Shown here: positions 1-64,000 of the stretch, one piece after another
Layout of the letters: each line of letters begins with the position of its first letter
Numbering within the stretch: position 1 is the stretch's first letter
Assembly: GCF_000190755.2 (NCBI RefSeq)
Contig: NZ_JH109152.1
Span: forward strand, 1,590,167 to 1,654,166
Direction of reading: 5' to 3'
Length of the DNA: 64,000 nt
Source of the DNA: Methylobacter tundripaludum SV96
Lineage (GTDB): Bacteria > Pseudomonadota > Gammaproteobacteria > Methylococcales > Methylomonadaceae
Position numbers and translations under genes: made by a program
The notes under the pieces: generated by a model
What the model was told of the DNA's origin: nothing
Databases searched by the model: none
What the model saw: only the letters and a program-made list of their open reading frames with translations

Positions 1-211
1 CATCCATCATCGGCGGCTTGCCGCGACTATCAATGATGGCGAAGTTAAAGTTTAAACCTTGCAAATAATGCGCAACCGAAATTCCCGTATTGCCAAGCCC
101 CACAACCAAAACCTTGGCCGTTTCCGGGTCCAAAGCAAAATTCTTTTTTAACAATGCGGTAATGGCTGCGTTGCTTACAGAATCATGGACAGAGGCGTGA
201 GCTTTATTCAT
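1..211 (-). CDS. murD: UDP-N-acetylmuramoylalanine--D-glutamate ligase, N-terminal part (runs off the left edge)
   Basis: About 70 N-terminal codons are present, reading leftward from an ATG at 211-209; the rest lies outside the window. The visible protein contains GLGNTGISVAHYL, the Rossmann-like N-terminal motif typical of MurD, which adds D-glutamate to UDP-MurNAc-L-Ala in the cytoplasm. It begins 3 bases after the mraY stop, so the two are translationally close in the dcw operon, and the order mraY-murD is the normal one. No other family fits this position and motif. Confidence 0.9.
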   Translation of the reverse strand, partial: MNKAHASVHDSVSNAAITALLKKNFALDPETAKVLVVGLGNTGISVAHYLQGLNFNFAIIDSRGKPPMMD

Positions 212-214
212 TGC

Positions 215-1297
215 TTATCTCAGCTTCAAGGTAGCCAAACCGATCAGCACCAGAATGACGGTAATAATCCAGAATCGCACGATAACCCGAGGTTCCGGCC
301 AGCCTTTCAATTCAAAATGATGATGTATCGGCGCCATACGAAAAACACGCTTTCCGGTCATTTTGAACGAGGCCACCTGAATAATCACCGATACCGTTTC
401 CATGACAAATACACCGCCCATGATCATCAGTACGATTTCCTGCCTGACCAGCACCGCCAATACGCCTAAAGCTGCGCCCAGCGCCAGCGCGCCGACATCG
501 CCCATGAATACCATCGCGGGATAGGCGTTAAACCACAAAAAACCCAACCCGGCACCGACCAATGCGGCACAAAATACGATGAGTTCTCCTGCATTAGGCA
601 AATAGGGTATTGCCAGATATTGCGAAAAAGTCACATGGCCTGATAAATAGGCAAAAATCCCCAAGCCGGCTGCAACCATCACGGTCGGCATAATCGCCAG
701 TCCGTCCAGTCCATCGGTCAAGTTAACTGCGTTGCTGGTTCCAACAATGACAAAATAAGTCAGAACGATATATATCCAGCCCATATTCAGCATGACGTCT
801 TTAAAGAACGGGACAATCAATTGCGTTTCCGCCGGCAGTATTGCGGTTTTGTACAGAAAAACAGCCGCCATTAGACCTATAACGGATTGCCAGGAATATT
901 TGGCTTTAGCCGACAAACCGTCACTGTTGCCCTTGATGACTTTTCTATAATCATCGACAAAACCGATAATGCCGTAACCCATAGTCACCAGCAAAATAAC
1001 CCAGATATAGCGATTGCCCAGATCAGCCCACAACAGCGTACTGATCGCAATTGCAACCAATATCAAGGCTCCGCCCATGGTAGGCGTACCGGCTTTCTCG
1101 TAATGCGATTGAGGACCCAACTCGCGGATGCTTTGCCCGATCTTGTTGCGGCTTAGCTTCCTGATCATTACCGGCCCGATAATAAAAGAGATGACCAGCG
1201 AAGTTAAGGCACCAAGAATGGCGCGAAAGGTCAGGTAATGAAATACCCTGAACCCCCCATCAAAGGTCATCAAATAATCTGCAAAATAAAGTAACAT
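215..1297 (-). CDS. mraY: Phospho-N-acetylmuramoyl-pentapeptide transferase MraY
   Basis: This 360-residue polytopic membrane enzyme transfers phospho-MurNAc-pentapeptide to undecaprenyl phosphate to make lipid I. The sequence shows the family hallmarks: FVDDYRKV (paired aspartates), [19 protein letters not shown] and the HHH cluster in [13 protein letters not shown], separated by about ten hydrophobic segments. Length equals the E. coli enzyme. It lies 3 bases after murF and 3 bases before murD, with no room for its own promoter, so it is read from the mraZ promoter or from inside upstream genes. No repeat insertion is seen here, unlike in murF, murE and ftsI. Confidence 0.97.
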
Positions 1298-1300
1298 TAT

Positions 1301-2860
1301 TTATTTCCTGAAGTTCTCAACCAATGCGGCCACTACATTCTCCATGCGCTGAGCCCTTGACCCCTTGATCAAAATCGCTTCATCACCTTTGAGTTCTTGC
1401 TTTAACATTTCAATTAAATCATTTTGGGTGTCAAAAAAAGTGGCTCCTTCGCCAAAAATCTTTACCGTATTTCCGGCATCGGAACCTACAGCCAGAAGAC
1501 GCACGACACCGCTTGATTTAATGAGTTCACCCATTTGTTCATGTATTTTCGGGCTATCCGGCCCCAATTCGCCAAAAGCCCCTAAAACCAGCCAGCGTTT
1601 CCCGTCACAGTTAGCCAACACATCCAGCCCCGCTTTCAGTGAGGCCGAATTGGCGTTGTAGGTATCATCTATAACGATATTGCCTAAGCGACTTACCAGC
1701 GGCTGCAATCGCCCTGTGACCGGTTTTACGCTTTCCAGCCCCTGTTTAATCTGTTGCAGATCCGTGTCCAGCGCCAGGCATGCCGTAGCGGCCGCCAATG
1801 CGTTCACGACATTATGCCGTCCTGCGAGCTTTAGCTTTACCGTCAACTCGCCCTTTGCAGTCACCAATTCAAAGGTAGTGGCGAATGCATGATTTATAAT
1901 TTCCGTTTTAACGGAATGCGCCGTCACGTCGGCCCGTTCATCTATCCCAAACGAAATGACCTTTCTTGTTCCGGCTATCGATTTCCAGTAGTCGAAATAG
2001 GCATCATCGCGATTAAGCACCGCCACGCCGTCCTGCTTAAGCGTCTGGATTATTTCCCCTTTCGCTTTGGCGACACCGTCAATGCTGCCGAAACCTTCTA
2101 TATGCGCGGCTCCCACATTGGTAATAATGGCAACATCAGCCTGTGCATATTGACTGGTGTACTCAATTTCGCCGGGATGGTTTGCGCCCATCTCGATGAC
2201 TGCATACCGGTGTTGTTCGTTCAAGCGCAACAAGGTTAAGGGCACACCAATATCGTTATTCAGGTTGCCTTGTGTAAACAGCGTGTCAGCATTCACACTC
2301 AATATTGCCGCCACCATTTCCTTGACGGTGGTTTTGCCGTTGCTGCCGGTAATGCCGACGACAGACACTGCCGCTTTTTTCCGCCAAACGCCTGCCAATT
2401 CAGCCAAGGCCAACCGCGTATCGTCAACAACAATGTGTGGTATCGTTGGTCGCATCAGTTCCCTCGGCAACTGCTCCATGCGTTGCTCTACCTCGGCAAC
2501 CGCTCCCTGCGTTGCTCTACCTCCTGCATCCTTGCAGTCGTCCTGCTTCCATGCAGTCGTACTGATTGCGACACTTCTGACCTCCATGGATGGAGGAAAT
2601 GCCGACGACTGCCGGGAGCAGTCGTGGCCACCATCGATGGCGGTCGCGGTAATGCCTTGATGTACGATGGCCGCCACAGCCCCTGCCTGTTCAGCTTCGG
2701 CCACAAACTCATTGCCGTCGAAGTTATGGCCTTTAATCGCCACGTAAAGCTGTCCCGGCTTTATCGCTCTTGTATCGATACTGACCGATGAGATGGCAAC
2801 ATCCTCCCCGACCAATTTTCCCTGCACACATGCCGCAATTTCACTCAGCATCATATTCAT
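1301..2860 (-). CDS. murF: UDP-MurNAc-tripeptide--D-Ala-D-Ala ligase MurF carrying a large in-frame repeat insertion
   Basis: MurF adds D-Ala-D-Ala to UDP-MurNAc-tripeptide. The P-loop GITGSNGKTT (about residues 169-178), GANHPGEI and TYNANSASLKAG mark the family. I start it at the ATG 2860-2858, which forms an ATGA overlap with the murE stop. A longer reading from 2893 would only add residues encoded by a repeat. The protein is 519 residues, against about 450 usually. Residues about 75-137, between the N-terminal domain and IVVDDTRLALAELAG, have no counterpart in E. coli MurF and are encoded by repeat DNA (2462-2650). The frame is intact and flanking motifs are normal, so I expect a functional enzyme with an extra loop. 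Confidence 0.95.
   Translation of the reverse strand: MNMMLSEIAACVQGKLVGEDVAISSVSIDTRAIKPGQLYVAIKGHNFDGNEFVAEAEQAGAVAAIVHQGITATAIDGGHDCSRQSSAFPPSMEVRSVAISTTAWKQDDCKDAGGRATQGAVAEVEQRMEQLPRELMRPTIPHIVVDDTRLALAELAGVWRKKAAVSVVGITGSNGKTTVKEMVAAILSVNADTLFTQGNLNNDIGVPLTLLRLNEQHRYAVIEMGANHPGEIEYTSQYAQADVAIITNVGAAHIEGFGSIDGVAKAKGEIIQTLKQDGVAVLNRDDAYFDYWKSIAGTRKVISFGIDERADVTAHSVKTEIINHAFATTFELVTAKGELTVKLKLAGRHNVVNALAAATACLALDTDLQQIKQGLESVKPVTGRLQPLVSRLGNIVIDDTYNANSASLKAGLDVLANCDGKRWLVLGAFGELGPDSPKIHEQMGELIKSSGVVRLLAVGSDAGNTVKIFGEGATFFDTQNDLIEMLKQELKGDEAILIKGSRAQRMENVVAALVENFRK
2462..2650. repeat. Composite repeat insertion inside murF
   Basis: Two tandem 29-bp units (2462-2490 and 2491-2519; 27 of 29 identical) are followed by two tandem 19-bp units (2522-2540 and 2541-2559; 17 of 19 identical, each ending TGCAGTCG). 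Then comes a palindrome-rich part with CCTCCATGGATGGAGG at 2580-2595 and CCACCATCGATGGCGG. Positions 2492-2541 match the element at 25661-25710, including CTACCTCCTGCATCC. The whole insert stays in the murF frame. The tandem units suggest slippage or repeated insertion after the first event. Confidence 0.85.
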
Positions 2861-4473
2861 CGTTCGCCTTCGATTGCATGGATGCAGGAGCAATTACCGA
2901 GAACCTTGCGCCTATCCAACGCATCGATCACAACCTGTCTGTCGCTAAAAGGTACGCACACGCCATTGCTTTCCTGGTATTGCTCATGGCCTTTACCCGC
3001 AATCACTATGCAATCGTTTTTAGCCGCGCTTGCCACCACTTTTTGTATCGCCTGTTCTCTGTTTTGAATAACTTCAACCTTAGCTGGTCGCACCGGTTCC
3101 ATATCGGTTGCGACACTCCCGCCATCCTTGGCAGTCGAACTGCAACCAGCCAAAATATCATTAACTATATCCAGTCCGTTTTCGTAACGCGGGTTGTCAT
3201 CGGTAATCACCACATGATCCGCCCATTGTTCGGCAATTTTTCCCATTTGCGGACGTTTGCCCGTATCCCTGTTTCCGCCACAACCGAAAACCACCCATAA
3301 AGCCTGTTTGCAATGCTTGCGCAAACTGGATAAAACCTTGTCCAAGGCATCGGGGGTATGGGCGTAATCCACAAAAATCATTGGATCGGTTTCCGCGCCA
3401 AATCGCTCCATGCGGCCATTAACCGGCTTTATACCGGCAAGTTTTTTAACGGCCTCCTGCAACGAAACCTCCATGGCCAGCATGACGGTCAAAACGGCCA
3501 GGACGTTCTCTACATTAAAGTCGCCGAACAGAGGCACTTGCACCCGCTGAAGTTCATCCCGAAAACGCACGTCAAATTCGATGCCGTCCGTTTTGTGCAG
3601 TATATTTTCCGCACTAACACACTCGCCTGAATCCGCTGTTTTTCCCTTAACGCTAAATTGCCATAACTGCACCGATTCGGGTACGGCGGCGATAACCCGC
3701 TCGCTGTACCCGTCATCCAAATTCACCGCCGCGAAAGCCAAGCCCGGCTGTTTTAATAACGCCAGCTTGGCTTGTACATAAGCGTCCATCGTGCCGTGAT
3801 AATCCAGATGATCGCGACTGATATTGGTAAATACCGCACCTTTAAATGTCACGCCGTTGACCCGGCCTTGCTCCAAACCATGCGATGAAACTTCCATCGC
3901 CACGGTGCGCTTTTTATCCTTTAATAATTCAGCCAGTATTTTCTGAATTGCCAAAGCGTCGGGCGTGGTGTTCAACGTCTTGTTAAGCTTGTCCCACTCG
4001 CCCCAGCCGAGCGTGCCTATAATCCCGCAGTCATCCAGCATTTGGCTTAAAAACTGACTGCAAGACGTTTTTCCGTTAGTGCCGGTAATGCCGATAACTG
4101 TCATAAACTGCGATGGATCGCAGTAAAAACGTGCGGCCAGTTCGCCCAGTTTTAAACCCAGATTTTCCACAGCAATCATCGGTACCGGCGTAGAGCTGTC
4201 GCACCGAAAAGCTTCCGCCAGCTGCCGACCATTCCCGGCAGGATCAAAAATGACTGCACAGGCGCCATTATTAACAGCCTGTTCAACATGAGCCAAGCCA
4301 TGCTGTTTGGCACCGGCCAGCGCAACAAAGACATCACCGCAAACCAACTCACGACTATCCAAAACCAAGCCGGCGACCGGTATATCGTCCTGATCTAAAA
4401 ATGTGGCCAGTCCGGTTAATAAGTCTTTCAGCCGCAGCACACCGCTACGCTGATCATTCAGCCCTGTAGTCAT
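2857..4473 (-). CDS. murE: UDP-MurNAc-L-Ala-D-Glu--meso-DAP ligase MurE with repeat-derived segments
   Basis: MurE adds meso-diaminopimelate to UDP-MurNAc-dipeptide. The ATP-binding motif GITGTNGKT lies at about residues 128-136, and DDNPRYE carries the DNPR signature of DAP-specific enzymes. The length is 538 residues against 495 in E. coli. Two odd segments explain this: about residues 444-461, inserted after NDILAG and encoded by a repeat at 3083-3150, and a C-terminal tail after DALDRR that contains NCSCIHA and is encoded by a shortened repeat at 2871-2901. The stop overlaps the murF start (ATGA) and the gene begins 1 base after the ftsI stop. Core motifs are intact. Confidence 0.96.
   Translation of the reverse strand: MTTGLNDQRSGVLRLKDLLTGLATFLDQDDIPVAGLVLDSRELVCGDVFVALAGAKQHGLAHVEQAVNNGACAVIFDPAGNGRQLAEAFRCDSSTPVPMIAVENLGLKLGELAARFYCDPSQFMTVIGITGTNGKTSCSQFLSQMLDDCGIIGTLGWGEWDKLNKTLNTTPDALAIQKILAELLKDKKRTVAMEVSSHGLEQGRVNGVTFKGAVFTNISRDHLDYHGTMDAYVQAKLALLKQPGLAFAAVNLDDGYSERVIAAVPESVQLWQFSVKGKTADSGECVSAENILHKTDGIEFDVRFRDELQRVQVPLFGDFNVENVLAVLTVMLAMEVSLQEAVKKLAGIKPVNGRMERFGAETDPMIFVDYAHTPDALDKVLSSLRKHCKQALWVVFGCGGNRDTGKRPQMGKIAEQWADHVVITDDNPRYENGLDIVNDILAGCSSTAKDGGSVATDMEPVRPAKVEVIQNREQAIQKVVASAAKNDCIVIAGKGHEQYQESNGVCVPFSDRQVVIDALDRRKVLGNCSCIHAIEGER
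2871..2901. repeat. Shortened copy of the 48-nt element at the murE 3' end
   Basis: Read on the minus strand this is CTCGGTAATTGCTCCTGCAT followed by CCATGCAATCG. It equals the element at 25661-25709 after removal of 17 nt lying between two GCTCC/CCTCC repeats, with about two further differences. It encodes the last residues of MurE and stops about 10 bp short of the murF start codon. Confidence 0.75.
3083..3150. repeat. Second-family repeat inserted in frame in murE
   Basis: The segment is bounded by near-perfect terminal inverted repeats (GCTGGTCGCA at 3083-3092, TGCAACCAGC at 3141-3150; 9 of 10 pair). Positions 3086-3137 align without gaps, at about 40 of 52 positions, to the minus strand of the ftsI repeat (6198-6144 region). 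It encodes roughly MurE residues 443-464, absent from E. coli MurE. Confidence 0.7.
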
Positions 4474-4474
4474 A

Positions 4475-6253
4475 TTATTGGCCTTTTCGTGTCAACAAGA
4501 TGGGCATATTGTCCTGCTGATCAGGAGCAACCTCCAACACTCTCAAAGCCCCCGCCATCACTTTGGAAAATACCGGGGCTGAGACTATCCCCCCGTAGTA
4601 TTGGCCTGCAGAAGGCTCATCAACCATGACCACGATAATCAATCGCGGGTTCTTGGCAGGTGCCATGCCCGCAAAAACAGAAAAATAACTTTTCTCGACA
4701 TACCCGCCCGCACCGGCTTTTTTTACCGTCCCGGTTTTACCGGCTGCGCTGTAGCCATCGACCCTGCCCTCGTAAGCGGTACCGTCTTTCATAAGCACCG
4801 TTTCCAGCATGGCTCTGACTCTCTTGGCCGTTTTGGCTGAAAACACCCGCTGTTGATCAACATCTTCATCCCGCCTTAACAGGCTAACCGAGTGTAAGAT
4901 GCCGTCGTCTGCCAATGCCGTATAGGCTCTTGCCAACTGGAGTGCAGAGGTACTTACTCCATAGCCGAATGACAAAGTCGCCCTATCAAATTCGTGCCAG
5001 CTTTGGTAATCAAGCAAGCTTCCGCTGGCTTCTCCGGGAAAGCCGGAACCGGCGGCAACGCCAAAACCGAGCTTATTGTAAATCCCCCAAAAATATTCCG
5101 GCGGCATTCGCAATGCCATTTGACTGACCGCAACATTGCTGGATTTTTTCAGCACGCCTGTCAAATCCAGCGTTCCGTAATTATGCACATCCTTAACCAG
5201 ATGATTCCCAACCTGATAAAAACCGTGGGTTTCAAAAACCTCATTTGGCTTGACATATCCCCCGTCCAGGGCAGCCGCGACAACGAATGGCTTGACCGTC
5301 GATCCAGGTTCGAATACATCGGTTAACGATCTGTTCCTGTACAGGCTTTCCTTTAAACTCTTCCTGCTATTCGGGTTAAATGACGGCTGATTCACTGCCG
5401 CCAGAATTTCCCCGCTCTTTGCATCCAATACCACCAGCGCCGCTGATTTTGCCTTGTTAAGGTTAACGGCCAGCTGCAATTCCCGATACGCCAAGTACTG
5501 GATGCGTTGATCAATGCTTAGCTCCAGACTCCGGCCTGCAACCGGCTCCTTTATATTTTCTACATCTTCAATAATTCGACGCTGTCCATCCCTGATAACC
5601 CGCTTGCTGCCTGGAATTCCCTTTAATGATTTTTCATATCCCGATTCAAGTCCCGCCTGACCAATATCATCAATATCGGTAAAACCGACTAAGTGCGCGG
5701 AAACCTCTCCTGCCGGATAAAAACGCTTGAATTCGCGCTCGAAATAAATGCCCGCAAGCTTTAATACCTTGACCTGGTCAGCAACCACCGGACTGATCTG
5801 GCGGGCAATATACGCAAACTGCCTGTGCGCATCGCCCTTAACCAGTTCATTGACTTTTCCCTTCGGCAAATTCAACAACTTTTCCATTTGCCTGATTTCG
5901 TTTTCTTTTGTCGATTCCACCTCTTGCGGATTCATCCAAATGGACTCGACGGGCGTACTGATTGCCAACGGCGCTCCATTTCTATCCTTTATCATGCCCC
6001 TGTATGCCGAAACCGGCACATCGCTGACATGACGCATATCTCCCTGATCTTTAAGAAACTGTTTATTCAACACCTGCAAATCGACAGCCCGACCAACCAG
6101 CACCGCCATACAAGCCATTATAAAAACGACTACTATTTTCCTGCGACCGCCATGGATGGTGGAAGCATCGCCATCGGTAGAGAACCGATGCGACCGCCCT
6201 GAAAAATTGCCGACCGGCTTGTTTACCCTGTTTCTGCCTTGAAAATGTATCAT
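4475..6253 (-). CDS. ftsI: Septal peptidoglycan transpeptidase FtsI (PBP3)
   Basis: This division-specific D,D-transpeptidase has a cytoplasmic tail, one membrane span (about residues 39-55), a non-catalytic pedestal domain and a transpeptidase domain. Catalytic motifs are S318-T-V-K321, S371-S-N373 and K506-T-G508. The length of 592 residues fits the family. The cytoplasmic tail is odd: residues about 19-37 are encoded by a repeat (6143-6198) with CCATGGATGG, inserted in frame just before the membrane span. It directly follows ftsL with no spacer and sits 1 base before murE. I see no truncation. Confidence 0.96.
   Translation of the reverse strand: MIHFQGRNRVNKPVGNFSGRSHRFSTDGDASTIHGGRRKIVVVFIMACMAVLVGRAVDLQVLNKQFLKDQGDMRHVSDVPVSAYRGMIKDRNGAPLAISTPVESIWMNPQEVESTKENEIRQMEKLLNLPKGKVNELVKGDAHRQFAYIARQISPVVADQVKVLKLAGIYFEREFKRFYPAGEVSAHLVGFTDIDDIGQAGLESGYEKSLKGIPGSKRVIRDGQRRIIEDVENIKEPVAGRSLELSIDQRIQYLAYRELQLAVNLNKAKSAALVVLDAKSGEILAAVNQPSFNPNSRKSLKESLYRNRSLTDVFEPGSTVKPFVVAAALDGGYVKPNEVFETHGFYQVGNHLVKDVHNYGTLDLTGVLKKSSNVAVSQMALRMPPEYFWGIYNKLGFGVAAGSGFPGEASGSLLDYQSWHEFDRATLSFGYGVSTSALQLARAYTALADDGILHSVSLLRRDEDVDQQRVFSAKTAKRVRAMLETVLMKDGTAYEGRVDGYSAAGKTGTVKKAGAGGYVEKSYFSVFAGMAPAKNPRLIIVVMVDEPSAGQYYGGIVSAPVFSKVMAGALRVLEVAPDQQDNMPILLTRKGQ
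6143..6198. repeat. Second-family repeat inserted in frame in the ftsI cytoplasmic tail
   Basis: The segment starts and ends with the same 9 bases (GCGACCGCC at 6143-6151 and 6190-6198) and contains CCGCCATGGATGGTGG. Its minus strand aligns to the murE repeat 3086-3137. Read in the ftsI frame it gives a Ser/Arg/His-rich stretch without hydrophobic residues. Confidence 0.7.
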
Positions 6254-6526
6254 TTACGGTTTTATATAAATGATTTTTTCCCGCAATGGCATAACCAGTT
6301 TCAATTGTTCCCGCGCCACTTGTTCTACCCGATTCTGTTCTGCCAAGGTTGTCAGCTCCAATTGCAGCTGCCCCCATTCCACTTCATACTGATCCAGCGC
6401 TCTTTCTTGCTTTTGGATCTCAATAAAAATTAATCGCGACTGATATTTGCTGTAAATTACGACCAAAGCGGATACCAACAACACCAATATCAACCCGGCC
6501 ATCCCTAAATAGCGACTTGTTGCCAC
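6254..6526 (-). CDS. ftsL: Cell division protein FtsL
   Basis: A 90-residue bitopic protein with a short N-terminal tail, one membrane span (LILVLLVSALVVIYS, about residues 12-26) and a periplasmic coiled coil rich in Glu, Gln and Leu. FtsL forms the FtsQLB complex that activates septal synthesis by FtsWI. Sequence conservation is low in this family, so the call rests mainly on size, topology and position between rsmH and ftsI, which is diagnostic. It abuts rsmH without spacer. Confidence 0.9.
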   Translation of the reverse strand: MATSRYLGMAGLILVLLVSALVVIYSKYQSRLIFIEIQKQERALDQYEVEWGQLQLELTTLAEQNRVEQVAREQLKLVMPLREKIIYIKP

Positions 6527-7459
6527 TCAGACTCTCTCGGCTACGCGCATGACTGCGCTTCGTGCCCTTGGATTCTGAGCAATTTCTTGCGCGCCTGCTT
6601 TTAAGGCTTTACCTGTTATCTTCAAGATACCCTTAGCTATATCGATTTCTTTAATGGGTAATTTGCCGGGGTTATATTTAGCTCCGGACTCGGCCCTGAT
6701 AAAGCGTTTAACGATTCGGTCTTCCAATGAATGGAAAGAGATAACTACCAATCGCCCACCGGGTTTCAAAATCCGGGCGGACTGTTGCAAAACAGCCTTT
6801 AACTCATCCAACTCGCTATTGATTTCGATACGGATTGCCTGAAAACTGCGGGTTGCCGGATGCTTGTGTTTCTCTTTGCCCGGCACTACGTCTTCAATTA
6901 ACTTTGCCAATTCTCTGGTTGTTGTAATTGGCGATACGGCTCTTTTTTCAACAATCGCGCGAGCAATGCGCCGTGCGAACCGCTCCTCGCCGTATTCAAA
7001 TAAAACCTTAACCAGCGCTTTTTCATCAACACCGGCCAGCCACTGTTCCGCCGTAACACCTGAATTGCCATCCATCCGCATATCCAAGGGTCCGTCGCGC
7101 AAAAAGCTAAAGCCTCTTTCCGGATTATCCAATTGAGGCGACGACACCCCCAGGTCCATCAATATACCGTCAACTTTTCCAGCTAAACCTTCACTTACAA
7201 CTATATTTTCCAGCGCAGAAAAATGTGTGTGTTTCAGCTTAAACCGTTTATCTTCCAGCATGGCCTGCGCATAATCGGAGTTAATCGCATCCAAGTCCCG
7301 ATCAAAAGCCAGCAATCGCCCCGATGGACCCAGTAGATTTAAAATCCCCTGACTATGACCACCCCGACCAAAAGTACAGTCCAGATAAACGCCGTCTTCT
7401 TTAATAGCCAACTGCTGCAAAGCTTCTGCAAACATAACGGGCAAATGTTCCACTAACAA
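6527..7459 (-). CDS. rsmH: 16S rRNA (cytosine-1402 N4)-methyltransferase RsmH (MraW)
   Basis: This 310-residue SAM-dependent methyltransferase modifies C1402 of 16S rRNA in the decoding centre. HLPVMFAEAL at the start, the SAM loop DCTFGRGGHSQGIL, MDLGVSSPQLDN and SFHSLEDRIVKRF are family signatures. It lies 10 bases after mraZ and abuts ftsL. The window also carries rsmI at 8762-9631, the enzyme for the 2'-O position of the same nucleotide, so both C1402 methylases are encoded within 3 kb. Confidence 0.97.
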   Translation of the reverse strand: MLVEHLPVMFAEALQQLAIKEDGVYLDCTFGRGGHSQGILNLLGPSGRLLAFDRDLDAINSDYAQAMLEDKRFKLKHTHFSALENIVVSEGLAGKVDGILMDLGVSSPQLDNPERGFSFLRDGPLDMRMDGNSGVTAEQWLAGVDEKALVKVLFEYGEERFARRIARAIVEKRAVSPITTTRELAKLIEDVVPGKEKHKHPATRSFQAIRIEINSELDELKAVLQQSARILKPGGRLVVISFHSLEDRIVKRFIRAESGAKYNPGKLPIKEIDIAKGILKITGKALKAGAQEIAQNPRARSAVMRVAERV

Positions 7460-7469
7460 GTCTCCCGCA

Positions 7470-7937
7470 TTAAAATGATAATGAACCTAAATCTTCCAAC
7501 CCTTCATTATCGTCACCATCCAGCCATTCACTTTCCTTTGCACCCCAGGCTTCTTCATTCCAGAGTTCAAATTTATTGAGTTGACCAACCAGGACAATTT
7601 TCTTGTCCACATTTGCAAATGTTCTCAACTTTTCCGGCAGCAGCAGACGCCCCTGACCATCCATTTCACATTCAGATGCATTACCGATAACAAACCGTCT
7701 TAACTTACCGGCCATTTTATTTAAGGTAGGCAATTTACTGATCGTTTGCTCAAGCTTTTCCCACTCAGGCATCGGATAAAGCCACAAGCAACCATTCTCT
7801 CCAACACATCGTTCATTTACAGCGACCGTAACAACCATCTGACACTCGCAACAATCCTGCAACTCCTCCCGGTAACGGGTAGGAATAGCAAGACGCCCCT
7901 TGCCATCTAAGTTGATTGAACTAATGCCTCGAAACAA
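7470..7937 (-). CDS. mraZ: Transcriptional regulator MraZ
   Basis: MraZ is a double AbrB-like (SpoVT-AbrB) DNA-binding protein that represses the dcw operon from its first gene. The sequence has both repeats: INLDGKGRLAIPTRYREEL near the N-terminus and CEMDGQGRLLLPEKLRTFA near residue 105, with the DxxGR(L)xxP motif twice. The protein has 155 residues. The start is a TTG codon (7937-7935) preceded by GGGG; no ATG fits. Upstream lies its own operator and the promoter, so autoregulation is likely. Confidence 0.95.
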   Translation of the reverse strand: MFRGISSINLDGKGRLAIPTRYREELQDCCECQMVVTVAVNERCVGENGCLWLYPMPEWEKLEQTISKLPTLNKMAGKLRRFVIGNASECEMDGQGRLLLPEKLRTFANVDKKIVLVGQLNKFELWNEEAWGAKESEWLDGDDNEGLEDLGSLSF

Positions 7938-7953
7938 GATTTACCCCGGATAC

Positions 7954-7996
7954 CCAAAAAAAACCATTTTTTCCCATTTTTCTCCACTTGTGTCCA
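7954..7996 (-). promoter_or_regulatory. MraZ operator: five TGG repeats with 10-bp spacing
   Basis: On the minus strand TGG occurs at 7996, 7986, 7976, 7966 and 7956, exactly 10 bp apart and separated by A/T-rich spacers. Known MraZ operators are direct TGGGN repeats separated by 5 nt, the same period. The array begins at the last base of the -10 hexamer and covers the likely transcription start, so bound MraZ would block initiation. Two units (7976, 7956) are full TGGG. Confidence 0.85.
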
Positions 7997-8024
7997 CTAT
8001 AGATTTCAAATAACCCCTAGTCAA
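7996..8024 (-). promoter_or_regulatory. Sigma-70 promoter of the dcw operon
   Basis: On the minus strand TTGACT (8024-8019) and TATAGT (8001-7996) are separated by exactly 17 bp. The position, about 60 bp before the mraZ start and abutting the TGG repeat array, fits the main dcw promoter of other gammaproteobacteria. Confidence 0.85.
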
Positions 8025-8305
8025 GGACGATTTCATGTTGGATTCTTTCTTTTTCGACAATGACTTACATCACCATCAGAATGGACTATAACCACACAAA
8101 AAATGGAAAAATAATTCCCATTCTTTATCAATAAAATGTGTAATATTGGTGAGAAAGTACTTTAAGTGTAAAGCTATCGAAAATTTCCAGCTTTTTTGAT
8201 AAAAAATGAGGACTGAATCAAAGATACTGCCGCAATAATTATCGGGCAGTTTTTGCGCCTTTAGCAGCGCCATGAATCCCGAGCAGAAATGCTCGGAAAA
8301 AGGAA
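8025..8305. other. AT-rich intergenic stretch between the dcw promoter and rnpB
   Basis: I see no convincing gene. Two hairpins are present: ACTGCC...GGCAGT at 8225-8250, followed on the plus strand by TTTTG, and CCGAGCA/TGCTCGG at 8278-8297. Either may end rnpB transcription, although the second lacks a T-run on the rnpB strand. A 90-codon minus-strand frame here overlaps rnpB and resembles nothing. Confidence 0.5.
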
Positions 8306-8657
8306 GAAAGAGTCGGCCTATAAGCCGGGTTCTGTCGAGAACAGTCATTCATCTAGGCTGCAAGTCACCCTGCAGCTCAAGCAATCTACCCAGGAACCGC
8401 GCGGGCCACGCGTCTGTCCCTCTATTTGATCTTGCTCCGGGTGGGGTTTACCATGCCACTTCTGTTACCAGTTGCGCGGTGCGCTCTTACCGCACCTTTT
8501 CACCCTTACCGGTCACAAGTGACAGGCGGTATATTTTCTGCGGCACTTTCCGTAGGCTCACGCCTCCCAGGCGTTACCTGGCACCCTGCCCAATGGAGCC
8601 CGGACTTTCCTCCATCTTATCTTGCGATAAAACAGCGACTGTCCAGCCGACTCTTTC
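8306..8657 (-). ncRNA. rnpB: RNase P RNA, bacterial class A
   Basis: Read leftward, the RNA starts GAAAGAGTCGGCTGGACAGT and ends CGGCTTATAGGCCGACTCTTTC, so its ends pair. Conserved blocks match M1 RNA in order: GGAGGAAAGTCCGGGCTCC, GGCAGGGTGCCAGGTAACGCC, AAGGGTGAAA, GGTAAGAGCGCACCGC, GGTAAACCCCACCCGGAGCA and the 3' CTAGATGAATGACTGT and GACAGAACCCGGCTTAT blocks. RNase P RNA is the ribozyme that matures tRNA 5' ends. A -10-like TACACT at 8670-8665 places the start near 8658. Ends are set by pairing and may be off by a few bases. Confidence 0.97.
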
Positions 8658-8761
8658 AGCGCCTAGTGTATCACACATTCACATTAATGCGATATGCGAT
8701 GGCTATATTAATAAGCAAAAAACAGACCAGAAATATGCCTCACTCAGCATTAACGGAACTT

Positions 8762-9631
8762 CTAAGCCTCTTTCGCCTTCTCCATATCCAATGCGGCCTG
8801 ATACAACAATTTCTTCCTGACGCCGGTAATCTCCACGGCTAGTGCAACTGCGGTCTTAATCGAGCACTCGCCCAGCAACACCCTCAATATTTTTTCCTGT
8901 TCAGGCGTAATGATCTGCTCTTTTTTATCGATGGCAGCGCCATCGACAATAACCACAAACTCACCTTTCCTCATATTGGCATCATCTTCAACCAACTTAA
9001 GCGCTTCGCCCAAACTGGTTTTCACGATAGTTTCGTGCAGCTTGGTCAATTCCCTGGCAATAACAATCTGCCGATCCAACGGCAGTATCTCCGCCATATC
9101 CTTTAATGAAGCCAGAATTCGATGACTGGACTCATAAAATACCCAGGTTATCGGACACAGTAACCGTTCACTAAAAAACGCTTTTCGCGCCGACGAGGTT
9201 CTCGGCGAAAAGCCTTCAAATACAAACTGAGTAACCGGCAATCCCGCAGCGGACAATGCAGCGATCAACGCGCAGGCGCCCGGCACAGGCACAACATCGA
9301 CACCCGCATCCTTGACCATTTTCACCAGCGGCATACCCGGATCGCTTAACAGCGGCGTTCCCGCATCAGAAACCAGCGCAATAGACAAACCCTCGCGCAG
9401 CTTTTCCAGCAATCCGGCGGAGGCCTTATCTTCATTATGTTGATGCAACGAAATCAGTTTATTGCTGATGCCATAATGCTGTAGCAGCATTTTTACATGC
9501 CGAGTGTCTTCCGCAGCAATCAAATCAACCTGTTTTAATATTTCAACCGCCCTGAAACTAATATCCGCTAAATTACCTATCGGAGTAGCAACAACGTATA
9601 ATTTGCCGCATTCACTTGACATTCGATACAC
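8762..9631 (-). CDS. rsmI: 16S rRNA (cytidine-1402 2'-O)-methyltransferase RsmI
   Basis: A 289-residue tetrapyrrole-methylase-fold enzyme. Signatures are LYVVATPIGNLADISFRAVE, AAEDTRH and SDAGTPLLSDPG, with a C-terminal domain ending in a Lys/Glu-rich tail. It modifies C1402 of 16S rRNA together with RsmH. A start at 9622 (MSSECGK) is as likely as the one at 9631. It is divergent from lpoA with about 25 bp between them, so their promoters must overlap the coding starts. In E. coli the same pair (yraL, yraM) is also divergent. Confidence 0.96.
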   Translation of the reverse strand: MYRMSSECGKLYVVATPIGNLADISFRAVEILKQVDLIAAEDTRHVKMLLQHYGISNKLISLHQHNEDKASAGLLEKLREGLSIALVSDAGTPLLSDPGMPLVKMVKDAGVDVVPVPGACALIAALSAAGLPVTQFVFEGFSPRTSSARKAFFSERLLCPITWVFYESSHRILASLKDMAEILPLDRQIVIARELTKLHETIVKTSLGEALKLVEDDANMRKGEFVVIVDGAAIDKKEQIITPEQEKILRVLLGECSIKTAVALAVEITGVRKKLLYQAALDMEKAKEA

Positions 9632-9653
9632 TCACTTGAAAATCTCTAAAAAG

Positions 9654-11552
9654 ATGCGACCAAAATATAAGCCGCCATTATTGTGCGCCCTGCTTCCCGG
9701 CCTCTTGTTTTTTTCCGGTTGCGCTGCCACGAATCCCACAGATGCAGAAAATATGGCAATGCAGGAGCGACTGCCTGAGCACGAAGCATTGGTAACACAA
9801 CCCTTAATAAGGAACGACCAGCCGGGTCAAATGGTTGAATTATACCAGCATCCCTCAACGCCATCGTCTCTGGAACAAAATCAGCAGCGCTTACAGTCCG
9901 TCGAATCCTTAATCCAGGCCGGGGACGGCAATTCCGCAAAACAGGGTGCCGACGCCATTAACCCTACCGAGCTGTCGCCCGAACAACATGCTCAGCTGCG
10001 TCTTCTTTATGCCCAGATCCAGCTCAGCTTTGGCGAGGCTGAACAAGCCATTGAAAGCTTGGCCCTGATTCAACCGCAACAGCTGAACCGGGACAATCAG
10101 GTTAAATACTTTCAATCGCAGGCCTTTGCCTACTCATTAACCGGAAACCTGCTGGACAGCGCCAAATCCAGAATTGAGCTGCACCGGCTAATAACGCCTC
10201 CCGCTGAACTTGAAAAAAATCAGGCATCCATTCTTGAAACATTGCGCCTGCTGCCTGACACCGCCTTACAGACCAACCAAACAGACGCCTTAGCCGGTTG
10301 GATGTCTTTGACCATCATTTTAAAAAATATAAACCAGCCTGATTTTGATACTCAAATAAGCCAATGGCGCGCAACCTTTCCGACACATCCTGCCGACTTA
10401 AGCTTCCTGGATCGTCCTCAGGACTCGCCGAAAAATGCGCCCCAAGCCAAAGCAATCGCGCTCTTGTTGCCCGGATCGGGGACTTTCGTCCAAGCCGGTA
10501 AAGCCATCCGTGCTGGGTTTATGGCAGCCTACAACCATGCGGATAACTCGACCAAACCTACCCTTCGATTTTACGACAGCGAACAATCGTCCCCGCAAAC
10601 CTTATATACCCAAGCTGTCGCAGAAGGCGCCCAACTGATCATCGGCCCTCTGGCCAAAGAACAGATCCAAAGCCTGGCCGATACCGTTACCTTTAACATC
10701 CCCGTGCTGGCATTAAATCATATTCCGGGCCTGCAAAAAAACCGGCTCTACCAGTTCAGCCTCAGCCCGCTGGATGATACCGATCAAATCACCCATAAAG
10801 CGTGGGAGGACGGCCATCAAAGAGCACTGATGCTTGTTCCTGAAAACGCGCCGGGCAAACGTATCGCCAACTATCTGACAGAAGACTGGCAAGATCGGGG
10901 CGGCACCGTCCTGGAAACACAAACCTATAACCCCAAGGAAACCGACTTTTCTGCGCCTATTCAAAAGCTGCTTAACCTGGATGAAAGCGAACAACGTTAC
11001 AATAAAATCCTTGCGTTGATACCCGGCGTAAAATACACGCCGAGAAGACGGCAGGATGCCGATGCCATATTGTTAAGCGCCTATAGCGCAGAAGCACGCT
11101 CCATCAATCCCCAACTCCAATTTTATCAAGCGGGCGACCTTCCCGTTTATGCAATGCCTACCGTTTACACCGGACAAGTCAACGCATCGCTGGATACCGA
11201 CCTCAATAAAATAACTTTTTGCGACACCCCTTGGTTATTCAACAAAGCCTATCAGGGAGAACTCAACATGGACGCACTAAAAGAAACCTGGAAGCAATTT
11301 CCCAGCGCTTATTTACGCCTGATTGCAATGGGTATCGATGCCTATAATCTGGCTACACGATTGGATAACCTGGAAACCGATCCCTATCCCGGCGCAACCG
11401 GAAATCTATCGCTGACCGCCGATCAACGCATCAAGCGCCAACTGATCTGCGCCAAGTTCATGGACGGACAACCTGAAATAAGCGGCTTTAGCACCGAAAA
11501 TACCGGAGCGATACCCGAGCCAAAAACCCCGATCAACCATGCTGTTTACTAA
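9654..11552 (+). CDS. lpoA: Penicillin-binding protein activator LpoA (YraM), outer-membrane lipoprotein
   Basis: LpoA activates PBP1A from the outer membrane. I start it at the ATG 9654, which gives a short lipoprotein signal peptide with lipobox FFSG-Cys near residue 22; the longer open frame from 9504 runs through rsmI. Residues about 60-250 look like helical TPR-type repeats. About 270-600 form a periplasmic-binding-protein-like domain (AIALLLPGSGTFVQAGKAIRAGFMAAY, IIGPLAKEQIQSLA). The 632-residue length fits. Its 3' end overlaps yraN by 14 bases. Context (rsmI, yraN) is the classical one. Confidence 0.94.
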   Translation: MRPKYKPPLLCALLPGLLFFSGCAATNPTDAENMAMQERLPEHEALVTQPLIRNDQPGQMVELYQHPSTPSSLEQNQQRLQSVESLIQAGDGNSAKQGADAINPTELSPEQHAQLRLLYAQIQLSFGEAEQAIESLALIQPQQLNRDNQVKYFQSQAFAYSLTGNLLDSAKSRIELHRLITPPAELEKNQASILETLRLLPDTALQTNQTDALAGWMSLTIILKNINQPDFDTQISQWRATFPTHPADLSFLDRPQDSPKNAPQAKAIALLLPGSGTFVQAGKAIRAGFMAAYNHADNSTKPTLRFYDSEQSSPQTLYTQAVAEGAQLIIGPLAKEQIQSLADTVTFNIPVLALNHIPGLQKNRLYQFSLSPLDDTDQITHKAWEDGHQRALMLVPENAPGKRIANYLTEDWQDRGGTVLETQTYNPKETDFSAPIQKLLNLDESEQRYNKILALIPGVKYTPRRRQDADAILLSAYSAEARSINPQLQFYQAGDLPVYAMPTVYTGQVNASLDTDLNKITFCDTPWLFNKAYQGELNMDALKETWKQFPSAYLRLIAMGIDAYNLATRLDNLETDPYPGATGNLSLTADQRIKRQLICAKFMDGQPEISGFSTENTGAIPEPKTPINHAVY

Positions 11553-11904
11553 GCTCAAGACCAAAGCGGCGCATTTACTTCGCGGCGAAAGCGCCGAGGA
11601 ACAAGCCCACGATTTCCTGATCGACAAAGGACTCAAGCCGGTGTGCCGGAATTTCCGCTGCAAACAAGGCGAACTCGATTTAATAATGACCGACAAACTG
11701 ACACTGGTTATCATCGAAGTCCGGTTTCGTAAAACCGATAAATACGGCAGCGCCGTTGAGAGCATCACCCGCGCCAAACAATCCCGTATCATAGCGGCAA
11801 CGCATATTTACCTGTCATCCCACAAAACAGACGGTCCTATCCGCTTTGACGTGGTTGCCATTTCCGGCAATGGCAACATCGACTGGGTACAAAATGCGTT
11901 TTAA
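11539..11904 (+). CDS. yraN: YraN / UPF0102 family nuclease-fold protein
   Basis: A 121-residue protein with the UPF0102 pattern: GESAEEQAHDFLIDKGLKPVCRNFRC, then GELDLIM and VIIEVRFRK, the E/D...D...E-x-K-like metal site of restriction-endonuclease-fold proteins (here ExR). It overlaps the end of lpoA by 14 bases, so it is co-translated. In E. coli it is followed by diaA; here an 11-kb block of unrelated leftward genes intervenes. The molecular role of the family is not settled. Confidence 0.92.
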   Translation: MLFTKLKTKAAHLLRGESAEEQAHDFLIDKGLKPVCRNFRCKQGELDLIMTDKLTLVIIEVRFRKTDKYGSAVESITRAKQSRIIAATHIYLSSHKTDGPIRFDVVAISGNGNIDWVQNAF

Positions 11905-11936
11905 ATCGCCACGCGACCAGCCAAGCGCTTGCAGGA

Positions 11937-12896
11937 TCATGACCGGCGGCGATCGATCAACACATCGCCGTTTTTGCCGCGCTTAATATCAACCGGTAAA
12001 ACCGCTTCCAGGGTGGAAAGAAAACGCTCAAGATCGTTATTGTCGAAAACCCCGCCAAGCGTCAAACCGTTCAGGGACGGGTCGACAAGACGGACATGCA
12101 CCGGATGATAACGCTCCAGCTCCCTGGCCACTTCCGACAACAGCGTATTGCGAAAAATCAGCTTGCGGTTTCGCCAAACGGCAAAGGTTTTGACATCGGC
12201 GGCTGCGGGTTCGGAAAGGACGGTGGCGGCATTGTAGGTCATCATCCGCCCGGCCTCGGTTTGGCGTTGCTCGCCTGTCGCCGGTAAACGAAGATCAATC
12301 GCGCCTTCCAATACCGAAATCCGGTTTGCCGACGGGCCGATTGCGACATCGAAGCGGGTGCCGATGTCGCGAAGCTTGCCGCCTCCGGCCGATACTTCAA
12401 AAGGACGCCACTTGCCGGGAGCCACACTGAACAAGGCTTCGCCGCGCACCAACTCCAGCGACCGGCCTAGCCAACTGTAATGAACGGCAAGCTCGGTATC
12501 CGAGTTAAGTTCAACCAGCGAACCGTCGGCCAGAGTTATTTGCCGCAACTCGCCTTTTGCGGTCTGAAACACGCTGTCGTCGACTAAAGGCCAACCTTCC
12601 TTGATGCCGAGCCCGACGGCAAACAGCAGACTAGCGGCGCTAGCCAACATCAAAGGGCGGTACAACAATCGCAAGCGACTTGTTTTTTTACGCGCGATGG
12701 ACAATTCGGCCTGCGGACAAGGCAATCCTCCCCAAGCGCGCTCTACTTGCTCATAGATACGGCGGTGCCTAGGATCGGCGGCAAGCCACTGCTCAAATCT
12801 CTGCCGCTCGGCAACGGCAAAAGCCCCGGACTGCTTGCGCACCAACCAGTCAATGGCCTGCTGCCGGACGGTGCTGGAATGAGGTTGTTCTATCAT
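11937..12896 (-). CDS. FecR-family anti-sigma / sigma regulator
   Basis: A 319-residue inner-membrane regulator: an N-terminal DUF4880-type domain (about residues 11-55; AIDWLVRKQSGAF, FEQWLAADPRHRRIYEQVERAW), one membrane span (about 80-97), a periplasmic FecR domain (about 110-205; ELRQITLADGSLVELNSDTEL, LVRGEALFSVA, FDVAI) and a C-terminal DUF4974/STN-like domain (about 240-310). Such proteins pass a signal from a TonB receptor carrying an STN domain to an ECF sigma factor. Both partners are here: the sigma gene just upstream and an STN receptor at 20421-22742. Specific inducer unknown. Confidence 0.9.
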   Translation of the reverse strand: MIEQPHSSTVRQQAIDWLVRKQSGAFAVAERQRFEQWLAADPRHRRIYEQVERAWGGLPCPQAELSIARKKTSRLRLLYRPLMLASAASLLFAVGLGIKEGWPLVDDSVFQTAKGELRQITLADGSLVELNSDTELAVHYSWLGRSLELVRGEALFSVAPGKWRPFEVSAGGGKLRDIGTRFDVAIGPSANRISVLEGAIDLRLPATGEQRQTEAGRMMTYNAATVLSEPAAADVKTFAVWRNRKLIFRNTLLSEVARELERYHPVHVRLVDPSLNGLTLGGVFDNNDLERFLSTLEAVLPVDIKRGKNGDVLIDRRRS

Positions 12897-12937
12897 AAAT
12901 TGTCATTATTATTCGATAAGTCCACATAATACTTGCC

Positions 12938-12973
12938 GGGAACCGTTTAAAAAACTTTATAACGGCGGTTCCC
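12938..12973. other. Hairpin between sigma factor and fecR-like gene
   Basis: GGGAACCG at 12938-12945 pairs perfectly with CGGTTCCC at 12966-12973 around a 20-nt AT-rich loop. It lies in the 152-bp gap between the sigma gene stop and the fecR-like start. It may tune read-through into fecR; no T-run follows on the transcribed strand. Confidence 0.4.
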
Positions 12974-13048
12974 CGACGCTTTCAAGAAACAACGGTTATT
13001 TTGTCAGGTTCTTGATGCCAGGCACAAGCGCCATAAATCGCCTAACCA

Positions 13049-13552
13049 TTAAAACTCAAGACAGCTCAGGCAATGATCGAAGGCTTTAGCGATATAACGT
13101 TGTACTGTCTTGTCGGAAATCCCCATGAATTGAGCGATTTCCATATGCGACAGGCCGTCGAAACGATTCAGCAGGAATGCCTGACGGTGATCCGCAGGCA
13201 ATTGCGCCAGCGCATCGCGAAATTTTTTCAACCGCTCCGTCCCGCACAAACTGTCCTCCGGTCCCAGTAGACTGGTAATCGTCCTGTCTTCAATCTCTTC
13301 ATAATTGTCGCATTGGCGGTAACTTTGTTTGCGGACATGGTCGACGACCAGATTGGTGGCGATCCTGAATAAAAAGGCGCGAGGCTTGATAATGGTGGCC
13401 GACAGCGGATAGGTCAGCGCACGCAAATAAACTTCCTGAACCAGATCGTCGGCGTCCGGTTCGCCCACCTTTCGGCAAAAAAATACCAGCAGATCGGATG
13501 AGTAATGCTGAAACCAACCCTGCAAAATATTGCGGGATATTTTTTCTGTCAT
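13049..13552 (-). CDS. ECF-type RNA polymerase sigma factor, FecI-like
   Basis: A 167-residue sigma factor with region 2 (DADDLVQEVYLRAL, PRAFLFRIATNLVVDHVRKQ) and region 4 (LAQLPADHRQAFLLNRFDGLSHMEIAQFMGISDKTVQRYIAKA), the helix-turn-helix that reads the -35 element. Size and sequence fit the FecI group, which is controlled by a FecR partner encoded next door. Its likely targets are the TonB receptor and peptide operon upstream; I can only see a weak GGAAAT -35-like site before the receptor gene. Best-supported role: sensing an extracellular ligand imported by the STN receptor. Confidence 0.92.
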   Translation of the reverse strand: MTEKISRNILQGWFQHYSSDLLVFFCRKVGEPDADDLVQEVYLRALTYPLSATIIKPRAFLFRIATNLVVDHVRKQSYRQCDNYEEIEDRTITSLLGPEDSLCGTERLKKFRDALAQLPADHRQAFLLNRFDGLSHMEIAQFMGISDKTVQRYIAKAFDHCLSCLEF

Positions 13553-13727
13553 AATCGGGCGCCCTTTGTCAGCATATTATTCAAGCTAGACAAGCAGGAT
13601 GCGCGCCAACATTGCAATCCTTGCAATTCAATTGGTTATTGTTTTTGTTGAGCATTTTGTTGCGTGAAAAAACACAAAACAGGTGATATGGCCTATTTTC
13701 AGCAGCGCCAGACAGACCTCTTGCCGG

Positions 13728-14480
13728 TTACCAGAGGAAATTGCGGAACCTGCGCCTGAACGACCAGTCGGCAATTGCGAATAACAACAGCAGCACACAC
13801 ATCCCGCCGATGGCGATGCTTGCCGGATCGAGAGCGGACGGCTGGCTGCCGTAGACGATGCGCAAAGCTTCGCTGAGATAGGTGGTCGGCAGCAGCAACG
13901 CCACGATATTCCAGGGCTCGGGCAGCATCGCGTAACTGAAGAAAGTACAGCCCAGAAACATCATCGGCATCAGCAAGAAAGCGATGAAATCCTGTGCCTT
14001 GGCAGGTGTCTGCGGCAACGTGTATCCGATGCAGCCGAGCAGAGAGAAAACCGTCGCACCGTAAATCAGGCAAACCAGATCGGCAGACAACGATACCGGC
14101 ACGTAGCCCAATAGTCCGTAAATCAGCAGATTGCCGATCAGACCTGCGGCGGTTGCAGTCACCACCGTGCCGGTAATCCACGCCAGCATCAGGCTTCTGA
14201 GCGTCAACGGCGCCAGCAGCCAGCCTTCCATGCTGCGAAAATAATAGCCCCGGGTCAAGATCCCGCCGATATTGCTCAGCGCCGCGCTCATCACCAGCAT
14301 CGAGACGATGCCGGGCGCGACAACCAGCGAATAATCGCTATCCGGTAACGCCCGGCCCAGGATTTTGCCGAAAACGAGCAGGTAAATCAGCGGTTGGAAC
14401 AACATCCGGAACAGCGCAGAACGCCAGTTATCCAAAGATTCGCCCAAGGCGCGGCCGACAAACGCCCAAAAGCCGCTCAT
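13728..14480 (-). CDS. ABC-2 type transporter permease
   Basis: A 250-residue integral membrane protein with six hydrophobic segments, of the NodJ/DrrB-like ABC-2 family (FQPLIYLLVFGKILG, LRSLMLAWITGTVVTATAAGL, FLLMPMMFLGCTFFSYAMLPEPW near the C-terminal half). I start it at ATG 14480, giving an ATGA overlap with the ATPase stop; the frame extends upstream only through the ATPase gene. With the ATPase it would form an exporter. In this block the natural cargo is the modified peptide or a derivative; that is inference. Confidence 0.9.
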   Translation of the reverse strand: MSGFWAFVGRALGESLDNWRSALFRMLFQPLIYLLVFGKILGRALPDSDYSLVVAPGIVSMLVMSAALSNIGGILTRGYYFRSMEGWLLAPLTLRSLMLAWITGTVVTATAAGLIGNLLIYGLLGYVPVSLSADLVCLIYGATVFSLLGCIGYTLPQTPAKAQDFIAFLLMPMMFLGCTFFSYAMLPEPWNIVALLLPTTYLSEALRIVYGSQPSALDPASIAIGGMCVLLLLFAIADWSFRRRFRNFLW

Positions 14481-15202
14481 TGCCCGGCCTCGGAGGTCAA
14501 TGCATGGAAACGGCTTTCCAAAGATTCCTCGCCGTCCAGCTTCAACAGCCGGCCTTGATGGATTAATTCGACGCGGTCGCACAGACGCTCGGCTTCTTCA
14601 AAATGATGCGTAGACAACAGCGTCGTGCCGCCGGCCAGCGAAAAGGCGCGAATCCTGTCCCAAACCACGGCTCGAACCGACGGATCGAGCGCATTGGTCG
14701 GCTCGTCCAGAATCAACACTTTAGGTTCGGTGATAAAGGCTCTGGCAATCATCACTTTGCGTTTGTTGCCGCCGGATAACTGGTGGATCTTTTGCTGCGC
14801 GGCTTGTTCAAGCTGGAGCACCGCCAGCCATTCGTCGATGCGCCGCTTGGCTTGGCGGCGCGGAACGGAAAAATAGCTGCAATGGCGTTCCAGATTTTTG
14901 CGCACCGTCAACGGCTGATCGAGGTTGATGTCCTGAGAAACAACGCCCAGATAGCGCTTGATCTCATGAGCTTTGCTGCGACCGTCTATGCCCAGCACCG
15001 TCAAACGCCCCCGGCTGGGTTGCAGCAGTCCGCAGAGTATCTTCAGCAACGTGGTTTTGCCCGCGCCGTTCTGCCCCAGCAATCCCAGCACTTCGCCGCA
15101 AGCCACTTGCAGATTGATGCCGTCGAGGGCGAGATGGCCGTTAGGGTAGCGCTTGGTTATGTTGTCGGCATCGATGTCCCAGCTGCTCGTCGACGTTCTC
15201 AA
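14477..15202 (-). CDS. ABC transporter ATP-binding protein (exporter type)
   Basis: A 241-residue nucleotide-binding domain: Walker A GQNGAGKTT, Q-loop VVSQDINL, signature LSGGNKRKVMIARA, Walker B VLILDEPTNALDP and the switch His in LLSTHHFEEAE. It resembles the DrrA/NodI/CcmA-like group that pairs with ABC-2 permeases. ATGA-type overlaps join it to the TonB receptor gene upstream (15199-15202) and to the permease downstream, so the three are one transcription unit. Confidence 0.93.
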   Translation of the reverse strand: MRTSTSSWDIDADNITKRYPNGHLALDGINLQVACGEVLGLLGQNGAGKTTLLKILCGLLQPSRGRLTVLGIDGRSKAHEIKRYLGVVSQDINLDQPLTVRKNLERHCSYFSVPRRQAKRRIDEWLAVLQLEQAAQQKIHQLSGGNKRKVMIARAFITEPKVLILDEPTNALDPSVRAVVWDRIRAFSLAGGTTLLSTHHFEEAERLCDRVELIHQGRLLKLDGEESLESRFHALTSEAGQ

Positions 15203-17082
15203 AAATTGACTCCTATTTCGCCGCGCACGATACGGCCGGGATCACTTTGGAACAGGCTTTTTTCAAAACGGTTGTCGAGCAGGTTGTTGACCGCCAGCGT
15301 CAGGTTGACGCTGTGCTTGTCGATGCCGATTTTCTTGGTGACCAAAAAGTCCAGCGTCGTATAAGCCTTGTTAAGCCAGGCATAGCCGTTGGCGTCGCGG
15401 CCCAGATTGCGAAAATCCATGTATTGCTCCGATTCGTGATGCAGATTAAGCCGGGTTGTCAGGCCGGGAATGCCGGTGTACGTCAATACCGCATTAATCC
15501 GGTGGCGCGGCTGGAACGCCAGTTCGTTGCCGATAATCGCGCTGTTCAGACTCTCGGTGATTTTGGTCGTGGTCAAGGTGTAATTAAGCGCCAGATTCCA
15601 AGCATCCACCAGGCTCTGATTGATGCTCAATTCCAGCCCTTTCGATTCCGATGCGCCGAGATTGACGGTCTGCTTGATGTTCGGCGTACCGGAAGTCACC
15701 AGGCTTTCCATCTTGTCGGTCCAGCGGGTGTAGAACCAGGTTAATTCCGCCTTGCCGCCCTGCCAACTGGCTTCGGTGCCGAAATCCAACGTGGTCGATT
15801 GCTCGGGCTTCAATGTGGGGTTCGGCAGAACGACGTAATTAGGCCGCGTCTGCCGGAAATACAGCGTGGCCGGATCGGGCGGCATGAAGCCGGTGGCTGC
15901 CGAACTGCGCAAGGTCAGCCAGGGCAAGGTTTTCCAGGACAGCGCCAGCTTGGGATTGAAGGCTTTCTTGAACGCATCGGGCTCGCGGCTGTCCAGACCC
16001 GCATCGTAAATCGATATGCCGGAATAATCGTATTGATCGTAGCGGCCGCTGGCATCCAGATGCCAGTCGTCCCAAAAATCCAGCCCGTAGCCGCCGAACA
16101 GGCCGATCCGGTTCACCGTGCTGTCCATCGCGAATAAACGCTGGCCGTTGCTTGCCAGACGTTGCTCGATACCGGCCTGATTGACCGCGTAAACCAGCCC
16201 GGCGTTGAAATTGCGGTAATCGGCCTGCACTTCCAGGTTGACGCTGTTTTCGGTTTCGGGGCCTTGCATATACAGCGCCAAATTTTCCGTGCCGCCGACG
16301 TCGCGAAACACATCGGTACGGTTGTCTTCGTACATCAGCTTGCCGTTCAGTTTCAGCTCGCCGAAGCGCATTTCCGAGAACAATTTCGGCCGCACCGTGG
16401 TGTATTCGTTGTAATTATTGGGGCGGCCGTAATTGCGGGTCTGTTCCAGGTAGTTGAGTTCCGCGCCGACGGTCAGCCAGTCGTTGCGATAGCCGGCCTT
16501 GATGTCGCCGCCGCGCTTGGCGAACCCGCTATGCTGGGTTTGCGCCATCGACAGTAGCGGACTGTTATCGCGCTGGATCATCCAACGGTTGCTGAGGCTG
16601 TCTTCAAAGCTGGCACGAACATCAATGCCGCCGACAGCGCCTGAGCCAATGGCCCGGCTGTAATGACTGTCCAGGCTGTCGTAGCCTTGTACCAGCCCCA
16701 GCTCCCACTGCGGTTTGGCCTGCAACGTGGTGATGATGATCGCCCCGCCCAACGCGTCTGCGCCGTAGCGGTTGGAGGCGGCGCCGCGGATAATTTCGAT
16801 AGTGGCGACATCCTGCGGTTTGATTTTTTCCAGTTCAGTTACCGCGCCGCCACGCGAAAAGCCGTCGACGTATAGCGCTATCTTGGGTACGCCGCGCAAA
16901 CTCAGCGCCCCGGAGCTGTCGCCGAGACCGCCGCGCTTGCGCAACAGCTCCATCAGACTGGCCGGTTTTTCCCGCTCGATCTCCGCAGCACTGATGATTT
17001 CCCGGCTGTTATCGGCCAAGGCTGTCCCCAAGCAACATAGCAGCAGGCAAGCCCGAAACATCCGTCTAAGGATTTGGGCCAC
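15199..17082 (-). CDS. TonB-dependent outer-membrane receptor without STN domain
   Basis: A plug domain (EIISAAEIEREKPASLMELLRKRGG, LSLRGVPKIALYVDGF, IEIIRGAASNRYGADALGGAIIIT) is followed by a 22-strand-type barrel ending GRIVRGEIGVNF, with the usual C-terminal Phe. The open frame reaches 17361, but that part runs through palindromic repeats. I choose GTG 17082-17080, which has GGGAAG six bases upstream; ATG 17061 is the alternative. Either gives a signal peptide (FRACLLLCCLGTALA). It follows the beta-propeller gene after a 164-bp palindromic spacer and overlaps the ABC ATPase gene. The ligand is unknown; context suggests uptake of the system's own product or its metal or substrate complex. 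Confidence 0.9.
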   Translation of the reverse strand: MAQILRRMFRACLLLCCLGTALADNSREIISAAEIEREKPASLMELLRKRGGLGDSSGALSLRGVPKIALYVDGFSRGGAVTELEKIKPQDVATIEIIRGAASNRYGADALGGAIIITTLQAKPQWELGLVQGYDSLDSHYSRAIGSGAVGGIDVRASFEDSLSNRWMIQRDNSPLLSMAQTQHSGFAKRGGDIKAGYRNDWLTVGAELNYLEQTRNYGRPNNYNEYTTVRPKLFSEMRFGELKLNGKLMYEDNRTDVFRDVGGTENLALYMQGPETENSVNLEVQADYRNFNAGLVYAVNQAGIEQRLASNGQRLFAMDSTVNRIGLFGGYGLDFWDDWHLDASGRYDQYDYSGISIYDAGLDSREPDAFKKAFNPKLALSWKTLPWLTLRSSAATGFMPPDPATLYFRQTRPNYVVLPNPTLKPEQSTTLDFGTEASWQGGKAELTWFYTRWTDKMESLVTSGTPNIKQTVNLGASESKGLELSINQSLVDAWNLALNYTLTTTKITESLNSAIIGNELAFQPRHRINAVLTYTGIPGLTTRLNLHHESEQYMDFRNLGRDANGYAWLNKAYTTLDFLVTKKIGIDKHSVNLTLAVNNLLDNRFEKSLFQSDPGRIVRGEIGVNF

Positions 17083-17243
17083 AATAACTTCCCGAAACTT
17101 GAACTTATCGTTCCCACGCTCCGCGTGGGAATGCAGTCTGAACCGCTCTGCGGTTCGGGTTCGGGACGCCGGAGCGTCCCTCACTGGGTTCCCACGCAGA
17201 GCGTGGGAACCATAAGAGGAAGTTATTTTTTGCCAAATCCTAA
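17067..17243. repeat. Nested palindromic element filling the propeller-receptor gap
   Basis: Outer arms 17067-17092 and 17218-17243 are inverted repeats (21 of 26 pair; AGGATTTGG and AATAACTTCC shared). Between them lie four back-to-back palindromes: TTCCCACGCTCCGCGTGGGAA (17111-17131), GAACCG/CGGTTC (17140-17156), GGGACGCCGGAGCGTCCC (17163-17180) and GTTCCCACGC/GCGTGGGAAC (17188-17210). The right arm ends 3 bp from the propeller stop, and the left arm covers the receptor start. REP-like; possibly an mRNA stability or attenuation structure. Confidence 0.8.
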
Positions 17244-17246
17244 GCA

Positions 17247-18653
17247 TCAATGCTTGACCATCGTGTAATGCCGGTTCAGGTAATCGACGATCACATCGCG
17301 CTGTTCGGCCGGGATAGCGGCCTTGTTGAAATCGATCATTCGTTCCACGGTCGGCCGCCAATCGCTACGCCGGTTCGCCGCCTTATCCATCCGATACCAA
17401 CTGTGGCAAGCGGTGTGGCAATTCTGCTCGAATGCCGCCGCGCCGGGTTCATCCGGGTAACCTTTGGGATGACGTAACGGCGGAGTAGTCCCACCCGGTG
17501 CCACGGCAACAGGGGACGCTTTAGCTGAAGCTATGGTTAACGCATCCTTAGGCTTGATCACACAAGCGCTCAATCCGGCGGCCGCATTTTTCGACCAGTT
17601 GCTCGGTGTCGGCAGCGGAAAGCTCTGGATATTGCCGGTAGCCGGATCGAGCCGGAACAGCTCGTAATTGAACATCGTCGAAAACCAGACCTTGCCGTCA
17701 GCCGCAACGGTCAACGCCAACGGCGACTCCTCCTCGGCGGGGATAGGGAACTCAGTGATTTCGCCGTTGGCGGCAATCCGGCCGATTTTATTGCCGTGCC
17801 ATTCGGTAAACCACAGATTGCCTTGGCCGTCGTCGGCTAGAACCGACGGATGAGCGCCGGGAGTCGGGATGGTATAGCGCTTGAATTCCTTATCGTGCAG
17901 CAGCCAGATAGCGTCGCCCTCGGCCAGCCACAAATCGCCCTGCGCATCGACATGCAGGCGGGTAATGATTCGGCCTATCTCGGACGGAAGAGTAATGCGC
18001 TCGAAACGCTGATCGCGGAACGCATACAGCGCGGCCTGCTTTTCATCGTCCTGGGTCAGCGACACCCAGCCCTGCCCGTTGTTGGCAAACGCCACGTTGG
18101 GTGCAACGGCGCGCGTCACTTCCAGAGGAAAAATCTGCTTCGAAGCATCCGGGCTGATTTTCACCAGCTGCATAGCGCCTTCCTGGCCGCAGCACGGCCC
18201 GGCCAATATCCACAGATTGCCCTCGCCGTCGATAGGCAAGACGAAACGGCCAAAGCTGCGGCCGGGCAGCTCGACCTCGGTAAACAGGCGGTCGCTACGC
18301 GAAAAACGGACAACCTTGTCCGAATTGAAGATCAGCGACCAAACCAGGCCGCGTTTATCGTCCAGCGCCAAGCCGTTGAAACCGAAATCGAATTTGTAGC
18401 TAAAGCCGTCTTGGTTATTCCGGTTCAATACCGCCGAATTGGCCTGGGTGGTGGGCAAATATTCCTCGAAACGACCGCTGTTCGGCTCAAGCCGGCCCAG
18501 CCGGACATCCTCATAATGGGCAACCCAGATATTGCCGTCCTTATCCTCGGCGATACTGTCCGCGCCATAGACCGGCCCGCAGGCGGCGGCGAAACAGTTT
18601 TGCGTCAATACTGCCAGCAGAGCGGCCGACAGCCAATAAAGTATCTTTTTCAT
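17247..18653 (-). CDS. Secreted beta-propeller (Vgb/streptogramin-lyase-like) with a C-terminal cytochrome-like tail
   Basis: A 468-residue protein with a clear signal peptide (LLAVLTQNCFAAA). Residues about 25-360 hold repeated Vgb/NHL-like propeller blades (DGNIWVAHYEDVRLGRL, QGDLWLAEGDAIWLL, GNLWFTEWHGNKIGRI, DGKVWFSTMFNYELFRL). The last about 75 residues contain EQNCHTACHSW, then DWRPTVERM and VIVDYLNRHY, the layout of small c-type heme domains in quinohemoprotein amine dehydrogenases. The putative heme site is CX3CH instead of CX2CH. Exact function unknown; in this block it is likely a periplasmic redox or binding partner. It starts 15 bp after the radical SAM gene stop. Confidence 0.82.
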   Translation of the reverse strand: MKKILYWLSAALLAVLTQNCFAAACGPVYGADSIAEDKDGNIWVAHYEDVRLGRLEPNSGRFEEYLPTTQANSAVLNRNNQDGFSYKFDFGFNGLALDDKRGLVWSLIFNSDKVVRFSRSDRLFTEVELPGRSFGRFVLPIDGEGNLWILAGPCCGQEGAMQLVKISPDASKQIFPLEVTRAVAPNVAFANNGQGWVSLTQDDEKQAALYAFRDQRFERITLPSEIGRIITRLHVDAQGDLWLAEGDAIWLLHDKEFKRYTIPTPGAHPSVLADDGQGNLWFTEWHGNKIGRIAANGEITEFPIPAEEESPLALTVAADGKVWFSTMFNYELFRLDPATGNIQSFPLPTPSNWSKNAAAGLSACVIKPKDALTIASAKASPVAVAPGGTTPPLRHPKGYPDEPGAAAFEQNCHTACHSWYRMDKAANRRSDWRPTVERMIDFNKAAIPAEQRDVIVDYLNRHYTMVKH

Positions 18654-18668
18654 AATAGAGCCCCTTGC

Positions 18669-20060
18669 TCAGTGAAAGTAGCTGGTAACATTATCGACAA
18701 ACCGGGTTTTTCTGGCCGGATCGGCCATGATCTCGGCAAACTCGCTCAACAGGCGGTCGTAAACCGTTTTTTTCAGGTGGCAATAGCGGGCGGGCGGCTT
18801 GAACACGTCGCCTTCGCGCAAATGGGAGATCACATAGCAGCTGCCGCCGCATAGCTGCTTCGCCCAGCAACCGCTGCAATGCGGGTTTTTATCGACCGAA
18901 GTTTCCTTGAACGAGCGGCAAAGTTCGCTGTAATTGGCGTTGAGCGGCTGGTCGTCGTTGACGTTGCCGACGCAAAACTCCTGGTAGCCGACAAAGCGGT
19001 GGCAGGGATATAGCTCGCCGTCGGCGGCGACCGCCAGCACGGTTTGTCCTGCGTTGCAGGGCCGCGGCCGGTATTGGCGGCCGAACAGCAACTTGCACAG
19101 TTCGCTGGTGTATTCGTTGAATTGAGGGTTGGCGCTATCCGCCAGCGAACGCAAGCTTTCCGAGTTAATTTCGACGATCTCATCGACCAGCGTTTGGTGT
19201 TCATGATCGGTGAAGCCCAGCGCATGATTATCGTCGACATCGACGGTGCTCAAGCCGACACCGCCTTTGCCGGCCAGTTCGGAATTATGGCTATAGATTT
19301 CTTTTAACCGGCCGAAGCTGTTTTTGGTCATGATGGTGCGGATGGTATAACGCGAGCCTTGTTTCTGGAGATCGCCGATAGTGCGCACGGTCTTGTCGTA
19401 CGCCGAGAAATTGCCGCATGCAGGCCGTTGCGCATCGTTAATGTCCTTGGGACCGTCGAGGCTGACGGTCAGGGTATCGATGTTTTTGCTAACAAAATCG
19501 GCAATTTTGCTGCTCCAGACAGTGCCGTTGGTGGTCATGTTAAACACCGTGCGGATGCCGAGCGGTTCGGTCTTGGCCCGGACGCGATCGATGATTTTTT
19601 GGATCAGCGGCAGGTTAAGCAAGGGCTCGCCGCCGAAAAAATTGATCAGGTAACCGGGGTTCTGATCGGTAATGAATTTATCGATAAAATTGTCGGCAGT
19701 GCGTTCGTCCATAATCATTTTGCCTTTGCGATATTCGCCGCCGCCGTCGCCGTAGCAATAGCTGCAAGCCAAGTTGCATTCCTGGCTGACGAACAAATAA
19801 AAACCGGTCAACCGGCTGCTCTCGCCTAACAGGTTGGTTCTTGAGTCGGGCTCGTCCGGTAACGCCGCCTGCAAAGCCAGCGCAATGCGTTCGCGTTCCA
19901 TCGGCGGCAGCGCGTACCAGGATTGTTCGTCTTTTTCCAACGACAACACGGTCGCGGCAATGTCGGGCGACAGCTCGAAAAACTTGGCAGACGGGCCATG
20001 GAAGCCGACAGGACCGATCCGTGTGCCTAATACATGAAATTCCTTCAGTAATTTTTCCAT
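18669..20060 (-). CDS. Radical SAM/SPASM peptide maturase
   Basis: A 463-residue enzyme started at ATG 20060, with GGAG 9 bases upstream; the longer frame runs into the peptide gene in another frame. N-terminal residues 1-100 may form a peptide-recognition domain. The radical SAM motif is CNLACSYC (CX3CX2C), followed by NFFGGEPLLN and MTTNGT. The C-terminal SPASM region has many cysteines for auxiliary clusters (PCNAGQTVLAVAADGELYPC, CSGCWAKQLCGGSCY, YCHLKK), like SCIFF, QhpD and anaerobic sulfatase maturases. Such enzymes crosslink Cys or other side chains in short peptides. The 35-codon Cys-rich gene 62 bp upstream is the obvious substrate. Confidence 0.93.
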   Translation of the reverse strand: MEKLLKEFHVLGTRIGPVGFHGPSAKFFELSPDIAATVLSLEKDEQSWYALPPMERERIALALQAALPDEPDSRTNLLGESSRLTGFYLFVSQECNLACSYCYGDGGGEYRKGKMIMDERTADNFIDKFITDQNPGYLINFFGGEPLLNLPLIQKIIDRVRAKTEPLGIRTVFNMTTNGTVWSSKIADFVSKNIDTLTVSLDGPKDINDAQRPACGNFSAYDKTVRTIGDLQKQGSRYTIRTIMTKNSFGRLKEIYSHNSELAGKGGVGLSTVDVDDNHALGFTDHEHQTLVDEIVEINSESLRSLADSANPQFNEYTSELCKLLFGRQYRPRPCNAGQTVLAVAADGELYPCHRFVGYQEFCVGNVNDDQPLNANYSELCRSFKETSVDKNPHCSGCWAKQLCGGSCYVISHLREGDVFKPPARYCHLKKTVYDRLLSEFAEIMADPARKTRFVDNVTSYFH

Positions 20061-20122
20061 CAACAAACTCCAACATAAGAGGGGATCGGGAAACCCGAAG
20101 ACTTCCCGATCGAATGGCAAGG

Positions 20123-20230
20123 TTAGTGTGCGCAATCCGTATCGCACATAGGTCCATGACAGCACATTGCCGTATGGATGCTGTTTTTGATAGCGACACT
20201 CAGATCGTCGATTTTGATTTCATTTAACAT
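20123..20230 (-). CDS. 35-residue Cys-rich peptide, probable substrate of the adjacent radical SAM maturase
   Basis: ATG 20230-20228 has GAGGT 8 bases upstream (good Shine-Dalgarno) and the frame ends with TAA at 20123. The N-terminal half (starting MLNEIKIDDL, about 20 residues) is amphipathic and leader-like. The C-terminal part is AMCCHGPMCDTDCAH, with four Cys, two His and two Asp in 15 residues. The position directly before the SPASM gene is the usual one for RiPP precursors. CDTDC recalls the Cys-Asp thioether links made by QhpD, but no known precursor family is recognised. It could also bind metal through Cys/His. Coding status rests on the ribosome site, composition and context. Confidence 0.8.
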   Translation of the reverse strand: MLNEIKIDDLSVAIKNSIHTAMCCHGPMCDTDCAH

Positions 20231-20302
20231 GGTTGATACCTCATTATTAATGCTGCCCTTAAGGGCGAAATGCGGACAGAATCCTCTTTGACGCCGTCCG
20301 CT

Positions 20303-20386
20303 GGAGCGCCGGTTATGTTGACCGACGCTCCGTTACTTCCAAACGATGAAACATTTGGAAACAAACCGATACCGTCCGGGTATCGG
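20303..20386 (-). promoter_or_regulatory. Structured leader between receptor and peptide genes, with terminator-like hairpin
   Basis: Within the 190-bp gap three hairpins can be drawn: CCGATACC/GGTATCGG (20366-20386) followed on the transcribed strand by TTTGTTT, TTCCAAA/TTTGGAA (20337-20360), and an 11-bp stem with one mismatch, GGAGCGCCGGT/ACCGACGCTCC (20303-20331). The first resembles a weak terminator after the receptor; the others could stabilise a processed peptide mRNA or attenuate read-through. No promoter for the peptide alone is obvious. Confidence 0.55.
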
Positions 20387-20420
20387 AGGCACCGGGTTAC
20401 CCCAGCGCCGCAAACAGTTT

Positions 20421-22742
20421 TTAGAACTCAAGCCCTAGTTTGATGAAACCGATCCGCGGTTCGTTATAGACGCCTTGGCCGCGAGATTCGTACTGCCGAT
20501 CGAGGATGTTGTTAATACCGGCGGTCAAATCCAGCGTCTTCTTGTTGCCGATCGGATGCCGGTAGGTGGCGTTGATGTCGGCCACGACATAAGACCCCAA
20601 GGCGTAACTAGATTGATTAAAACTGTCGCCGCTGATGAAACGCCTGCTCGCATAACGGCCTTCCAGACGGCCGCTGATACGCGAGGAGTCGAACAGCAGG
20701 CCGAAAGCCGCTTTATGTTCTGGAACATTGGGCAATTGATAACCTTCTTGCGGCAGCCCGCTGGCTGTGGCCGACAGCGGCGCTGCGGTTCGGGCAATGG
20801 TGTGGGTGTAGTTGGTAAACAGGCTGAAGCGATCGGTGATCTGCTGCGTCAACTCCAGTTCCGCACCGTAGGTATGCACCTTGGCGAGGTTTTGGGATTG
20901 AAGGATGGTTTTATTGCCGGCGCGGGTACGCGATGACAGAATATAGTCGGAAATATCGTTGAAAAAACCGGTCGCGGCGGCATGCAGACCGAACGGGGTG
21001 TCAAAATCGATACCCAGATCGTAACTGTCCGAGGTTTCCGGTTTCAGACCGGCATTGGGTTGTAATTCAACAAATGCGCTGTTCACGCCGCCGACCACGG
21101 CGCTGGGTTCGGGCGCACGGAAACCGGTGCCGATACTGCCGTGAACCGAAATATCGTCGTTGAATTTATAGCGGATGCCGCCCCTGGGATTAAAGGTTTC
21201 GAACGTGGTTTTGCTGAGCCGCTGTGTGTTGGGCGTGGCAATATTGGCGTTGATGTCGTAGTTGAACCAGTCGTAACGGCCGCCTATCGATACGAACAGC
21301 TTTTTGGAAAGCTCCAGTTCGTATTGCAGATACAAGCCGTGGTTCTGAATTTCCGCATTGCGGCGATCTGTTTCAACGCCGGTCAGGGTGGTAATGTTAC
21401 GAACCTTGGTCCAATCCTGGGCTGCGTTATAGCCGAACAGCAGGGTATGGCCTTGCGCAGGCATCCAGCGGGCCCGCACTTCTCCGGTGAGCTTCTGCGC
21501 ATCTTCGAATAAGGTCGTACTCGGCGTGATATTCGTGGTCGTCGACGGATAAAAATAATTGTCGAAGGTCAGGTCGGCGACATGGCTGCGATGGCTGACC
21601 GTGCTGGTCACATCGAAGCGGTCGGAAAAATCGTGTTTGAACTCCAGGCTGTACTGACCGTATTGGCCGTTTTGCGGCGTATTGACCCGGTCGAACGCCA
21701 GGTCGGATTCGTCCATATAATTGAACGCAAACTTCAGCTTCGATTGTTCGGACAACCGGTAGCCCAGGCGTCCGCCGAGCATGGTTTTGTCCCAGCCGCC
21801 GTTTTGCAGCGAATGCGATACCGTCCCGGTAGAGCCGGGAAAAAAGGCGGGGGCCGGTGTGCTTTTATAGCCTTCCGAACTCAGGTGTTTGACGTTGAGC
21901 TGGTAACTGAAGTCGTCCAAGGTGCCGCCCGTCGATGCGCCGCCGCCATAAGTGGGCAAGCTGTCGAAGACAAAGAACGGCCGCGTCACATTCTTTTCCT
22001 TGGGCGCTTCCTTGGTAATGACGTTGACCATGCCGCCCATCGCATTGGGGCCGTACAGCGCCGAACCGGCGCCGCGAACGACTTCGACCCGTTCGACATC
22101 GTCCCAGTCGACAGTCTGCAAGGTATTGCGGTTGCCGATACCGGTGTCCAGGAACTCCGCATATTGGCCGTTGACCAAAACCGAGGAACGGCGCGAGCCG
22201 GTGCCGCGAATATTAAGCGTCGCAATGCCGCTCGTGCCGCTACGGGCGATATCGACGCCGGCCGCCCGCGTCAGCACATCGGTGGTATCGCGGCTGTACA
22301 TGTTGGCGATCTGTTTTTCGTCGATAACCGCCGTGGTGGCGGTCACCTCCGATATAGGGCGCTCGGTTTTGGTGGCGGTCACCACGATCGTATCCAATTT
22401 ATGGACGGCGTTTTTTTTATCCTCGGCAACGTCATTGGCGCCGGCCGGTTCGACACGCTTGACCGCAACGGTATGATCGTCGGTAAACCGGTAGGCAAGC
22501 CCCGATTTATCCAGCAGGATTTTCAGCGCCTGTTGCGCCGTGTATTGCCCGGCAAGCGGCGGCGATGTTTTTCCCGACATCGCATCGGCGGCGTAGAGAA
22601 TTTGTACGCCGGTTTGTTGCTCGAACTGCTCCAGTGCGGTTGCCAACGGTTGAGAGGGAATGTCGACGCGCAGTTTCTGTTCGGCCAGTACATTCTGGCA
22701 ATAGAACAGACCGGCGATTAACGGTAAAGCGAGTTGTTTCAT
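20421..22742 (-). CDS. FecA-like TonB-dependent transducer with N-terminal STN domain
   Basis: A 773-residue receptor: signal peptide (residues 1-20), STN domain (about 22-100; LRVDIPSQPLATALEQFEQQTGVQILYA, QQALKILLDKSGLAYRF), TonB box region (DTIVVTATK), plug (about 130-250; LTRAAGVDIARSGTSGIATLNIRG, VERVEVVRGAGSALYGPNAMGGMVNVIT) and beta-barrel ending GFIKLGLEF. The STN domain is the part that contacts FecR-type regulators, so this receptor should both import and signal. The matching fecI/fecR-like pair lies at the other end of the same block. It is the first gene of the leftward block. Confidence 0.94.
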   Translation of the reverse strand: MKQLALPLIAGLFYCQNVLAEQKLRVDIPSQPLATALEQFEQQTGVQILYAADAMSGKTSPPLAGQYTAQQALKILLDKSGLAYRFTDDHTVAVKRVEPAGANDVAEDKKNAVHKLDTIVVTATKTERPISEVTATTAVIDEKQIANMYSRDTTDVLTRAAGVDIARSGTSGIATLNIRGTGSRRSSVLVNGQYAEFLDTGIGNRNTLQTVDWDDVERVEVVRGAGSALYGPNAMGGMVNVITKEAPKEKNVTRPFFVFDSLPTYGGGASTGGTLDDFSYQLNVKHLSSEGYKSTPAPAFFPGSTGTVSHSLQNGGWDKTMLGGRLGYRLSEQSKLKFAFNYMDESDLAFDRVNTPQNGQYGQYSLEFKHDFSDRFDVTSTVSHRSHVADLTFDNYFYPSTTTNITPSTTLFEDAQKLTGEVRARWMPAQGHTLLFGYNAAQDWTKVRNITTLTGVETDRRNAEIQNHGLYLQYELELSKKLFVSIGGRYDWFNYDINANIATPNTQRLSKTTFETFNPRGGIRYKFNDDISVHGSIGTGFRAPEPSAVVGGVNSAFVELQPNAGLKPETSDSYDLGIDFDTPFGLHAAATGFFNDISDYILSSRTRAGNKTILQSQNLAKVHTYGAELELTQQITDRFSLFTNYTHTIARTAAPLSATASGLPQEGYQLPNVPEHKAAFGLLFDSSRISGRLEGRYASRRFISGDSFNQSSYALGSYVVADINATYRHPIGNKKTLDLTAGINNILDRQYESRGQGVYNEPRIGFIKLGLEF

Positions 22743-23042
22743 GTTGGGGGAGTCCTTGGTAAATTTTTAATGTGACTCCCTAACGACGTTTCAGCATTTC
22801 CAAACTGGACACTATTTATTGATTTTTTTTAGTATCGATTCGGCACAGTGTTTGTGTTGGATCGCAGATGACGCTGATAATTATGATGAAATAGGATTTT
22901 CATTGAATGATCTGTGATCATCATATTCATCTGCGTCATCAGCGTTCCGTTTTTCTAACTGCTGAAGCAGTCAAAAAACCTTCAAGCTGTTGAACTTAAA
23001 AAATATCGCAGGCTCGAATGATAGTCTTTATAATCGTTCGCC
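22743..23042. other. Divergent intergenic region with a dispersed repeat
   Basis: This 300-bp gap separates the leftward receptor from rightward diaA. On the minus strand GGAAAT (22801-22796) could be a FecI-type -35, but no clear -10 follows. Positions 22859-22948 hold an imperfect inverted repeat (GCAGATGACGCTGAT... / ...ATCTGCGTCATCAGCG) of a family also seen near 29.85 kb. TATAAT at 23029-23034 lies only 8 bp before the diaA ATG, so that promoter would give an almost leaderless message. Confidence 0.5.
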
Positions 23043-23630
23043 ATGAGCCTACAAAATCGCATAATCAACCATTTCACAAACAGCATTCAAGCCCAGCAGG
23101 ATACGATGACCAGCCTCGGCGAACTCATCGAGTTCGCCTCGCAACGACTGGTCGCAACCTTACTGAATGATAAAAAAATAATCACTTGCGGCAATGGCCG
23201 TTCGGCGGCCGTCGCCCAGTTGCTGTCATCGGCCATGCTTAACCAGTACGAACGCGACCGGCCTTCGCTACCCGCCATTGCCTTGACCACCGACACAACC
23301 ACCATCACCGCCATCGCCAACGACTATCATTTTGACGATATTTTCGCCAAGCAGCTGAGAGCCTTGGGGCAAAGCGGCGATATATTGGTTGCTTATACCG
23401 ACGGCAACAATTCGGCCAATATCGCCAAAGCCATTAGCGCAGCCCACGATAAAGACATCACCGTCATCGCCCTGACCGGCAATAACGGCGGCATGATTGC
23501 GCCGTTGCTCCATGAAATCGACATAGAAATTCGCGTACCGTCAGACTCCAGCATACATATTCAGGAAGTACATGCATTGATTACCCATTGCTTGTGCGAC
23601 TTAATCGACCATCAATTATTTGGCGGCTGA
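23043..23630 (+). CDS. diaA: DnaA initiator-associating protein DiaA (SIS domain)
   Basis: A 195-residue SIS-domain protein, one residue shorter than E. coli DiaA. It has KKIITCGNGRSAAVAQLLSSAML, ALTTDTTTITAIANDYHFDDIFAKQL, GDILVAYTDGNNSANIAKAI and SIHIQEVHALITHCLCDLID. DiaA tetramers bind DnaA and promote initiation-complex assembly; the related GmhA makes heptose phosphate. The gene lies directly before dolP, as in E. coli, which favours DiaA. Its usual left neighbour yraN is 11 kb away here. Confidence 0.9.
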   Translation: MSLQNRIINHFTNSIQAQQDTMTSLGELIEFASQRLVATLLNDKKIITCGNGRSAAVAQLLSSAMLNQYERDRPSLPAIALTTDTTTITAIANDYHFDDIFAKQLRALGQSGDILVAYTDGNNSANIAKAISAAHDKDITVIALTGNNGGMIAPLLHEIDIEIRVPSDSSIHIQEVHALITHCLCDLIDHQLFGG

Positions 23631-23633
23631 ATC

Positions 23634-24206
23634 ATGAAAACGCTGTTATTACTGCTGCTGGCACACAGCCTTTTTATTTCCGGCTGTTCAACGATTACGG
23701 CGGGCGGAGCCGAAATTACCGGGCTGTCGTTATTAAACGACCGCCGCAGCCGCGATGCCATCTTGGCTGACGAGGCTATCGAAGATAATGCCGGCGCCAA
23801 GCTGAATGCCTATTACGACTTGCGCGACAAATGCCACTTTAATATAACCGCCTACAACGGCGCGGTGCTGGTCACCGGCGAGGCGCCCAAGGAAGAATTT
23901 CGCAGCCGGATTATCGACATCGTTCGCGTCATTCCCAACGTGAAACTGGTACACAACAAGCTGACTATTGCCCAGCCCAGCCCTTTTAATTTCCGCGCCA
24001 ACGACACGCTGATTACCGGCAGAGTCAAAACCGCGTTAACTCAAATACCCGGATTCGATGCATCCTGGGTAAAAGTCATCACTGAAAAAAGCACGGTTTA
24101 CCTGATGGGACTGGTGCATAGAAACGAGGGTGCTGCCGCCATAGACGCGGCCAGACACCAATCCGACGTCAACCAAATCATTACGGTTTTTGAATACATT
24201 GACTAA
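23634..24206 (+). CDS. dolP: Outer-membrane lipoprotein DolP (YraP), two BON domains
   Basis: A 190-residue lipoprotein (lipobox LFISG-Cys at about residue 18). Two BON domains follow: about residues 47-115 (DLRDKCHFNITAYNGAVLVTGEAPKEEFRSRI) and about 122-190 (DTLITGRVKTALTQIPGF, VKVITEKSTVYLMGLVHRNE). DolP supports outer-membrane integrity and binds anionic lipid near division sites. It starts 3 bases after diaA, an operon arrangement known from E. coli. It overlaps the next gene by 17 bases. Confidence 0.95.
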   Translation: MKTLLLLLLAHSLFISGCSTITAGGAEITGLSLLNDRRSRDAILADEAIEDNAGAKLNAYYDLRDKCHFNITAYNGAVLVTGEAPKEEFRSRIIDIVRVIPNVKLVHNKLTIAQPSPFNFRANDTLITGRVKTALTQIPGFDASWVKVITEKSTVYLMGLVHRNEGAAAIDAARHQSDVNQIITVFEYID

Positions 24207-25596
24207 TATAGCCCCCTTACCTGCCGGTTTCTTAAATCTGTTAGCTGAGATTTTTGCTGCCGAAGATATTCTGACTGCGCCTGAAGATTGCTGGACTTAC
24301 GGCTATGACAACAGCCGTCGCCATGTGCTGCCTCAAGCCGTAGTTTTTCCGACCACGCATGAACAGGTCGTCAGCGTCGTTAACGCCTGCAACCGGTTCC
24401 ATGTTGCGCTGACCGCCAGGGGACGCGGCACCGGCACCACCGGCGCGACCACTCCGCTTAAAGGCGGGCTGATTGTGTCGCTGGAACGCATGAACAAACT
24501 GGTCGAATTTTCTCCCGATAATCGCTACATCATCGTGGAACCGGGCATGACCAACCAGCAGGTGCAGGACATCGCCAAAGAGCGGGGCTTTTTCTGGCCG
24601 CCCGATCCGACCAGCGCCGCCTTCTGTAGCGTCGGCGGCAATCTGGCCTATAACTCCGCAGGTCCCAGAGCGGTAAAATACGGCACGCCCAGGGAAAATA
24701 CCTTAGGACTGCGCGCCGTCACCGGTGCGGGCAAGGAAATCCGCGTCGGCGTCCATACCAGCAAAGGCGTGGTCGGTTATGACCTGACCCGGCTGATCCT
24801 CGGTTCGGAAGGAACGCTGGCGATTATTACCCAAGCCACCTTAAAACTGACGCCGCTGCCGGAAGCGACCAAAACGCTCCGAGCCATCTACAATTCGGTT
24901 TTCGATGCAGCCAAAGCGGTTTCCGCGATCATGTCGCAACCGGTGATTCCCTGTGCGCTGGAATTTATCGACGGTAATGCGATCAACATGATTCGGCAAT
25001 ATTCGGAATCCGATCTGCCCGAACATGCGGGCGCGATGTTAATGATCGAAGTCGATGGACAGCTGGAAGGGTTGGACAGGGCCGCTGAAAAGGTGGCCGC
25101 TGCCGCCAAAAATGACGGACTGTTGGATATTAGACTGGCTCAGACTGACGCCGAAGTCAAAGCGCTCTGGCAAACACGGAAAGCGCTGTCTCCGGCGTTG
25201 CGCAAGGTGGCTCCGAAAAAAATCAATGAAGATGTGGTGGTCCCGGTTACCGAAATGCCTGCGTTGATAGCGGGATTGGGCGAGCTTTCAAAGAAATACA
25301 ACCTGCCCATTATCAACTTCGGTCATGCGGGCAACGGCAATATCCATGTGAATTTATTGCTCGATCCTGATCAGCCCGAACAAGGCAAAAAAGCCCACGC
25401 GTGCCTGGATGAGATCTTTTCGTTGGTGCTGGCGCTAAACGGCACACTGTCCGGCGAGCATGGCGTAGGTCTGGAAAAGCGGGATTTTGTCGATCGGGAA
25501 CTGGATGCGAATTCTCTGGAACTGATGCGGGACATCAAGCGCCAATTCGATCCGAACGGCATACTCAATCCGGATAAGATGTTTCCGCTGGTTTAA
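24190..25596 (+). CDS. FAD-linked oxidase of the GlcD / D-lactate dehydrogenase family
   Basis: A 468-residue enzyme with a PCMH-type FAD domain (VVFPTTHEQVVSVVNAC, RGRGTGTTGATTPLKGGLIVS, PDPTSAAFCSVGGNLAYNSAGPRAVKYG, GSEGTLAIIT) and a C-terminal FAD-oxidase domain (INFGHAGNGNIHVNLL, GTLSGEHGVGLEKRDF). Such proteins oxidise D-lactate, glycolate or other 2-hydroxy acids and pass electrons to quinone or cytochrome; the substrate cannot be read from sequence. The start is a TTG (24190) overlapping dolP; TTG 24199 is an alternative. No ATG is available before the conserved part. Translational coupling to dolP is likely. Confidence 0.9.
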   Translation: MNTLTNIAPLPAGFLNLLAEIFAAEDILTAPEDCWTYGYDNSRRHVLPQAVVFPTTHEQVVSVVNACNRFHVALTARGRGTGTTGATTPLKGGLIVSLERMNKLVEFSPDNRYIIVEPGMTNQQVQDIAKERGFFWPPDPTSAAFCSVGGNLAYNSAGPRAVKYGTPRENTLGLRAVTGAGKEIRVGVHTSKGVVGYDLTRLILGSEGTLAIITQATLKLTPLPEATKTLRAIYNSVFDAAKAVSAIMSQPVIPCALEFIDGNAINMIRQYSESDLPEHAGAMLMIEVDGQLEGLDRAAEKVAAAAKNDGLLDIRLAQTDAEVKALWQTRKALSPALRKVAPKKINEDVVVPVTEMPALIAGLGELSKKYNLPIINFGHAGNGNIHVNLLLDPDQPEQGKKAHACLDEIFSLVLALNGTLSGEHGVGLEKRDFVDRELDANSLELMRDIKRQFDPNGILNPDKMFPLV

Positions 25597-25601
25597 TAAT
25601 T

Positions 25602-25720
25602 TTCACCACGAAGACACGAAGAGCACGAAGTTTATGTTTTTTTCTTCGTGCTCTTCGTGTCTCGGCAATTGCTCCTTCATTGCTCTACCTCCTGCATCCA
25701 TGCAAGTCGTTCGTGGTGAA
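25602..25720. repeat. Long hairpin split by a 48-nt inserted element
   Basis: The left arm is 25602-25630, with loop 25631-25643. The right arm is in two parts: 25644-25662 and 25711-25720. Between them lies a 48-nt insert (25663-25710) starting CGGCAATTGCTCC and including CTACCTCCTGCATCC. Removing the insert restores a perfect 29-bp stem. Homologous inserts occur in murF, at the murE end and in the DUF1631 gene. The hairpin family recurs at 40708-40772. It also serves as a candidate terminator for the FAD oxidase gene. Confidence 0.9.
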
Positions 25721-25743
25721 TAACAGACCTGAATACGCACAGT

Positions 25744-26223
25744 TTATCCATATAACTCGCTGCTGCCGTCCATGTCGCCGGTCTGGCTGTATAGCAACGG
25801 CCGCCCCTGATTAAGCGTTGCCGCAGCGACCACTTTGCAAACGGCGATTTTATGGTCGCCCGCATCGGTGTAATGACTCACCTGGCAGTCGAAATAAGCC
25901 AAACTTTCGGATAAAACCGGCGCACCGGTTTCGGCTTGTTGCCATTGAAATCCTGCCATTTTATCTGGAGCGGACCGGCCAAAATGCTCCGCCAGCGCAT
26001 ACTGCTCCCGCCCCAGCACATTGACCGTACAAACGCCGCTTTCCTTCATCAATTGATAGGAGTAATGCTCGGGATTAATGCTGATCGCCAGCAACAGAGG
26101 ATCGAAAGACACCTGCATCACCCAGGCCGCTGTAAAGGCGTTTTGCCGCTCGCCAACGCCGACACCGATCACATAAACACCGTGATTGATCTGTTTAACC
26201 AATGTCTCCGCATTTTCAATCAT
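25744..26223 (-). CDS. Flavin reductase-like (FMN-binding split-barrel) protein
   Basis: A 159-residue FMN-binding split-barrel domain: the N-terminal NHGVYVIGVGVGERQNAFTAAWVMQVSFDPLLLAISIN is the usual flavin-reductase opening, followed by GVCTVNVL and the HKIAVCKVVAA strand. I start it at ATG 26223, one base after the nadC stop; the open frame extends further into nadC. These enzymes reduce flavin with NAD(P)H for a partner oxygenase or act on their own bound FMN. No partner is evident. Co-transcription with nadC and DUF1631 is likely from spacing. Confidence 0.85.
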   Translation of the reverse strand: MIENAETLVKQINHGVYVIGVGVGERQNAFTAAWVMQVSFDPLLLAISINPEHYSYQLMKESGVCTVNVLGREQYALAEHFGRSAPDKMAGFQWQQAETGAPVLSESLAYFDCQVSHYTDAGDHKIAVCKVVAAATLNQGRPLLYSQTGDMDGSSELYG

Positions 26224-26224
26224 G

Positions 26225-27055
26225 TTAGTGAACCAGCTTGATGCGCATGGACAAATCGACCGCCCTGACATGCTTGGTTAAGGCGCCGATGGAAATATAA
26301 TCGACGCCTGTTTCGGCAACAACCCTGATATTGTCCAGGCCGATATTGCCGGAAGCCTCAAGTTCTATGGCTCCGGCATTCAATTTTACCGCCGCAACCA
26401 TATCATCGAAGCTGAAATTATCGAGCATGATCCGGTCAGGCTTTGCCGCGACAGCCTCCAAAAATTCCTGCATGGATTCGACCTCCACCTCCACAGGAAC
26501 CGAGGTCAATTCACGCGCCGACCGGATTGCCTGGGCTATGGAACCTGCCGCTATGATGTGGTTTTCCTTGATCAGGACCCCGTCATACAACCCGATCCGA
26601 TGGTTATAACAACCGCCGCAGGCGACCGCATATTTTTGCGCATTTCGGAGACCCGGAATGGTTTTACGGGTATCCAGCACTTTACAGCCCGTGCCGGAAA
26701 CCTCGTCGGCATATTGTCTGGCAACCGTTGCTGTCGCAGACAAGGTTTGCAACAGATTCAGCGCGGTGCGTTCGCCGGTCAGTAATCCTCTCGCCGCTCC
26801 GCTGAGTGTGCATAAAAGCGTATTTTTACCGACCGACTCGCCTTCAGCGACCAGCCAGTTGATCTTAACGCTTCCATCCAGAGATTTGAATACCGCATCA
26901 AACCATGCCTGACCGCAAAGCACCATGTCTTCACGGGTAACGACTTCGGCTTCAGCCGTCATCGCTTCAGGAATGATGGCTGCGGTTATATCGCCGGAAC
27001 CGATGTCTTCTTCGAGGAAGCGTTTTATGTCTACCATTTTCGATTGTTCTGTCAT
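26225..27055 (-). CDS. nadC: Nicotinate-nucleotide pyrophosphorylase (quinolinate phosphoribosyltransferase)
   Basis: A 276-residue enzyme that converts quinolinate and PRPP to nicotinate mononucleotide in NAD synthesis. The N-terminal domain has EEDIGSGDITAAIIPE. The TIM-barrel part carries LLTGERTALNLLQTLSATAT, LDTRKTIPGLRNAQKYAVACGGCYNHRIGLYDGVLIKENHI (written here as the family's main active-site stretch, about residues 133-173), EVEVESMQEF and DNIRVVAETGVDYISIGALTKHV. The ATG overlaps the DUF1631 stop (ATGA). Length and motifs are complete. Confidence 0.96.
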   Translation of the reverse strand: MTEQSKMVDIKRFLEEDIGSGDITAAIIPEAMTAEAEVVTREDMVLCGQAWFDAVFKSLDGSVKINWLVAEGESVGKNTLLCTLSGAARGLLTGERTALNLLQTLSATATVARQYADEVSGTGCKVLDTRKTIPGLRNAQKYAVACGGCYNHRIGLYDGVLIKENHIIAAGSIAQAIRSARELTSVPVEVEVESMQEFLEAVAAKPDRIMLDNFSFDDMVAAVKLNAGAIELEASGNIGLDNIRVVAETGVDYISIGALTKHVRAVDLSMRIKLVH

Positions 27056-29208
27056 AAGCTCATTAATTTTGAAAGTACTCTTTCGGTGATTTTTTCTTCA
27101 CTAGCCTTAACAAGGGCGGCCTGCCCTAAGCGCAGCTTTTCCGCCAACTCGGCCACTTGAATTTCAAATATTTTTGCTCCGCTTTTTCCGACAAACAGCA
27201 TATTTTCGGCATTTTTCCAAAGCAACTTGCCCCATTGCCGTCCCGATTCCGAAGTGAATACGACCCAACTTCCCTCGGCAAGAATGTTGGCCTGCGCCGA
27301 ACTATGGTCCGCTATCGTTTCGGCTTTTATTTGCCCGCCTTCGACAGACGCCGTACCGGCTTTATCAATATCGCCTAGCGTTTTTTTAGCTTCTTTTTTA
27401 TCCATTAAGATAATATGCCATACGGCAAGATCTTTAAAAAAACGCGACTGTGCGGATTTATCGTATGAAATTTTCTTCAAGCCGTGCCTTAATTCCGCAA
27501 TCAGTCCCGGCAACAATTTTAATATCTGCTTTCTTTCATTATCATTTGCCGGAGCAATGACGCTTACAATCAGCTCATCCATGGCCTGCACCGATTTTTC
27601 CCACTGTTCCGGCTGCTCGTCTTTATGCGTATAAGCATCCAGCAAAACATCGGCCCAAACACCCCGTAGAAATTCGACTATCGCTGTCGGCAGCTTTTTG
27701 CCCTTCATGCTGTTTTCAATGGCTGTAGCGACTATTTTCCTGCTTGAGTCCAATGCTTGTTTATTTATCATAAACTGTCTGGCGTTCTGTTCGATATTCT
27801 GACTGCGCTGTTTTTGCTTGTTCAGGTAGCCGGCAAATTCTTCCGCCTCCGCCATCCAGCCGAAAAGTTCAAATCCACTATGCCTGGTCATCTTTTTAAC
27901 CGCGCTTGCGATACGCGCCTGAATTAACCGATCGTCATCCTCATCCGCATTTAAAAACATCCCAGCCGCAAACAAGTTATCCAGTAACAGCCGGACAGAA
28001 TTACCTTCGCTTGTAAAAATGCTGTATTGTCCCACAGAGGCCGCTGCCAGCGGAATTTCCAACCGTAAAATAGCTGTTTTTACAGAATCTTCGAGCAGTT
28101 TATCCTGCTCTATTTCGCTAAAAATTAAAGCCACCAAATCCAACACGTCTTCATCGTGTTTGGCCAAAACCCTGACATCGACGCTAAAACTCAGCTCCTC
28201 CAGTTTTTTGAGCACCCGCCATTTTAACGGCTGCTTTTTTTCACCCGGCTCTGAGTCGTCATTAACCAGCTGAAGGACTTGCAATGCATTTTTTATTTCA
28301 AACTGCTGGTAACATAGGTTTCCGGTAGCTGAAATCAGATCGTAAGCGGAAGGAAAATGAGCCAATCGCCATAACTCCAGTTTTTCCTGTAATAGCCTAA
28401 ACTCCGCACTGGGCTGTTCAGCGTTCGCAGCAACCGGCTCAACCGCTTCCCGGATCTCGCCTACCAAGTATAACGGCGTCGGACTCGGCACGCCGCTACG
28501 CTGTGCTACTTCCTGCATCCGTGCAGTCGCAGCGGTTTCGCACCGTGTCATTAGCTCGCCATAAATAAATCCCAGCTGACTAAAGACATTGGCTTCAAAT
28601 GCCTTATACAGCGCAATCCGTGCATCCGTATTTAACTTCAGAGGCTTAACGACCTCAACCAAGGCGCGAACCAACTTTTCCGGGAATATCGGATTTTGAC
28701 CGTCCGCAATAGCTTGTTTGCCCCGTTGGAGCGTAAGATGCTTATTAAGAGCGGTCAATTCTTCATAATATAAACGCTCACACTGACGGATGATCTGGGT
28801 AATTGCATGATTTTCTTTTACCGCATCATCTCCGATTAGCGAAATTTTAGAAAAATCCAACTGTCCGCCTTCGCCATCATCCGCTTTTTGATGATGGTCG
28901 TCGAAAAGATCGCTAACTTTGGACAAATAGTTTTGCTTAATGTCTCTTCGAATTAAACGAAGATATTCCAGCAGCTTTGTATATTGATCTTTGCCCATTT
29001 TTTCGCGATTTCTGCCTAACTGCAAACCGAATTCAAGATCGATTCGCATACAGCAATCCTCAACCGCTTGCTCAAAATGCTGAAAAAAAATCGGCTTAAT
29101 TTTGCCTAATATCCCGGCTCTACTCACATTACTCAAATCTGAATTTACTTGCTGCCGGTTGCTCATAGCAACAGTTCTACTGTCATTTAAAAATAAATTA
29201 GTCATCAC
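27052..29208 (-). CDS. DUF1631 family protein
   Basis: A 718-residue, mostly helical, charged protein without signal peptide or membrane spans. The opening GKIKPIFFQHFEQAVEDCCMRI, the KALDSSRKIV-like helices and the C-terminal beta-like segment (LAEGSWVVFTSESGRQWGKLLWKN, a PilZ-like WV.F....GR.W motif) fit the DUF1631 family found beside nadC in many gammaproteobacteria. Function is not known; a link to c-di-GMP through the C-terminal segment is only a guess. Residues near 230-245 (ARMQEVAQRSGVP) are encoded by a dispersed repeat (28484-28530) and are probably extra. Confidence 0.8.
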   Translation of the reverse strand: MMTNLFLNDSRTVAMSNRQQVNSDLSNVSRAGILGKIKPIFFQHFEQAVEDCCMRIDLEFGLQLGRNREKMGKDQYTKLLEYLRLIRRDIKQNYLSKVSDLFDDHHQKADDGEGGQLDFSKISLIGDDAVKENHAITQIIRQCERLYYEELTALNKHLTLQRGKQAIADGQNPIFPEKLVRALVEVVKPLKLNTDARIALYKAFEANVFSQLGFIYGELMTRCETAATARMQEVAQRSGVPSPTPLYLVGEIREAVEPVAANAEQPSAEFRLLQEKLELWRLAHFPSAYDLISATGNLCYQQFEIKNALQVLQLVNDDSEPGEKKQPLKWRVLKKLEELSFSVDVRVLAKHDEDVLDLVALIFSEIEQDKLLEDSVKTAILRLEIPLAAASVGQYSIFTSEGNSVRLLLDNLFAAGMFLNADEDDDRLIQARIASAVKKMTRHSGFELFGWMAEAEEFAGYLNKQKQRSQNIEQNARQFMINKQALDSSRKIVATAIENSMKGKKLPTAIVEFLRGVWADVLLDAYTHKDEQPEQWEKSVQAMDELIVSVIAPANDNERKQILKLLPGLIAELRHGLKKISYDKSAQSRFFKDLAVWHIILMDKKEAKKTLGDIDKAGTASVEGGQIKAETIADHSSAQANILAEGSWVVFTSESGRQWGKLLWKNAENMLFVGKSGAKIFEIQVAELAEKLRLGQAALVKASEEKITERVLSKLMSL
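28484..28530. repeat. Copy of the 48-nt element inside the DUF1631 gene
   Basis: The stretch from CTCGGCACGCCGCTACG to TCCTGCATCCGTGCAGTCG aligns with 25661-25710 and murF 2492-2541, with conserved CTCGGCA, TGCT and TTCCTGCATCC. The reading frame of the gene is kept. Confidence 0.7.
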
Positions 29209-29297
29209 CTAGTCCCCCAATAGTGTTTTGACTAATAATATGCGTATTGATCCTGAATACTGTGCTTTATTTCCGTTTTTCACTTCTTAACTAGCCC

Positions 29298-29840
29298 ATG
29301 AATATAAACCAGCACTGGTTAACCGACATTACCCGGACTCCTTCACCCAACTTTGATGAAAGGTCTGACCCTGCGGATATTTCATTACTGGTGATTCACT
29401 GCATCAGCCTACCGCCCGGCGAATTCGACAATCATTATATAGACCGGCTGTTTTGCAATCAGCTTGATCCTGACGATCACCCTTATTTTAAAGACGTTTA
29501 TCAACTCACCGTATCGGCTCATCTACTGATTAAGCGCGATGGCGTATGCGTTCAGTACGTACCGTTTGACAAACGCGCGTGGCATGCGGGGAAATCTATA
29601 TATGAAGGCCGGGAACGGTGTAATGATTTTTCTATCGGTATAGAACTTGAAGGCACCGAACTTGTCGATTATACCGACCGGCAATATGTGCAACTTGCTA
29701 CGGTCATTCGCACTTTGCTTGAAACTTACCCCAAGCTATCGACACAACGCATTACAGGGCATAGTGATATTGCGCCTGGACGAAAAACCGATCCTGGCGC
29801 ATCTTTTGACTGGCAAAGACTTTTAGGACTATTGAAGTAA
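29298..29840 (+). CDS. ampD: 1,6-anhydro-N-acetylmuramyl-L-alanine amidase AmpD
   Basis: A 180-residue cytoplasmic zinc amidase (amidase_2 fold) of peptidoglycan recycling. It cleaves the stem peptide from anhydro-muropeptides and so lowers the AmpR inducer pool. Zinc ligands are visible as His in LLVIHCISLPPG, and His plus Asp in GHSDIAPGRKTDPG. SAHLLIKRDGVCVQYVPFDKRAWHAG and FSIGIELEG are typical. No signal peptide is present, which distinguishes it from AmiD. It is divergent from the DUF1631 gene, with about 90 bp for both promoters. Confidence 0.95.
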   Translation: MNINQHWLTDITRTPSPNFDERSDPADISLLVIHCISLPPGEFDNHYIDRLFCNQLDPDDHPYFKDVYQLTVSAHLLIKRDGVCVQYVPFDKRAWHAGKSIYEGRERCNDFSIGIELEGTELVDYTDRQYVQLATVIRTLLETYPKLSTQRITGHSDIAPGRKTDPGASFDWQRLLGLLK

Positions 29841-29849
29841 CCGAAAAAT

Positions 29850-29999
29850 GGAACGCGGATGACGCAGATATTTATGATGACCGCGGATAACCTCAAATTA
29901 ACGATCAGCTGATTTTTCAGAATAATTCAAAAAAATCTTACTCAATCATAATCATCTGCGTCGCCTAAAGGCGCCTACTTTTGGCATCCGCGTTCTATT
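29850..29999. repeat. Dispersed repeats between ampD and lspA
   Basis: GAACGCGGATGACGCAGAT starts near 29851. The gap ends with a 40-nt stretch, 29960-29999, whose reverse complement is 38 of 40 identical to 52050-52089 near dsbB (both contain GATGCCAAAAGTAGGCGCCT). The two outer parts are themselves roughly inverted, so the gap looks like an old short mobile repeat. ATCATCTGCGTC links it to the repeat at 22859-22948. It may also terminate the convergent ampD and lspA transcripts. Confidence 0.75.
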
Positions 30000-30474
30000 A
30001 TAAATCCGGCTCTTTCGGATGCACTAAGCCGAACGACTCCGCCAGCATTAACACCACGCCCAAGGTAATGGCGGAGTCTGCGATATTAAAAGCGGGCCAA
30101 TGCCAGGACTCGTAATAAACATCAAGAAAATCGATCACATAGCCGTAAGCCAAGCGATCAATCAAATTGCCGACCGCGCCGCCTAAAACCAGCGCCAAAG
30201 CCACCGCCAGCAAGGTCTCGTGTTTTTTCAAGCGGGTCAGCCAAACCGCTATGACCACGCTGATCATCAAGGCCAATCCGGCAAAAAACCAGCGCTGCCA
30301 GCCACCGGCTTCACTGAGGAAACTGAAAGCCGCGCCGGTATTGTGTACATAGGTCAGCTTAAAAAACGGCATGATCGGAATGGATTCATACAGCTTCATG
30401 GAACCCGCAATGGCAAGCTTGCTCCCTTGATCCAGAACTAATGCCAGCAACGACAACCACAACCATTTCAACAT
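29998..30474 (-). CDS. lspA: Lipoprotein signal peptidase (signal peptidase II)
   Basis: An aspartyl protease of the inner membrane that removes prolipoprotein signal peptides; several such substrates lie in the window. Four membrane spans are visible. Catalytic aspartates sit in GGAVGNLIDRLAYGYVIDFLDVY and FNIADSAITLGV; DQGSK near the N-terminus is conserved. I start at ATG 30474 (LKWLWLSLL), 8 bases after the ileS stop; ATG 30489 would overlap ileS by 8 bases and is also possible. The order ileS-lspA is standard. Confidence 0.95.
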   Translation of the reverse strand: MLKWLWLSLLALVLDQGSKLAIAGSMKLYESIPIMPFFKLTYVHNTGAAFSFLSEAGGWQRWFFAGLALMISVVIAVWLTRLKKHETLLAVALALVLGGAVGNLIDRLAYGYVIDFLDVYYESWHWPAFNIADSAITLGVVLMLAESFGLVHPKEPDL

Positions 30475-30481
30475 AATGAAA

Positions 30482-33307
30482 TCACGCATAGTGCCGGTGT
30501 TCGCCATCACCCGCTACGTTTTCCACGCAACGGCCGCACAGTTCCGGGTGTTCCGCTTGCTTGCCCACGTCAGGCCGCTGGTGCCAGCAACGCACACATT
30601 TGTCATGTTCGGAAACGACAACTTTTAATTTAATACCTTCAATTTCAGTCTGAATAGCCTCTTCAGGCGCATTGTGTTCAGCGATGACCGAAGCATTGGA
30701 GGTAATAAAGATAAAATGCAGCTCATTCGACAACTGCTTTAAGACATCAAAAAACTCGGCATTACAGTACAGTTCAAGTTCCGCATTCAGCGAGGAACCG
30801 ATGTCGCCTTTGGCTCTGCTTTTTTCCAGTTCCTTGCCGACAGCGGCTCGAACGGCCATGACTTTTTGCCAGAACTCGCGGTTAAAAGCGGAATCGTCAT
30901 CCAGTTCAACCAGACCCTGATACCAGGTTTCCAAAAACACTGATTCGCTACGCTCGCCCGGCAGGTATTGCCAGATTTCATCGGCGGTATAACTGATGAT
31001 CGGCGCCAACCAGCGGGTCAGCGCTTCAAGCACATGGTACATCGCGGTTTGCGCCGAACGCCGCGCCAAGCCGTCGGCTTTTGCTGTGTATTGACGATCC
31101 TTGATGATGTCCAGGTAAAAACCGCCCAGATCGATCACGCAAAAATGATGCACTTTCTGAAAGATATGCTGAAATTGATAAGTGTCGTAAGCCATTTTGA
31201 CTTCTTCCTGCAACGTATACGCCCTATCCACAACCCAGCGATCCAACGCCAGTAAATCCTTATCTTCGACCGCATGTTGCGCCGGGTCGAAATCATCGAG
31301 ATTGGACAGCAAAAAGCGCGCGGTATTCCTCAAGCGTCGATAGCCATCCGAGGTGCGATTAAGAATTTCATCCGATACAGTCATCTCGCCGCGATAATCG
31401 GTTGCGGCAACCCATAAACGCAATACATCCGCGCCCAAATTTTTCATCACCGATTGCGGAGCGACTACATTGCCCTTTGATTTGGACATTTTCTTGCCGT
31501 CGGCATCGACGGTAAAGCCGTGCGTCAACACAGCCTTGTACGGTGCAACCTCATTCATCGCGACCGAAGCCAGCAACGATGACTGGAACCAGCCGCGATG
31601 CTGATCGGAGCCTTCCAGATACAAATCGGCCGGAAAGCTCAGCTGTTCGCGCTTTTCCAACACGCAGGCGTGGGTTACGCCGGAGTCGAACCAGACATCC
31701 AACGTATCGGTCATTTTGTCGTACTGCTCGGCTTCAGCTCCCAACAGTTCAGCCGCTTCCAGTTCAAACCAGGCTTCTATGCCTTGTTGTTCGATGCGCT
31801 GAGCCACCTGCTCAATCAATTCAGCGGTGCGCGGGTGTAATTCCCCGGTTTCTTTGTGGACAAAAAACGTAATCGGTACGCCCCAGGTGCGCTGACGGGA
31901 GATACACCAGTCAGGACGGCCTTCCATCATGCTTTCAATGCGCGCTTGACCCCATTCAGGAATCCAGGCGACGCGCTTGACTTCATCAAGCGCCTGTTCG
32001 CGCAGTTTGTTTTTATCCATCGAGATGAACCACTGCGGCGTGGCCCGGAAGATAATCGGGGTTTTATGCCGCCAGCAATGCGGGTAGCTATGCAGTATCG
32101 CTACGTGATGCACCAATTTACCTTGTTGTTCGAGCACTTCCAGGACATGGGCATTGGCGTTGAACACATGTTCACCGGCAAAGATTTCCGTGTTCGGCAG
32201 GAAAACGCCGTCGTTGCCGACCGGGTTATCAACCGGCAAGCCGTATTTCAAACCGACCACATAATCGTCCTGTCCATGTCCCGGCGCCGTATGCACCGCA
32301 CCGGTACCGGCCTCGGTGGTGACATGATCGCCCAGAATGACAGGCACTTGCCGATCATAAAAAGGATGTTGCAATAACTGATGCTCCAGCTCTGCGCCTT
32401 TGCAGTAAGCGACTACATGGTAGTTTTCGATGTCGTAACGCAGCATCGCATCTTTAAGCAGGGCTTCTGCAACGACCAGACGCTCTTTGTTGCCGTCTTT
32501 TTCGCATTGCACCACGGCGTATTCAAGGTCGGGATTTAACGCAACGCCCTGGTTTGCCGGCAAGGTCCACGGCGTGGTCGTCCAGATGACCACCGATAAC
32601 GGCCCGGATCCTTCATGCTCAGGCACATGATGGCACCGGCTCAAAAATCCGTCTTCATCAACGACCTGAAAACGTACATCGACCGCAGGTGAATGTTTGT
32701 CTTCGTACTCGACTTCCGCTTCAGCCAACGCAGAACCGCAATCGGTACACCAGTGTACGGGTTTGGCGCCTTTTGCTATGTGGCCGTTCTGGCTGATTTT
32801 GCCTAGCGAGCGCACGATGTCGGCTTCAAAAGCAAAGTCCATGGTTAAATACGGATGCTCCCAATCGCCTAAAATACCCAGCCGGATAAAGGCCTCTTTT
32901 TGTATGTTGACCTGCTTTCCCGCATATTCGCGGCAGGCTTTTCGGAAAACGGCGGGGGATACTTTAACGCCCGCTTTACCGATTTTCTTCTCTACCTGTA
33001 ATTCAATCGGCAAACCGTGACAATCCCAGCCCGGCACATAAGGCGCATCGAAACCGCTTAACGATTTAGATTTAACGATGATGTCTTTTAACACCTTGTT
33101 GACCGCATGGCCGATATGAATTTCGCCATTGGCGTAGGGAGGGCCGTCATGCAGAATGAATTTGGGCCTTCCGGCAAATTCCTGCCTGATTTTGTTATAC
33201 AAGTCGGCTTCGTTCCATTTTTTTAGACGTTCCGGCTCACGTTGAGCCAGGTTGCCTTTCATCGGAAACGCAGTGTTGGGTAAATTCAGTGTTTTTTTAT
33301 AATCCAT
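30482..33307 (-). CDS. ileS: Isoleucyl-tRNA synthetase
   Basis: A class I synthetase of 941 residues, close to the E. coli length. HIGH motif in [16 protein letters not shown] in [10 protein letters not shown], the editing (CP1) domain with [20 protein letters not shown], and a C-terminal zinc site ([12 protein letters not shown] ... CGRCVENV). The start is placed at ATG 33307 ([17 protein letters not shown], aligning with E. coli); ATG 33313 is possible, and the 33331 start would overlap ribF. Order ribF-ileS-lspA is the standard operon. Confidence 0.97.
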
Positions 33308-33318
33308 CGTCATAACAA

Positions 33319-34302
33319 TTAAACTCGGCAAAAATCTTTATCACCAGGGAGGGGGGATATACTGCAAGCGTGCAGGGAGCTAAGCGCGGCTTTGGCCTCA
33401 GCCACATCTTTCACAATCTGGACTTTAAGCTCATCCAATGACTGAAAACGCATTTCATCCCTGATCTTTTGTTTGAAATGCACTTCCACATAACGTCCGT
33501 AAATTTCTCTATCAAAATCGAACAAATGCGCTTCCAATATTACCTTTGAACCGCCATCAACCGTGGGCCGGGTGCCTACATTCGCAACACCGTCAAACTC
33601 GCATCCATCAATACCGGTCATGGTCACGGCAAACACGCCGTTAACGGGGGTGTTTTTTCTAAACATTTGTATATTGGCGGTGGGATAGCCGATGGTTCGT
33701 CCGCGTTTGTCGCCATGCGCCACACGTCCGCAAACAGAATAACAGCAACCGAGCAATTTCTCAGCCAAAGCCAAATTACCCTCGCCCAACGCGTCCCTGA
33801 TCAGGGTACTGCTGACTCGAAGCCCGGTTACTTGATAAGAGCCGGTATCTTCGACATCAAAACCGAATAGCTTGCCCTTATCCTTGAGCATGGCAAAATT
33901 TCCGCGCCTGGCCTTGCCAAAGTGAAAATCATCCCCGACAACCAGATGCTTTATATTCAATTTTTTTACTAAAACATCTTCAATAAACTGTTCGGCATCA
34001 CAGTCGGCAAAATATTGATTAAATCGCAATATCAACAAATCATCAACGGGCAATTTAGAAAACTGGATTACTTTTTCCCGCAAGCGCATCAACCGTGACG
34101 GCGCATTTTCCCCCAGAAAATACTCCAGCGGCTGCGGTTCAAAGGTCATAACAATGACAGGCAAATCCAATGCCGCGCCTCGCTCAGCCAGCTTTTTTAT
34201 CACGGCTCTATGCCCCAAATGCAGACCGTCAAAATTTCCAATCGTCAATACACAACCGTTTTTTAACGGTTCTAAATGAGATAATCCTCTAATTAGACGC
34301 AT
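33319..34302 (-). CDS. ribF: Bifunctional riboflavin kinase / FMN adenylyltransferase
   Basis: A 327-residue enzyme making FMN and FAD. The N-terminal adenylyltransferase has [31 protein letters not shown] is conserved, and the C-terminal flavokinase has [13 protein letters not shown] and [14 protein letters not shown]. The last 20 or so residues (after [10 protein letters not shown]) are Cys- and Pro-containing and atypical; the DNA there holds CTGCAAGCGTGCAGGGAG, faintly like the dispersed 48-nt element, but I do not claim a copy. It is the first gene of the ribF-ileS-lspA unit. Confidence 0.96.
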
Positions 34303-34386
34303 GAATGTGGTGAATTAAAAAAAGCTTTATTCTACCATGTGTCGGTATTGCTTGGATTCAAATCATAATAACTGAATCATGCACTC

Positions 34387-34420
34387 AAAAAAAAAGCCCG
34401 GTGGAATCCCACCGGGCTTT
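34387..34420 (-). terminator. Rho-independent terminator of the Lpp-like gene
   Basis: On the minus strand AAAGCCCGGTGG/CCACCGGGCTTT forms a 12-bp stem with a 4-nt loop (34393-34420), followed by a run of nine T (34395-34387). It lies about 23 bp after the stop codon. It is the cleanest intrinsic terminator in the window, consistent with a highly expressed short message. Confidence 0.93.
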
Positions 34421-34442
34421 ATATTTTCAAATCAGCAATGAT

Positions 34443-34721
34443 TTATTTCATCATTGATTTTTTGAACATGCTGTCCAGTTTGCTGTTTGTGTCTTGAGCA
34501 TACTGAGCTGCACGGTTAGCAGCAGCTTCAGCAGAAGCAGCTTGTGAAGAAGCTGAATCAGCAGCGCTTTTTGCACTAGCAGCGTCAGCAGATGCTTGTG
34601 CAACTGAAGTTTTCAAACCATCAACTTGTGATTGTAAGTTTTCAATGTCTGAAGTGCTTGCGCAACCAACAACCAAGCTAGCAACCAGAGCAACCATTGA
34701 TAATTTCATTACTTTTTTCAT
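34443..34721 (-). CDS. Lpp/OprI-like small alanine-rich outer-membrane lipoprotein
   Basis: A 92-residue lipoprotein with signal peptide and lipobox VVG-Cys (Cys about residue 20). The rest is one long Ala/Ser-rich coiled coil with heptads (ENLQSQVDGLKTSV, SAAEAAANRAAQYAQ) ending DSMFKKSMMK. A C-terminal Lys after such a coil is where Braun-type lipoproteins are tied to peptidoglycan. Next to it lies an L,D-transpeptidase, the enzyme type that makes this bond. A strong Shine-Dalgarno (AAGGA) and a strong terminator suggest high expression as a single-gene message. Confidence 0.88.
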   Translation of the reverse strand: MKKVMKLSMVALVASLVVGCASTSDIENLQSQVDGLKTSVAQASADAASAKSAADSASSQAASAEAAANRAAQYAQDTNSKLDSMFKKSMMK

Positions 34722-34805
34722 ATTATTTTTCCTTCTTAAAGTTATTACAACAAAAAAACGCTTACTAGCTTTAATTTTGCACTGTTTTTAAATTATTTTC
34801 CAGTT

Positions 34806-35348
34806 TTATTTTATTTTTACTACGGTTCCTTTGTCCAGCCATTGGCTTAAATGATCAATCTGACCGTTAGTCAACGCGATACATCCATGTGTCCAATTCA
34901 TCGATTTATGAATTTTTTCATCCGCCCGCCCCAACCCATGAATGCCGATTCGCCCACCCAAAGGCGTGTTTTGCGGCGGCACTTGATGAAACCGATGAGC
35001 GGTTATAATGCTGTTATAAGCCACTTGATTAATAACTCCCTCTTCCAAGGCCTTTTGGGCATCCTCTGCGGACGGATAAGTTAAGCCGAAAAATTTTCGA
35101 AAAGAACTGCTCTCGCCAACCCAGCCGATCCTGTAACTTCCAAAAGGCGTAACGTTATCACCCTGATGACTTTTAAACCCGGCACCTCCTCGACCAATAG
35201 CAATATCATTTATGGTCTCAAGCGTCTGCATGCCTTTTTTTACCTCAATAGTGAGCGCTTTCGTGTCCACTAAAAGCCAGACATCATCATCCGCAATTAC
35301 TGCAAAAGAAAACAAACTACAACACAGCAATAAATAAATTCGCAACAT
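34806..35348 (-). CDS. L,D-transpeptidase (YkuD domain), periplasmic
   Basis: A 180-residue protein with signal peptide (LLLCCSLFSFAVIA). The YkuD catalytic region is IGIHGLG followed by NWTHGCIALTN, with catalytic Cys and two His. VTPFGSYRIG upstream is typical. There is no LysM or other wall-binding domain, so it is a minimal enzyme. It may attach the neighbouring Lpp-like lipoprotein to the wall or make 3-3 crosslinks; position favours the first. It ends 84 bp upstream of the Lpp-like start and is divergent from pgm. Confidence 0.9.
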   Translation of the reverse strand: MLRIYLLLCCSLFSFAVIADDDVWLLVDTKALTIEVKKGMQTLETINDIAIGRGGAGFKSHQGDNVTPFGSYRIGWVGESSSFRKFFGLTYPSAEDAQKALEEGVINQVAYNSIITAHRFHQVPPQNTPLGGRIGIHGLGRADEKIHKSMNWTHGCIALTNGQIDHLSQWLDKGTVVKIK

Positions 35349-35411
35349 AAATGCTCTACACTAGATAAGAATTTTGGTGTACTTTAGTCACCATGTTAAT
35401 TGTCGAATTAA

Positions 35412-37055
<1,644 letters not shown>

Positions 37056-37062
37056 AAAAAGC

Positions 37063-37121
37063 AGATGAAAGGCACAAGGCGAAAGGCGCAGCGTTTGTCT
37101 TTCGCCTTTTACCTTTCGTCT
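37063..37121. terminator. Hairpin between convergent pgm and ZIP genes
   Basis: AGATGAAAGG...AAGGCGAAAG (37063-37084) pairs with CTTTCGCCTT...CCTTTCGTCT (37099-37121), with a perfect 10-bp core AAGGCGAAAG/CTTTCGCCTT. Lying between two convergent stops, it probably terminates in both directions. GGCGAAAGGC is also the theme of the heptamer array at 52215-52277. Confidence 0.6.
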
Positions 37122-37945
37122 TAAACTTCCATATTATGCGCAATGCCGTGCAATGAACAAATCAACAATACACCCATCGCAATCAACGCGATCTGCTGCA
37201 ACGATGTCTTCATATCGGTCTTTTTATGCAACGACGGTATCAAATCGGCTACCGCAATATAAATAAAGCTTGAGGCCGCCAGCGCCAGAAAGTACGGCAA
37301 GCTGTCATGCAAATCTTCCAACCCGAAGTACGCCAACACGCCGCCCAAAACCGTGGTTAAACTGGCGAGCATATTGTAGAAAAGCGCTTTGCTTTTGGAA
37401 TAGCCGCTGTGCAACAAAATTGCAAAATCCCCCACCTCCTGAGGAATTTCGTGCGCGGCAACAGCCAGGCTGGTAACGATCCCCAGATGCACATCAGTCA
37501 AAAACGCCGCAGCGATTAAAACGCCATCGACAAAATTGTGGATGCCGTCGCCGAGAATAATCAACGCCCCGGCTGACTTGGCCATGCCGTGACTGTGACT
37601 ATGCCCGCGGTCATGTTCGTGCTCATCTTCATCGCCGTGCGCCTCGCAATCGCCGGAATGACAATGCCGCCAGATCAGTAACTTTTCCAGTACAAAAAAA
37701 CCGAGCACGCCCGCTAAAATTGTCCCGGATAACGCTTGAAACTGCTCAGGTTTAATTTGTGCAAAGGCCTCGGGAATCAAGCCCCAAAAGGCGACCGCCA
37801 ATAACGCGCCAATCGCAAAACTGATCCCGTGCGGCAACACCGCGGCCCTGCGATGATCAGGCAACAATAGAAAAACGGCGGCCGCCATAACGCTTAACAC
37901 GCCGCCAACCGCCGTAAAGATGATAATTAATATCAGTAAACTCAC
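37121..37945 (-). CDS. ZIP family divalent metal transporter
   Basis: A 274-residue membrane protein with about eight spans. Metal-site helices show GDGIHNFVDGVLIAAAFLT (His, Asn, Asp) and AVAAHEIPQEVGDFAILL (HEIPQE), the classical ZIP pair. A cytoplasmic loop between them and the N-terminal half is His/Glu/Asp-rich (residues about 90-120, with EHEHDRGHSHSHG), as in zinc and iron ZIPs. It would bring zinc or iron into the cytoplasm. It is 3 bases after pgeF, so likely co-transcribed with rluD and pgeF. Confidence 0.9.
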   Translation of the reverse strand: MSLLILIIIFTAVGGVLSVMAAAVFLLLPDHRRAAVLPHGISFAIGALLAVAFWGLIPEAFAQIKPEQFQALSGTILAGVLGFFVLEKLLIWRHCHSGDCEAHGDEDEHEHDRGHSHSHGMAKSAGALIILGDGIHNFVDGVLIAAAFLTDVHLGIVTSLAVAAHEIPQEVGDFAILLHSGYSKSKALFYNMLASLTTVLGGVLAYFGLEDLHDSLPYFLALAASSFIYIAVADLIPSLHKKTDMKTSLQQIALIAMGVLLICSLHGIAHNMEV

Positions 37946-37948
37946 TCT

Positions 37949-38800
37949 TTATTCTCTCCAAATCAGCGTAGCCATACGCCCTGTTTGTTTATCCCGGCGG
38001 TAGGAATAAAACCGTTCCTGTTCGGTGACGGTACAAAAACCGCCTCCGTAAATCTTATCGATGCCCAACGTAGCCAGATCAATTCGGGCCAGCTGATAAA
38101 TATCCGCCAGCCACTTGTCGCTGCTTTGCTGTTTAAAAGCCGTTATGAATGCTGGTGATTTTTCCAGAAAAGCATCCCGCACTTCTGCTCCTACTTCAAA
38201 GCGGTCAGGGCCGATTGCAGGCCCCAGCCATACCAGAAAATCCCCCCTGCCCCCCCTTTTGCAAAGGGAGGAATTGGAATCGGCAGCGTCGAACTGACCA
38301 GCCTCCCCCTTTGCAAAAGGGGGATCGAGGGGGATTTGCATTGAGGTGATCGTATTGCCGATCACGCCTGCCAGCAAGCCCCGCCAACCGGCATGAATGG
38401 CGGCCACTTGGCTTCCGTCTGTCGCGCAAACCAGTAGCGGTAAACAGTCCGCCGTCAGCACCGCACATACAACCTCCGGCTCAGCCGTATAACTGGCATC
38501 GGCTTGTTGCAAACCCCCGCCACCCCCCTTTTGCAAAGGGGGGGCGGGGGGATTTGCAACCTGTACCGCTCGATTGCTGTGTATTTGATCCAGCCAAACC
38601 GGATCGCCAGGCAAACCCAGCAACTCTTTAATAAGCTGCCGGTTTTGCTTAACCCGCTGAGCGTCATCGCCCACATGCATCGCCGGATTAAGGCTGGCGT
38701 AAACGCCGCAACTGCCCCCCCCGGTACGTAACGTAGTCGCCGCGTGAATATTGGCCGGGGCAGGCCAGTCCGGGGTCAGCCAGTGTTTAGTCCCGCTCAT
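37949..38800 (-). CDS. pgeF: PgeF/YfiH family (multicopper-type) purine nucleoside phosphorylase-like protein with repeat-derived inserts
   Basis: This family (YfiH, LACC1) has peptidoglycan-editing and purine nucleoside activities. Signatures are TLRTGGGSCGVYASLNPAMHVGDD, PVWLDQIHSNRAVQV, CAVLTADCLPLLVC, AAIHAGWRGLLAGV, WLGPAIGPDRFEVG and SYRRDKQTGRMATLIWRE, with the metal-site Cys and His intact. Length is 283 against 243 in E. coli. The excess lies in two segments encoded by C-run/G-run palindromes (38238-38337 and 38506-38560), giving NPPAPPLQKGGGGG and PLDPPFAKGE...LCKRGGRGD. Both keep the frame and fall in surface-loop positions between conserved blocks. Overlaps rluD by 14 bases. Confidence 0.93.
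   Translation of the reverse strand: MSGTKHWLTPDWPAPANIHAATTLRTGGGSCGVYASLNPAMHVGDDAQRVKQNRQLIKELLGLPGDPVWLDQIHSNRAVQVANPPAPPLQKGGGGGLQQADASYTAEPEVVCAVLTADCLPLLVCATDGSQVAAIHAGWRGLLAGVIGNTITSMQIPLDPPFAKGEAGQFDAADSNSSLCKRGGRGDFLVWLGPAIGPDRFEVGAEVRDAFLEKSPAFITAFKQQSSDKWLADIYQLARIDLATLGIDKIYGGGFCTVTEQERFYSYRRDKQTGRMATLIWRE
38238..38560. repeat. Three C-run/G-run palindromic repeats in frame in pgeF
   Basis: Copies lie at 38238-38275, 38302-38337 and 38506-38560. Each contains runs of C, then CTTTTGCAAAG or CTTTGCAAAAG, then runs of G. The third copy is a 55-nt palindrome with perfect ends GTTGCAAA/TTTGCAAC. The first two are in opposite orientations about 26 bp apart. All are read through by pgeF. 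Confidence 0.88.
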
Positions 38801-39731
38801 TTTCCGCCAACGCTTCCAACAACCGAATCATATCCTCCGGCAGCGGTTGTTCCCATTCAAGATATTCATCGGTAACCGGATGCTGCAAACCCAACTTTGC
38901 CGCATGCAAGGCCTGCCGCTTGAAACTGCGCAATTCTTTTTCCAACTGTTCGCTGCAATCGGGCGGCATTTGAAAGCGTCCGCCATAAACCTGGTCTCCC
39001 AGCAGCGGAAAACGAATATGCGCCATATGCACCCTGATCTGGTGGGTACGGCCGGTTTCCAGCTTAACCTGAACCAAAGTATGGCGGGTAAAACGCTGAC
39101 CAACTCGATAATGGGTCACGGCATGCTTGCCATTTTCCCTGACCGCATAGCGCTTACGATCGGTAGGATGCCTGCCGATAGGTTCGTCCACCGTACCGCC
39201 TGCCGTCATGCGGCCACGGGTAATCGCCAGATATTCGCGGGTAATGTCCCGGTCCTGTAGCTGTTGCGTCAGACTGTTATGGGCTTGCAAAGTTTTTGCA
39301 ACCATCAACAGTCCGCTGGTTTCCTTATCGATCCTGTGCACAATACCCGCTCTGGGCAAGGTCTCCAGGCTGGAATCATGATTCAGCAAAGCGTTTAACA
39401 GCGTACCGTTCCAGTTTCCTATCGCCGGATGCACCACCAAGCCTGCCGGTTTATTCACAATCAGCAGGCTTTCATCTTCAAAAATAATTTCCAGCGGAAT
39501 TGGCTCCGGTTCGGCGGTTATTACTATTTCCGCCTCGGCATCCAACGCTATCGTTTCGCCCCCGACCAGTTTGTCTCTGGGCTTGAGTGTCAGCCCGTTG
39601 ACCTGCACTCGTCCTGATTTAACCCAGCTTTGCAGTTTACTACGCGAATAATCCGCAAACAGTTCCGCAAGCACCTGATCTAATCGCATGCCGGCCATTT
39701 CAAATGGCACTTCTTCCGTTAATCTTGTCAT
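38787..39731 (-). CDS. rluD: 23S rRNA pseudouridine 1911/1915/1917 synthase RluD
   Basis: A 314-residue pseudouridine synthase: S4 RNA-binding domain (about residues 13-75; MRLDQVLAELFADYSRSKLQSWVKSGRVQVNG), then the catalytic domain with RAGIVHRIDKETSGLLMVAKT (catalytic Asp) and LETGRTHQIRVHMAHI. It modifies helix 69 of 23S rRNA. Divergent from bamD and followed by pgeF, exactly the E. coli bamD/rluD/pgeF arrangement. Confidence 0.96.
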   Translation of the reverse strand: MTRLTEEVPFEMAGMRLDQVLAELFADYSRSKLQSWVKSGRVQVNGLTLKPRDKLVGGETIALDAEAEIVITAEPEPIPLEIIFEDESLLIVNKPAGLVVHPAIGNWNGTLLNALLNHDSSLETLPRAGIVHRIDKETSGLLMVAKTLQAHNSLTQQLQDRDITREYLAITRGRMTAGGTVDEPIGRHPTDRKRYAVRENGKHAVTHYRVGQRFTRHTLVQVKLETGRTHQIRVHMAHIRFPLLGDQVYGGRFQMPPDCSEQLEKELRSFKRQALHAAKLGLQHPVTDEYLEWEQPLPEDMIRLLEALAENERD

Positions 39732-39851
39732 AACAAGTTCTTCTGATTAACCCATTGTTAAGTTATACTCGCCGGATACCCAAGTCATCTCAAGTATCGC
39801 AGTTAAATCCAGCGAGAAAAACCCCTTATATTACAGCGTGTCGTTAGCACT

Positions 39852-40691
39852 ATGCGATTAATTTTAATTAAATTTTTATTTATCTGTTGTTTAGGCCTGT
39901 CTCTTCAGGGCTGCGAGACGCTTAAAAGCCTCGGTTCCGGCGATTCCGACACCGAAGACGAATATGCCGACTGGAATGCCGAGAAGTTTCGAGGCCAAGC
40001 CAAAACGGCGCTGGATGCAGGCAATTATGACAAGGCCATCAAGCTCTACGAAGCGCTTGAATCCCGCTATCCTTTTGGCGATGAATCCGCTCAGACACAG
40101 CTGGACATTGCTTACGCTTATTACAAAAACAGCGATCCTGAGGCCGCCATCGCCGCCGCCGACCGCTTTATCAAAATCAATCCGCGCAGTTCCAGCGTCG
40201 ATTATGCTTATTATTTAAAAGGCCTGGTTAATTACAATCGCGGCATAGGCTTTATCGATCGCTTCCTGCCTACCGATACTTCGCAACGCGACCCTGGAAC
40301 GGCCCGTGACGCCTATGACAATTTTGCCGAACTGACTCGCAGGTTCCCCAACAGCAAATACATAGCCGATGCCCAACAACGCATGATTGAGCTTAAAAAC
40401 AATCTGGCGATGTATGAAGTCCATGTCGCCCGTTTTTATATGAAACGCAAAGCTTATGTTGCCGCCATCAACAGGGCCTCTACTGTCGTTGATAAATACC
40501 AGCGCACGCCTGCCGTTCCCTATGCGTTGCAAATTATGCAGGAAGCCTACACTAAACTTGAACTGCCGGATCTTGCCAAAGATACCACCCGAGTCTACGA
40601 GTTAAACTACCCGAACGGCCCGCCGGTGCCCGAGCATAAAGACTCGACCTTTTCGCACAAGGTTTGGGATTTTATCGGTTTGGAAAAATAG
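39852..40691 (+). CDS. bamD: Outer-membrane assembly lipoprotein BamD
   Basis: An essential lipoprotein of the BAM complex that inserts beta-barrel proteins. A lipoprotein signal peptide with LSLQG-Cys at about residue 21 is followed by five TPR-like repeats (YDKAIKLYEALESRYPFGDESAQTQLDIAYAYY, ADRFIKINP). The 279 residues slightly exceed the E. coli length. Divergent from rluD with 120 bp between. The window's three outer-membrane barrel proteins would be its clients. Confidence 0.95.
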   Translation: MRLILIKFLFICCLGLSLQGCETLKSLGSGDSDTEDEYADWNAEKFRGQAKTALDAGNYDKAIKLYEALESRYPFGDESAQTQLDIAYAYYKNSDPEAAIAAADRFIKINPRSSSVDYAYYLKGLVNYNRGIGFIDRFLPTDTSQRDPGTARDAYDNFAELTRRFPNSKYIADAQQRMIELKNNLAMYEVHVARFYMKRKAYVAAINRASTVVDKYQRTPAVPYALQIMQEAYTKLELPDLAKDTTRVYELNYPNGPPVPEHKDSTFSHKVWDFIGLEK

Positions 40692-40707
40692 ACTTTATTT
40701 TTTATAC

Positions 40708-40772
40708 ACCACGAAGGCACGAAGAACACGAAGGAAAAATAAGAGACTTCGTGTTCTTCGTGCCTTCTTGGT
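40708..40772. terminator. 26-bp stem hairpin between convergent bamD and priA
   Basis: ACCACGAAGGCACGAAG... (40708-40733) pairs with ...CTTCGTGCCTTCTTGGT (40747-40772) at 25 of 26 positions around a 13-nt loop. It lies between convergent stops and likely terminates both. The arms resemble those at 25602-25662, so this is a dispersed hairpin family built from CACGAAG units. Confidence 0.7.
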
Positions 40773-40787
40773 AAAGCTTTTTAATCT

Positions 40788-43019
40788 TCAATACAAATCC
40801 ACCGGATCGACATCCAGCGACCAGCGCACTTTTTTTGCCTGTTTGAGCTTTTCAATTTTCGGCATCAGCACATTAAGCAACGCATGCAGCTCCGGTCGCT
40901 TGCCGCTCTGAAACAGTAATTGGTAGCGGTAAAGTCCCGCACGTCTGGCCATGGGCGCGGCAACCGGCCCCAAAATATCGGTATGACCTTTGGTGTATTC
41001 CCGCGCCAGTTCAGCAACCGCATGCAGAAACAGCTTCGGCATCTCGGCATCCAGGGCCTGGGCCCTTAATAACGCCTGATAACTGAACGGCGGCAATGAC
41101 GCATCCTTGCGCTCCGCCAACGCGGTCTTGGCAAAACTGTTGTAACCCTGCCTGATCAGCGTTGTTAATAGAGGATGCTCCGGCTGCCGGGTTTGCATAA
41201 TCACTCGACCGGGTTTTTCCGCTCGTCCCGCGCGGCCTGAGACCTGTACGATCATTTGCGCCAGCTTTTCCGGGGCATGAAAATCAATGCTGAACAAGCC
41301 GCTGTCCACATCCAGTATCGCCACCAGCGTCACATTGGGGAAATGATGGCCTTTCGCCAACATTTGCGTACCCAGAATAATATCCACCGAACCCTGATTG
41401 ATTTGCTGCAAATAATTTTCCAATGCGCCTTTGCGCTGAGTGGAATCCCGGTCCAGGCGAACAATCGTTTTACCGGCGAATAATTCCGCCAGCACTTTTT
41501 CCACCCGCTCAGTGCCCAGTCCCAACGGCGTCAATTCCCCGGTTTTGCAGGCGGGACAGTGCTTAATCAGGCGTTGTTCCTGCCCGCAATGATGGCAACG
41601 CAATATCCCTTCATCATAATGAATCACCAGATTGGCATCGCAACGCCCGCAACGCGCAACCCAGCCGCAACCATGACATATCAGGGTGGGCGCAAAGCCG
41701 CGCCGGTTTAGGAACAACAATACCTGCTCATTTCTTGCCAGGGTTTTGTGTATCTCCGCAACCAGCGCTTCGGACAGCCCCTCCTGCATTCTTTTGTTCC
41801 GGATGTCCAACAACTGCAAGACCGGCGCAGTTGCATCTCCCGCCCTTTCCGGCAGATGCAGCAAGCGGTAACGCTTGTTATCGACGTTATGCAGACTTTC
41901 CAGCGCAGGCGTCGCGGAGCCCAGCAATACCGGAATATTTAACAGCTTGCCGCGCACCACGGCGACGTCGCGGGCGGAAAAACGAAAGCCTTCCTGTTGT
42001 TTGAACGAGGCATCATGCTCTTCATCGAGAATGATCAAGCCGGGATTTTTTAGCGGCGTAAACAAGGCGGATCGGGTCCCCAATAAAATGGAACATTCAC
42101 CCCGCTGCATGGTAAGCCAGGCACAAGCGCGCTGCCGGTCGGTCAATTTGGAATGCGAAATGGCAATGCTGACGGTAAATCGTTGCCTGAACCGTTCCTC
42201 AAGCTGGGGCGTCAGGGTAATTTCCGGCAACAACACCAAAACCTGCTGACCCCGTTCCAGCACGGTACGGATAATCTGCATATACACTTCGGTTTTGCCG
42301 CTGCCGGTCACGCCCTCCAGCAAAAAAACGCCAAATTGCCCCAGACTATCGCATACCGCAGTTATCGCCGCTTGCTGCTGCGGGTTGCACTGCAAGGCCG
42401 TGTTTCTGATGATTGATTCCGAAGCACTTGCCCCGAACTCTGATGATGCGGCAAGCTGTAGTAATTGCCTGTCTACCAGCTGCTTTACCGAAGTGCGCCA
42501 GTTTTCATTCCATTCGGACAGTTCCGCTTCGGACAAACTGTGTTGGTGTGCCTGAAATTTTTCCAGTACGCTTTTTTGTTTGGGCGTCCGCTTCAACAGC
42601 TCGCTATCAATAGCTTTGCCCGCGTCAGTCAAGGCATAGCGTTTTTCTGCTTGAATAACGACTGATTTTCCTTGGCGTAGCGCCACCGGGAAAGCCGCGC
42701 TGAAAACTTCGCCTAACGGATGATGGTAATACCGACTGGCCCAATGCAGCAGCGCCAAGTCTTTTGTTGATAATAACGGCTTTTCGTCCAGTATCCGTTC
42801 GACACGTTTTAACTTACCGATTGCTACATCGCTATGCTGAACGCACTCGACCAGAAAGGCGATTTTTTTAGCTTTCCCAAACGGCACTTCCAGGCGAATG
42901 CCCGGTTTGATATGGGCCGACTCAAACTGTTCCGGGGCGAGATAATCAAATAATCGATAAACAGGAACGGCAATGGCAACCCTGAAAATCAGCTCATTCC
43001 CGTTTTGCAACTTGGCCAT
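40788..43019 (-). CDS. priA: Primosomal helicase PriA
   Basis: A 743-residue replication-restart helicase that rebuilds forks away from oriC. It has an N-terminal 3'BD domain (VAVPVYRLFDYLAPEQ), helicase motif I LLEGVTGSGKTEVYM, motif II LIILDEEHD, and a zinc-binding module with eight Cys (CHGCGWVARCGRCDANL, CHHCGQEQRLIKHCPACKTG). Motifs V and VI follow (GTQMLAKGHHFPNV, QVSGRAGRAEKPG). Complete and typical. Confidence 0.97.
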   Translation of the reverse strand: MAKLQNGNELIFRVAIAVPVYRLFDYLAPEQFESAHIKPGIRLEVPFGKAKKIAFLVECVQHSDVAIGKLKRVERILDEKPLLSTKDLALLHWASRYYHHPLGEVFSAAFPVALRQGKSVVIQAEKRYALTDAGKAIDSELLKRTPKQKSVLEKFQAHQHSLSEAELSEWNENWRTSVKQLVDRQLLQLAASSEFGASASESIIRNTALQCNPQQQAAITAVCDSLGQFGVFLLEGVTGSGKTEVYMQIIRTVLERGQQVLVLLPEITLTPQLEERFRQRFTVSIAISHSKLTDRQRACAWLTMQRGECSILLGTRSALFTPLKNPGLIILDEEHDASFKQQEGFRFSARDVAVVRGKLLNIPVLLGSATPALESLHNVDNKRYRLLHLPERAGDATAPVLQLLDIRNKRMQEGLSEALVAEIHKTLARNEQVLLFLNRRGFAPTLICHGCGWVARCGRCDANLVIHYDEGILRCHHCGQEQRLIKHCPACKTGELTPLGLGTERVEKVLAELFAGKTIVRLDRDSTQRKGALENYLQQINQGSVDIILGTQMLAKGHHFPNVTLVAILDVDSGLFSIDFHAPEKLAQMIVQVSGRAGRAEKPGRVIMQTRQPEHPLLTTLIRQGYNSFAKTALAERKDASLPPFSYQALLRAQALDAEMPKLFLHAVAELAREYTKGHTDILGPVAAPMARRAGLYRYQLLFQSGKRPELHALLNVLMPKIEKLKQAKKVRWSLDVDPVDLY

Positions 43020-43435
43020 AATGTTTGAAGTATTTTTGATGTTTTAAGGCTAAGTCTCTATACGATTTAGACTATTTGAGTTACCCACAGAATCTGTGGA
43101 TAACTCTGTGTAAAAATAGTTTTTAACAACGCTTACTAGCGGTTTTTATTACAGTTTTGTTACATTGAACACTTTTAAGCCGACAATTATTTCTACTTAC
43201 TTTTCAGCTACTTAACAAATAACACTTGTCAGTAAAAAGCTTTCGCCCCCATTCTTAACTTTAACTCCACGCTAATATGCAGATAGAGTCGAGGCCTGTG
43301 CGAAATCCATCAATATAGTTACCATCAAGAGCGTATTTTTTTTGTTCTAATGCAACCATATGAAGCGGTACAACCGGTATACTAATGTTTGTTTACTGTG
43401 TAAAAGCGCCGAGCTAAAACTGAGCGCTCTCAATT
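43020..43435. other. 416-bp intergenic region upstream of priA
   Basis: No gene is visible. GTTACCCACAGAATCTGTGGATAAC (43080-43104, read in two overlapping DnaA-box-like halves TTACCCACA and TGTGGATAA) is followed by AT-rich sequence. This pair could bind DnaA, but two boxes alone do not make an origin. The stretch otherwise contains AT-rich sequence suitable for the priA promoter and a weak hairpin at its right end. Confidence 0.45.
43402..43429 (-). terminator. Possible terminator after the exported methyltransferase gene
   Basis: On the minus strand AGCGC...GCGCT (43428-43405) forms a short stem with a 14-nt loop, followed by TTTTA. It is 8 bp after the stop. The stem is short, so this is tentative. 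Confidence 0.4.
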
Positions 43436-44242
43436 TTAATGCGGCTTGATAAATTTAATCGTCATCCGGTCGCTTTCGCCGATAGCCTGATATTTCTTCC
43501 TGTCTTTATCCTTAAGCTTTAAAGCGGGCGGCAAAGTCCAGACGCCTTCGGGATAATCCTTGGTATCTTTACTATTGGCATTGATTTCGGATTTATCCAG
43601 AAACTCAAAGCCCGCGTTTCTTGCCAGCGCAATCACATAGTCTTCAGTGACGTAGCCGGATAGCGCTTTGGTATCCTGCGGTTTTAACGTTGAATTTCTA
43701 TGCTCCACGACACCTAAAATTCCACCGGGCTTTAATGCCTTGTACATCGCATTGAATACCGCCGCGGCCTGATCGTTTTTCATCCAATTATGCACATTGC
43801 GAAACGTTAAAACCCGGTCAACTGAAGCCTCAGGGGCGATTTGCAAAAATTTCGGCGGCTGCAATACGCTTAACTCAACTTTGCCGTAAACTTTCGGCTG
43901 GCTTTTTATCTTTTTAACAAATTCATGCAGGTTCTTTTTAAAATAAGGCTCGTCGGCATCGGCTGAAAAATGCGCAGCATACAGTTTGCCGTGATCTTTT
44001 AGATAAGGTGCAAGAATTTCCGTGTACCAGCCTTCGCCCGGCCAGACTTCGACGACGGTCATATTGTCCTTTACGTCAAAAAACGCCAACGTTTGCTGCG
44101 GATGCCGGTATTTATCCCGCTGCTTATGCTCTGCTGAACGCTGCTTTCCGTCGATTGCCTGGTGCAAAGAACTTGGCTTTTCTGCAGCGTGCGACGATGA
44201 AAAACTGCTTGCCAGCAAAAGTGCCAATAAAATACTTTTCAT
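43436..44242 (-). CDS. Exported SAM-dependent methyltransferase-like protein (COG4798 type)
   Basis: A 268-residue protein with a clear Sec signal peptide (LLALLLASSFSSSHAAEK), started at ATG 44242; the longer frame has no support. The mature part has a Rossmann SAM-binding opening (NMTVVEVWPGEGWYTEILAPYL), then FRNVHNWMKND and ALKPGGILGVVEHR. SAM is not expected in the periplasm, so either the fold has another use or it acts with a different ligand; similar exported proteins occur in other proteobacteria, and their function is unknown to me. It follows the GGDEF gene after an 88-bp gap. Confidence 0.82.
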   Translation of the reverse strand: MKSILLALLLASSFSSSHAAEKPSSLHQAIDGKQRSAEHKQRDKYRHPQQTLAFFDVKDNMTVVEVWPGEGWYTEILAPYLKDHGKLYAAHFSADADEPYFKKNLHEFVKKIKSQPKVYGKVELSVLQPPKFLQIAPEASVDRVLTFRNVHNWMKNDQAAAVFNAMYKALKPGGILGVVEHRNSTLKPQDTKALSGYVTEDYVIALARNAGFEFLDKSEINANSKDTKDYPEGVWTLPPALKLKDKDRKKYQAIGESDRMTIKFIKPH

Positions 44243-44330
44243 GCTATTTATTCCAATCCATATTTTTTGTAGAGGAGACCCTTCGCACGGCCGCGGCGCG
44301 AGCAATGAAACTGCTATCCAGCGGGTCTTG

Positions 44331-45611
44331 CTAAAAGCCAAACCAGCAGGTTTGATTACGTCCCCGGTCTTTAGCTTCATACAAAGCCACATCGGCGCGG
44401 TGCAACACCGCTTCGCCATTAATATCATCAACCGATAGCGTAGCCGCGCCGATGCTGACGGTAATCTGCACCGGGCCTGCGTCATGATCGATAACGGTCT
44501 TTGCAACTTGCTCGCGCAAGCGTTCCGCCATGATCAGGGCGTCGTTCTTGTCAGCCCCGGACAGCAAAATAGCAAACTCCTCGCCGCCCAGACGCGCAGC
44601 TATATCAATGGCGCGCGAGGTATTACGCGCTATTTCGGCAAACACCTTTAACACTATATCGCCGGTGGCATGGCCGTAAGCGTCATTGACGCGCTTAAAA
44701 AAATCCAAATCCAGCATTAGCAACACCGCTGAATAATGAGGCAATCGCGCCACTTTCGCTCTTTCCAGCTCCAGTTTCTCCAGAAATACGCGGCGGTTAA
44801 AGAGTCCGGTCAAAGGATCGGTACTGGCCAATTTTTGCAATTGCGCTTCCATCTCCTTGCGCTCGGTAATATCTTCTTTAATGCCGACAAAATGGGTAAT
44901 TTCGCCGGTACCGTTTTTTACCGGGGCAATGCTTAGTTCTTCGTGATAAAGACTGCCATTTTTGCGCTTATTAACAAGCTCGCCGCGCCAATTTTGACCA
45001 TCCAGAAGAACTGTCCACATATCCTTGTAAAAGTCTGCATTCTGTAAGCCTGATTTGGTCAATTGATTCGGATTTTTCCCCACCGCTTCTTCAGGGCTGT
45101 AACCGGTTAATCGACCAAAAGCCGAATTAGCCCATATAACAACTGCATCTTTATCGGTAATAACAACACCATTTGCCGCCGCCTCCAATGCCGCGATCAG
45201 CAAGTTGTTGCGCGCCTCCATCTCGGTTCGTAACAATGCGTAACGAATCACCCGCGCCAAGCCATCATAACCGTAATCACCCTTGACCATGTAATCTACA
45301 GCGCCCGCCTCCAGGGTGGTCAGTGCAAAATCGGTGTCGCCGCGTCCGCTGAGCACCACAATAGGCATATCGATCGCCATGACTCGCGCACTGTGAACGG
45401 TCGCCAAGCCTTCCGAATCGGGTAATGACAAGTCCAGCAGAATTACATCGAAAGACGACGCCGCCAAACAGCGTTGCGCATCAGTAAGCGATTGAGTCCA
45501 GGTTACCTCAAAATGCCCGCTCTGCGTTTGTCCCAGTTTCATTTTTACCAGATGCGCATCACCGTCTTCGTCTTCTACCAGCAATACCCGAATCGCTTGG
45601 CCTCGGCTCAT
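44331..45611 (-). CDS. Response regulator with PAS and GGDEF domains (diguanylate cyclase)
   Basis: A 426-residue protein: receiver (1-125; VLLVEDEDGDAHLVKMKL, VILLDLSLPDSEG with phospho-acceptor Asp, Lys in DYMVKGDYG), PAS/PAC (about 135-255; GVVITDKDAVVIWANSAFGRLTGYSPEEAVGK) and GGDEF (about 260-420; DPLTGLFNRRVFLEKLE, ARLGGEEFAILL). The active-site signature is GGEEF, which is active in many cyclases. It would make c-di-GMP in response to an upstream kinase. The ATG overlaps the preceding receiver gene's stop (ATGA). Confidence 0.94.
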   Translation of the reverse strand: MSRGQAIRVLLVEDEDGDAHLVKMKLGQTQSGHFEVTWTQSLTDAQRCLAASSFDVILLDLSLPDSEGLATVHSARVMAIDMPIVVLSGRGDTDFALTTLEAGAVDYMVKGDYGYDGLARVIRYALLRTEMEARNNLLIAALEAAANGVVITDKDAVVIWANSAFGRLTGYSPEEAVGKNPNQLTKSGLQNADFYKDMWTVLLDGQNWRGELVNKRKNGSLYHEELSIAPVKNGTGEITHFVGIKEDITERKEMEAQLQKLASTDPLTGLFNRRVFLEKLELERAKVARLPHYSAVLLMLDLDFFKRVNDAYGHATGDIVLKVFAEIARNTSRAIDIAARLGGEEFAILLSGADKNDALIMAERLREQVAKTVIDHDAGPVQITVSIGAATLSVDDINGEAVLHRADVALYEAKDRGRNQTCWFGF

Positions 45612-46063
45612 AGCTTATAACCTTGCGGCAAACGCACCAGGCTAAACCAATACTCGCCAATCTGCTGAATGGCCTTGATAAACTGCGACATATCCATAGG
45701 CTTGGTGATATAACTGGTGGCGCCGAGCTGATAAGAACAGATGACGTCTTTTTCCACATCGGAAGTCGTCAACACCACCACCGGAATGCCTTTAAAACGA
45801 TCGTCCGCCTTGATAACGGTTAGAAATTCGCTGCCGTTCATACGCGGCATATTAAGATCAAGAAAAATCAAATCAGGACGCGGCGCATCGGCATATTTTT
45901 CCGTCCTGTTTAAAAAATCCAGTCCTTCACGCCCGTCAACCACATGATGCAAATGCGCCAATACTTTGCCTTCCTTTAACGCCATTTTCACTAAATAGGC
46001 ATCAGAGGGTTCATCTTCCAACAGTAAAATTTCAACGAAGTGGGAGTTGCCGGTTTCGGTCAT
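45608..46063 (-). CDS. Stand-alone receiver protein (Rcp1-type response regulator)
   Basis: A 151-residue single-domain receiver: EILLLEDEPSDAYLVKMALKEG, HVVDGREGLDFLNR, LIFLDLNMPRMNGSEFL (phospho-acceptor Asp), VVVLTTSDVEKDV and SYITKPMDMSQF. This Rcp1-like subfamily, with HHV.DG.E.L.FL, typically partners PAS or phytochrome-like histidine kinases. It sits between the CHASE kinase (42 bp upstream) and the GGDEF response regulator (4-bp overlap), so it likely shuttles phosphate in this operon. Confidence 0.94.
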   Translation of the reverse strand: MTETGNSHFVEILLLEDEPSDAYLVKMALKEGKVLAHLHHVVDGREGLDFLNRTEKYADAPRPDLIFLDLNMPRMNGSEFLTVIKADDRFKGIPVVVLTTSDVEKDVICSYQLGATSYITKPMDMSQFIKAIQQIGEYWFSLVRLPQGYKL

Positions 46064-46105
46064 TATAAAATCTCTTGTCTAGATTGGGTTAGCATAAGCC
46101 GACAT

Positions 46106-48229
46106 TTACGCAGGTAAATCAAATAACACGGTCGTGCCGCCGCCCGGTGTTTCCTGTATCGTTACCGAGCCGCCGCAGCTTTCAATAATGCGCCGGACGA
46201 TGGCCAAGCCGATGCCCGTGGAATTTTGATCGTCATTGACCTGCAAACGCTCAAATACTCCGAAAACGCGCTCCCGGTACTCCGCCGGAATGCCGACGCC
46301 ATTATCTGCTACGCGATAAATGACCCGGCCTGCCTTCGCTTCGCCACTAATCCGTATCTGCGGCGTAAGCTTAGGATGACGATAGCACAGGGCATTGTCC
46401 AGCAAAATACTGAAAATATCTTTCAGCCGGGGACGATCGATATGAACGGAAGGCGCGTCATTGTAATCGACCTGCGCACCCGTTTCACGCATTAGCGTCG
46501 CTCTATGCTCCAGCAGGCCGGCAATAACAGCCTTAACGGCAACCGTTTCCATCGTACTGCGCGGCTGATCGGCGGCAAGATACAATTGAATATCGCGCAC
46601 CAGAGCGCTTTGCCGTGCTGCGCCTTGTTCAATAAAATGCAACGAGGCTATAGCGTCCTCGTTTAGCTGTTCTGTAGGTAGGCGTGATTGCAAGCGTTGC
46701 GCAAAACTCACCAGACGCCGCGCCGGTTCCTGCAAATGATGTGCGGCAATACGCGTAAACTGTTCCAATTCGGCATGGGCGCGCGCCAGCTTATCCTCAA
46801 TTTGCTTCCGCTCAGTAATGTCCACACACGAACCGATATAGCCGAGAAAAGTTTTGTCGTCAGTATAGCGGGGAACGCCGGTATCAATCAGCCAGCGATA
46901 TTCGCCGTCATGATGCCGCAAACGGTATTCCATCGAAAAGGGTTTCCGCCGGTCAAAGGCCGTTATATAAGTATCAAGACAGCGCTGATAATCACCAGGA
47001 TGCACACATTCTGCCCAACCGTTGCCCTGTTCCTGCTCCAGGGTACGACCGGTAAATTCCAGCCAGCCTTTATTAAAATAGTAACACTGCTTGTCCGTAC
47101 CCGCCTGCCAGATCAGCACCGGCGCCGAATCCGCCAACAGCCGGAAACGCTGTTCGCTCTCGCGCAACTGCGTCGTCAGTTCAGCGGCCATTTTAGCGGC
47201 ATTAACATGCATACCCATATAGGAGCGCAACAGCAAAAACAGCAGAAAACTACTGAGGAATCCCGCTCCCAAAATAACCCACATTTTGCTGTAATCAATA
47301 CCGCCCTGCGTACCGGCAATCTTTTCGAACTGCAATGTCCACACCGTACCATTGAAACCGGTCTCTATTTCTATAATGGACGAAGGTTGGGCGGTCTCGA
47401 CATAAGACGGTTCTGCATTGTTATACAGTAACTTGTCCGCTTGCACAGTGCGCCCGTCATAAACGCGAAAATGTACATGCGCCATCGTTTTACCTTCAAC
47501 ATTCGGCACCAGCTTATCCAGTAAATCCTCCATGCGAAAAGGGCTGTATACCCAACCGAATAATGCGGCCCGACGCTGTTCAACGGTATCGACAGGCCGG
47601 TTTCTTTGATAAACAGGCACATACATCAAGGTACCCGCCTGCACATTTTCAGTTGATTCCTGTACCAAAGTCACCTTGCCCGACAGGATGATTTCATTAT
47701 TATCCCGCGCCTGTTCCATTGCCGCGCGACGCACCGGTTCGGAATACATATCATAGCCAAAGGCGCGTAAATTAAGCCCGTTAAACGGTTCCAAAAAAAT
47801 GATGGCGGTATAAACATCGCGTTTACCTTCAGGACGTACCGCGTACTCAGGAAAACCTTCAGCGCGTAGCTGCGCCTGATGCGCGGCCAATTGCCCGGCC
47901 GGAATCCAAATTGAAAAACCCAGACCCTGAATGCCGTTAAAGTGTTCATCACTGCGTAAACGCTGAACATAATGGCGCCATTCTTTACGCGTCACAGTAT
48001 CCGATGAATCGAATAGCGCAGCGCCGCCCAACAATGTCTGCTTATGAGCATCAAGCCTTGCCTCTATTTTTAAGCGGACTTCATCGCAATAAAAAGCAAA
48101 CTTGCGATACTCATCCCGCTCTATGTCGAGTTTTCCCCAATAGCCCGCAAGCCCTGTACCGAAAAGCCCCATCAACAACACCAGCCAGGGCAGCATGAAG
48201 CGCAGATAACGCTTGGCAAATAATTTCAT
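46106..48229 (-). CDS. CHASE-PAS sensor histidine kinase
   Basis: A 707-residue kinase: membrane span (about 12-33), periplasmic CHASE domain (about 70-290; QRLRSDEHFNGIQGLGFSIWIP, YTAIIFLEPFNGLNLRAFGYDMYSEPVRRAAMEQARD), second span (about 312-335), PAS/PAC (about 350-480), HisKA (RIAAHHLQEPARRLVSFAQ, phospho-acceptor His) and HATPase (ILLDNALCYRH, VADNGVGIPAEYRERVF, GIGLAIVRRI). CHASE domains bind small molecules such as cytokinins in plants; the ligand here is unknown. It lies downstream of the ethylene-receptor-like kinase in the same orientation. Confidence 0.94.
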   Translation of the reverse strand: MKLFAKRYLRFMLPWLVLLMGLFGTGLAGYWGKLDIERDEYRKFAFYCDEVRLKIEARLDAHKQTLLGGAALFDSSDTVTRKEWRHYVQRLRSDEHFNGIQGLGFSIWIPAGQLAAHQAQLRAEGFPEYAVRPEGKRDVYTAIIFLEPFNGLNLRAFGYDMYSEPVRRAAMEQARDNNEIILSGKVTLVQESTENVQAGTLMYVPVYQRNRPVDTVEQRRAALFGWVYSPFRMEDLLDKLVPNVEGKTMAHVHFRVYDGRTVQADKLLYNNAEPSYVETAQPSSIIEIETGFNGTVWTLQFEKIAGTQGGIDYSKMWVILGAGFLSSFLLFLLLRSYMGMHVNAAKMAAELTTQLRESEQRFRLLADSAPVLIWQAGTDKQCYYFNKGWLEFTGRTLEQEQGNGWAECVHPGDYQRCLDTYITAFDRRKPFSMEYRLRHHDGEYRWLIDTGVPRYTDDKTFLGYIGSCVDITERKQIEDKLARAHAELEQFTRIAAHHLQEPARRLVSFAQRLQSRLPTEQLNEDAIASLHFIEQGAARQSALVRDIQLYLAADQPRSTMETVAVKAVIAGLLEHRATLMRETGAQVDYNDAPSVHIDRPRLKDIFSILLDNALCYRHPKLTPQIRISGEAKAGRVIYRVADNGVGIPAEYRERVFGVFERLQVNDDQNSTGIGLAIVRRIIESCGGSVTIQETPGGGTTVLFDLPA

Positions 48230-48306
48230 TATTGTTTTTTACGCTTGTTTCCAAGCTCCTGATTCGCGTGACGGGAAGCGTTGCAGAGACACGATTGATC
48301 GCATTT

Positions 48307-51300
48307 CTATTCCGAAATTACAGTATTCATAATAGGCAACTCAAACCAGAACACACAGCCCTGCCCTTCGCCCGCCGATTCTACGCCAAGGGTACCGCCG
48401 TGATGTTCGACGATTTTGCGACACAAAGCCAAGCCTACGCCGGTGCCGTCAAAGCGGCTGCGCGCCTGTAGACGCGAGAACACCTTAAACAATCGATCCC
48501 TTTGACTCGGCTCGATACCGATACCCTGATCGCGCACTTCCACCCGTAACGATCCGGCGCTAATCGTTCCATGAACATCAACCTGCGGCGGTTGATTTTC
48601 GTCGTGATATTTAAGCGCATTGCCGATCAGGTTTTGCAGCAGGCGCGTTAATTCATCACGGCTGGCAAACAATTCAGGCCAATCGCCGGTCACTTTGATT
48701 GCGCCGCCGCAAGCGCTGAGTTCAGGGTTAAGAAAAGCCAGCGCTTCATCTAAAGAGGCCTGACTGCTAAGCCGTGTTTTAGCTTCAAAAACACGGCCTA
48801 TCCGTGAATACTCCAGCAACGACAAAATCATCGCATCCATGCGTTTTGCGCCGTTCACCGCAAAATCGATAAACTGTTGCGTTTCTTCATTCAGCTGGCC
48901 GGTCAATGCATTTTCAATCAGGGATAAATAACTGGTCACCATGCGTAACGGCTGGCGCATATCGTGGGATACCGCATAGGCGAATTGCTCCAGCTCGGCG
49001 TTGGAGCGGGTCAGTTCGGCTTCGATTTGTTTACGCTCAGTAATGTCGTACAGCACCACCAAATGCATACCGGCAACATCGTTATGAATCACCTCGGCAG
49101 CAGTCACCAACACGATTTTAACGCTGTTGTTCTTGCAGCGAACAGCCACTTCCATGGGCGAGAAGCCGGTCTGTTCCTGTTTGGCTTTTTCCAGTGTCGT
49201 TTGCCAGGTAGACTCGGCCCAGCGCCGGTAATCCGGATCAGGGTAAGCTTTCAGCCACCAGTCCGCCACCGTGGGAATATCATCTAGTGTGTAACCGAAG
49301 GTTTGCACAAACGCCGGATTCAGGAAGGTAATGTTCAACAGCTCATCATTCAACGCCATCGGCACCGGTGAAACTTCGATAATCGAACGGAATTTTGCCT
49401 CACTGTTCTTTAGCTCATCTTCCATTACCTTGCGCTCGGTGATGTCGCGCGCTGCGGCGAACGCGCCAAGCACGTTGCCATTGCCGTCACGGTACACGCT
49501 GGCGTTATAAAGCACGTCGGTAACTTTGCCCGACACATGGCGAATAGCCAGCGGGTAATCGGTCACAAATCCCTGAGAAAACACCCGCTGATAGCCCTCC
49601 CGCGCTTTCCCGGGGTCGGTGAAATAGTCCGCGAAATCGCTGCCGATCAAGTTGTCTCGACCCGCGCCGGTCACCTGTTCCGTGGCGGTGTTGACATCGG
49701 TAATCTTGCCCTCTGCGCTGATCGTCACCAAGGGATCCAAACTCGCTTCAATCAGGCTGCGGGCGTATTGAGAAGCGGCCAGTGCCACTTCTTCCGCCTT
49801 TTTGCGCTCGGTGATATTTTTGTGACTGACCACAACCCCGCGACATGAGCCGTGCAATGGCAATACATTCATATAAAACCAGTGTTGCTGATTGGGCGAA
49901 TGACACAGGTACTCTAAGTGAAATGTTTCCCGCTCGCCATCCAGCACCGCCGTGATGCCCTCCCGAACAACACTTGCCTCATCGCCATAAGGTTGATTAA
50001 AGGCATTGTTACACGCATCCAGATAGCTAAATCCCAGCATATCCTGGCTGGATTTCAATAACCCGTTTTCTTGCGCAAATTGTCGCCATGCGTTGTTGGC
50101 GGCAACAATAACACCTTGCGCATCCAGCACGGCGATGTGCGAGGTCAGCGAATTAAGTACGCTGACATTAAAAGCATCGCTGTCGCGCAGCTTCTCCTCC
50201 ATCTGCTTGCGCTCGGTGATGTCGGTAATGAATCCGTGCCAGAGCGTGGAACCGTCCGCTTCTTTCTGCGGTAGCGCGTTGCCAAACAGCCAGCGCACCG
50301 TGCCATCGTCGAACTTGACCCGATATTCATAGCACCACGGAGTCAGGTCTCGCGCCGATTGCTGGATGGAGGCGCCAATGCCGTCGTAGTCGTCCGGGTG
50401 AAAAATGGCAAGCACTTTGGCCCCATCCTCGCGAACTTCCTCCGGACTGACCCGGTATATATCATGGATGGCTTCACTGGCGAAAGGGAAGCAGGAACTG
50501 CCATCGGGCCGCAAACGATATTGATAGACAACGCCCGGCACCCGGCCGGCGATTTTCTGAAGTCGGCTCAACGCCTCTTTCCGCGCCTCTTCCATCTGCT
50601 TGCGCTCGGTGATGTCGGTAGAAATTCCGCACAAACCGTAAATACTGCCATCCTCCCGGCGTAGCGGTTGCTTAACGGTAAAATAGGTGCGGGTAGTGGC
50701 GCTACTATCCTTGTGGATATAAATATTCTCGGCCGCTGTACGCTCACCCAACCCAAGGACACGGCGATCATTTTCGCGCAATTTTGCCGTGGTAGCCTCA
50801 TCAAAAAAAGCATCGTCTGATTTTCCGATGATGTCTTCCAGCGCTTTGCCAAATACTTGCTGCACCGGCTGATTGGCGTACTGGTATTGATAGTTGCAAT
50901 CCTTGATATAAATAAAGGCTTCGACACTGTCGAGAATGGTGGCGAGTTTATTTTCGCTTTCGCGCAAGGCATGTTCCGCTGTTTTCCTTTGCTGTATCTC
51001 GGCTTGCAGTTGTGCGGCACTGGGCACAGACAAGGCGCCGGGAATAACCCGCAGCATCAACACGGCGGTGGCAACCGAAATAATCGCAGTAAAGCCTTTA
51101 AGCAAGCCGTCCAGCCAATATAAAGGTATCCAGATCGTGATAGCCGACAGTAAATGCGTGGTGCCGCAGGCAACAATAAAGCAGGCAAACAGGGCAACCA
51201 ACCACGCATAGGGCAAATCTTTACGCCGCCGGATAAAATAAACCAGCATCAGGGGAATGGAATAATACGAGAGCGTAATCAGCAAATCCGAGACGACGTT

Positions 51301-51387
51301 CAGCCAAAGTAATACCGGGCTCCACGACAGGCAATAGCCATGAGGAATGAGGTCTTTAAGACCGAAAAGATCAATCAGTGATTGCAT
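48307..51387 (-). CDS. Multi-PAS histidine kinase with ethylene-receptor-type (ETR1-like) N-terminal domain
   Basis: A 1026-residue kinase. Residues about 25-115 form the three-span ethylene-binding fold: VVSDLLITLSYYSIPLMLVYF and FIVACGTTHLL. Asp34, Tyr41, Ile44, Pro45, Ile71, Cys74 and His78 fall at exactly the spacing of ETR1 Asp25, Tyr32, Ile35, Pro36, Ile62, Cys65 and His69, the residues needed for ethylene and Cu(I) binding. Five PAS/PAC units follow, each ending in ITERK. Then come HisKA (phospho-acceptor His808 in AVSHDMRQP) and HATPase (NLIGNALKYHDEN, GTGVGLALCRKIVEHHGG). There is no GAF domain and no receiver; the receivers are downstream genes. First gene of the operon. Confidence 0.93.
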   Translation of the reverse strand: MQSLIDLFGLKDLIPHGYCLSWSPVLLWLNVVSDLLITLSYYSIPLMLVYFIRRRKDLPYAWLVALFACFIVACGTTHLLSAITIWIPLYWLDGLLKGFTAIISVATAVLMLRVIPGALSVPSAAQLQAEIQQRKTAEHALRESENKLATILDSVEAFIYIKDCNYQYQYANQPVQQVFGKALEDIIGKSDDAFFDEATTAKLRENDRRVLGLGERTAAENIYIHKDSSATTRTYFTVKQPLRREDGSIYGLCGISTDITERKQMEEARKEALSRLQKIAGRVPGVVYQYRLRPDGSSCFPFASEAIHDIYRVSPEEVREDGAKVLAIFHPDDYDGIGASIQQSARDLTPWCYEYRVKFDDGTVRWLFGNALPQKEADGSTLWHGFITDITERKQMEEKLRDSDAFNVSVLNSLTSHIAVLDAQGVIVAANNAWRQFAQENGLLKSSQDMLGFSYLDACNNAFNQPYGDEASVVREGITAVLDGERETFHLEYLCHSPNQQHWFYMNVLPLHGSCRGVVVSHKNITERKKAEEVALAASQYARSLIEASLDPLVTISAEGKITDVNTATEQVTGAGRDNLIGSDFADYFTDPGKAREGYQRVFSQGFVTDYPLAIRHVSGKVTDVLYNASVYRDGNGNVLGAFAAARDITERKVMEDELKNSEAKFRSIIEVSPVPMALNDELLNITFLNPAFVQTFGYTLDDIPTVADWWLKAYPDPDYRRWAESTWQTTLEKAKQEQTGFSPMEVAVRCKNNSVKIVLVTAAEVIHNDVAGMHLVVLYDITERKQIEAELTRSNAELEQFAYAVSHDMRQPLRMVTSYLSLIENALTGQLNEETQQFIDFAVNGAKRMDAMILSLLEYSRIGRVFEAKTRLSSQASLDEALAFLNPELSACGGAIKVTGDWPELFASRDELTRLLQNLIGNALKYHDENQPPQVDVHGTISAGSLRVEVRDQGIGIEPSQRDRLFKVFSRLQARSRFDGTGVGLALCRKIVEHHGGTLGVESAGEGQGCVFWFELPIMNTVISE

Positions 51388-51487
51388 GTGTCAGGTACAG
51401 GATGAAATGGGGATTGTCAGGATCAGCTTAAATCCTGTGTACTGTCATAGAAGACTGGTATCTAAAACATGTTTTAAAGCCAATGCC

Positions 51488-52003
51488 CTAGCGATCATCC
51501 GACCCTTTATAATTCCAGATTTGCAGCAGGCTCAGGGTTGCCAGCATTACAAAAGCCAGCAATGTCCATTCAGGCATACTGAAACCCAACAGGGTCCAAT
51601 CCACCTTGGCGCAATCTCCGGTGCCGCTCAGCATTAACTTGACCGTTTCAAACAACGGGAAGTTTTGCAGCACATACTCCAGACCGGGGCCGCATTCCGG
51701 CACCTTATCGGCCGGTAAGTGTTGTATCCAGACATGCCGGGTTGAAATAGCCGCGCCGCACAAAGCCGTTACCGCGCCCGATATGGCATAAGCGGTGACG
51801 CCGGTTTGTCCCGGATTATGGAGTGCGGCGCTTAAAAAAACCAGACCGGTCAGCAAAATGGCAATGCGCTGGGAAATGCACAAGGGACAGGGATCCAGGC
51901 CTTGAACAAACTGGAAATAAGCGCCCATCGACAGCAAAAACACACAACCGAGGAAGCCCAGAAAAAACCAGATTCTCGAATTAAATCTTAACAATTTCAA
52001 CAT
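51488..52003 (-). CDS. dsbB: Disulfide bond formation protein DsbB
   Basis: A 171-residue membrane protein with four spans, started at ATG 52003; the frame extends upstream only through repeat DNA. The first redox pair is CPLC in QGLDPCPLCISQR. The second pair is formed by Cys in VPECGPGLEY and GTGDCAKVDW on the second periplasmic loop. DsbB re-oxidises DsbA with quinone. It stands alone here, between the sensor kinase and a repeat-rich gap. Disulfide formation may matter for the exported Cys-rich products in the window, but nothing links them directly. Confidence 0.95.
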   Translation of the reverse strand: MLKLLRFNSRIWFFLGFLGCVFLLSMGAYFQFVQGLDPCPLCISQRIAILLTGLVFLSAALHNPGQTGVTAYAISGAVTALCGAAISTRHVWIQHLPADKVPECGPGLEYVLQNFPLFETVKLMLSGTGDCAKVDWTLLGFSMPEWTLLAFVMLATLSLLQIWNYKGSDDR

Positions 52004-52049
52004 GATACACTGCCTTAATAAAGAGTTTATTGTAACTACTCCGCTAATA

Positions 52050-52089
52050 ATAGAACGCGGATGCCAAAAGTAGGCGCCTCCAGGCGACA
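52050..52089 (+). repeat. 40-nt dispersed repeat copy near dsbB
   Basis: AATAGAACGCGGATGCCAAA continues into AGTAGGCGCCT and ends GGCGAC. It is 38 of 40 identical to the reverse complement of 29960-29999. Confidence 0.85.
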
Positions 52090-52111
52090 CTGATCAGACG
52101 GATTTGCTAGT

Positions 52112-52206
52112 TCCCAAGCTCCAGCTTGGGAATTCGGTGCCGGAAGCCCCGTCTCGCGAAGCTGGAGCTTCGCTATCCGGGTTCCCAAGCTGGAGCTTGG
52201 GAACCC
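52112..52206. repeat. Cluster of three REP-like palindromes
   Basis: TTCCCAAGCTCCAGCTTGGGAA (52112-52133), GCGAAGCTGGAGCTTCGC (52157-52174) and GGTTCCCAAGCTGGAGCTTGGGAACC (52181-52206) lie in a row. The TTCCCA-GCT arms resemble those of the cluster at 17111-17210, so the two are one repeat class with different stems. Confidence 0.85.
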
Positions 52207-52214
52207 GCGTAAAT

Positions 52215-52277
52215 TTCGCCCTTCGCCCTTCGCCCTTCGCCCTTCGCCCTTCGCCCTTCGCCCTTCGCCTTTCGCCT
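52215..52277. repeat. Nine tandem heptamers TTCGCCC/T
   Basis: Seven perfect TTCGCCC units are followed by two TTCGCCT units, ending 7 bp before the CBS gene stop codon. A 7-nt unit changes frame each copy, so extension into the gene would alter its C-terminus. It is too short-period for a CRISPR array. Confidence 0.9.
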
Positions 52278-52283
52278 TGAACC

Positions 52284-52694
52284 TTACGTACAAGCCCTAT
52301 ACATTCCATCCAACACCAATGAATTCGGACTGACCACACCGATAATCTTGTTATTTTCAATAACCGGCGCCCTGACCAGATTATAGTTGGCAAATAAACG
52401 CGAACAATAGCGGATATCCATATCGGGAGATACCGAAATCACCGGTTTACTCATGATTTCATAGACGTTGACCCGATCCGGCGCACGGTCTTTCGCCAAC
52501 ACATGACGGGCAATATCGCCGGAATTAATCATGCCGTATTCGTCATCCTCATGGCGTTTATTAACAATAAGCACTGAAGTCTTAAGCGATTTCATCTTTT
52601 TCAGGGCATCTTCTATGGTAGCAACGCCGTCGATGGTGGCAAAGTCGGTTTTCATTACATCTTTGACGCGGATTACAATGCGTGGCTCAATCAT
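52284..52694 (-). CDS. CBS-pair domain protein
   Basis: A 136-residue protein made of two CBS motifs (VKDVMKTDFATIDGVATIEDALKKMKS and EIMSKPVISVSPDMDIRYCSRLFANYNLVRAPVIENNKIIGVVSPNSL). CBS pairs bind adenosine nucleotides and sense energy state. The ATG overlaps the PII-like gene stop (ATGA). It is the last gene of the DUF1538 operon, suggesting a second regulatory input to those membrane proteins. Confidence 0.92.
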   Translation of the reverse strand: MIEPRIVIRVKDVMKTDFATIDGVATIEDALKKMKSLKTSVLIVNKRHEDDEYGMINSGDIARHVLAKDRAPDRVNVYEIMSKPVISVSPDMDIRYCSRLFANYNLVRAPVIENNKIIGVVSPNSLVLDGMYRACT

Positions 52695-53041
52695 ATTTTG
52701 TCCTCAAGTTCATGGGTTAACTGTTCAACCTGATGCATGACGCCAACGGCATCTTCAACATCGATCTGAATGGCAATGCCGGTGCCGGGTTTATTATCGA
52801 ATTGAGCAACTTTGGCAATGGCTTCCAGTATATGCCGACTAAGATGTTCTTCGACCAGCATCATCAAGACATCGCGCTGGGTCTCCAGGGTCAGGCCGAA
52901 AAAGGTTTTCGATTGTTTCATGCCTTCGCCGCGAGCATTACTGACGACGGTTGCACCTTTAGCGCCGTTTTCACGCGCCGTCTCAAGCACCAGGTCAGTC
53001 TTGTCGTCTTCGACAAATGCGATAATTAATTTGAAATGCAT
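52691..53041 (-). CDS. PII-like signalling protein
   Basis: A 116-residue PII-fold protein started at ATG 53041, which has AGGA 5 bases upstream; the extra upstream codons begin at a TTG. FKLIIAFVEDDKTDLVLETARENGAKGATVVSNARGEG is the beta-alpha-beta opening, and HILEAIAKVAQFDNKPGTGIAIQIDVEDAVGV matches the C-terminal ligand-binding stretch. The T-loop lacks the uridylylated Tyr context of GlnB. It lies between DUF1538 and CBS genes, like PII proteins that gate transporters. Confidence 0.88.
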   Translation of the reverse strand: MHFKLIIAFVEDDKTDLVLETARENGAKGATVVSNARGEGMKQSKTFFGLTLETQRDVLMMLVEEHLSRHILEAIAKVAQFDNKPGTGIAIQIDVEDAVGVMHQVEQLTHELEDKI

Positions 53042-53049
53042 GGTGTTCC

Positions 53050-53829
53050 TCAAGGTTTGGATGAAAGACCGCCTTTGCTAAGCCATTGCGCAATTTGCGC
53101 GTAACCCAGGACAGCGATGATCGGAAATAAACTGGCAAAGGCAATCAAGCCGAAGCCGTCCAGCAGCGGATTGCGGCCGGGAACCGTAGAGGCCAGCCCC
53201 AAGCCTAATGCGGTCACCAACGGCACGGTGACTGTTGACGTCGTGACCCCGCCCGAGTCGTAGGCCAAACCGATAATCAGTTTGGGAGCAAACAGGGTTT
53301 GGATCAGCACGACGATATAGCCGGCAACAATATAATAGTAAAGCTCCGTTCCGGTCACAATCCGATAAGCGCCCAGAGCAATGCCGAAAGCCACGCCGAT
53401 GGAAACCGCGATGCGCAGCCCCCAAGCGCGGATAGCGCCGCCGGAAATCTGTTCGGCTTTCCAGGCAACCGCCAGCAAGGACGGCTCGGCCAGCGTGGTC
53501 GCAAAACCGATGCTGGCGGCAAACACATACACCCAATAATAGGCTTGCCAACTTACGTTCTGTTCACCGGGATTAATGCCTAAAAACTCCGGCGTAGTCA
53601 GCTGCGCCGCCATTAGCTTCCCCAATGGGAACAGCGCCATTTCCAGGCCTTTCAGAAAAAATGCAATGCCGAGCAACACATAGACAAACCCGGTCAGCAT
53701 TTTTTTAGGATGCGCCAGAGGTTTGCGAATAACCAGCAATTGAAAACCGATGATAATCGCGGCAATCGGCAAAATATCCCGACAGGTAGACAACAAAGCC
53801 AGCGCAAATTGGCTGATCCAGGCAATCAT
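53050..53829 (-). CDS. DUF1538 family membrane protein (second of a pair)
   Basis: A 259-residue polytopic protein with about seven spans. It contains [46 protein letters not shown], a block (about residues 180-225) nearly repeated in its neighbour, and [25 protein letters not shown]. The family is of unknown function and looks like transport machinery. ATGA overlap joins it to the upstream DUF1538 gene. The two paralogues likely form a heteromeric complex regulated by the PII-like and CBS proteins. Confidence 0.85.
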
Positions 53830-54554
53830 CTCAGCATCCCGTAGGCCATGACGAAAACCATTGGTGTTAATGAGGCAAAGGCGATCAGACCAAAGCCGTC
53901 AACCATCGGATTACGCCCCTTGATGGCTGTAGCCAAGCCGACACCCAAGGCCGTTACCAGCGGAACGGTAATGGTCGAGGTGGTGACGCCGCCGGAATCG
54001 TAGGCGATGCCGATGATTTCAGGCGGCGCAAACGGCGTCATGATAATCACCCCGCAATAACCGCCGATAATCAGGTAATACAAAGGCCAGCCCCGGATAA
54101 TCCTCAATACGCCGACCAAGATAGCAAAGCCGACCGACAACGCGACAGTAATGCGCAGACCCAGCGCATAACTGTTTTTAGCCTCGTCGCTTTGCCCGAT
54201 AACTCCGGCTTTAGCGGCAATGCTTGAAGCTTCCTGGGCGATCGCGATCAGTGCCGGTTCCGCCACCGTGGTGCCGAATCCCAGACAAAAAGCAAAGGTC
54301 AACAGCCAGAATAAACTGCCTTTACGGGCAAACGCATGCGCCATCGCCTCGCCAATCGGGAACAGGCTTTGCTCAAGCCCTTGAACAAATAAGGTTAGAC
54401 CGAGAATAACAAATAGAGTGCCGGCAATTAAACTGCCGACATCGGGAATCGGTTGCCGGATAATTAAAACCTGGAATACCAGTACAACAGCGAGAATAGG
54501 CGCTAAATCCAAAAAACTGTTGAACAGTTGTTTAATAAAAGGGTTGTTAAACAT
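53826..54554 (-). CDS. DUF1538 family membrane protein (first of a pair)
   Basis: A 242-residue polytopic protein. [22 protein letters not shown] and [25 protein letters not shown] match its paralogue downstream, including the AEP and YDSGG motifs that may line a substrate path. It is the first gene of the four-gene unit DUF1538-DUF1538-PII-CBS, whose members overlap or lie within 8 bp of each other. Substrate unknown. Confidence 0.85.
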
Positions 54555-54643
54555 TCAAGCTCTATTGTCTGATTTTTACATGGGATTATTTCTGCCCCGC
54601 GACCGCTATTTAATCATACTTTCGTTAATGCAGCGCCCATGCC

Positions 54644-55363
54644 TTATTGCATCTTGCATTTCGCAGTAAAAACAAAACCGACGCCTTGCTCGGTCTTGAT
54701 CGGAGCATTAGCCGTCACGACTGCAATCTTCTGCCGCAAACGGGCCACTACCATATCGATACGGTGAAAATCGAAGCCCTCCATATTGCCGCCGGTCAAC
54801 GCAAGCGCCAGTTCAACCCGGCTCGCTGCCTGCCGGCTGCCCCTTAACAAACAGTCCATAAAGGCAAACTCGCGGGTGGTCAAAGCGATTTGCGTACCGT
54901 CGGGCGCCAGTAAAATCCACTCGACGCGTAACAGCGTCCAACTTGCCGCACTGGCGCTGCCGGCTACAGCCGCAAGCTGTTTCTGGGCACGAACGGCAGA
55001 CTGAATATTAGCGACCAGCTCACGCATATCGACAGGTTTAACCAGATAGCGGCTCGCGCCTTGATTCAAGCCTTCCACCCGGTCATCCACTGAGCCGCGC
55101 CCGCTTAACATAATGGTTTTGATACCGCCTAATTCGCGCAGATGACGCGCCACTTGCAGCCCGCTTTCGCCCGGCAGCCCCACATCCAGGATCACCACCT
55201 CGACCGGAGCAACCAGCAATTGCTTATAAAAAGCCTCGGCGCTTTCCGCGCCCCACACTCTATAGCCGCTGGAAGCGAGATAGCCGATCAGCGAAAGGCG
55301 CAAATCTTCCTCATCCTCCACCACGGCAATTCGCGGCATTGTTATATTCATTTCATTGCTCAT
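54644..55363 (-). CDS. Two-component response regulator, OmpR/winged-helix type
   Basis: A 239-residue regulator: receiver (about residues 9-125; RIAVVEDEEDLRLSLIGYL, EVVILDVGLPGESGLQV with phospho-Asp, YLVKPVDMRELV) and a C-terminal winged helix (LTTREFAFMDCLLRG, HRIDMVVARLRQKI, EQGVGFVFTA). It overlaps the 3' end of the kinase gene by 11 bases, so both are made together. Direct repeats for binding are not evident nearby. Possible targets include the adhesin gene beyond the kinase. Confidence 0.92.
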   Translation of the reverse strand: MSNEMNITMPRIAVVEDEEDLRLSLIGYLASSGYRVWGAESAEAFYKQLLVAPVEVVILDVGLPGESGLQVARHLRELGGIKTIMLSGRGSVDDRVEGLNQGASRYLVKPVDMRELVANIQSAVRAQKQLAAVAGSASAASWTLLRVEWILLAPDGTQIALTTREFAFMDCLLRGSRQAASRVELALALTGGNMEGFDFHRIDMVVARLRQKIAVVTANAPIKTEQGVGFVFTAKCKMQ

Positions 55364-57332
55364 CTATCCACCTTTGTTGCGGCAATGTCAGAGTAGCCGT
55401 TGTTCCCTGACCCGGCCGGCTTTGCATCTGAACGGAACCGCCATGCAAACCGGCAATCTGCCTGACCAGATACAACCCCAATCCGGCGCCAACTACACGG
55501 CCTACTTGAGCGCTACGGAAAAACTTATTAAACACCAAATCCAATTCATCGGCGGCAATACCTACGCCTTGATCGGACACAGACAAGCACAGACCGCCGT
55601 CTTTCCCGATATAGGCCGACAGTTCGACCTCACTGCCAGACGGCGAGTACTTGAGCGCATTTTCCAGCAGGTTATCCAGCAGCACCGGTAACAGCTGTGC
55701 GTCTGCGTACAACCAACGCTTTTGGAGCACGGCGGGAGCCAACGAAAGGCGTATCTCGTGGGTCGCAATCGAAGTATAATGATCACGCAGCGTTTGCAAT
55801 AACGCCGGCAAATCGACAGACATCTGACATAGCACCCATTGCATCGAATTTAGCCTGTCGAAAGTAAGATAATTGTCGAAAAATTGCGTCAATCGATGAG
55901 CGCCCCGCAAGATGCGCTGCAAAATGGCCGCGGAATCGTCATCCTTCGCCTGTAGTTCGAGTAACTGGGTGGCCGTTTTGATGCTGGCAAGAGGCGAACG
56001 CACCTCATGCGACACCATGCTCAGGAACTGGTGCTGGTCTTCCAAGGTTTGTTCTGCCATCGTTTTAGCCTGTTGCAGTTCAAGAGTCCGTTCCATGACC
56101 AACCCTTCAAGCCGTTCCCGTTGCCCCTGTTCCAGCCGGTCATGCGCGCGCCGCGCCTGATTCAGCTGATCCGCCAGCCCGTAAAGTATGAATACCGTGC
56201 TCAGCAGCAGCGCAGAGGGCACTCCGTAAAGACCCGGCCATCGGGGAAGCGGCGGCAACCAGTTGATCGAAGCGAAATAATACACCGAGGATACCTGCCA
56301 AGGCAGCGTATATATAGCATAGCCATAACCGCGGAGCGGCGCCCCCTGCCGCGAAGCATAGTATCCCAGCACCGGACTGCCGATAGCTATCGCAAGCCCG
56401 GCCAACTTCATCAGCAACACCAAGGCTCTATAATAAGGAGTAAATACCGTCAATGCCGCCAGCAACAGGAAGCAAGCTATCAGCAGCACGACGACACCAT
56501 CCAGGCGCGGCAGATAACGCGGCGTTTTCAGCAATATGCGGTGCAAAACCAACAGTAGAGCCGCACTGAGCGCCTCGAAAAAGCCGATCGAATGCAACGC
56601 CCATTCCGGCGAATCCGGCCACAGCTCACGATAGGCCAAACCGCTGAATCCCCAGAAAAACAGCGTATAGCATAGTGCCGACAGGCCAAACACAAGAAAA
56701 GCCGACTCGTGTGCGAACAAGGCCAGTAACAGCCCGAACAATAGCGTCAGCAGCATCATTCCGGAAATAAAATAGACTATTCGCTCATTTCTTTGTTCCA
56801 TCAGCATAAACTGCTCAGCTTTCCACAAACCGGGCTCGAGCATTATCGTCGTTTCACTGACCACCCGTGCCAGCACCTCCCGAGTCGAATGCGGCGGCAA
56901 CTCAAGCTCAAAGGTTTGGCTCAAGGTTGGAATTGCACGCTTTGAAAACGGTTCCGCCATGCCGCCCCGGATTTCTTGCCAGCGTCCATCTTTGGACTCA
57001 AACAGGCTGATATGACGCAGCCTCGCCGGTCCTACCACCAGCCAGCGCGTAACCAATTGGTCTCCGGTATTTTCCAAGCGAATGCGCAGCCAAAACGCCG
57101 AGTCGGTAGAACCTAAGTTAATAGGTGAACCTGCGGCTATAGGATGAAAAGCCAACTGCCCGGCCAATACCTGGTCAAGACCGGCCTTGGCCGACACATC
57201 TTCGCCCAACATTACCTGCCTTAACCCCGGCGACGTATCGCCGGCCGCCAATGAAGCATAGATCAGGCCGGACAAGCAGTAACAGGTTAGTAAAACCCGC
57301 ATCCAAAGCGAATAACTTCGCTGACTTTTCAT
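55353..57332 (-). CDS. 7TMR-DISM sensor histidine kinase
   Basis: A 659-residue kinase: signal peptide, periplasmic 7TMR-DISMED2-type domain (about 40-170; DSAFWLRIRLENTGDQLVTRWLVVGPARLRHISLFE), seven membrane spans (about 185-390; FLVFGLSALCYTLFFWGFSGLAYRELWP), short coiled coil, HisKA (FLSMVSHEVRSPLASIKTATQLL, phospho-acceptor His) and HATPase (LLDNLLENALKYSPSG, VSDQGVGIAADELDLVFNKFFRS, GAGLGLYLVRQIAGLHGG). DISM domains are thought to bind carbohydrate-like or wall-derived ligands. It is divergent from the giant adhesin gene. Confidence 0.93.
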   Translation of the reverse strand: MKSQRSYSLWMRVLLTCYCLSGLIYASLAAGDTSPGLRQVMLGEDVSAKAGLDQVLAGQLAFHPIAAGSPINLGSTDSAFWLRIRLENTGDQLVTRWLVVGPARLRHISLFESKDGRWQEIRGGMAEPFSKRAIPTLSQTFELELPPHSTREVLARVVSETTIMLEPGLWKAEQFMLMEQRNERIVYFISGMMLLTLLFGLLLALFAHESAFLVFGLSALCYTLFFWGFSGLAYRELWPDSPEWALHSIGFFEALSAALLLVLHRILLKTPRYLPRLDGVVVLLIACFLLLAALTVFTPYYRALVLLMKLAGLAIAIGSPVLGYYASRQGAPLRGYGYAIYTLPWQVSSVYYFASINWLPPLPRWPGLYGVPSALLLSTVFILYGLADQLNQARRAHDRLEQGQRERLEGLVMERTLELQQAKTMAEQTLEDQHQFLSMVSHEVRSPLASIKTATQLLELQAKDDDSAAILQRILRGAHRLTQFFDNYLTFDRLNSMQWVLCQMSVDLPALLQTLRDHYTSIATHEIRLSLAPAVLQKRWLYADAQLLPVLLDNLLENALKYSPSGSEVELSAYIGKDGGLCLSVSDQGVGIAADELDLVFNKFFRSAQVGRVVGAGLGLYLVRQIAGLHGGSVQMQSRPGQGTTATLTLPQQRWIDEQ

Positions 57333-57650
57333 CTAATAACACCTTTCGTTAACCACTATTTTGCCCATTCCATGATGCAAAATTGCTACACCAGACTTAA
57401 CCGTACAGGGCTAAGCAAAAAGACCTATTTTCTCAATCAAATTATAACCTGCAAGCTCTTAAGTAAATTCAAATTCGTGATACACAAACAAAATTGTGAG
57501 ATTTTGATAATTTTTGTGAGAATTCAGTCAACCTTGTTATTTGACAATTACTGGCCTAATCAGTGAGCATGTAAGTAAATATACGTAGTTTATGTAGGCA
57601 TATACCTACTCCATGCCTTATCATTATCTTGTCCGCTTGAGAGACATACC
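57333..57650. promoter_or_regulatory. Divergent control region between kinase and giant adhesin genes
   Basis: This 318-bp AT-rich region holds no gene. GTAGGCAT/ATACCTAC at 57594-57609 is a near-perfect 16-bp palindrome (one mismatch) about 42 bp before the adhesin ATG, a probable regulator site; ATACGTAGTT just upstream may be a second half-site. TTGACA at 57541-57546 is a -35 candidate, without a convincing -10. GAGAG precedes the ATG. Confidence 0.5.
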
Positions 57651-60600
57651 ATGAAACATCACTCCCGCCCCTGGCTAAAAGCTGCGCGTCAAAGCGCCTC
57701 ACGTTCATTGCGCCTGGTACTGGAGCCGCGCATGGTGTTTGATGCAGCAGTGGCGGATACTGCAAGCATTGTCGAGGACATTGCCAACGTCACTGGCGAT
57801 GTTCTCACCAACGACACCGGTGCGGGACTGACGGTACAAGGCGTTGCAGACGGAACACCGGCAGGCCCACTGGCAGGCAATGTAGCCGGCGCAGTGGCCG
57901 GCACATACGGCAGCTTGACGGTCCAGGCCAATGGCAGCTACGACTACGCATTGAACAATGCGTCATCAACAGTACAGGCGCTCGCAGCCGGACAGACGGC
58001 AACCGACACCTTCACTTACACGACGAAGAACGGAGCTAACACTCCGTTCACCTCGACATTGACAGTCACCGTAACAGGTGCAAATGATGCACCATCCGCC
58101 ATAGCGGATACCAACAGTATCGCCGAAGACGCCGTCAGCATTACCAGCAATGTACTGAGCAATGATACCGATGTCGACACCGGCGACATCAAAACTGTCA
58201 CCGCCATCACCGGTGGCGAGGTTGGTAGTCCGATGACCGGCACCTACGGCAACCTCACGCTCAATGCCGACGGCAGCTACACCTACAAACTGGATAATAC
58301 GAATGCCGCCGTAAAAGCGCTGGGCGCCGGTCATTCCTTGACCGAAACCTTTACTTACACGATGAAAGATGCGGCCAATGCCACATCTTCCGCCACACTA
58401 ACCATCACCATCGACGGCATCACCGATACCCCGATAGTGACGACGGACGAATCCTCGGTCAACGCGACTGCGCGCGAGATTGTCTTCATCGAGGGCAATA
58501 TAAGCCAACTGCAACTGCTCGCTACCGGAGTGCGCCCGGGAGTCCAGGCGATCATCCTCGATCCTGCACGCGACGGTCTCGACCAGATAGCCGAGGCATT
58601 AAGCGGAAAAACCGACCTCAGCGCTATCCACATCATCAGCCACGGCAGCCAAGGCGCGTTGCAACTGGGTGGCATGGCCCTCAATGATGCCGCCCTGCAA
58701 TCTCACAGCGCCGACCTCGCCGCTATCCGCGCCTCCCTTGCGACGGGCGGAGACCTGCTGCTCTATGGCTGCGACATTGGCCAAGGATATGCCGGCGTCA
58801 ATTTCATCGGCCATTTGGCGCAGGCGACCGGCGCGGATGTGGCGGCATCCACTGACCCCACCGGTTACGCCATGCTGGGCGGCAACTGGATATTGGAACA
58901 GCAGACAGGAACGATTGAGGCCAACTCGCCGTTGACGGATCAGGCGATGGCGGCCTATAGCGCCTTGCTGGTGAGTCCCGCCATCACTACGCCGTCCGCC
59001 CTGTCGATCAATGAGGACGCGAGCTACGCCTTCTCCGGCTTTAATGTCACTTATGCCGGCGCCGAAACTAATTTTGAAGCGGTGGTTACAGTCACCACGG
59101 CAGGCAGCGGAAATTTGGTGGACGGCGTCGTCTCCGACACCCAGCTTGCGTCTCAAGGCAGCCTCGCCGCCATTAACGCCTTTTTGAACGGGCTGCAATT
59201 CCAGGATGCCTCGAACTGGAACGGCGCTGCCAACATCGATGTCACCATTAATGTCTATAACGGCAACTACTCTGCCGGGAACCTTGCCGCAACCAACAGC
59301 GCTAATTTCAATGTTACCGTCAACCCGGTCAACGATGCCCCGGCGGGAACCAACAAAACCATAAGCATTTCCGAGGACGGTTCAAAAGTCTTCAGCGCGG
59401 CCGACTTCGGTTTTACCGACACGATAGACTCGAACACACTGAGCGCAGTAAAGATCACCACAACACCACTGCACGGAACACTCAAAAATAACGGCACGAC
59501 GCTGACGGCCGGCCAATCCGTCAGCGTGGCGGATATCAATGCAGGCTATCTGGTCTATACGCCGATAGCCAATGCAAACGGAACCGGCTACGGCAACTTT
59601 ACATTCCAGGTTCAGGATAACGGCGGCACCTTAAACGGCGGCGCGGACACCGATCCATCGGCCAAAACCATGACCATCGACGTCACGGCGGTCAACGACA
59701 CCCCGACCACCACCAATGCTTCTCTCTCGGTGAACAAGAATGCAACGCTCACCTTTTCCCTGGCCTCGTCGGACGTGGACGGCGGCACCAACAGTACGAC
59801 CGACGCCGCAGTAAACCAGTACAAGATAGATACCGTTTCGGCTAACGGCATCCTCAAAGACAGCAGCGGTAACACCTTGTCCGCCGGAAGCATCATTACA
59901 GTGGCCGCAGCCACCAATATGACCTTCACCCCGACCACCAATTACACAGGCTCGACCTCTTTTACCTTCGAAGCGATAGACTCGGCTGGACTCCATAGTA
60001 ACGCCAGCACCGTGAGCATTACCGTCAACTCGGTCAACCAGCCGCCTATCATCACGATACCGGCCGCGCAATCCGTTAATGAAGATACCAGCTTGACCCT
60101 GTCCGGCCTCTCTCTTTCCGACCCTGACGCCGGCAGCGCCGTTGTCCAGGCTACCCTCAGCGCCTCCCATGGGAACATCAATTTCGTCAGCACCACGGGA
60201 CTGACCGTCACCGCAGGCGCAAACAACAGCCACAGCATTACCGTGCAAGGCACAATTAACGACATCAATACGGCATTGGGAAGTTCAAATCTACGCTACA
60301 CTCCTGACGCCAATTACCCGAACGCCACTGCCGCCGCCACCGACACCATTACCATTGTCGCAAACGACCTGGGCAACACCGGCGGCGGAGCTCAGACCGA
60401 TACCAAAACCATCACTGTGACCGTCAACCCGGTCGCGGATGCCCCGGTCACCGGCGCCGCCACCTTGGCTGCGGTAAATGAAGACACCCTCGATCCTGCC
60501 GGCGCTTCCGTTTCCAGCCTGATGAGCGGACATTTCACCGATGTCGACGGCAATACCCTGGCCGGTATCGCCATTAGCGCCGACGCCACCTCCGCCAGCC

Positions 60601-63600
60601 AAGGCGTCTGGCAGTATTCCGCCAACAACGGCAGCTCCTGGCAGGCCGTGGGCGACGTCAGTGCGGGTTCGGCCCTACTGCTGGACGCCACAGCCTTGCT
60701 CCGCTTTGTACCTGCCGCCAACTGGAACGGCACGCCCGGTAACCTGACCATCCATGCCGTCGACAACAGCGGCAGCCGGACATACACCAGCACCGCCAGC
60801 AGGCAGACCGTCAATGTCAGCGGCAACACCGACATCGACGCCACGGGCAACAGCCTGGGCACCAGCATTACCTCGGTAGCGGACCCTTTCGTCTACGTGA
60901 ATGACAGCTACCTCAGAGTGGACGAAGGCGGCACCTCCGTGCTCGACAGCAGCATCCTCAAGATCACCAACGTTGAGGCAAGCGCCGCCCAAATCGTCTA
61001 TACGGTCACCGGCAACACGTTCAGCCACGGGGTAATGCAATTAGACAGCGCTCATAACGGAACCTGGACGACTGTCGTCGGCAACGGCACCACCTTCACG
61101 CAGGACGATATAGACAACGGTCATCTGCGCTACGTCCATGACGGCAGCGAACCGGCCTACGCCGCCGACCAGACGCTGTCGTACAACGTTGCCGAAGGCG
61201 GCACCTCGGCGAACCGCACGCTGACCATCAAGATTTCCCCGGTCAACGACATCCCGGTGCTCTATACGCCGGGAGACACCGCTCCGGATACTACCGTTCT
61301 TAGCGCAAACGTTCAGAAGGGAAGTTGGCTGACGTTTTCGACTGGCAATATCCAGGCGGTCGATCCCGACAACACCAATGAACAACTGGTCTTCCGCCTC
61401 GAAAGCCTTCCCACTCACGGCATTCTGACCTATAACGGCAATGCGGTGGCTATCGGCACGATCTTTAACTACGCCAACCTGAGCGGGCTGAAGTACACTC
61501 ATAACAACGACAGTACATCAAGCGACGCTTTCAGCGTCACGCTGAGAGACGGTGCAGGCGGCGTAGTGAGCGCGCGCACCATCGACCTCGCTATCGGCAT
61601 CTTCAATACCGCGCCCACCGGCATCGGCAACCTGAGCGCGAGTATTTTCGAGGATCCGGCTGCCAATAATGGCATGGCGATAAAAAACTTTCCGGGCTAC
61701 AGCTTCTCCGATGCCGACACCGGCGCTACGATAAAAGGCGTCGCCATTGTCGGCGGCAACACCGCCAATCCGGCCGCACAGGGAACATGGCAGTATTCAA
61801 CGGACGGCTCTCACTGGGCGGACATTGGCTCAGTCAACGACACCACCAGCGCGCTCGTCCTGTCTCCCGACACCCTGGTGCGGTTTGTCCCGGTGTCCAA
61901 CTATAACGGCGATCCCGGCGCGCTTTCCGTCCGCGCGCTCGACAACACCTATACCGGCGGCACCTCGGTTAGCAATGGCTCAGAAACGCGCGTAACGCTT
62001 GACGTCACCAACCGGGGCGGAACGACGGCCATATCCGGCAACGCCAATACGCTCGGCATTACCGTCACCGCCGTAAACGACGATCCGGTAATGGCAACGA
62101 TCAATTCACTGGATCTGGGATCGGGCGTCTATACAGCGACAGTGACCACGTCGCAGCTGTCCGCTACCGACGTGGAAGGCGATACCATCACCTATCGCCT
62201 CGAATCCAGGCCGACCTATGGCTGGCTGCTGCTGAACGGCACCCCGCTTGGCACCGGTTCCATTTTTACCCAGGCCGATATAAACAGCGGCAAGCTGACT
62301 TATCAAAACTACTACAACAACAGCGGCACCGACGGTTTCAATGTCACGGCGCGCGACGGCGAATATAATGTGCAGTTGAACCGGCCGGGCGGGGTCTACT
62401 CAGGCAATACCATTCAACAGCTTCATGTGACCGTCAATATAACCTCCCAAACCGGTGCGCCCGGCGGCAACGGCAGCACCGGCGGAGGCGGCGCGACCGG
62501 GGCCGTCGACGGCTATGGCATCGGCACCACTACCGTCACCGGCGGCGGCGCGGGTACTCCGGCAACGGCTGTCAATGACGTTTTGTATACCAGCCAAAAT
62601 ACGCCGGTAACGGTTTATCCGTCCTTGCTGCTGAATAACGATAACGGCGCCGGAACGCTTGCCATTACCGGCGTGAATGCCGTTCCGGGCAGCGATCACG
62701 GCATCGTGGCGATTAATGGCGACGGCACCATAACATTTACCCCGGAAACCGCTTTTGCCGGCGACGGCAGCTTCACTTACACATTTACGGATGCGGAAAA
62801 CAAAACAGCCACCGCCACGGTGACTGTTCATGTGCTTGGCGTCAACGACCCGCTCAACAAGAATCTGCCATTGGTGCTCGACGAAGGTTCCGTTGCGGCC
62901 ATAACCAATACCATCCTCCAGGCTCCGACTGCCGATTGCGTATTCACCCTCGGCAGCACATTGCCCAGCAACGGCTACCTCTATTTGGACAGCACGCCGG
63001 GCGACGGCATCGGCAACGCCACCAAGTTAGGATTTGGCGATACTTTTACCCAAGCCGATATTGATGCGGGCAAGGTCAAATTCGCCCACAACGGCAGCGA
63101 AGATTTCATCTCCGGCTTCAACTTCACGCTTACCGACGGCAGCGGCAATGTGCTGGCCAAGTCCATCTTCAACATCGACGCAACCCCGGTCAACGATACC
63201 CCCGCCATCGGCGTGAGCGGCGCCGGCACCCTGGGCTTGGGCGCAACCTATGTATTCAACTCCGGGAGCAATGTCGCCATCGCCCTCGCCGACGTTGACG
63301 GCAGCGGCGACAAGACCGGCGCTACGGCGTTCCAGTCCACGAACGCCGAACTGGGCTTCCGCGTCACCACGCTGGCGGCCCACGGCACGCTTCAGTATTA
63401 CAACGGCTCCGCCTGGGTCGCGATCACAGCCGGAAACATGGCGTCCACGCCGATCGGCAAAACCGACCTGACTAACGGCTACTTCCGCTACATCCAGGAC
63501 GGCACCAATAACTTCCACGACAGCTTCCAAATCACCCCGGACGACAGCAAGGGCGTGCTCACGGCAGGCCAACTAAGCGTCGGCGCTCCTGTGACGGTGA

Positions 63601-64000
63601 GCCTCAACGTGGTGCCGGCGAACCTATATCCGGTCATCCTGAACGATACCGGCCTGACCGTCGCCAACGGTAAAGCGATTTATGAAGGCGATACCGCTAT
63701 CATTCACGCCGCCGACCTGATGGGAACCGACCCGGACAACACCGATACCCAGATTCAGTTCCGCATCACCAGCAACGTCCAATACGGCCAACTGCTTTTG
63801 AATGGGCAGATACTCGGCGTGGGCAGCGCCTTCACCCAGGATGACCTCAACAACAACCGGGTTAGCTACAAACACGACGGACTCGAAGGGACAACCGACT
63901 CCTTTAGCTTTAGGCTGTCCGACGGCAGCGGCGGCAACGGTATCGACAGTGCCGATCTGGTCGAACCGCCCGGCACTTTCAATATCGACATCATCCCGGT
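57651..64000 (+). CDS. Giant secreted cadherin/VCBS-repeat protein with DUF4347 domain (3' end outside the window)
   Basis: The frame from ATG 57651 stays open to the window end (2116 codons so far). There is no Sec signal; instead the N-terminus has LRLVLEPRMVFDAA, the LEPR...FD motif common in large type I-secreted proteins. Residues about 45-270 contain two VCBS-type repeats (YGSLTVQANGSYDYAL, YGNLTLNADGSYTYKL). Residues about 273-440 are a DUF4347 domain (HIISHGSQGALQLGG, LLLYGCDIGQG, with His and Cys). The rest is a long chain of cadherin/CSPG-like repeats (FTQADIDAGKVKFAHNGSE, GLEGTTDSFSFRLSDGSGG) with Asp/Asn-rich calcium sites. Likely a surface adhesin or exoprotein. All minus-strand frames here are shadows. 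Confidence 0.92.
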   Translation, partial: MKHHSRPWLKAARQSASRSLRLVLEPRMVFDAAVADTASIVEDIANVTGDVLTNDTGAGLTVQGVADGTPAGPLAGNVAGAVAGTYGSLTVQANGSYDYALNNASSTVQALAAGQTATDTFTYTTKNGANTPFTSTLTVTVTGANDAPSAIADTNSIAEDAVSITSNVLSNDTDVDTGDIKTVTAITGGEVGSPMTGTYGNLTLNADGSYTYKLDNTNAAVKALGAGHSLTETFTYTMKDAANATSSATLTITIDGITDTPIVTTDESSVNATAREIVFIEGNISQLQLLATGVRPGVQAIILDPARDGLDQIAEALSGKTDLSAIHIISHGSQGALQLGGMALNDAALQSHSADLAAIRASLATGGDLLLYGCDIGQGYAGVNFIGHLAQATGADVAASTDPTGYAMLGGNWILEQQTGTIEANSPLTDQAMAAYSALLVSPAITTPSALSINEDASYAFSGFNVTYAGAETNFEAVVTVTTAGSGNLVDGVVSDTQLASQGSLAAINAFLNGLQFQDASNWNGAANIDVTINVYNGNYSAGNLAATNSANFNVTVNPVNDAPAGTNKTISISEDGSKVFSAADFGFTDTIDSNTLSAVKITTTPLHGTLKNNGTTLTAGQSVSVADINAGYLVYTPIANANGTGYGNFTFQVQDNGGTLNGGADTDPSAKTMTIDVTAVNDTPTTTNASLSVNKNATLTFSLASSDVDGGTNSTTDAAVNQYKIDTVSANGILKDSSGNTLSAGSIITVAAATNMTFTPTTNYTGSTSFTFEAIDSAGLHSNASTVSITVNSVNQPPIITIPAAQSVNEDTSLTLSGLSLSDPDAGSAVVQATLSASHGNINFVSTTGLTVTAGANNSHSITVQGTINDINTALGSSNLRYTPDANYPNATAAATDTITIVANDLGNTGGGAQTDTKTITVTVNPVADAPVTGAATLAAVNEDTLDPAGASVSSLMSGHFTDVDGNTLAGIAISADATSASQGVWQYSANNGSSWQAVGDVSAGSALLLDATALLRFVPAANWNGTPGNLTIHAVDNSGSRTYTSTASRQTVNVSGNTDIDATGNSLGTSITSVADPFVYVNDSYLRVDEGGTSVLDSSILKITNVEASAAQIVYTVTGNTFSHGVMQLDSAHNGTWTTVVGNGTTFTQDDIDNGHLRYVHDGSEPAYAADQTLSYNVAEGGTSANRTLTIKISPVNDIPVLYTPGDTAPDTTVLSANVQKGSWLTFSTGNIQAVDPDNTNEQLVFRLESLPTHGILTYNGNAVAIGTIFNYANLSGLKYTHNNDSTSSDAFSVTLRDGAGGVVSARTIDLAIGIFNTAPTGIGNLSASIFEDPAANNGMAIKNFPGYSFSDADTGATIKGVAIVGGNTANPAAQGTWQYSTDGSHWADIGSVNDTTSALVLSPDTLVRFVPVSNYNGDPGALSVRALDNTYTGGTSVSNGSETRVTLDVTNRGGTTAISGNANTLGITVTAVNDDPVMATINSLDLGSGVYTATVTTSQLSATDVEGDTITYRLESRPTYGWLLLNGTPLGTGSIFTQADINSGKLTYQNYYNNSGTDGFNVTARDGEYNVQLNRPGGVYSGNTIQQLHVTVNITSQTGAPGGNGSTGGGGATGAVDGYGIGTTTVTGGGAGTPATAVNDVLYTSQNTPVTVYPSLLLNNDNGAGTLAITGVNAVPGSDHGIVAINGDGTITFTPETAFAGDGSFTYTFTDAENKTATATVTVHVLGVNDPLNKNLPLVLDEGSVAAITNTILQAPTADCVFTLGSTLPSNGYLYLDSTPGDGIGNATKLGFGDTFTQADIDAGKVKFAHNGSEDFISGFNFTLTDGSGNVLAKSIFNIDATPVNDTPAIGVSGAGTLGLGATYVFNSGSNVAIALADVDGSGDKTGATAFQSTNAELGFRVTTLAAHGTLQYYNGSAWVAITAGNMASTPIGKTDLTNGYFRYIQDGTNNFHDSFQITPDDSKGVLTAGQLSVGAPVTVSLNVVPANLYPVILNDTGLTVANGKAIYEGDTAIIHAADLMGTDPDNTDTQIQFRITSNVQYGQLLLNGQILGVGSAFTQDDLNNNRVSYKHDGLEGTTDSFSFRLSDGSGGNGIDSADLVEPPGTFNIDIIP

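Follow-up and report, generated by a model that had tools for sequence, protein, structure and literature searches.

The 64,000-nucleotide stretch of Methylobacter tundripaludum SV96 DNA analysed here (the window) contains a compact set of nine genes that seems to be a movable gene set of methane-eating bacteria. We read it as a metallophore-like RiPP cycle of the Methylococcales, i.e., a siderophore- or methanobactin-type loop built on a radical-SAM peptide, and we consider the case for this reading to be evenly balanced. Its basis is observed, namely the gene content, the co-inheritance of the genes, the conservation of peptide and promoter, and one locus that keeps only the receiving genes.

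Gene Content and Organization of the Cassette

The minus strand of positions 11937–22742 carries all nine genes (Table 1), in the order given in an earlier note on this DNA: an STN TonB receptor, a peptide (35 codons here, 35–36 across its holders), a radical SAM/SPASM maturase, a propeller-heme protein, a second TonB receptor, an ABC ATPase, a permease, FecI, and FecR. The domains which that note had claimed for this leftward block were recovered when Pfam and NCBIfam models were run on the cassette proteins, including STN, plug, and barrel in the first receptor, radical SAM plus SPASM, Vgb_lyase, a second receptor devoid of STN, an ABC-2 exporter, FecI, and FecR. Regarding its ATGA overlaps, one is present, between ATPase and permease (14477–14480), while that between second receptor and ATPase is TTGA (15199–15202). 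The likely starts of the maturase (20060), second receptor (17061), and permease (14480) are downstream of the GTG/TTG starts initially listed. No leader peptidase was detected among the nine proteins with Pfam and NCBIfam, a point against the metallophore-like reading.

Table 1. Features of the cassette in window coordinates
Feature	Position	Strand	Evidence
Predicted ECF (FecI-type) promoter TGTCCAGTT-N14-CGTCGTTA	22781..22811	-	Upstream of STN receptor
STN-domain TonB-dependent signalling receptor	20421..22742	-	Pfam STN, Plug, TonB barrel
Precursor peptide, 35 codons	20123..20230	-	C-terminal core MCCHGPMCDTDCAH; conserved in 6/6 cassettes
Radical SAM/SPASM maturase	18669..20060	-	Pfam Radical_SAM and SPASM; CX3CX2C plus 7-Cys SPASM pattern
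Vgb-type beta-propeller with C-terminal c-type heme domain	17247..18653	-	Vgb_lyase; relatives 2qc5, 2z2n; six-row alignment
CX3CH heme-attachment-like motif (CHTACH)	17403..17420	-	CX3CH in 7/7 orthologs
Second TonB-dependent receptor, no STN	15199..17061	-	Plug and barrel
ABC transporter ATPase	14477..15202	-	ABC_tran; drrA-like, below cut-off; TTGA overlap with second receptor
ABC-2 permease	13728..14480	-	ABC2_membrane; ATGA overlap with ATPase
Possible operator AATAGGCCATATCACC	13682..13697	-	Upstream of fecI; upstream-region alignment; sole exact match in window genome
FecI-like ECF sigma factor	13049..13552	-	Sigma70_r2 / r4_2
FecR-like anti-sigma / signal transducer	11937..12896	-	DUF4880, FecR, FecR_C

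Distribution and a Receiver-Only Locus

The complete set occurs in 6 of 311 Methylococcales genomes, where the six cassettes sit in five chromosomal contexts with shifting gene order and constant content. In the window genome it is inserted between yraN and gmhA; at the other gmhA loci these two genes are 12–425 bp apart in 20 of 24 cases. Maturase orthologs (E ≤ 1e-60) are accompanied by the peptide, both receptors, and FecI/FecR in every case (6/6) and none was found without these partners, a result that supports the earlier view of a single system having its own sensing and, by prediction, its own export, and that shows its genes to be inherited together. In broader samples, the maturase was found in 1 of 398 genomes of the phylum and the propeller-heme protein in 1 of 369 genomes of the class, each time the window genome itself; a scan of the GTDB contig collection confirmed three loci, and may miss distant relatives because it used only two short peptide patterns. 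Carriage on plasmids was rejected, as no maturase match in any of 185 plasmid records reaches 60% identity, and for the propeller-heme protein no single place in any of 38 records gives 80% coverage. Some copies are possibly non-functional, since the permease copies of Methylobacter marinus A45 are interrupted and the maturase of another genome (G113) reads as two pieces.

Peptide, maturase, and receptor types co-vary, with two types (I and II) of peptide/receptor. This co-variation is also compatible with signalling peptides or bacteriocins.

A seventh genome (G123), a MAG of 450 contigs that is 95% complete, holds the sole receiver-only locus, which consists of the STN receptor, propeller-heme protein, second receptor, FecI, and FecR, with nothing between the STN and propeller-heme genes and a contig end 277 bp past fecR. 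No maturase was found in the assembly, nor peptide or ABC genes at the locus, to which the search for these was confined. The locus suggests that the system has a separate production half and uptake half, and looks like a natural "pirate" keeping just the latter; this single case also suggests that the propeller-heme protein acts on the uptake side and not in peptide maturation.

Precursor Peptide and Maturase

The Cys-rich peptide of 35 codons proposed earlier held up, its frame being kept directly upstream of the maturase in all six holders. Its C-terminus reads MC..GPMC.....H, with MC, GPMC, and the terminal His invariant in the six cassettes, and the two closest copies differ at four nucleotides, all synonymous; this conservation and the synonymous-only differences rule out a chance ORF. 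The peptide matches no family in Pfam or NCBIfam, and Trp is absent from all six copies.

The maturase has the hallmarks of the radical SAM/SPASM RiPP maturases, namely CX3CX2C, the SPASM cysteines, and an adjoining conserved short precursor, and its product would probably carry thioether crosslinks. Its top NCBIfam model is PapB (219.4 bits, cut-off 340), its score is 181.7 bits against SCIFF (cut-off 425) and 195 against QhpD (cut-off 453), and the nearest solved structure is 5wgg (E 1e-46), which we take to be CteB. PapB and 5wgg point to the ranthipeptides (PapB/freyrasin, CteB/thermocellin), which are marked by a thioether from Cys to a non-alpha carbon; unlike those systems, the cassette has a maturase below every NCBIfam cut-off compared, a very short core that in type II lacks a conserved acidic partner, and an added receptor and FecI/FecR module. 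The maturase is also related to QhpD/PeaB.

Propeller-Heme Protein

The N-terminus of this protein, judged by eye, resembles a Sec signal peptide. What had been described as a heme-like tail is indeed a CX3CH motif, and profile searches relate the domain around it to the heme domain of the quinohemoprotein amine dehydrogenase alpha subunit (1jju, E 8e-6) and to SorB (2blf, E 1e-4). The propeller belongs to the Pfam Vgb_lyase family (109 bits against 50), and was rejected as a member of the streptogramin lyases because the Vgb(A) and Vgb(B) models give 74.5 and 75.7 bits against a cut-off of 600. Streptogramin B lyase (Vgb) has catalytic His/Glu residues, and the blade His of its PHAI/PHGI motifs are Ser and Leu here in one register, which the repeats leave ambiguous.

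These relationships invite an alternative in which the peptide would be a diffusible redox cofactor for a quinohemoprotein-like propeller-heme dehydrogenase, with the receptors scavenging it. PQQ is a radical-SAM product of a peptide, a propeller followed by a C-terminal c-type heme is a quinohemoprotein-like layout, and the QhpA-D system has a propeller and an exporter; the relation of the heme domain to QHNDH alpha and of the maturase to QhpD/PeaB is in line with this, as is the receiver-only locus, which, as a scavenger would, retains the receptors and the heme protein but holds neither peptide nor maturase. Moreover, a PQQ transporter is among the 28 listed PDB relatives of the STN receptor, behind the colicin I receptor. 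We nevertheless find a cofactor improbable: no peptide offers the Trp of a CTQ-type cofactor, soft-metal ligands abound in the core, the maturase is far under the QhpD cut-off, and, to our knowledge, cofactor systems usually have neither FecI/FecR induction nor an exporter. Membership in the QHNDH group itself was rejected given the Trp-free peptide, the single CX3CH motif, here fused to a Vgb-type propeller, and scores under the cut-off. A metallophore-like cycle remains the reading that we prefer.

Receptors, Regulation, and Signalling

The STN receptor, the FecR with DUF4880 and FecR_C, and the FecI-like sigma factor make up the component set of a FecIRA-type system. Orthologs of the STN receptor (E ≤ 1e-130) occur in 8 of the 311 Methylococcales genomes and all eight are preceded by a predicted ECF-type promoter (TGTCC…CGTC), i.e., those of the six cassettes, of G284, and, with a variant -35, of G123. 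The second receptor accompanies the propeller-heme gene in 7/7 genomes and was not found in G284. The earlier note had drawn a loop in which the returning peptide induces the block: this loop gains support from the promoter shared by all eight STN orthologs and from the receiver-only locus, the return itself being a prediction.

With the strict promoter pattern, six genomes gave all six cassette sites and four others, fewer than the six of a reversed-pattern control, so that no wider regulon is visible with this pattern. The possible operator upstream of fecI is part of a palindrome that is perfect in M. marinus A45, degenerate in the window genome and G048, and more so in G007. Allowing up to one mismatch, the palindrome has 6, 2, 8, and 9 matches in G000, G007, G048, and G147, the reversed control giving 3, 3, 0, and 2; neither G007 match falls at the cassette of that genome, and a second exact site is present elsewhere in G048. 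No regulatory site naming a metal was identified, the fecI palindrome included.

The same sensing genes could serve a secreted autoinducing pheromone, made by the cell or its neighbours and read via STN, FecR, and FecI, with the propeller-heme protein degrading the signal. The conserved promoter would suit it, and a signal eavesdropper would likewise have a receiver-only locus; however, no regulon is visible beyond the cassette under the strict pattern and sensing should need fewer than two receptors, which leaves a pheromone about as unlikely as a cofactor. Least probable is a bacteriocin that enters rivals by a receptor and kills them while the propeller detoxifies it, a picture that the Vgb-type fold, the mobile and patchy cassette, and the two peptide/receptor types would allow, but one that sits poorly with the missed Vgb lyase models, the replaced blade His (in its ambiguous register), and two receptors plus an inducing sigma factor, unexpected in an immunity locus.

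Proposed Cycle

In the metallophore-like cycle, the maturase would modify the peptide at its short C-terminus, rich in Cys, Met, and His, probably with thioether crosslinks, and the ABC-2 pump would export the product. The STN receptor would then bind the loaded peptide and signal to FecR, and the FecI so released would drive transcription of the cassette at the TGTCC…CGTC promoter. The peptide would come back in via one receptor or both, and in the periplasm the propeller-heme protein may free or process the cargo by a redox step. Uptake-only loci would be possible because the product would be a public good. The chemistry, export, re-import, metal, and role of the heme protein are predictions; as to the metal, copper is favoured because of the MC..GPMC…H core and methanotroph biology, with iron possible.

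Comparison with Known Systems

The closest systems in working are those of methanobactin and the isopeptidase-type lasso peptides, and the cassette belongs to neither. Methanobactin operons encode a short Cys precursor, a modifying enzyme, an exporter, a TonB receptor, FecI/FecR-type regulators, and MbnH, a heme protein of uncertain role (PMC3621798, PMC9601215), all with counterparts in the cassette, which shares the methanobactin combination of TonB receptor, FecI/FecR-type regulators, and short Cys precursor. It differs in lacking MbnB and MbnC and using a radical SAM/SPASM maturase, in having a one-heme propeller where methanobactin systems have the diheme MbnH together with MbnP, and in its second receptor and Methylococcales hosts. 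MbnB (a DUF692 enzyme; TIGR04159) had no hit over the cut-off in the seven host genomes (40-75 bits against 325), nor in 14 control genomes, so that this search has no positive control. Uptake of a foreign product under signalling-domain and ECF control has a precedent in Methylosinus trichosporium OB3b, where a separate receptor and its own ECF sigma/anti-sigma pair (MbnT2/MbnI2/MbnR2) are described for foreign methanobactin (PMC9601215).

Isopeptidase-type lasso clusters (astexin, sphingopyxin) are described as combining a RiPP, a TonB receptor, a sigma/anti-sigma pair, and an enzyme with a propeller for which cargo release has been hypothesised, with the rubrinodin cluster additionally holding an ABC transporter (PMC9266682). 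The cassette is likewise RiPP-type with a TonB receptor, a sigma/anti-sigma pair, and a propeller protein, which, however, is Vgb-type with heme and not a prolyl-oligopeptidase-type isopeptidase; lasso B protease and C cyclase domains were absent from the nine proteins in Pfam and NCBIfam. The Itf cluster of Bacteroides (radical SAM, YcaO, ABC/C39, TonB transporter; PMC11002830) is also radical-SAM RiPP-type with a TonB-dependent transporter, but its enzymes differ, and FecI/FecR and a propeller-heme protein go unmentioned in the part of that description consulted.

Implications for Methanotrophs

Kenney and Rosenzweig list Methylococcus capsulatus Bath and Methylomicrobium album BG8 among several methanotrophs without an mbn operon, whose chalkophore, if any, must be of another kind (PMC3621798). 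The cassette is no general answer for them, because it is rare (6/311) and those two species were not searched by name. That it is the missing chalkophore of gammaproteobacterial methanotrophs, i.e., a radical-SAM copper carrier unrelated to methanobactin, with two specificity types and matching receptors, a heme-propeller that releases copper after re-import, and uptake-only pirates, is a possibility that we hold tentatively and think rather doubtful. It is, for a few Methylococcales, a concrete and compact candidate for a non-methanobactin metallophore, and would provide a radical-SAM peptide whose loop of making, export, sensing, and re-import is complete, while the split between production and uptake would render cheating testable in methane-eating communities.

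Gene content of the cassette

The earlier note had described nine leftward genes in a set order, and domain searches bear this out: the block contains an STN TonB receptor, a radical SAM/SPASM maturase, a protein joining a Vgb-type propeller to a C-terminal heme domain (the propeller-heme protein), a second TonB receptor that lacks the STN domain (TBDT2), an ABC ATPase, an ABC-2 permease, FecI, and FecR, and the 35-codon peptide matched no family in the same searches. Of the ATGA overlaps also reported there, the one between the ATPase and permease stands, whereas the junction of TBDT2 and the ATPase reads TTGA. The 185 bp spacer between the TBDT2 and propeller-heme genes is unlike that of the closest cassette in both length and sequence, and by eye it may resemble a dispersed repeat.

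The maturase has a CX3CX2C motif and a seven-Cys SPASM pattern, which are conserved in the four aligned orthologs. It matches 82 NCBIfam families, the best 25 of which all score under their cut-offs, led by PapB (219 bits vs a cut-off of 340) and followed by the nif11, QhpD, and SCIFF maturases.

The propeller-heme protein carries a signal peptide, as judged by eye. Its propeller falls in Pfam Vgb_lyase (109 bits, cut-off 50) and far under the cut-offs of both Vgb lyase models. All seven orthologs have CX3CH in the tail, a putative site of heme attachment, and a seven-row tail profile matches QHNDH alpha (1jju, E 8e-6) and SorB (2blf, E 1e-4), together with one match at chance level. The SorB, QH_alpha, and Dehyd-heme_bind models match 7/7 members at E ≤ 1, with the window member scoring under cut-off.

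Coordinates of the cassette and of related features
Locus	Position	Feature	Remark
Window	11937–22742, minus strand	nine-gene cassette	
Window	13682-13697	palindrome upstream of fecI	degenerate
Window	17062-17246	TBDT2/propeller-heme spacer	185 bp
Window genome	G000:C1:2023265-2023837	MbnB-model match	far under cut-off
A45 cassette (L018)	16612-16635	palindrome upstream of fecI	perfect, 24 bp
A45 cassette (L018)	3583-5936 and 14404-17259	two transposase-like frames inside permease copies	inverted
G113 cassette (L019)	9329-10782	maturase	two overlapping pieces
Genome G048	C1:4361237	palindrome pattern, second exact site	

Distribution and mobility

The cassette is real, conserved, and mobile. 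With the maturase sequence as query, five of 101 genomes (its own included) matched at E ≤ 1e-20; one of them, G009, holds a 28% relative whose surrounding 12 kb contain no cassette partners. A four-row maturase profile (E ≤ 1e-60) matched 6/311 genomes of the order, and the other cassette genes are present in all six, namely the window genome, Methylobacter marinus A45 (G147), G007, G048, G090, and G113. In broader samples only the window genome matched, as 1/398 for the maturase across the phylum and 1/369 for the propeller-heme profile across the class. The G113 maturase is split by a frameshift or an assembly error. The MAG deposited as Methyloversatilis universalis (loci L012 and L019) is placed by the genome set in the window genome's order, and its deposited name may be wrong.

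Across the holder genomes the cassette occupies five contexts. In the window genome it lies between yraN and gmhA; gmhA is present in 25 of 31 genomes, and at the 24 loci outside the window yraN lies 12–425 bp away in 20 and is missing from the examined flank in four. The neighbors are lpxK and glucokinase in G007, murJ and a Fic gene in G048, a Ser/Thr kinase gene plus an AraC-type regulator in G090, and a dCTP-deaminase-like gene in A45; G113 resembles G090 in having a kinase gene of this kind. At 55.8%, the G+C content of the cassette exceeds the 49.2% and 49.8% of its two 10-kb flanks. Gene content is constant despite changes in order, which runs propeller–TBDT2–ABC or propeller–ABC–TBDT2 according to type, with FecI/FecR at different ends.

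Peptide types and a mosaic cassette

In all six peptides the leader reads M-x-x-E-I-x-I-x-x-L, and the core, whose last residue is His, reads M-C-x-x-(x)-G-P-M-C-x5-H. Type I peptides (window, G007, G048) have four cysteines and type II peptides (G090, G113, A45) have two. The window and G007 peptides differ at 4/108 nucleotides, all third-position and synonymous, with flanks 85% identical upstream and 87% downstream; the G090 and G113 peptide DNAs are identical.

The A45 cassette is a mosaic in which FecI/FecR are of type I and the peptide, maturase, and receptors are of type II. In gene trees that are small and midpoint-rooted (five rows for the maturase, the G113 copy left out), its STN receptor, maturase, and TBDT2 join the type II sequences, its FecR clusters with those of the window genome and G007 (support 100/99), its FecI falls within type I, and its propeller-heme protein and ABC ATPase lie closer to type I on long branches. 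This cassette also contains fragments of a further ABC pair that resembles type I. The peptide, maturase, and receptors thus appear to co-travel as specificity partners would, in a single mosaic (n = 1).

Related loci and regulation

The propeller-heme profile matched 7/311 genomes, the seventh being G123, with a receiver-only locus in which an STN receptor, propeller-heme protein, TBDT2, FecI, and FecR occupy ∼7.4 kb. About 20 bp separate its STN and propeller-heme genes, which flank the peptide and maturase in all six full cassettes. The 20 kb examined of its 24,974-base contig yielded no peptide, no maturase, and no convincing ABC match, and across the whole assembly (450 contigs, 95% complete) the maturase profile, which matched all six holders, gave no match even at E ≤ 1e-5; the peptide and ABC searches covered the 20 kb at the locus. 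In an eighth genome, G284, a contig end truncates an STN receptor with 66% identity over 417 residues. TBDT2, maturase, and propeller-heme protein were not found in this assembly, which at 91% completeness is too fragmentary for the locus to be classed as full or receiver-only.

Upstream of STN, the pattern TGTCCASTT-N13/14-CGTCKTYA occurs in 6/6 cassettes and in G284, and a looser pattern finds a variant -35, TGTCCGAAT, in G123. Besides the six STN sites, the strict pattern has four others in the cassette genomes (one each in four genomes), which is chance level since a reversed-pattern control gave six. A CGTC -10 is typical of FecI-like factors, and we infer that FecI reads this promoter. 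Upstream of fecI, A45 has the palindrome AAAATAGGTGATATCACCTATTTT, of which the window genome and G048 have degenerate forms; it is possibly an operator of some regulator.

Comparison with known systems and proposed function

No description of the cassette was found in the titles or abstract openings of the listed open-licence papers on radical SAM, RiPP, ranthipeptide, or precursor peptide with TonB, FecR, metallophore, virginiamycin B lyase, methanotrophs, or Methylobacter. In M. trichosporium OB3b, a foreign methanobactin induces, and enters by, a signalling-domain receptor with its own ECF sigma/anti-sigma genes (PMC9601215). OB3b and relatives are also described as having stand-alone MbnP/MbnH pairs close to MbnT-like receptors that are accompanied by MbnI/MbnR homologues (PMC3621798), an arrangement that closely parallels the G123 locus. 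The rubrinodin lasso cluster likewise resembles the cassette: it has an ABC transporter, a TonB receptor, regulators like FecI/FecR, and an isopeptidase, an enzyme of a class that bears a propeller (PMC9266682). An MbnB search, run without a positive control, gave no match above cut-off in the seven host genomes. Each host has a match to this model elsewhere, far under cut-off, that may mark a different RiPP enzyme of the DUF692 type.

The cassette is best read as a siderophore- or methanobactin-like loop. We give this reading an even chance, our confidence being slightly lower because the G123 contig stops 277 bp past fecR, with the rival reading of a peptide cofactor marginally raised. Copper would be the favored metal, given the repeated Met-Cys and terminal His of the core and hosts from a methanotroph order. 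Taken at face value, the G123 locus is a natural dissection that places the two receptors and the heme protein on the side of uptake and response and the maturase and peptide, probably together with the ABC exporter, on that of production, and cassette function would then divide sharply, and testably, into production and uptake.
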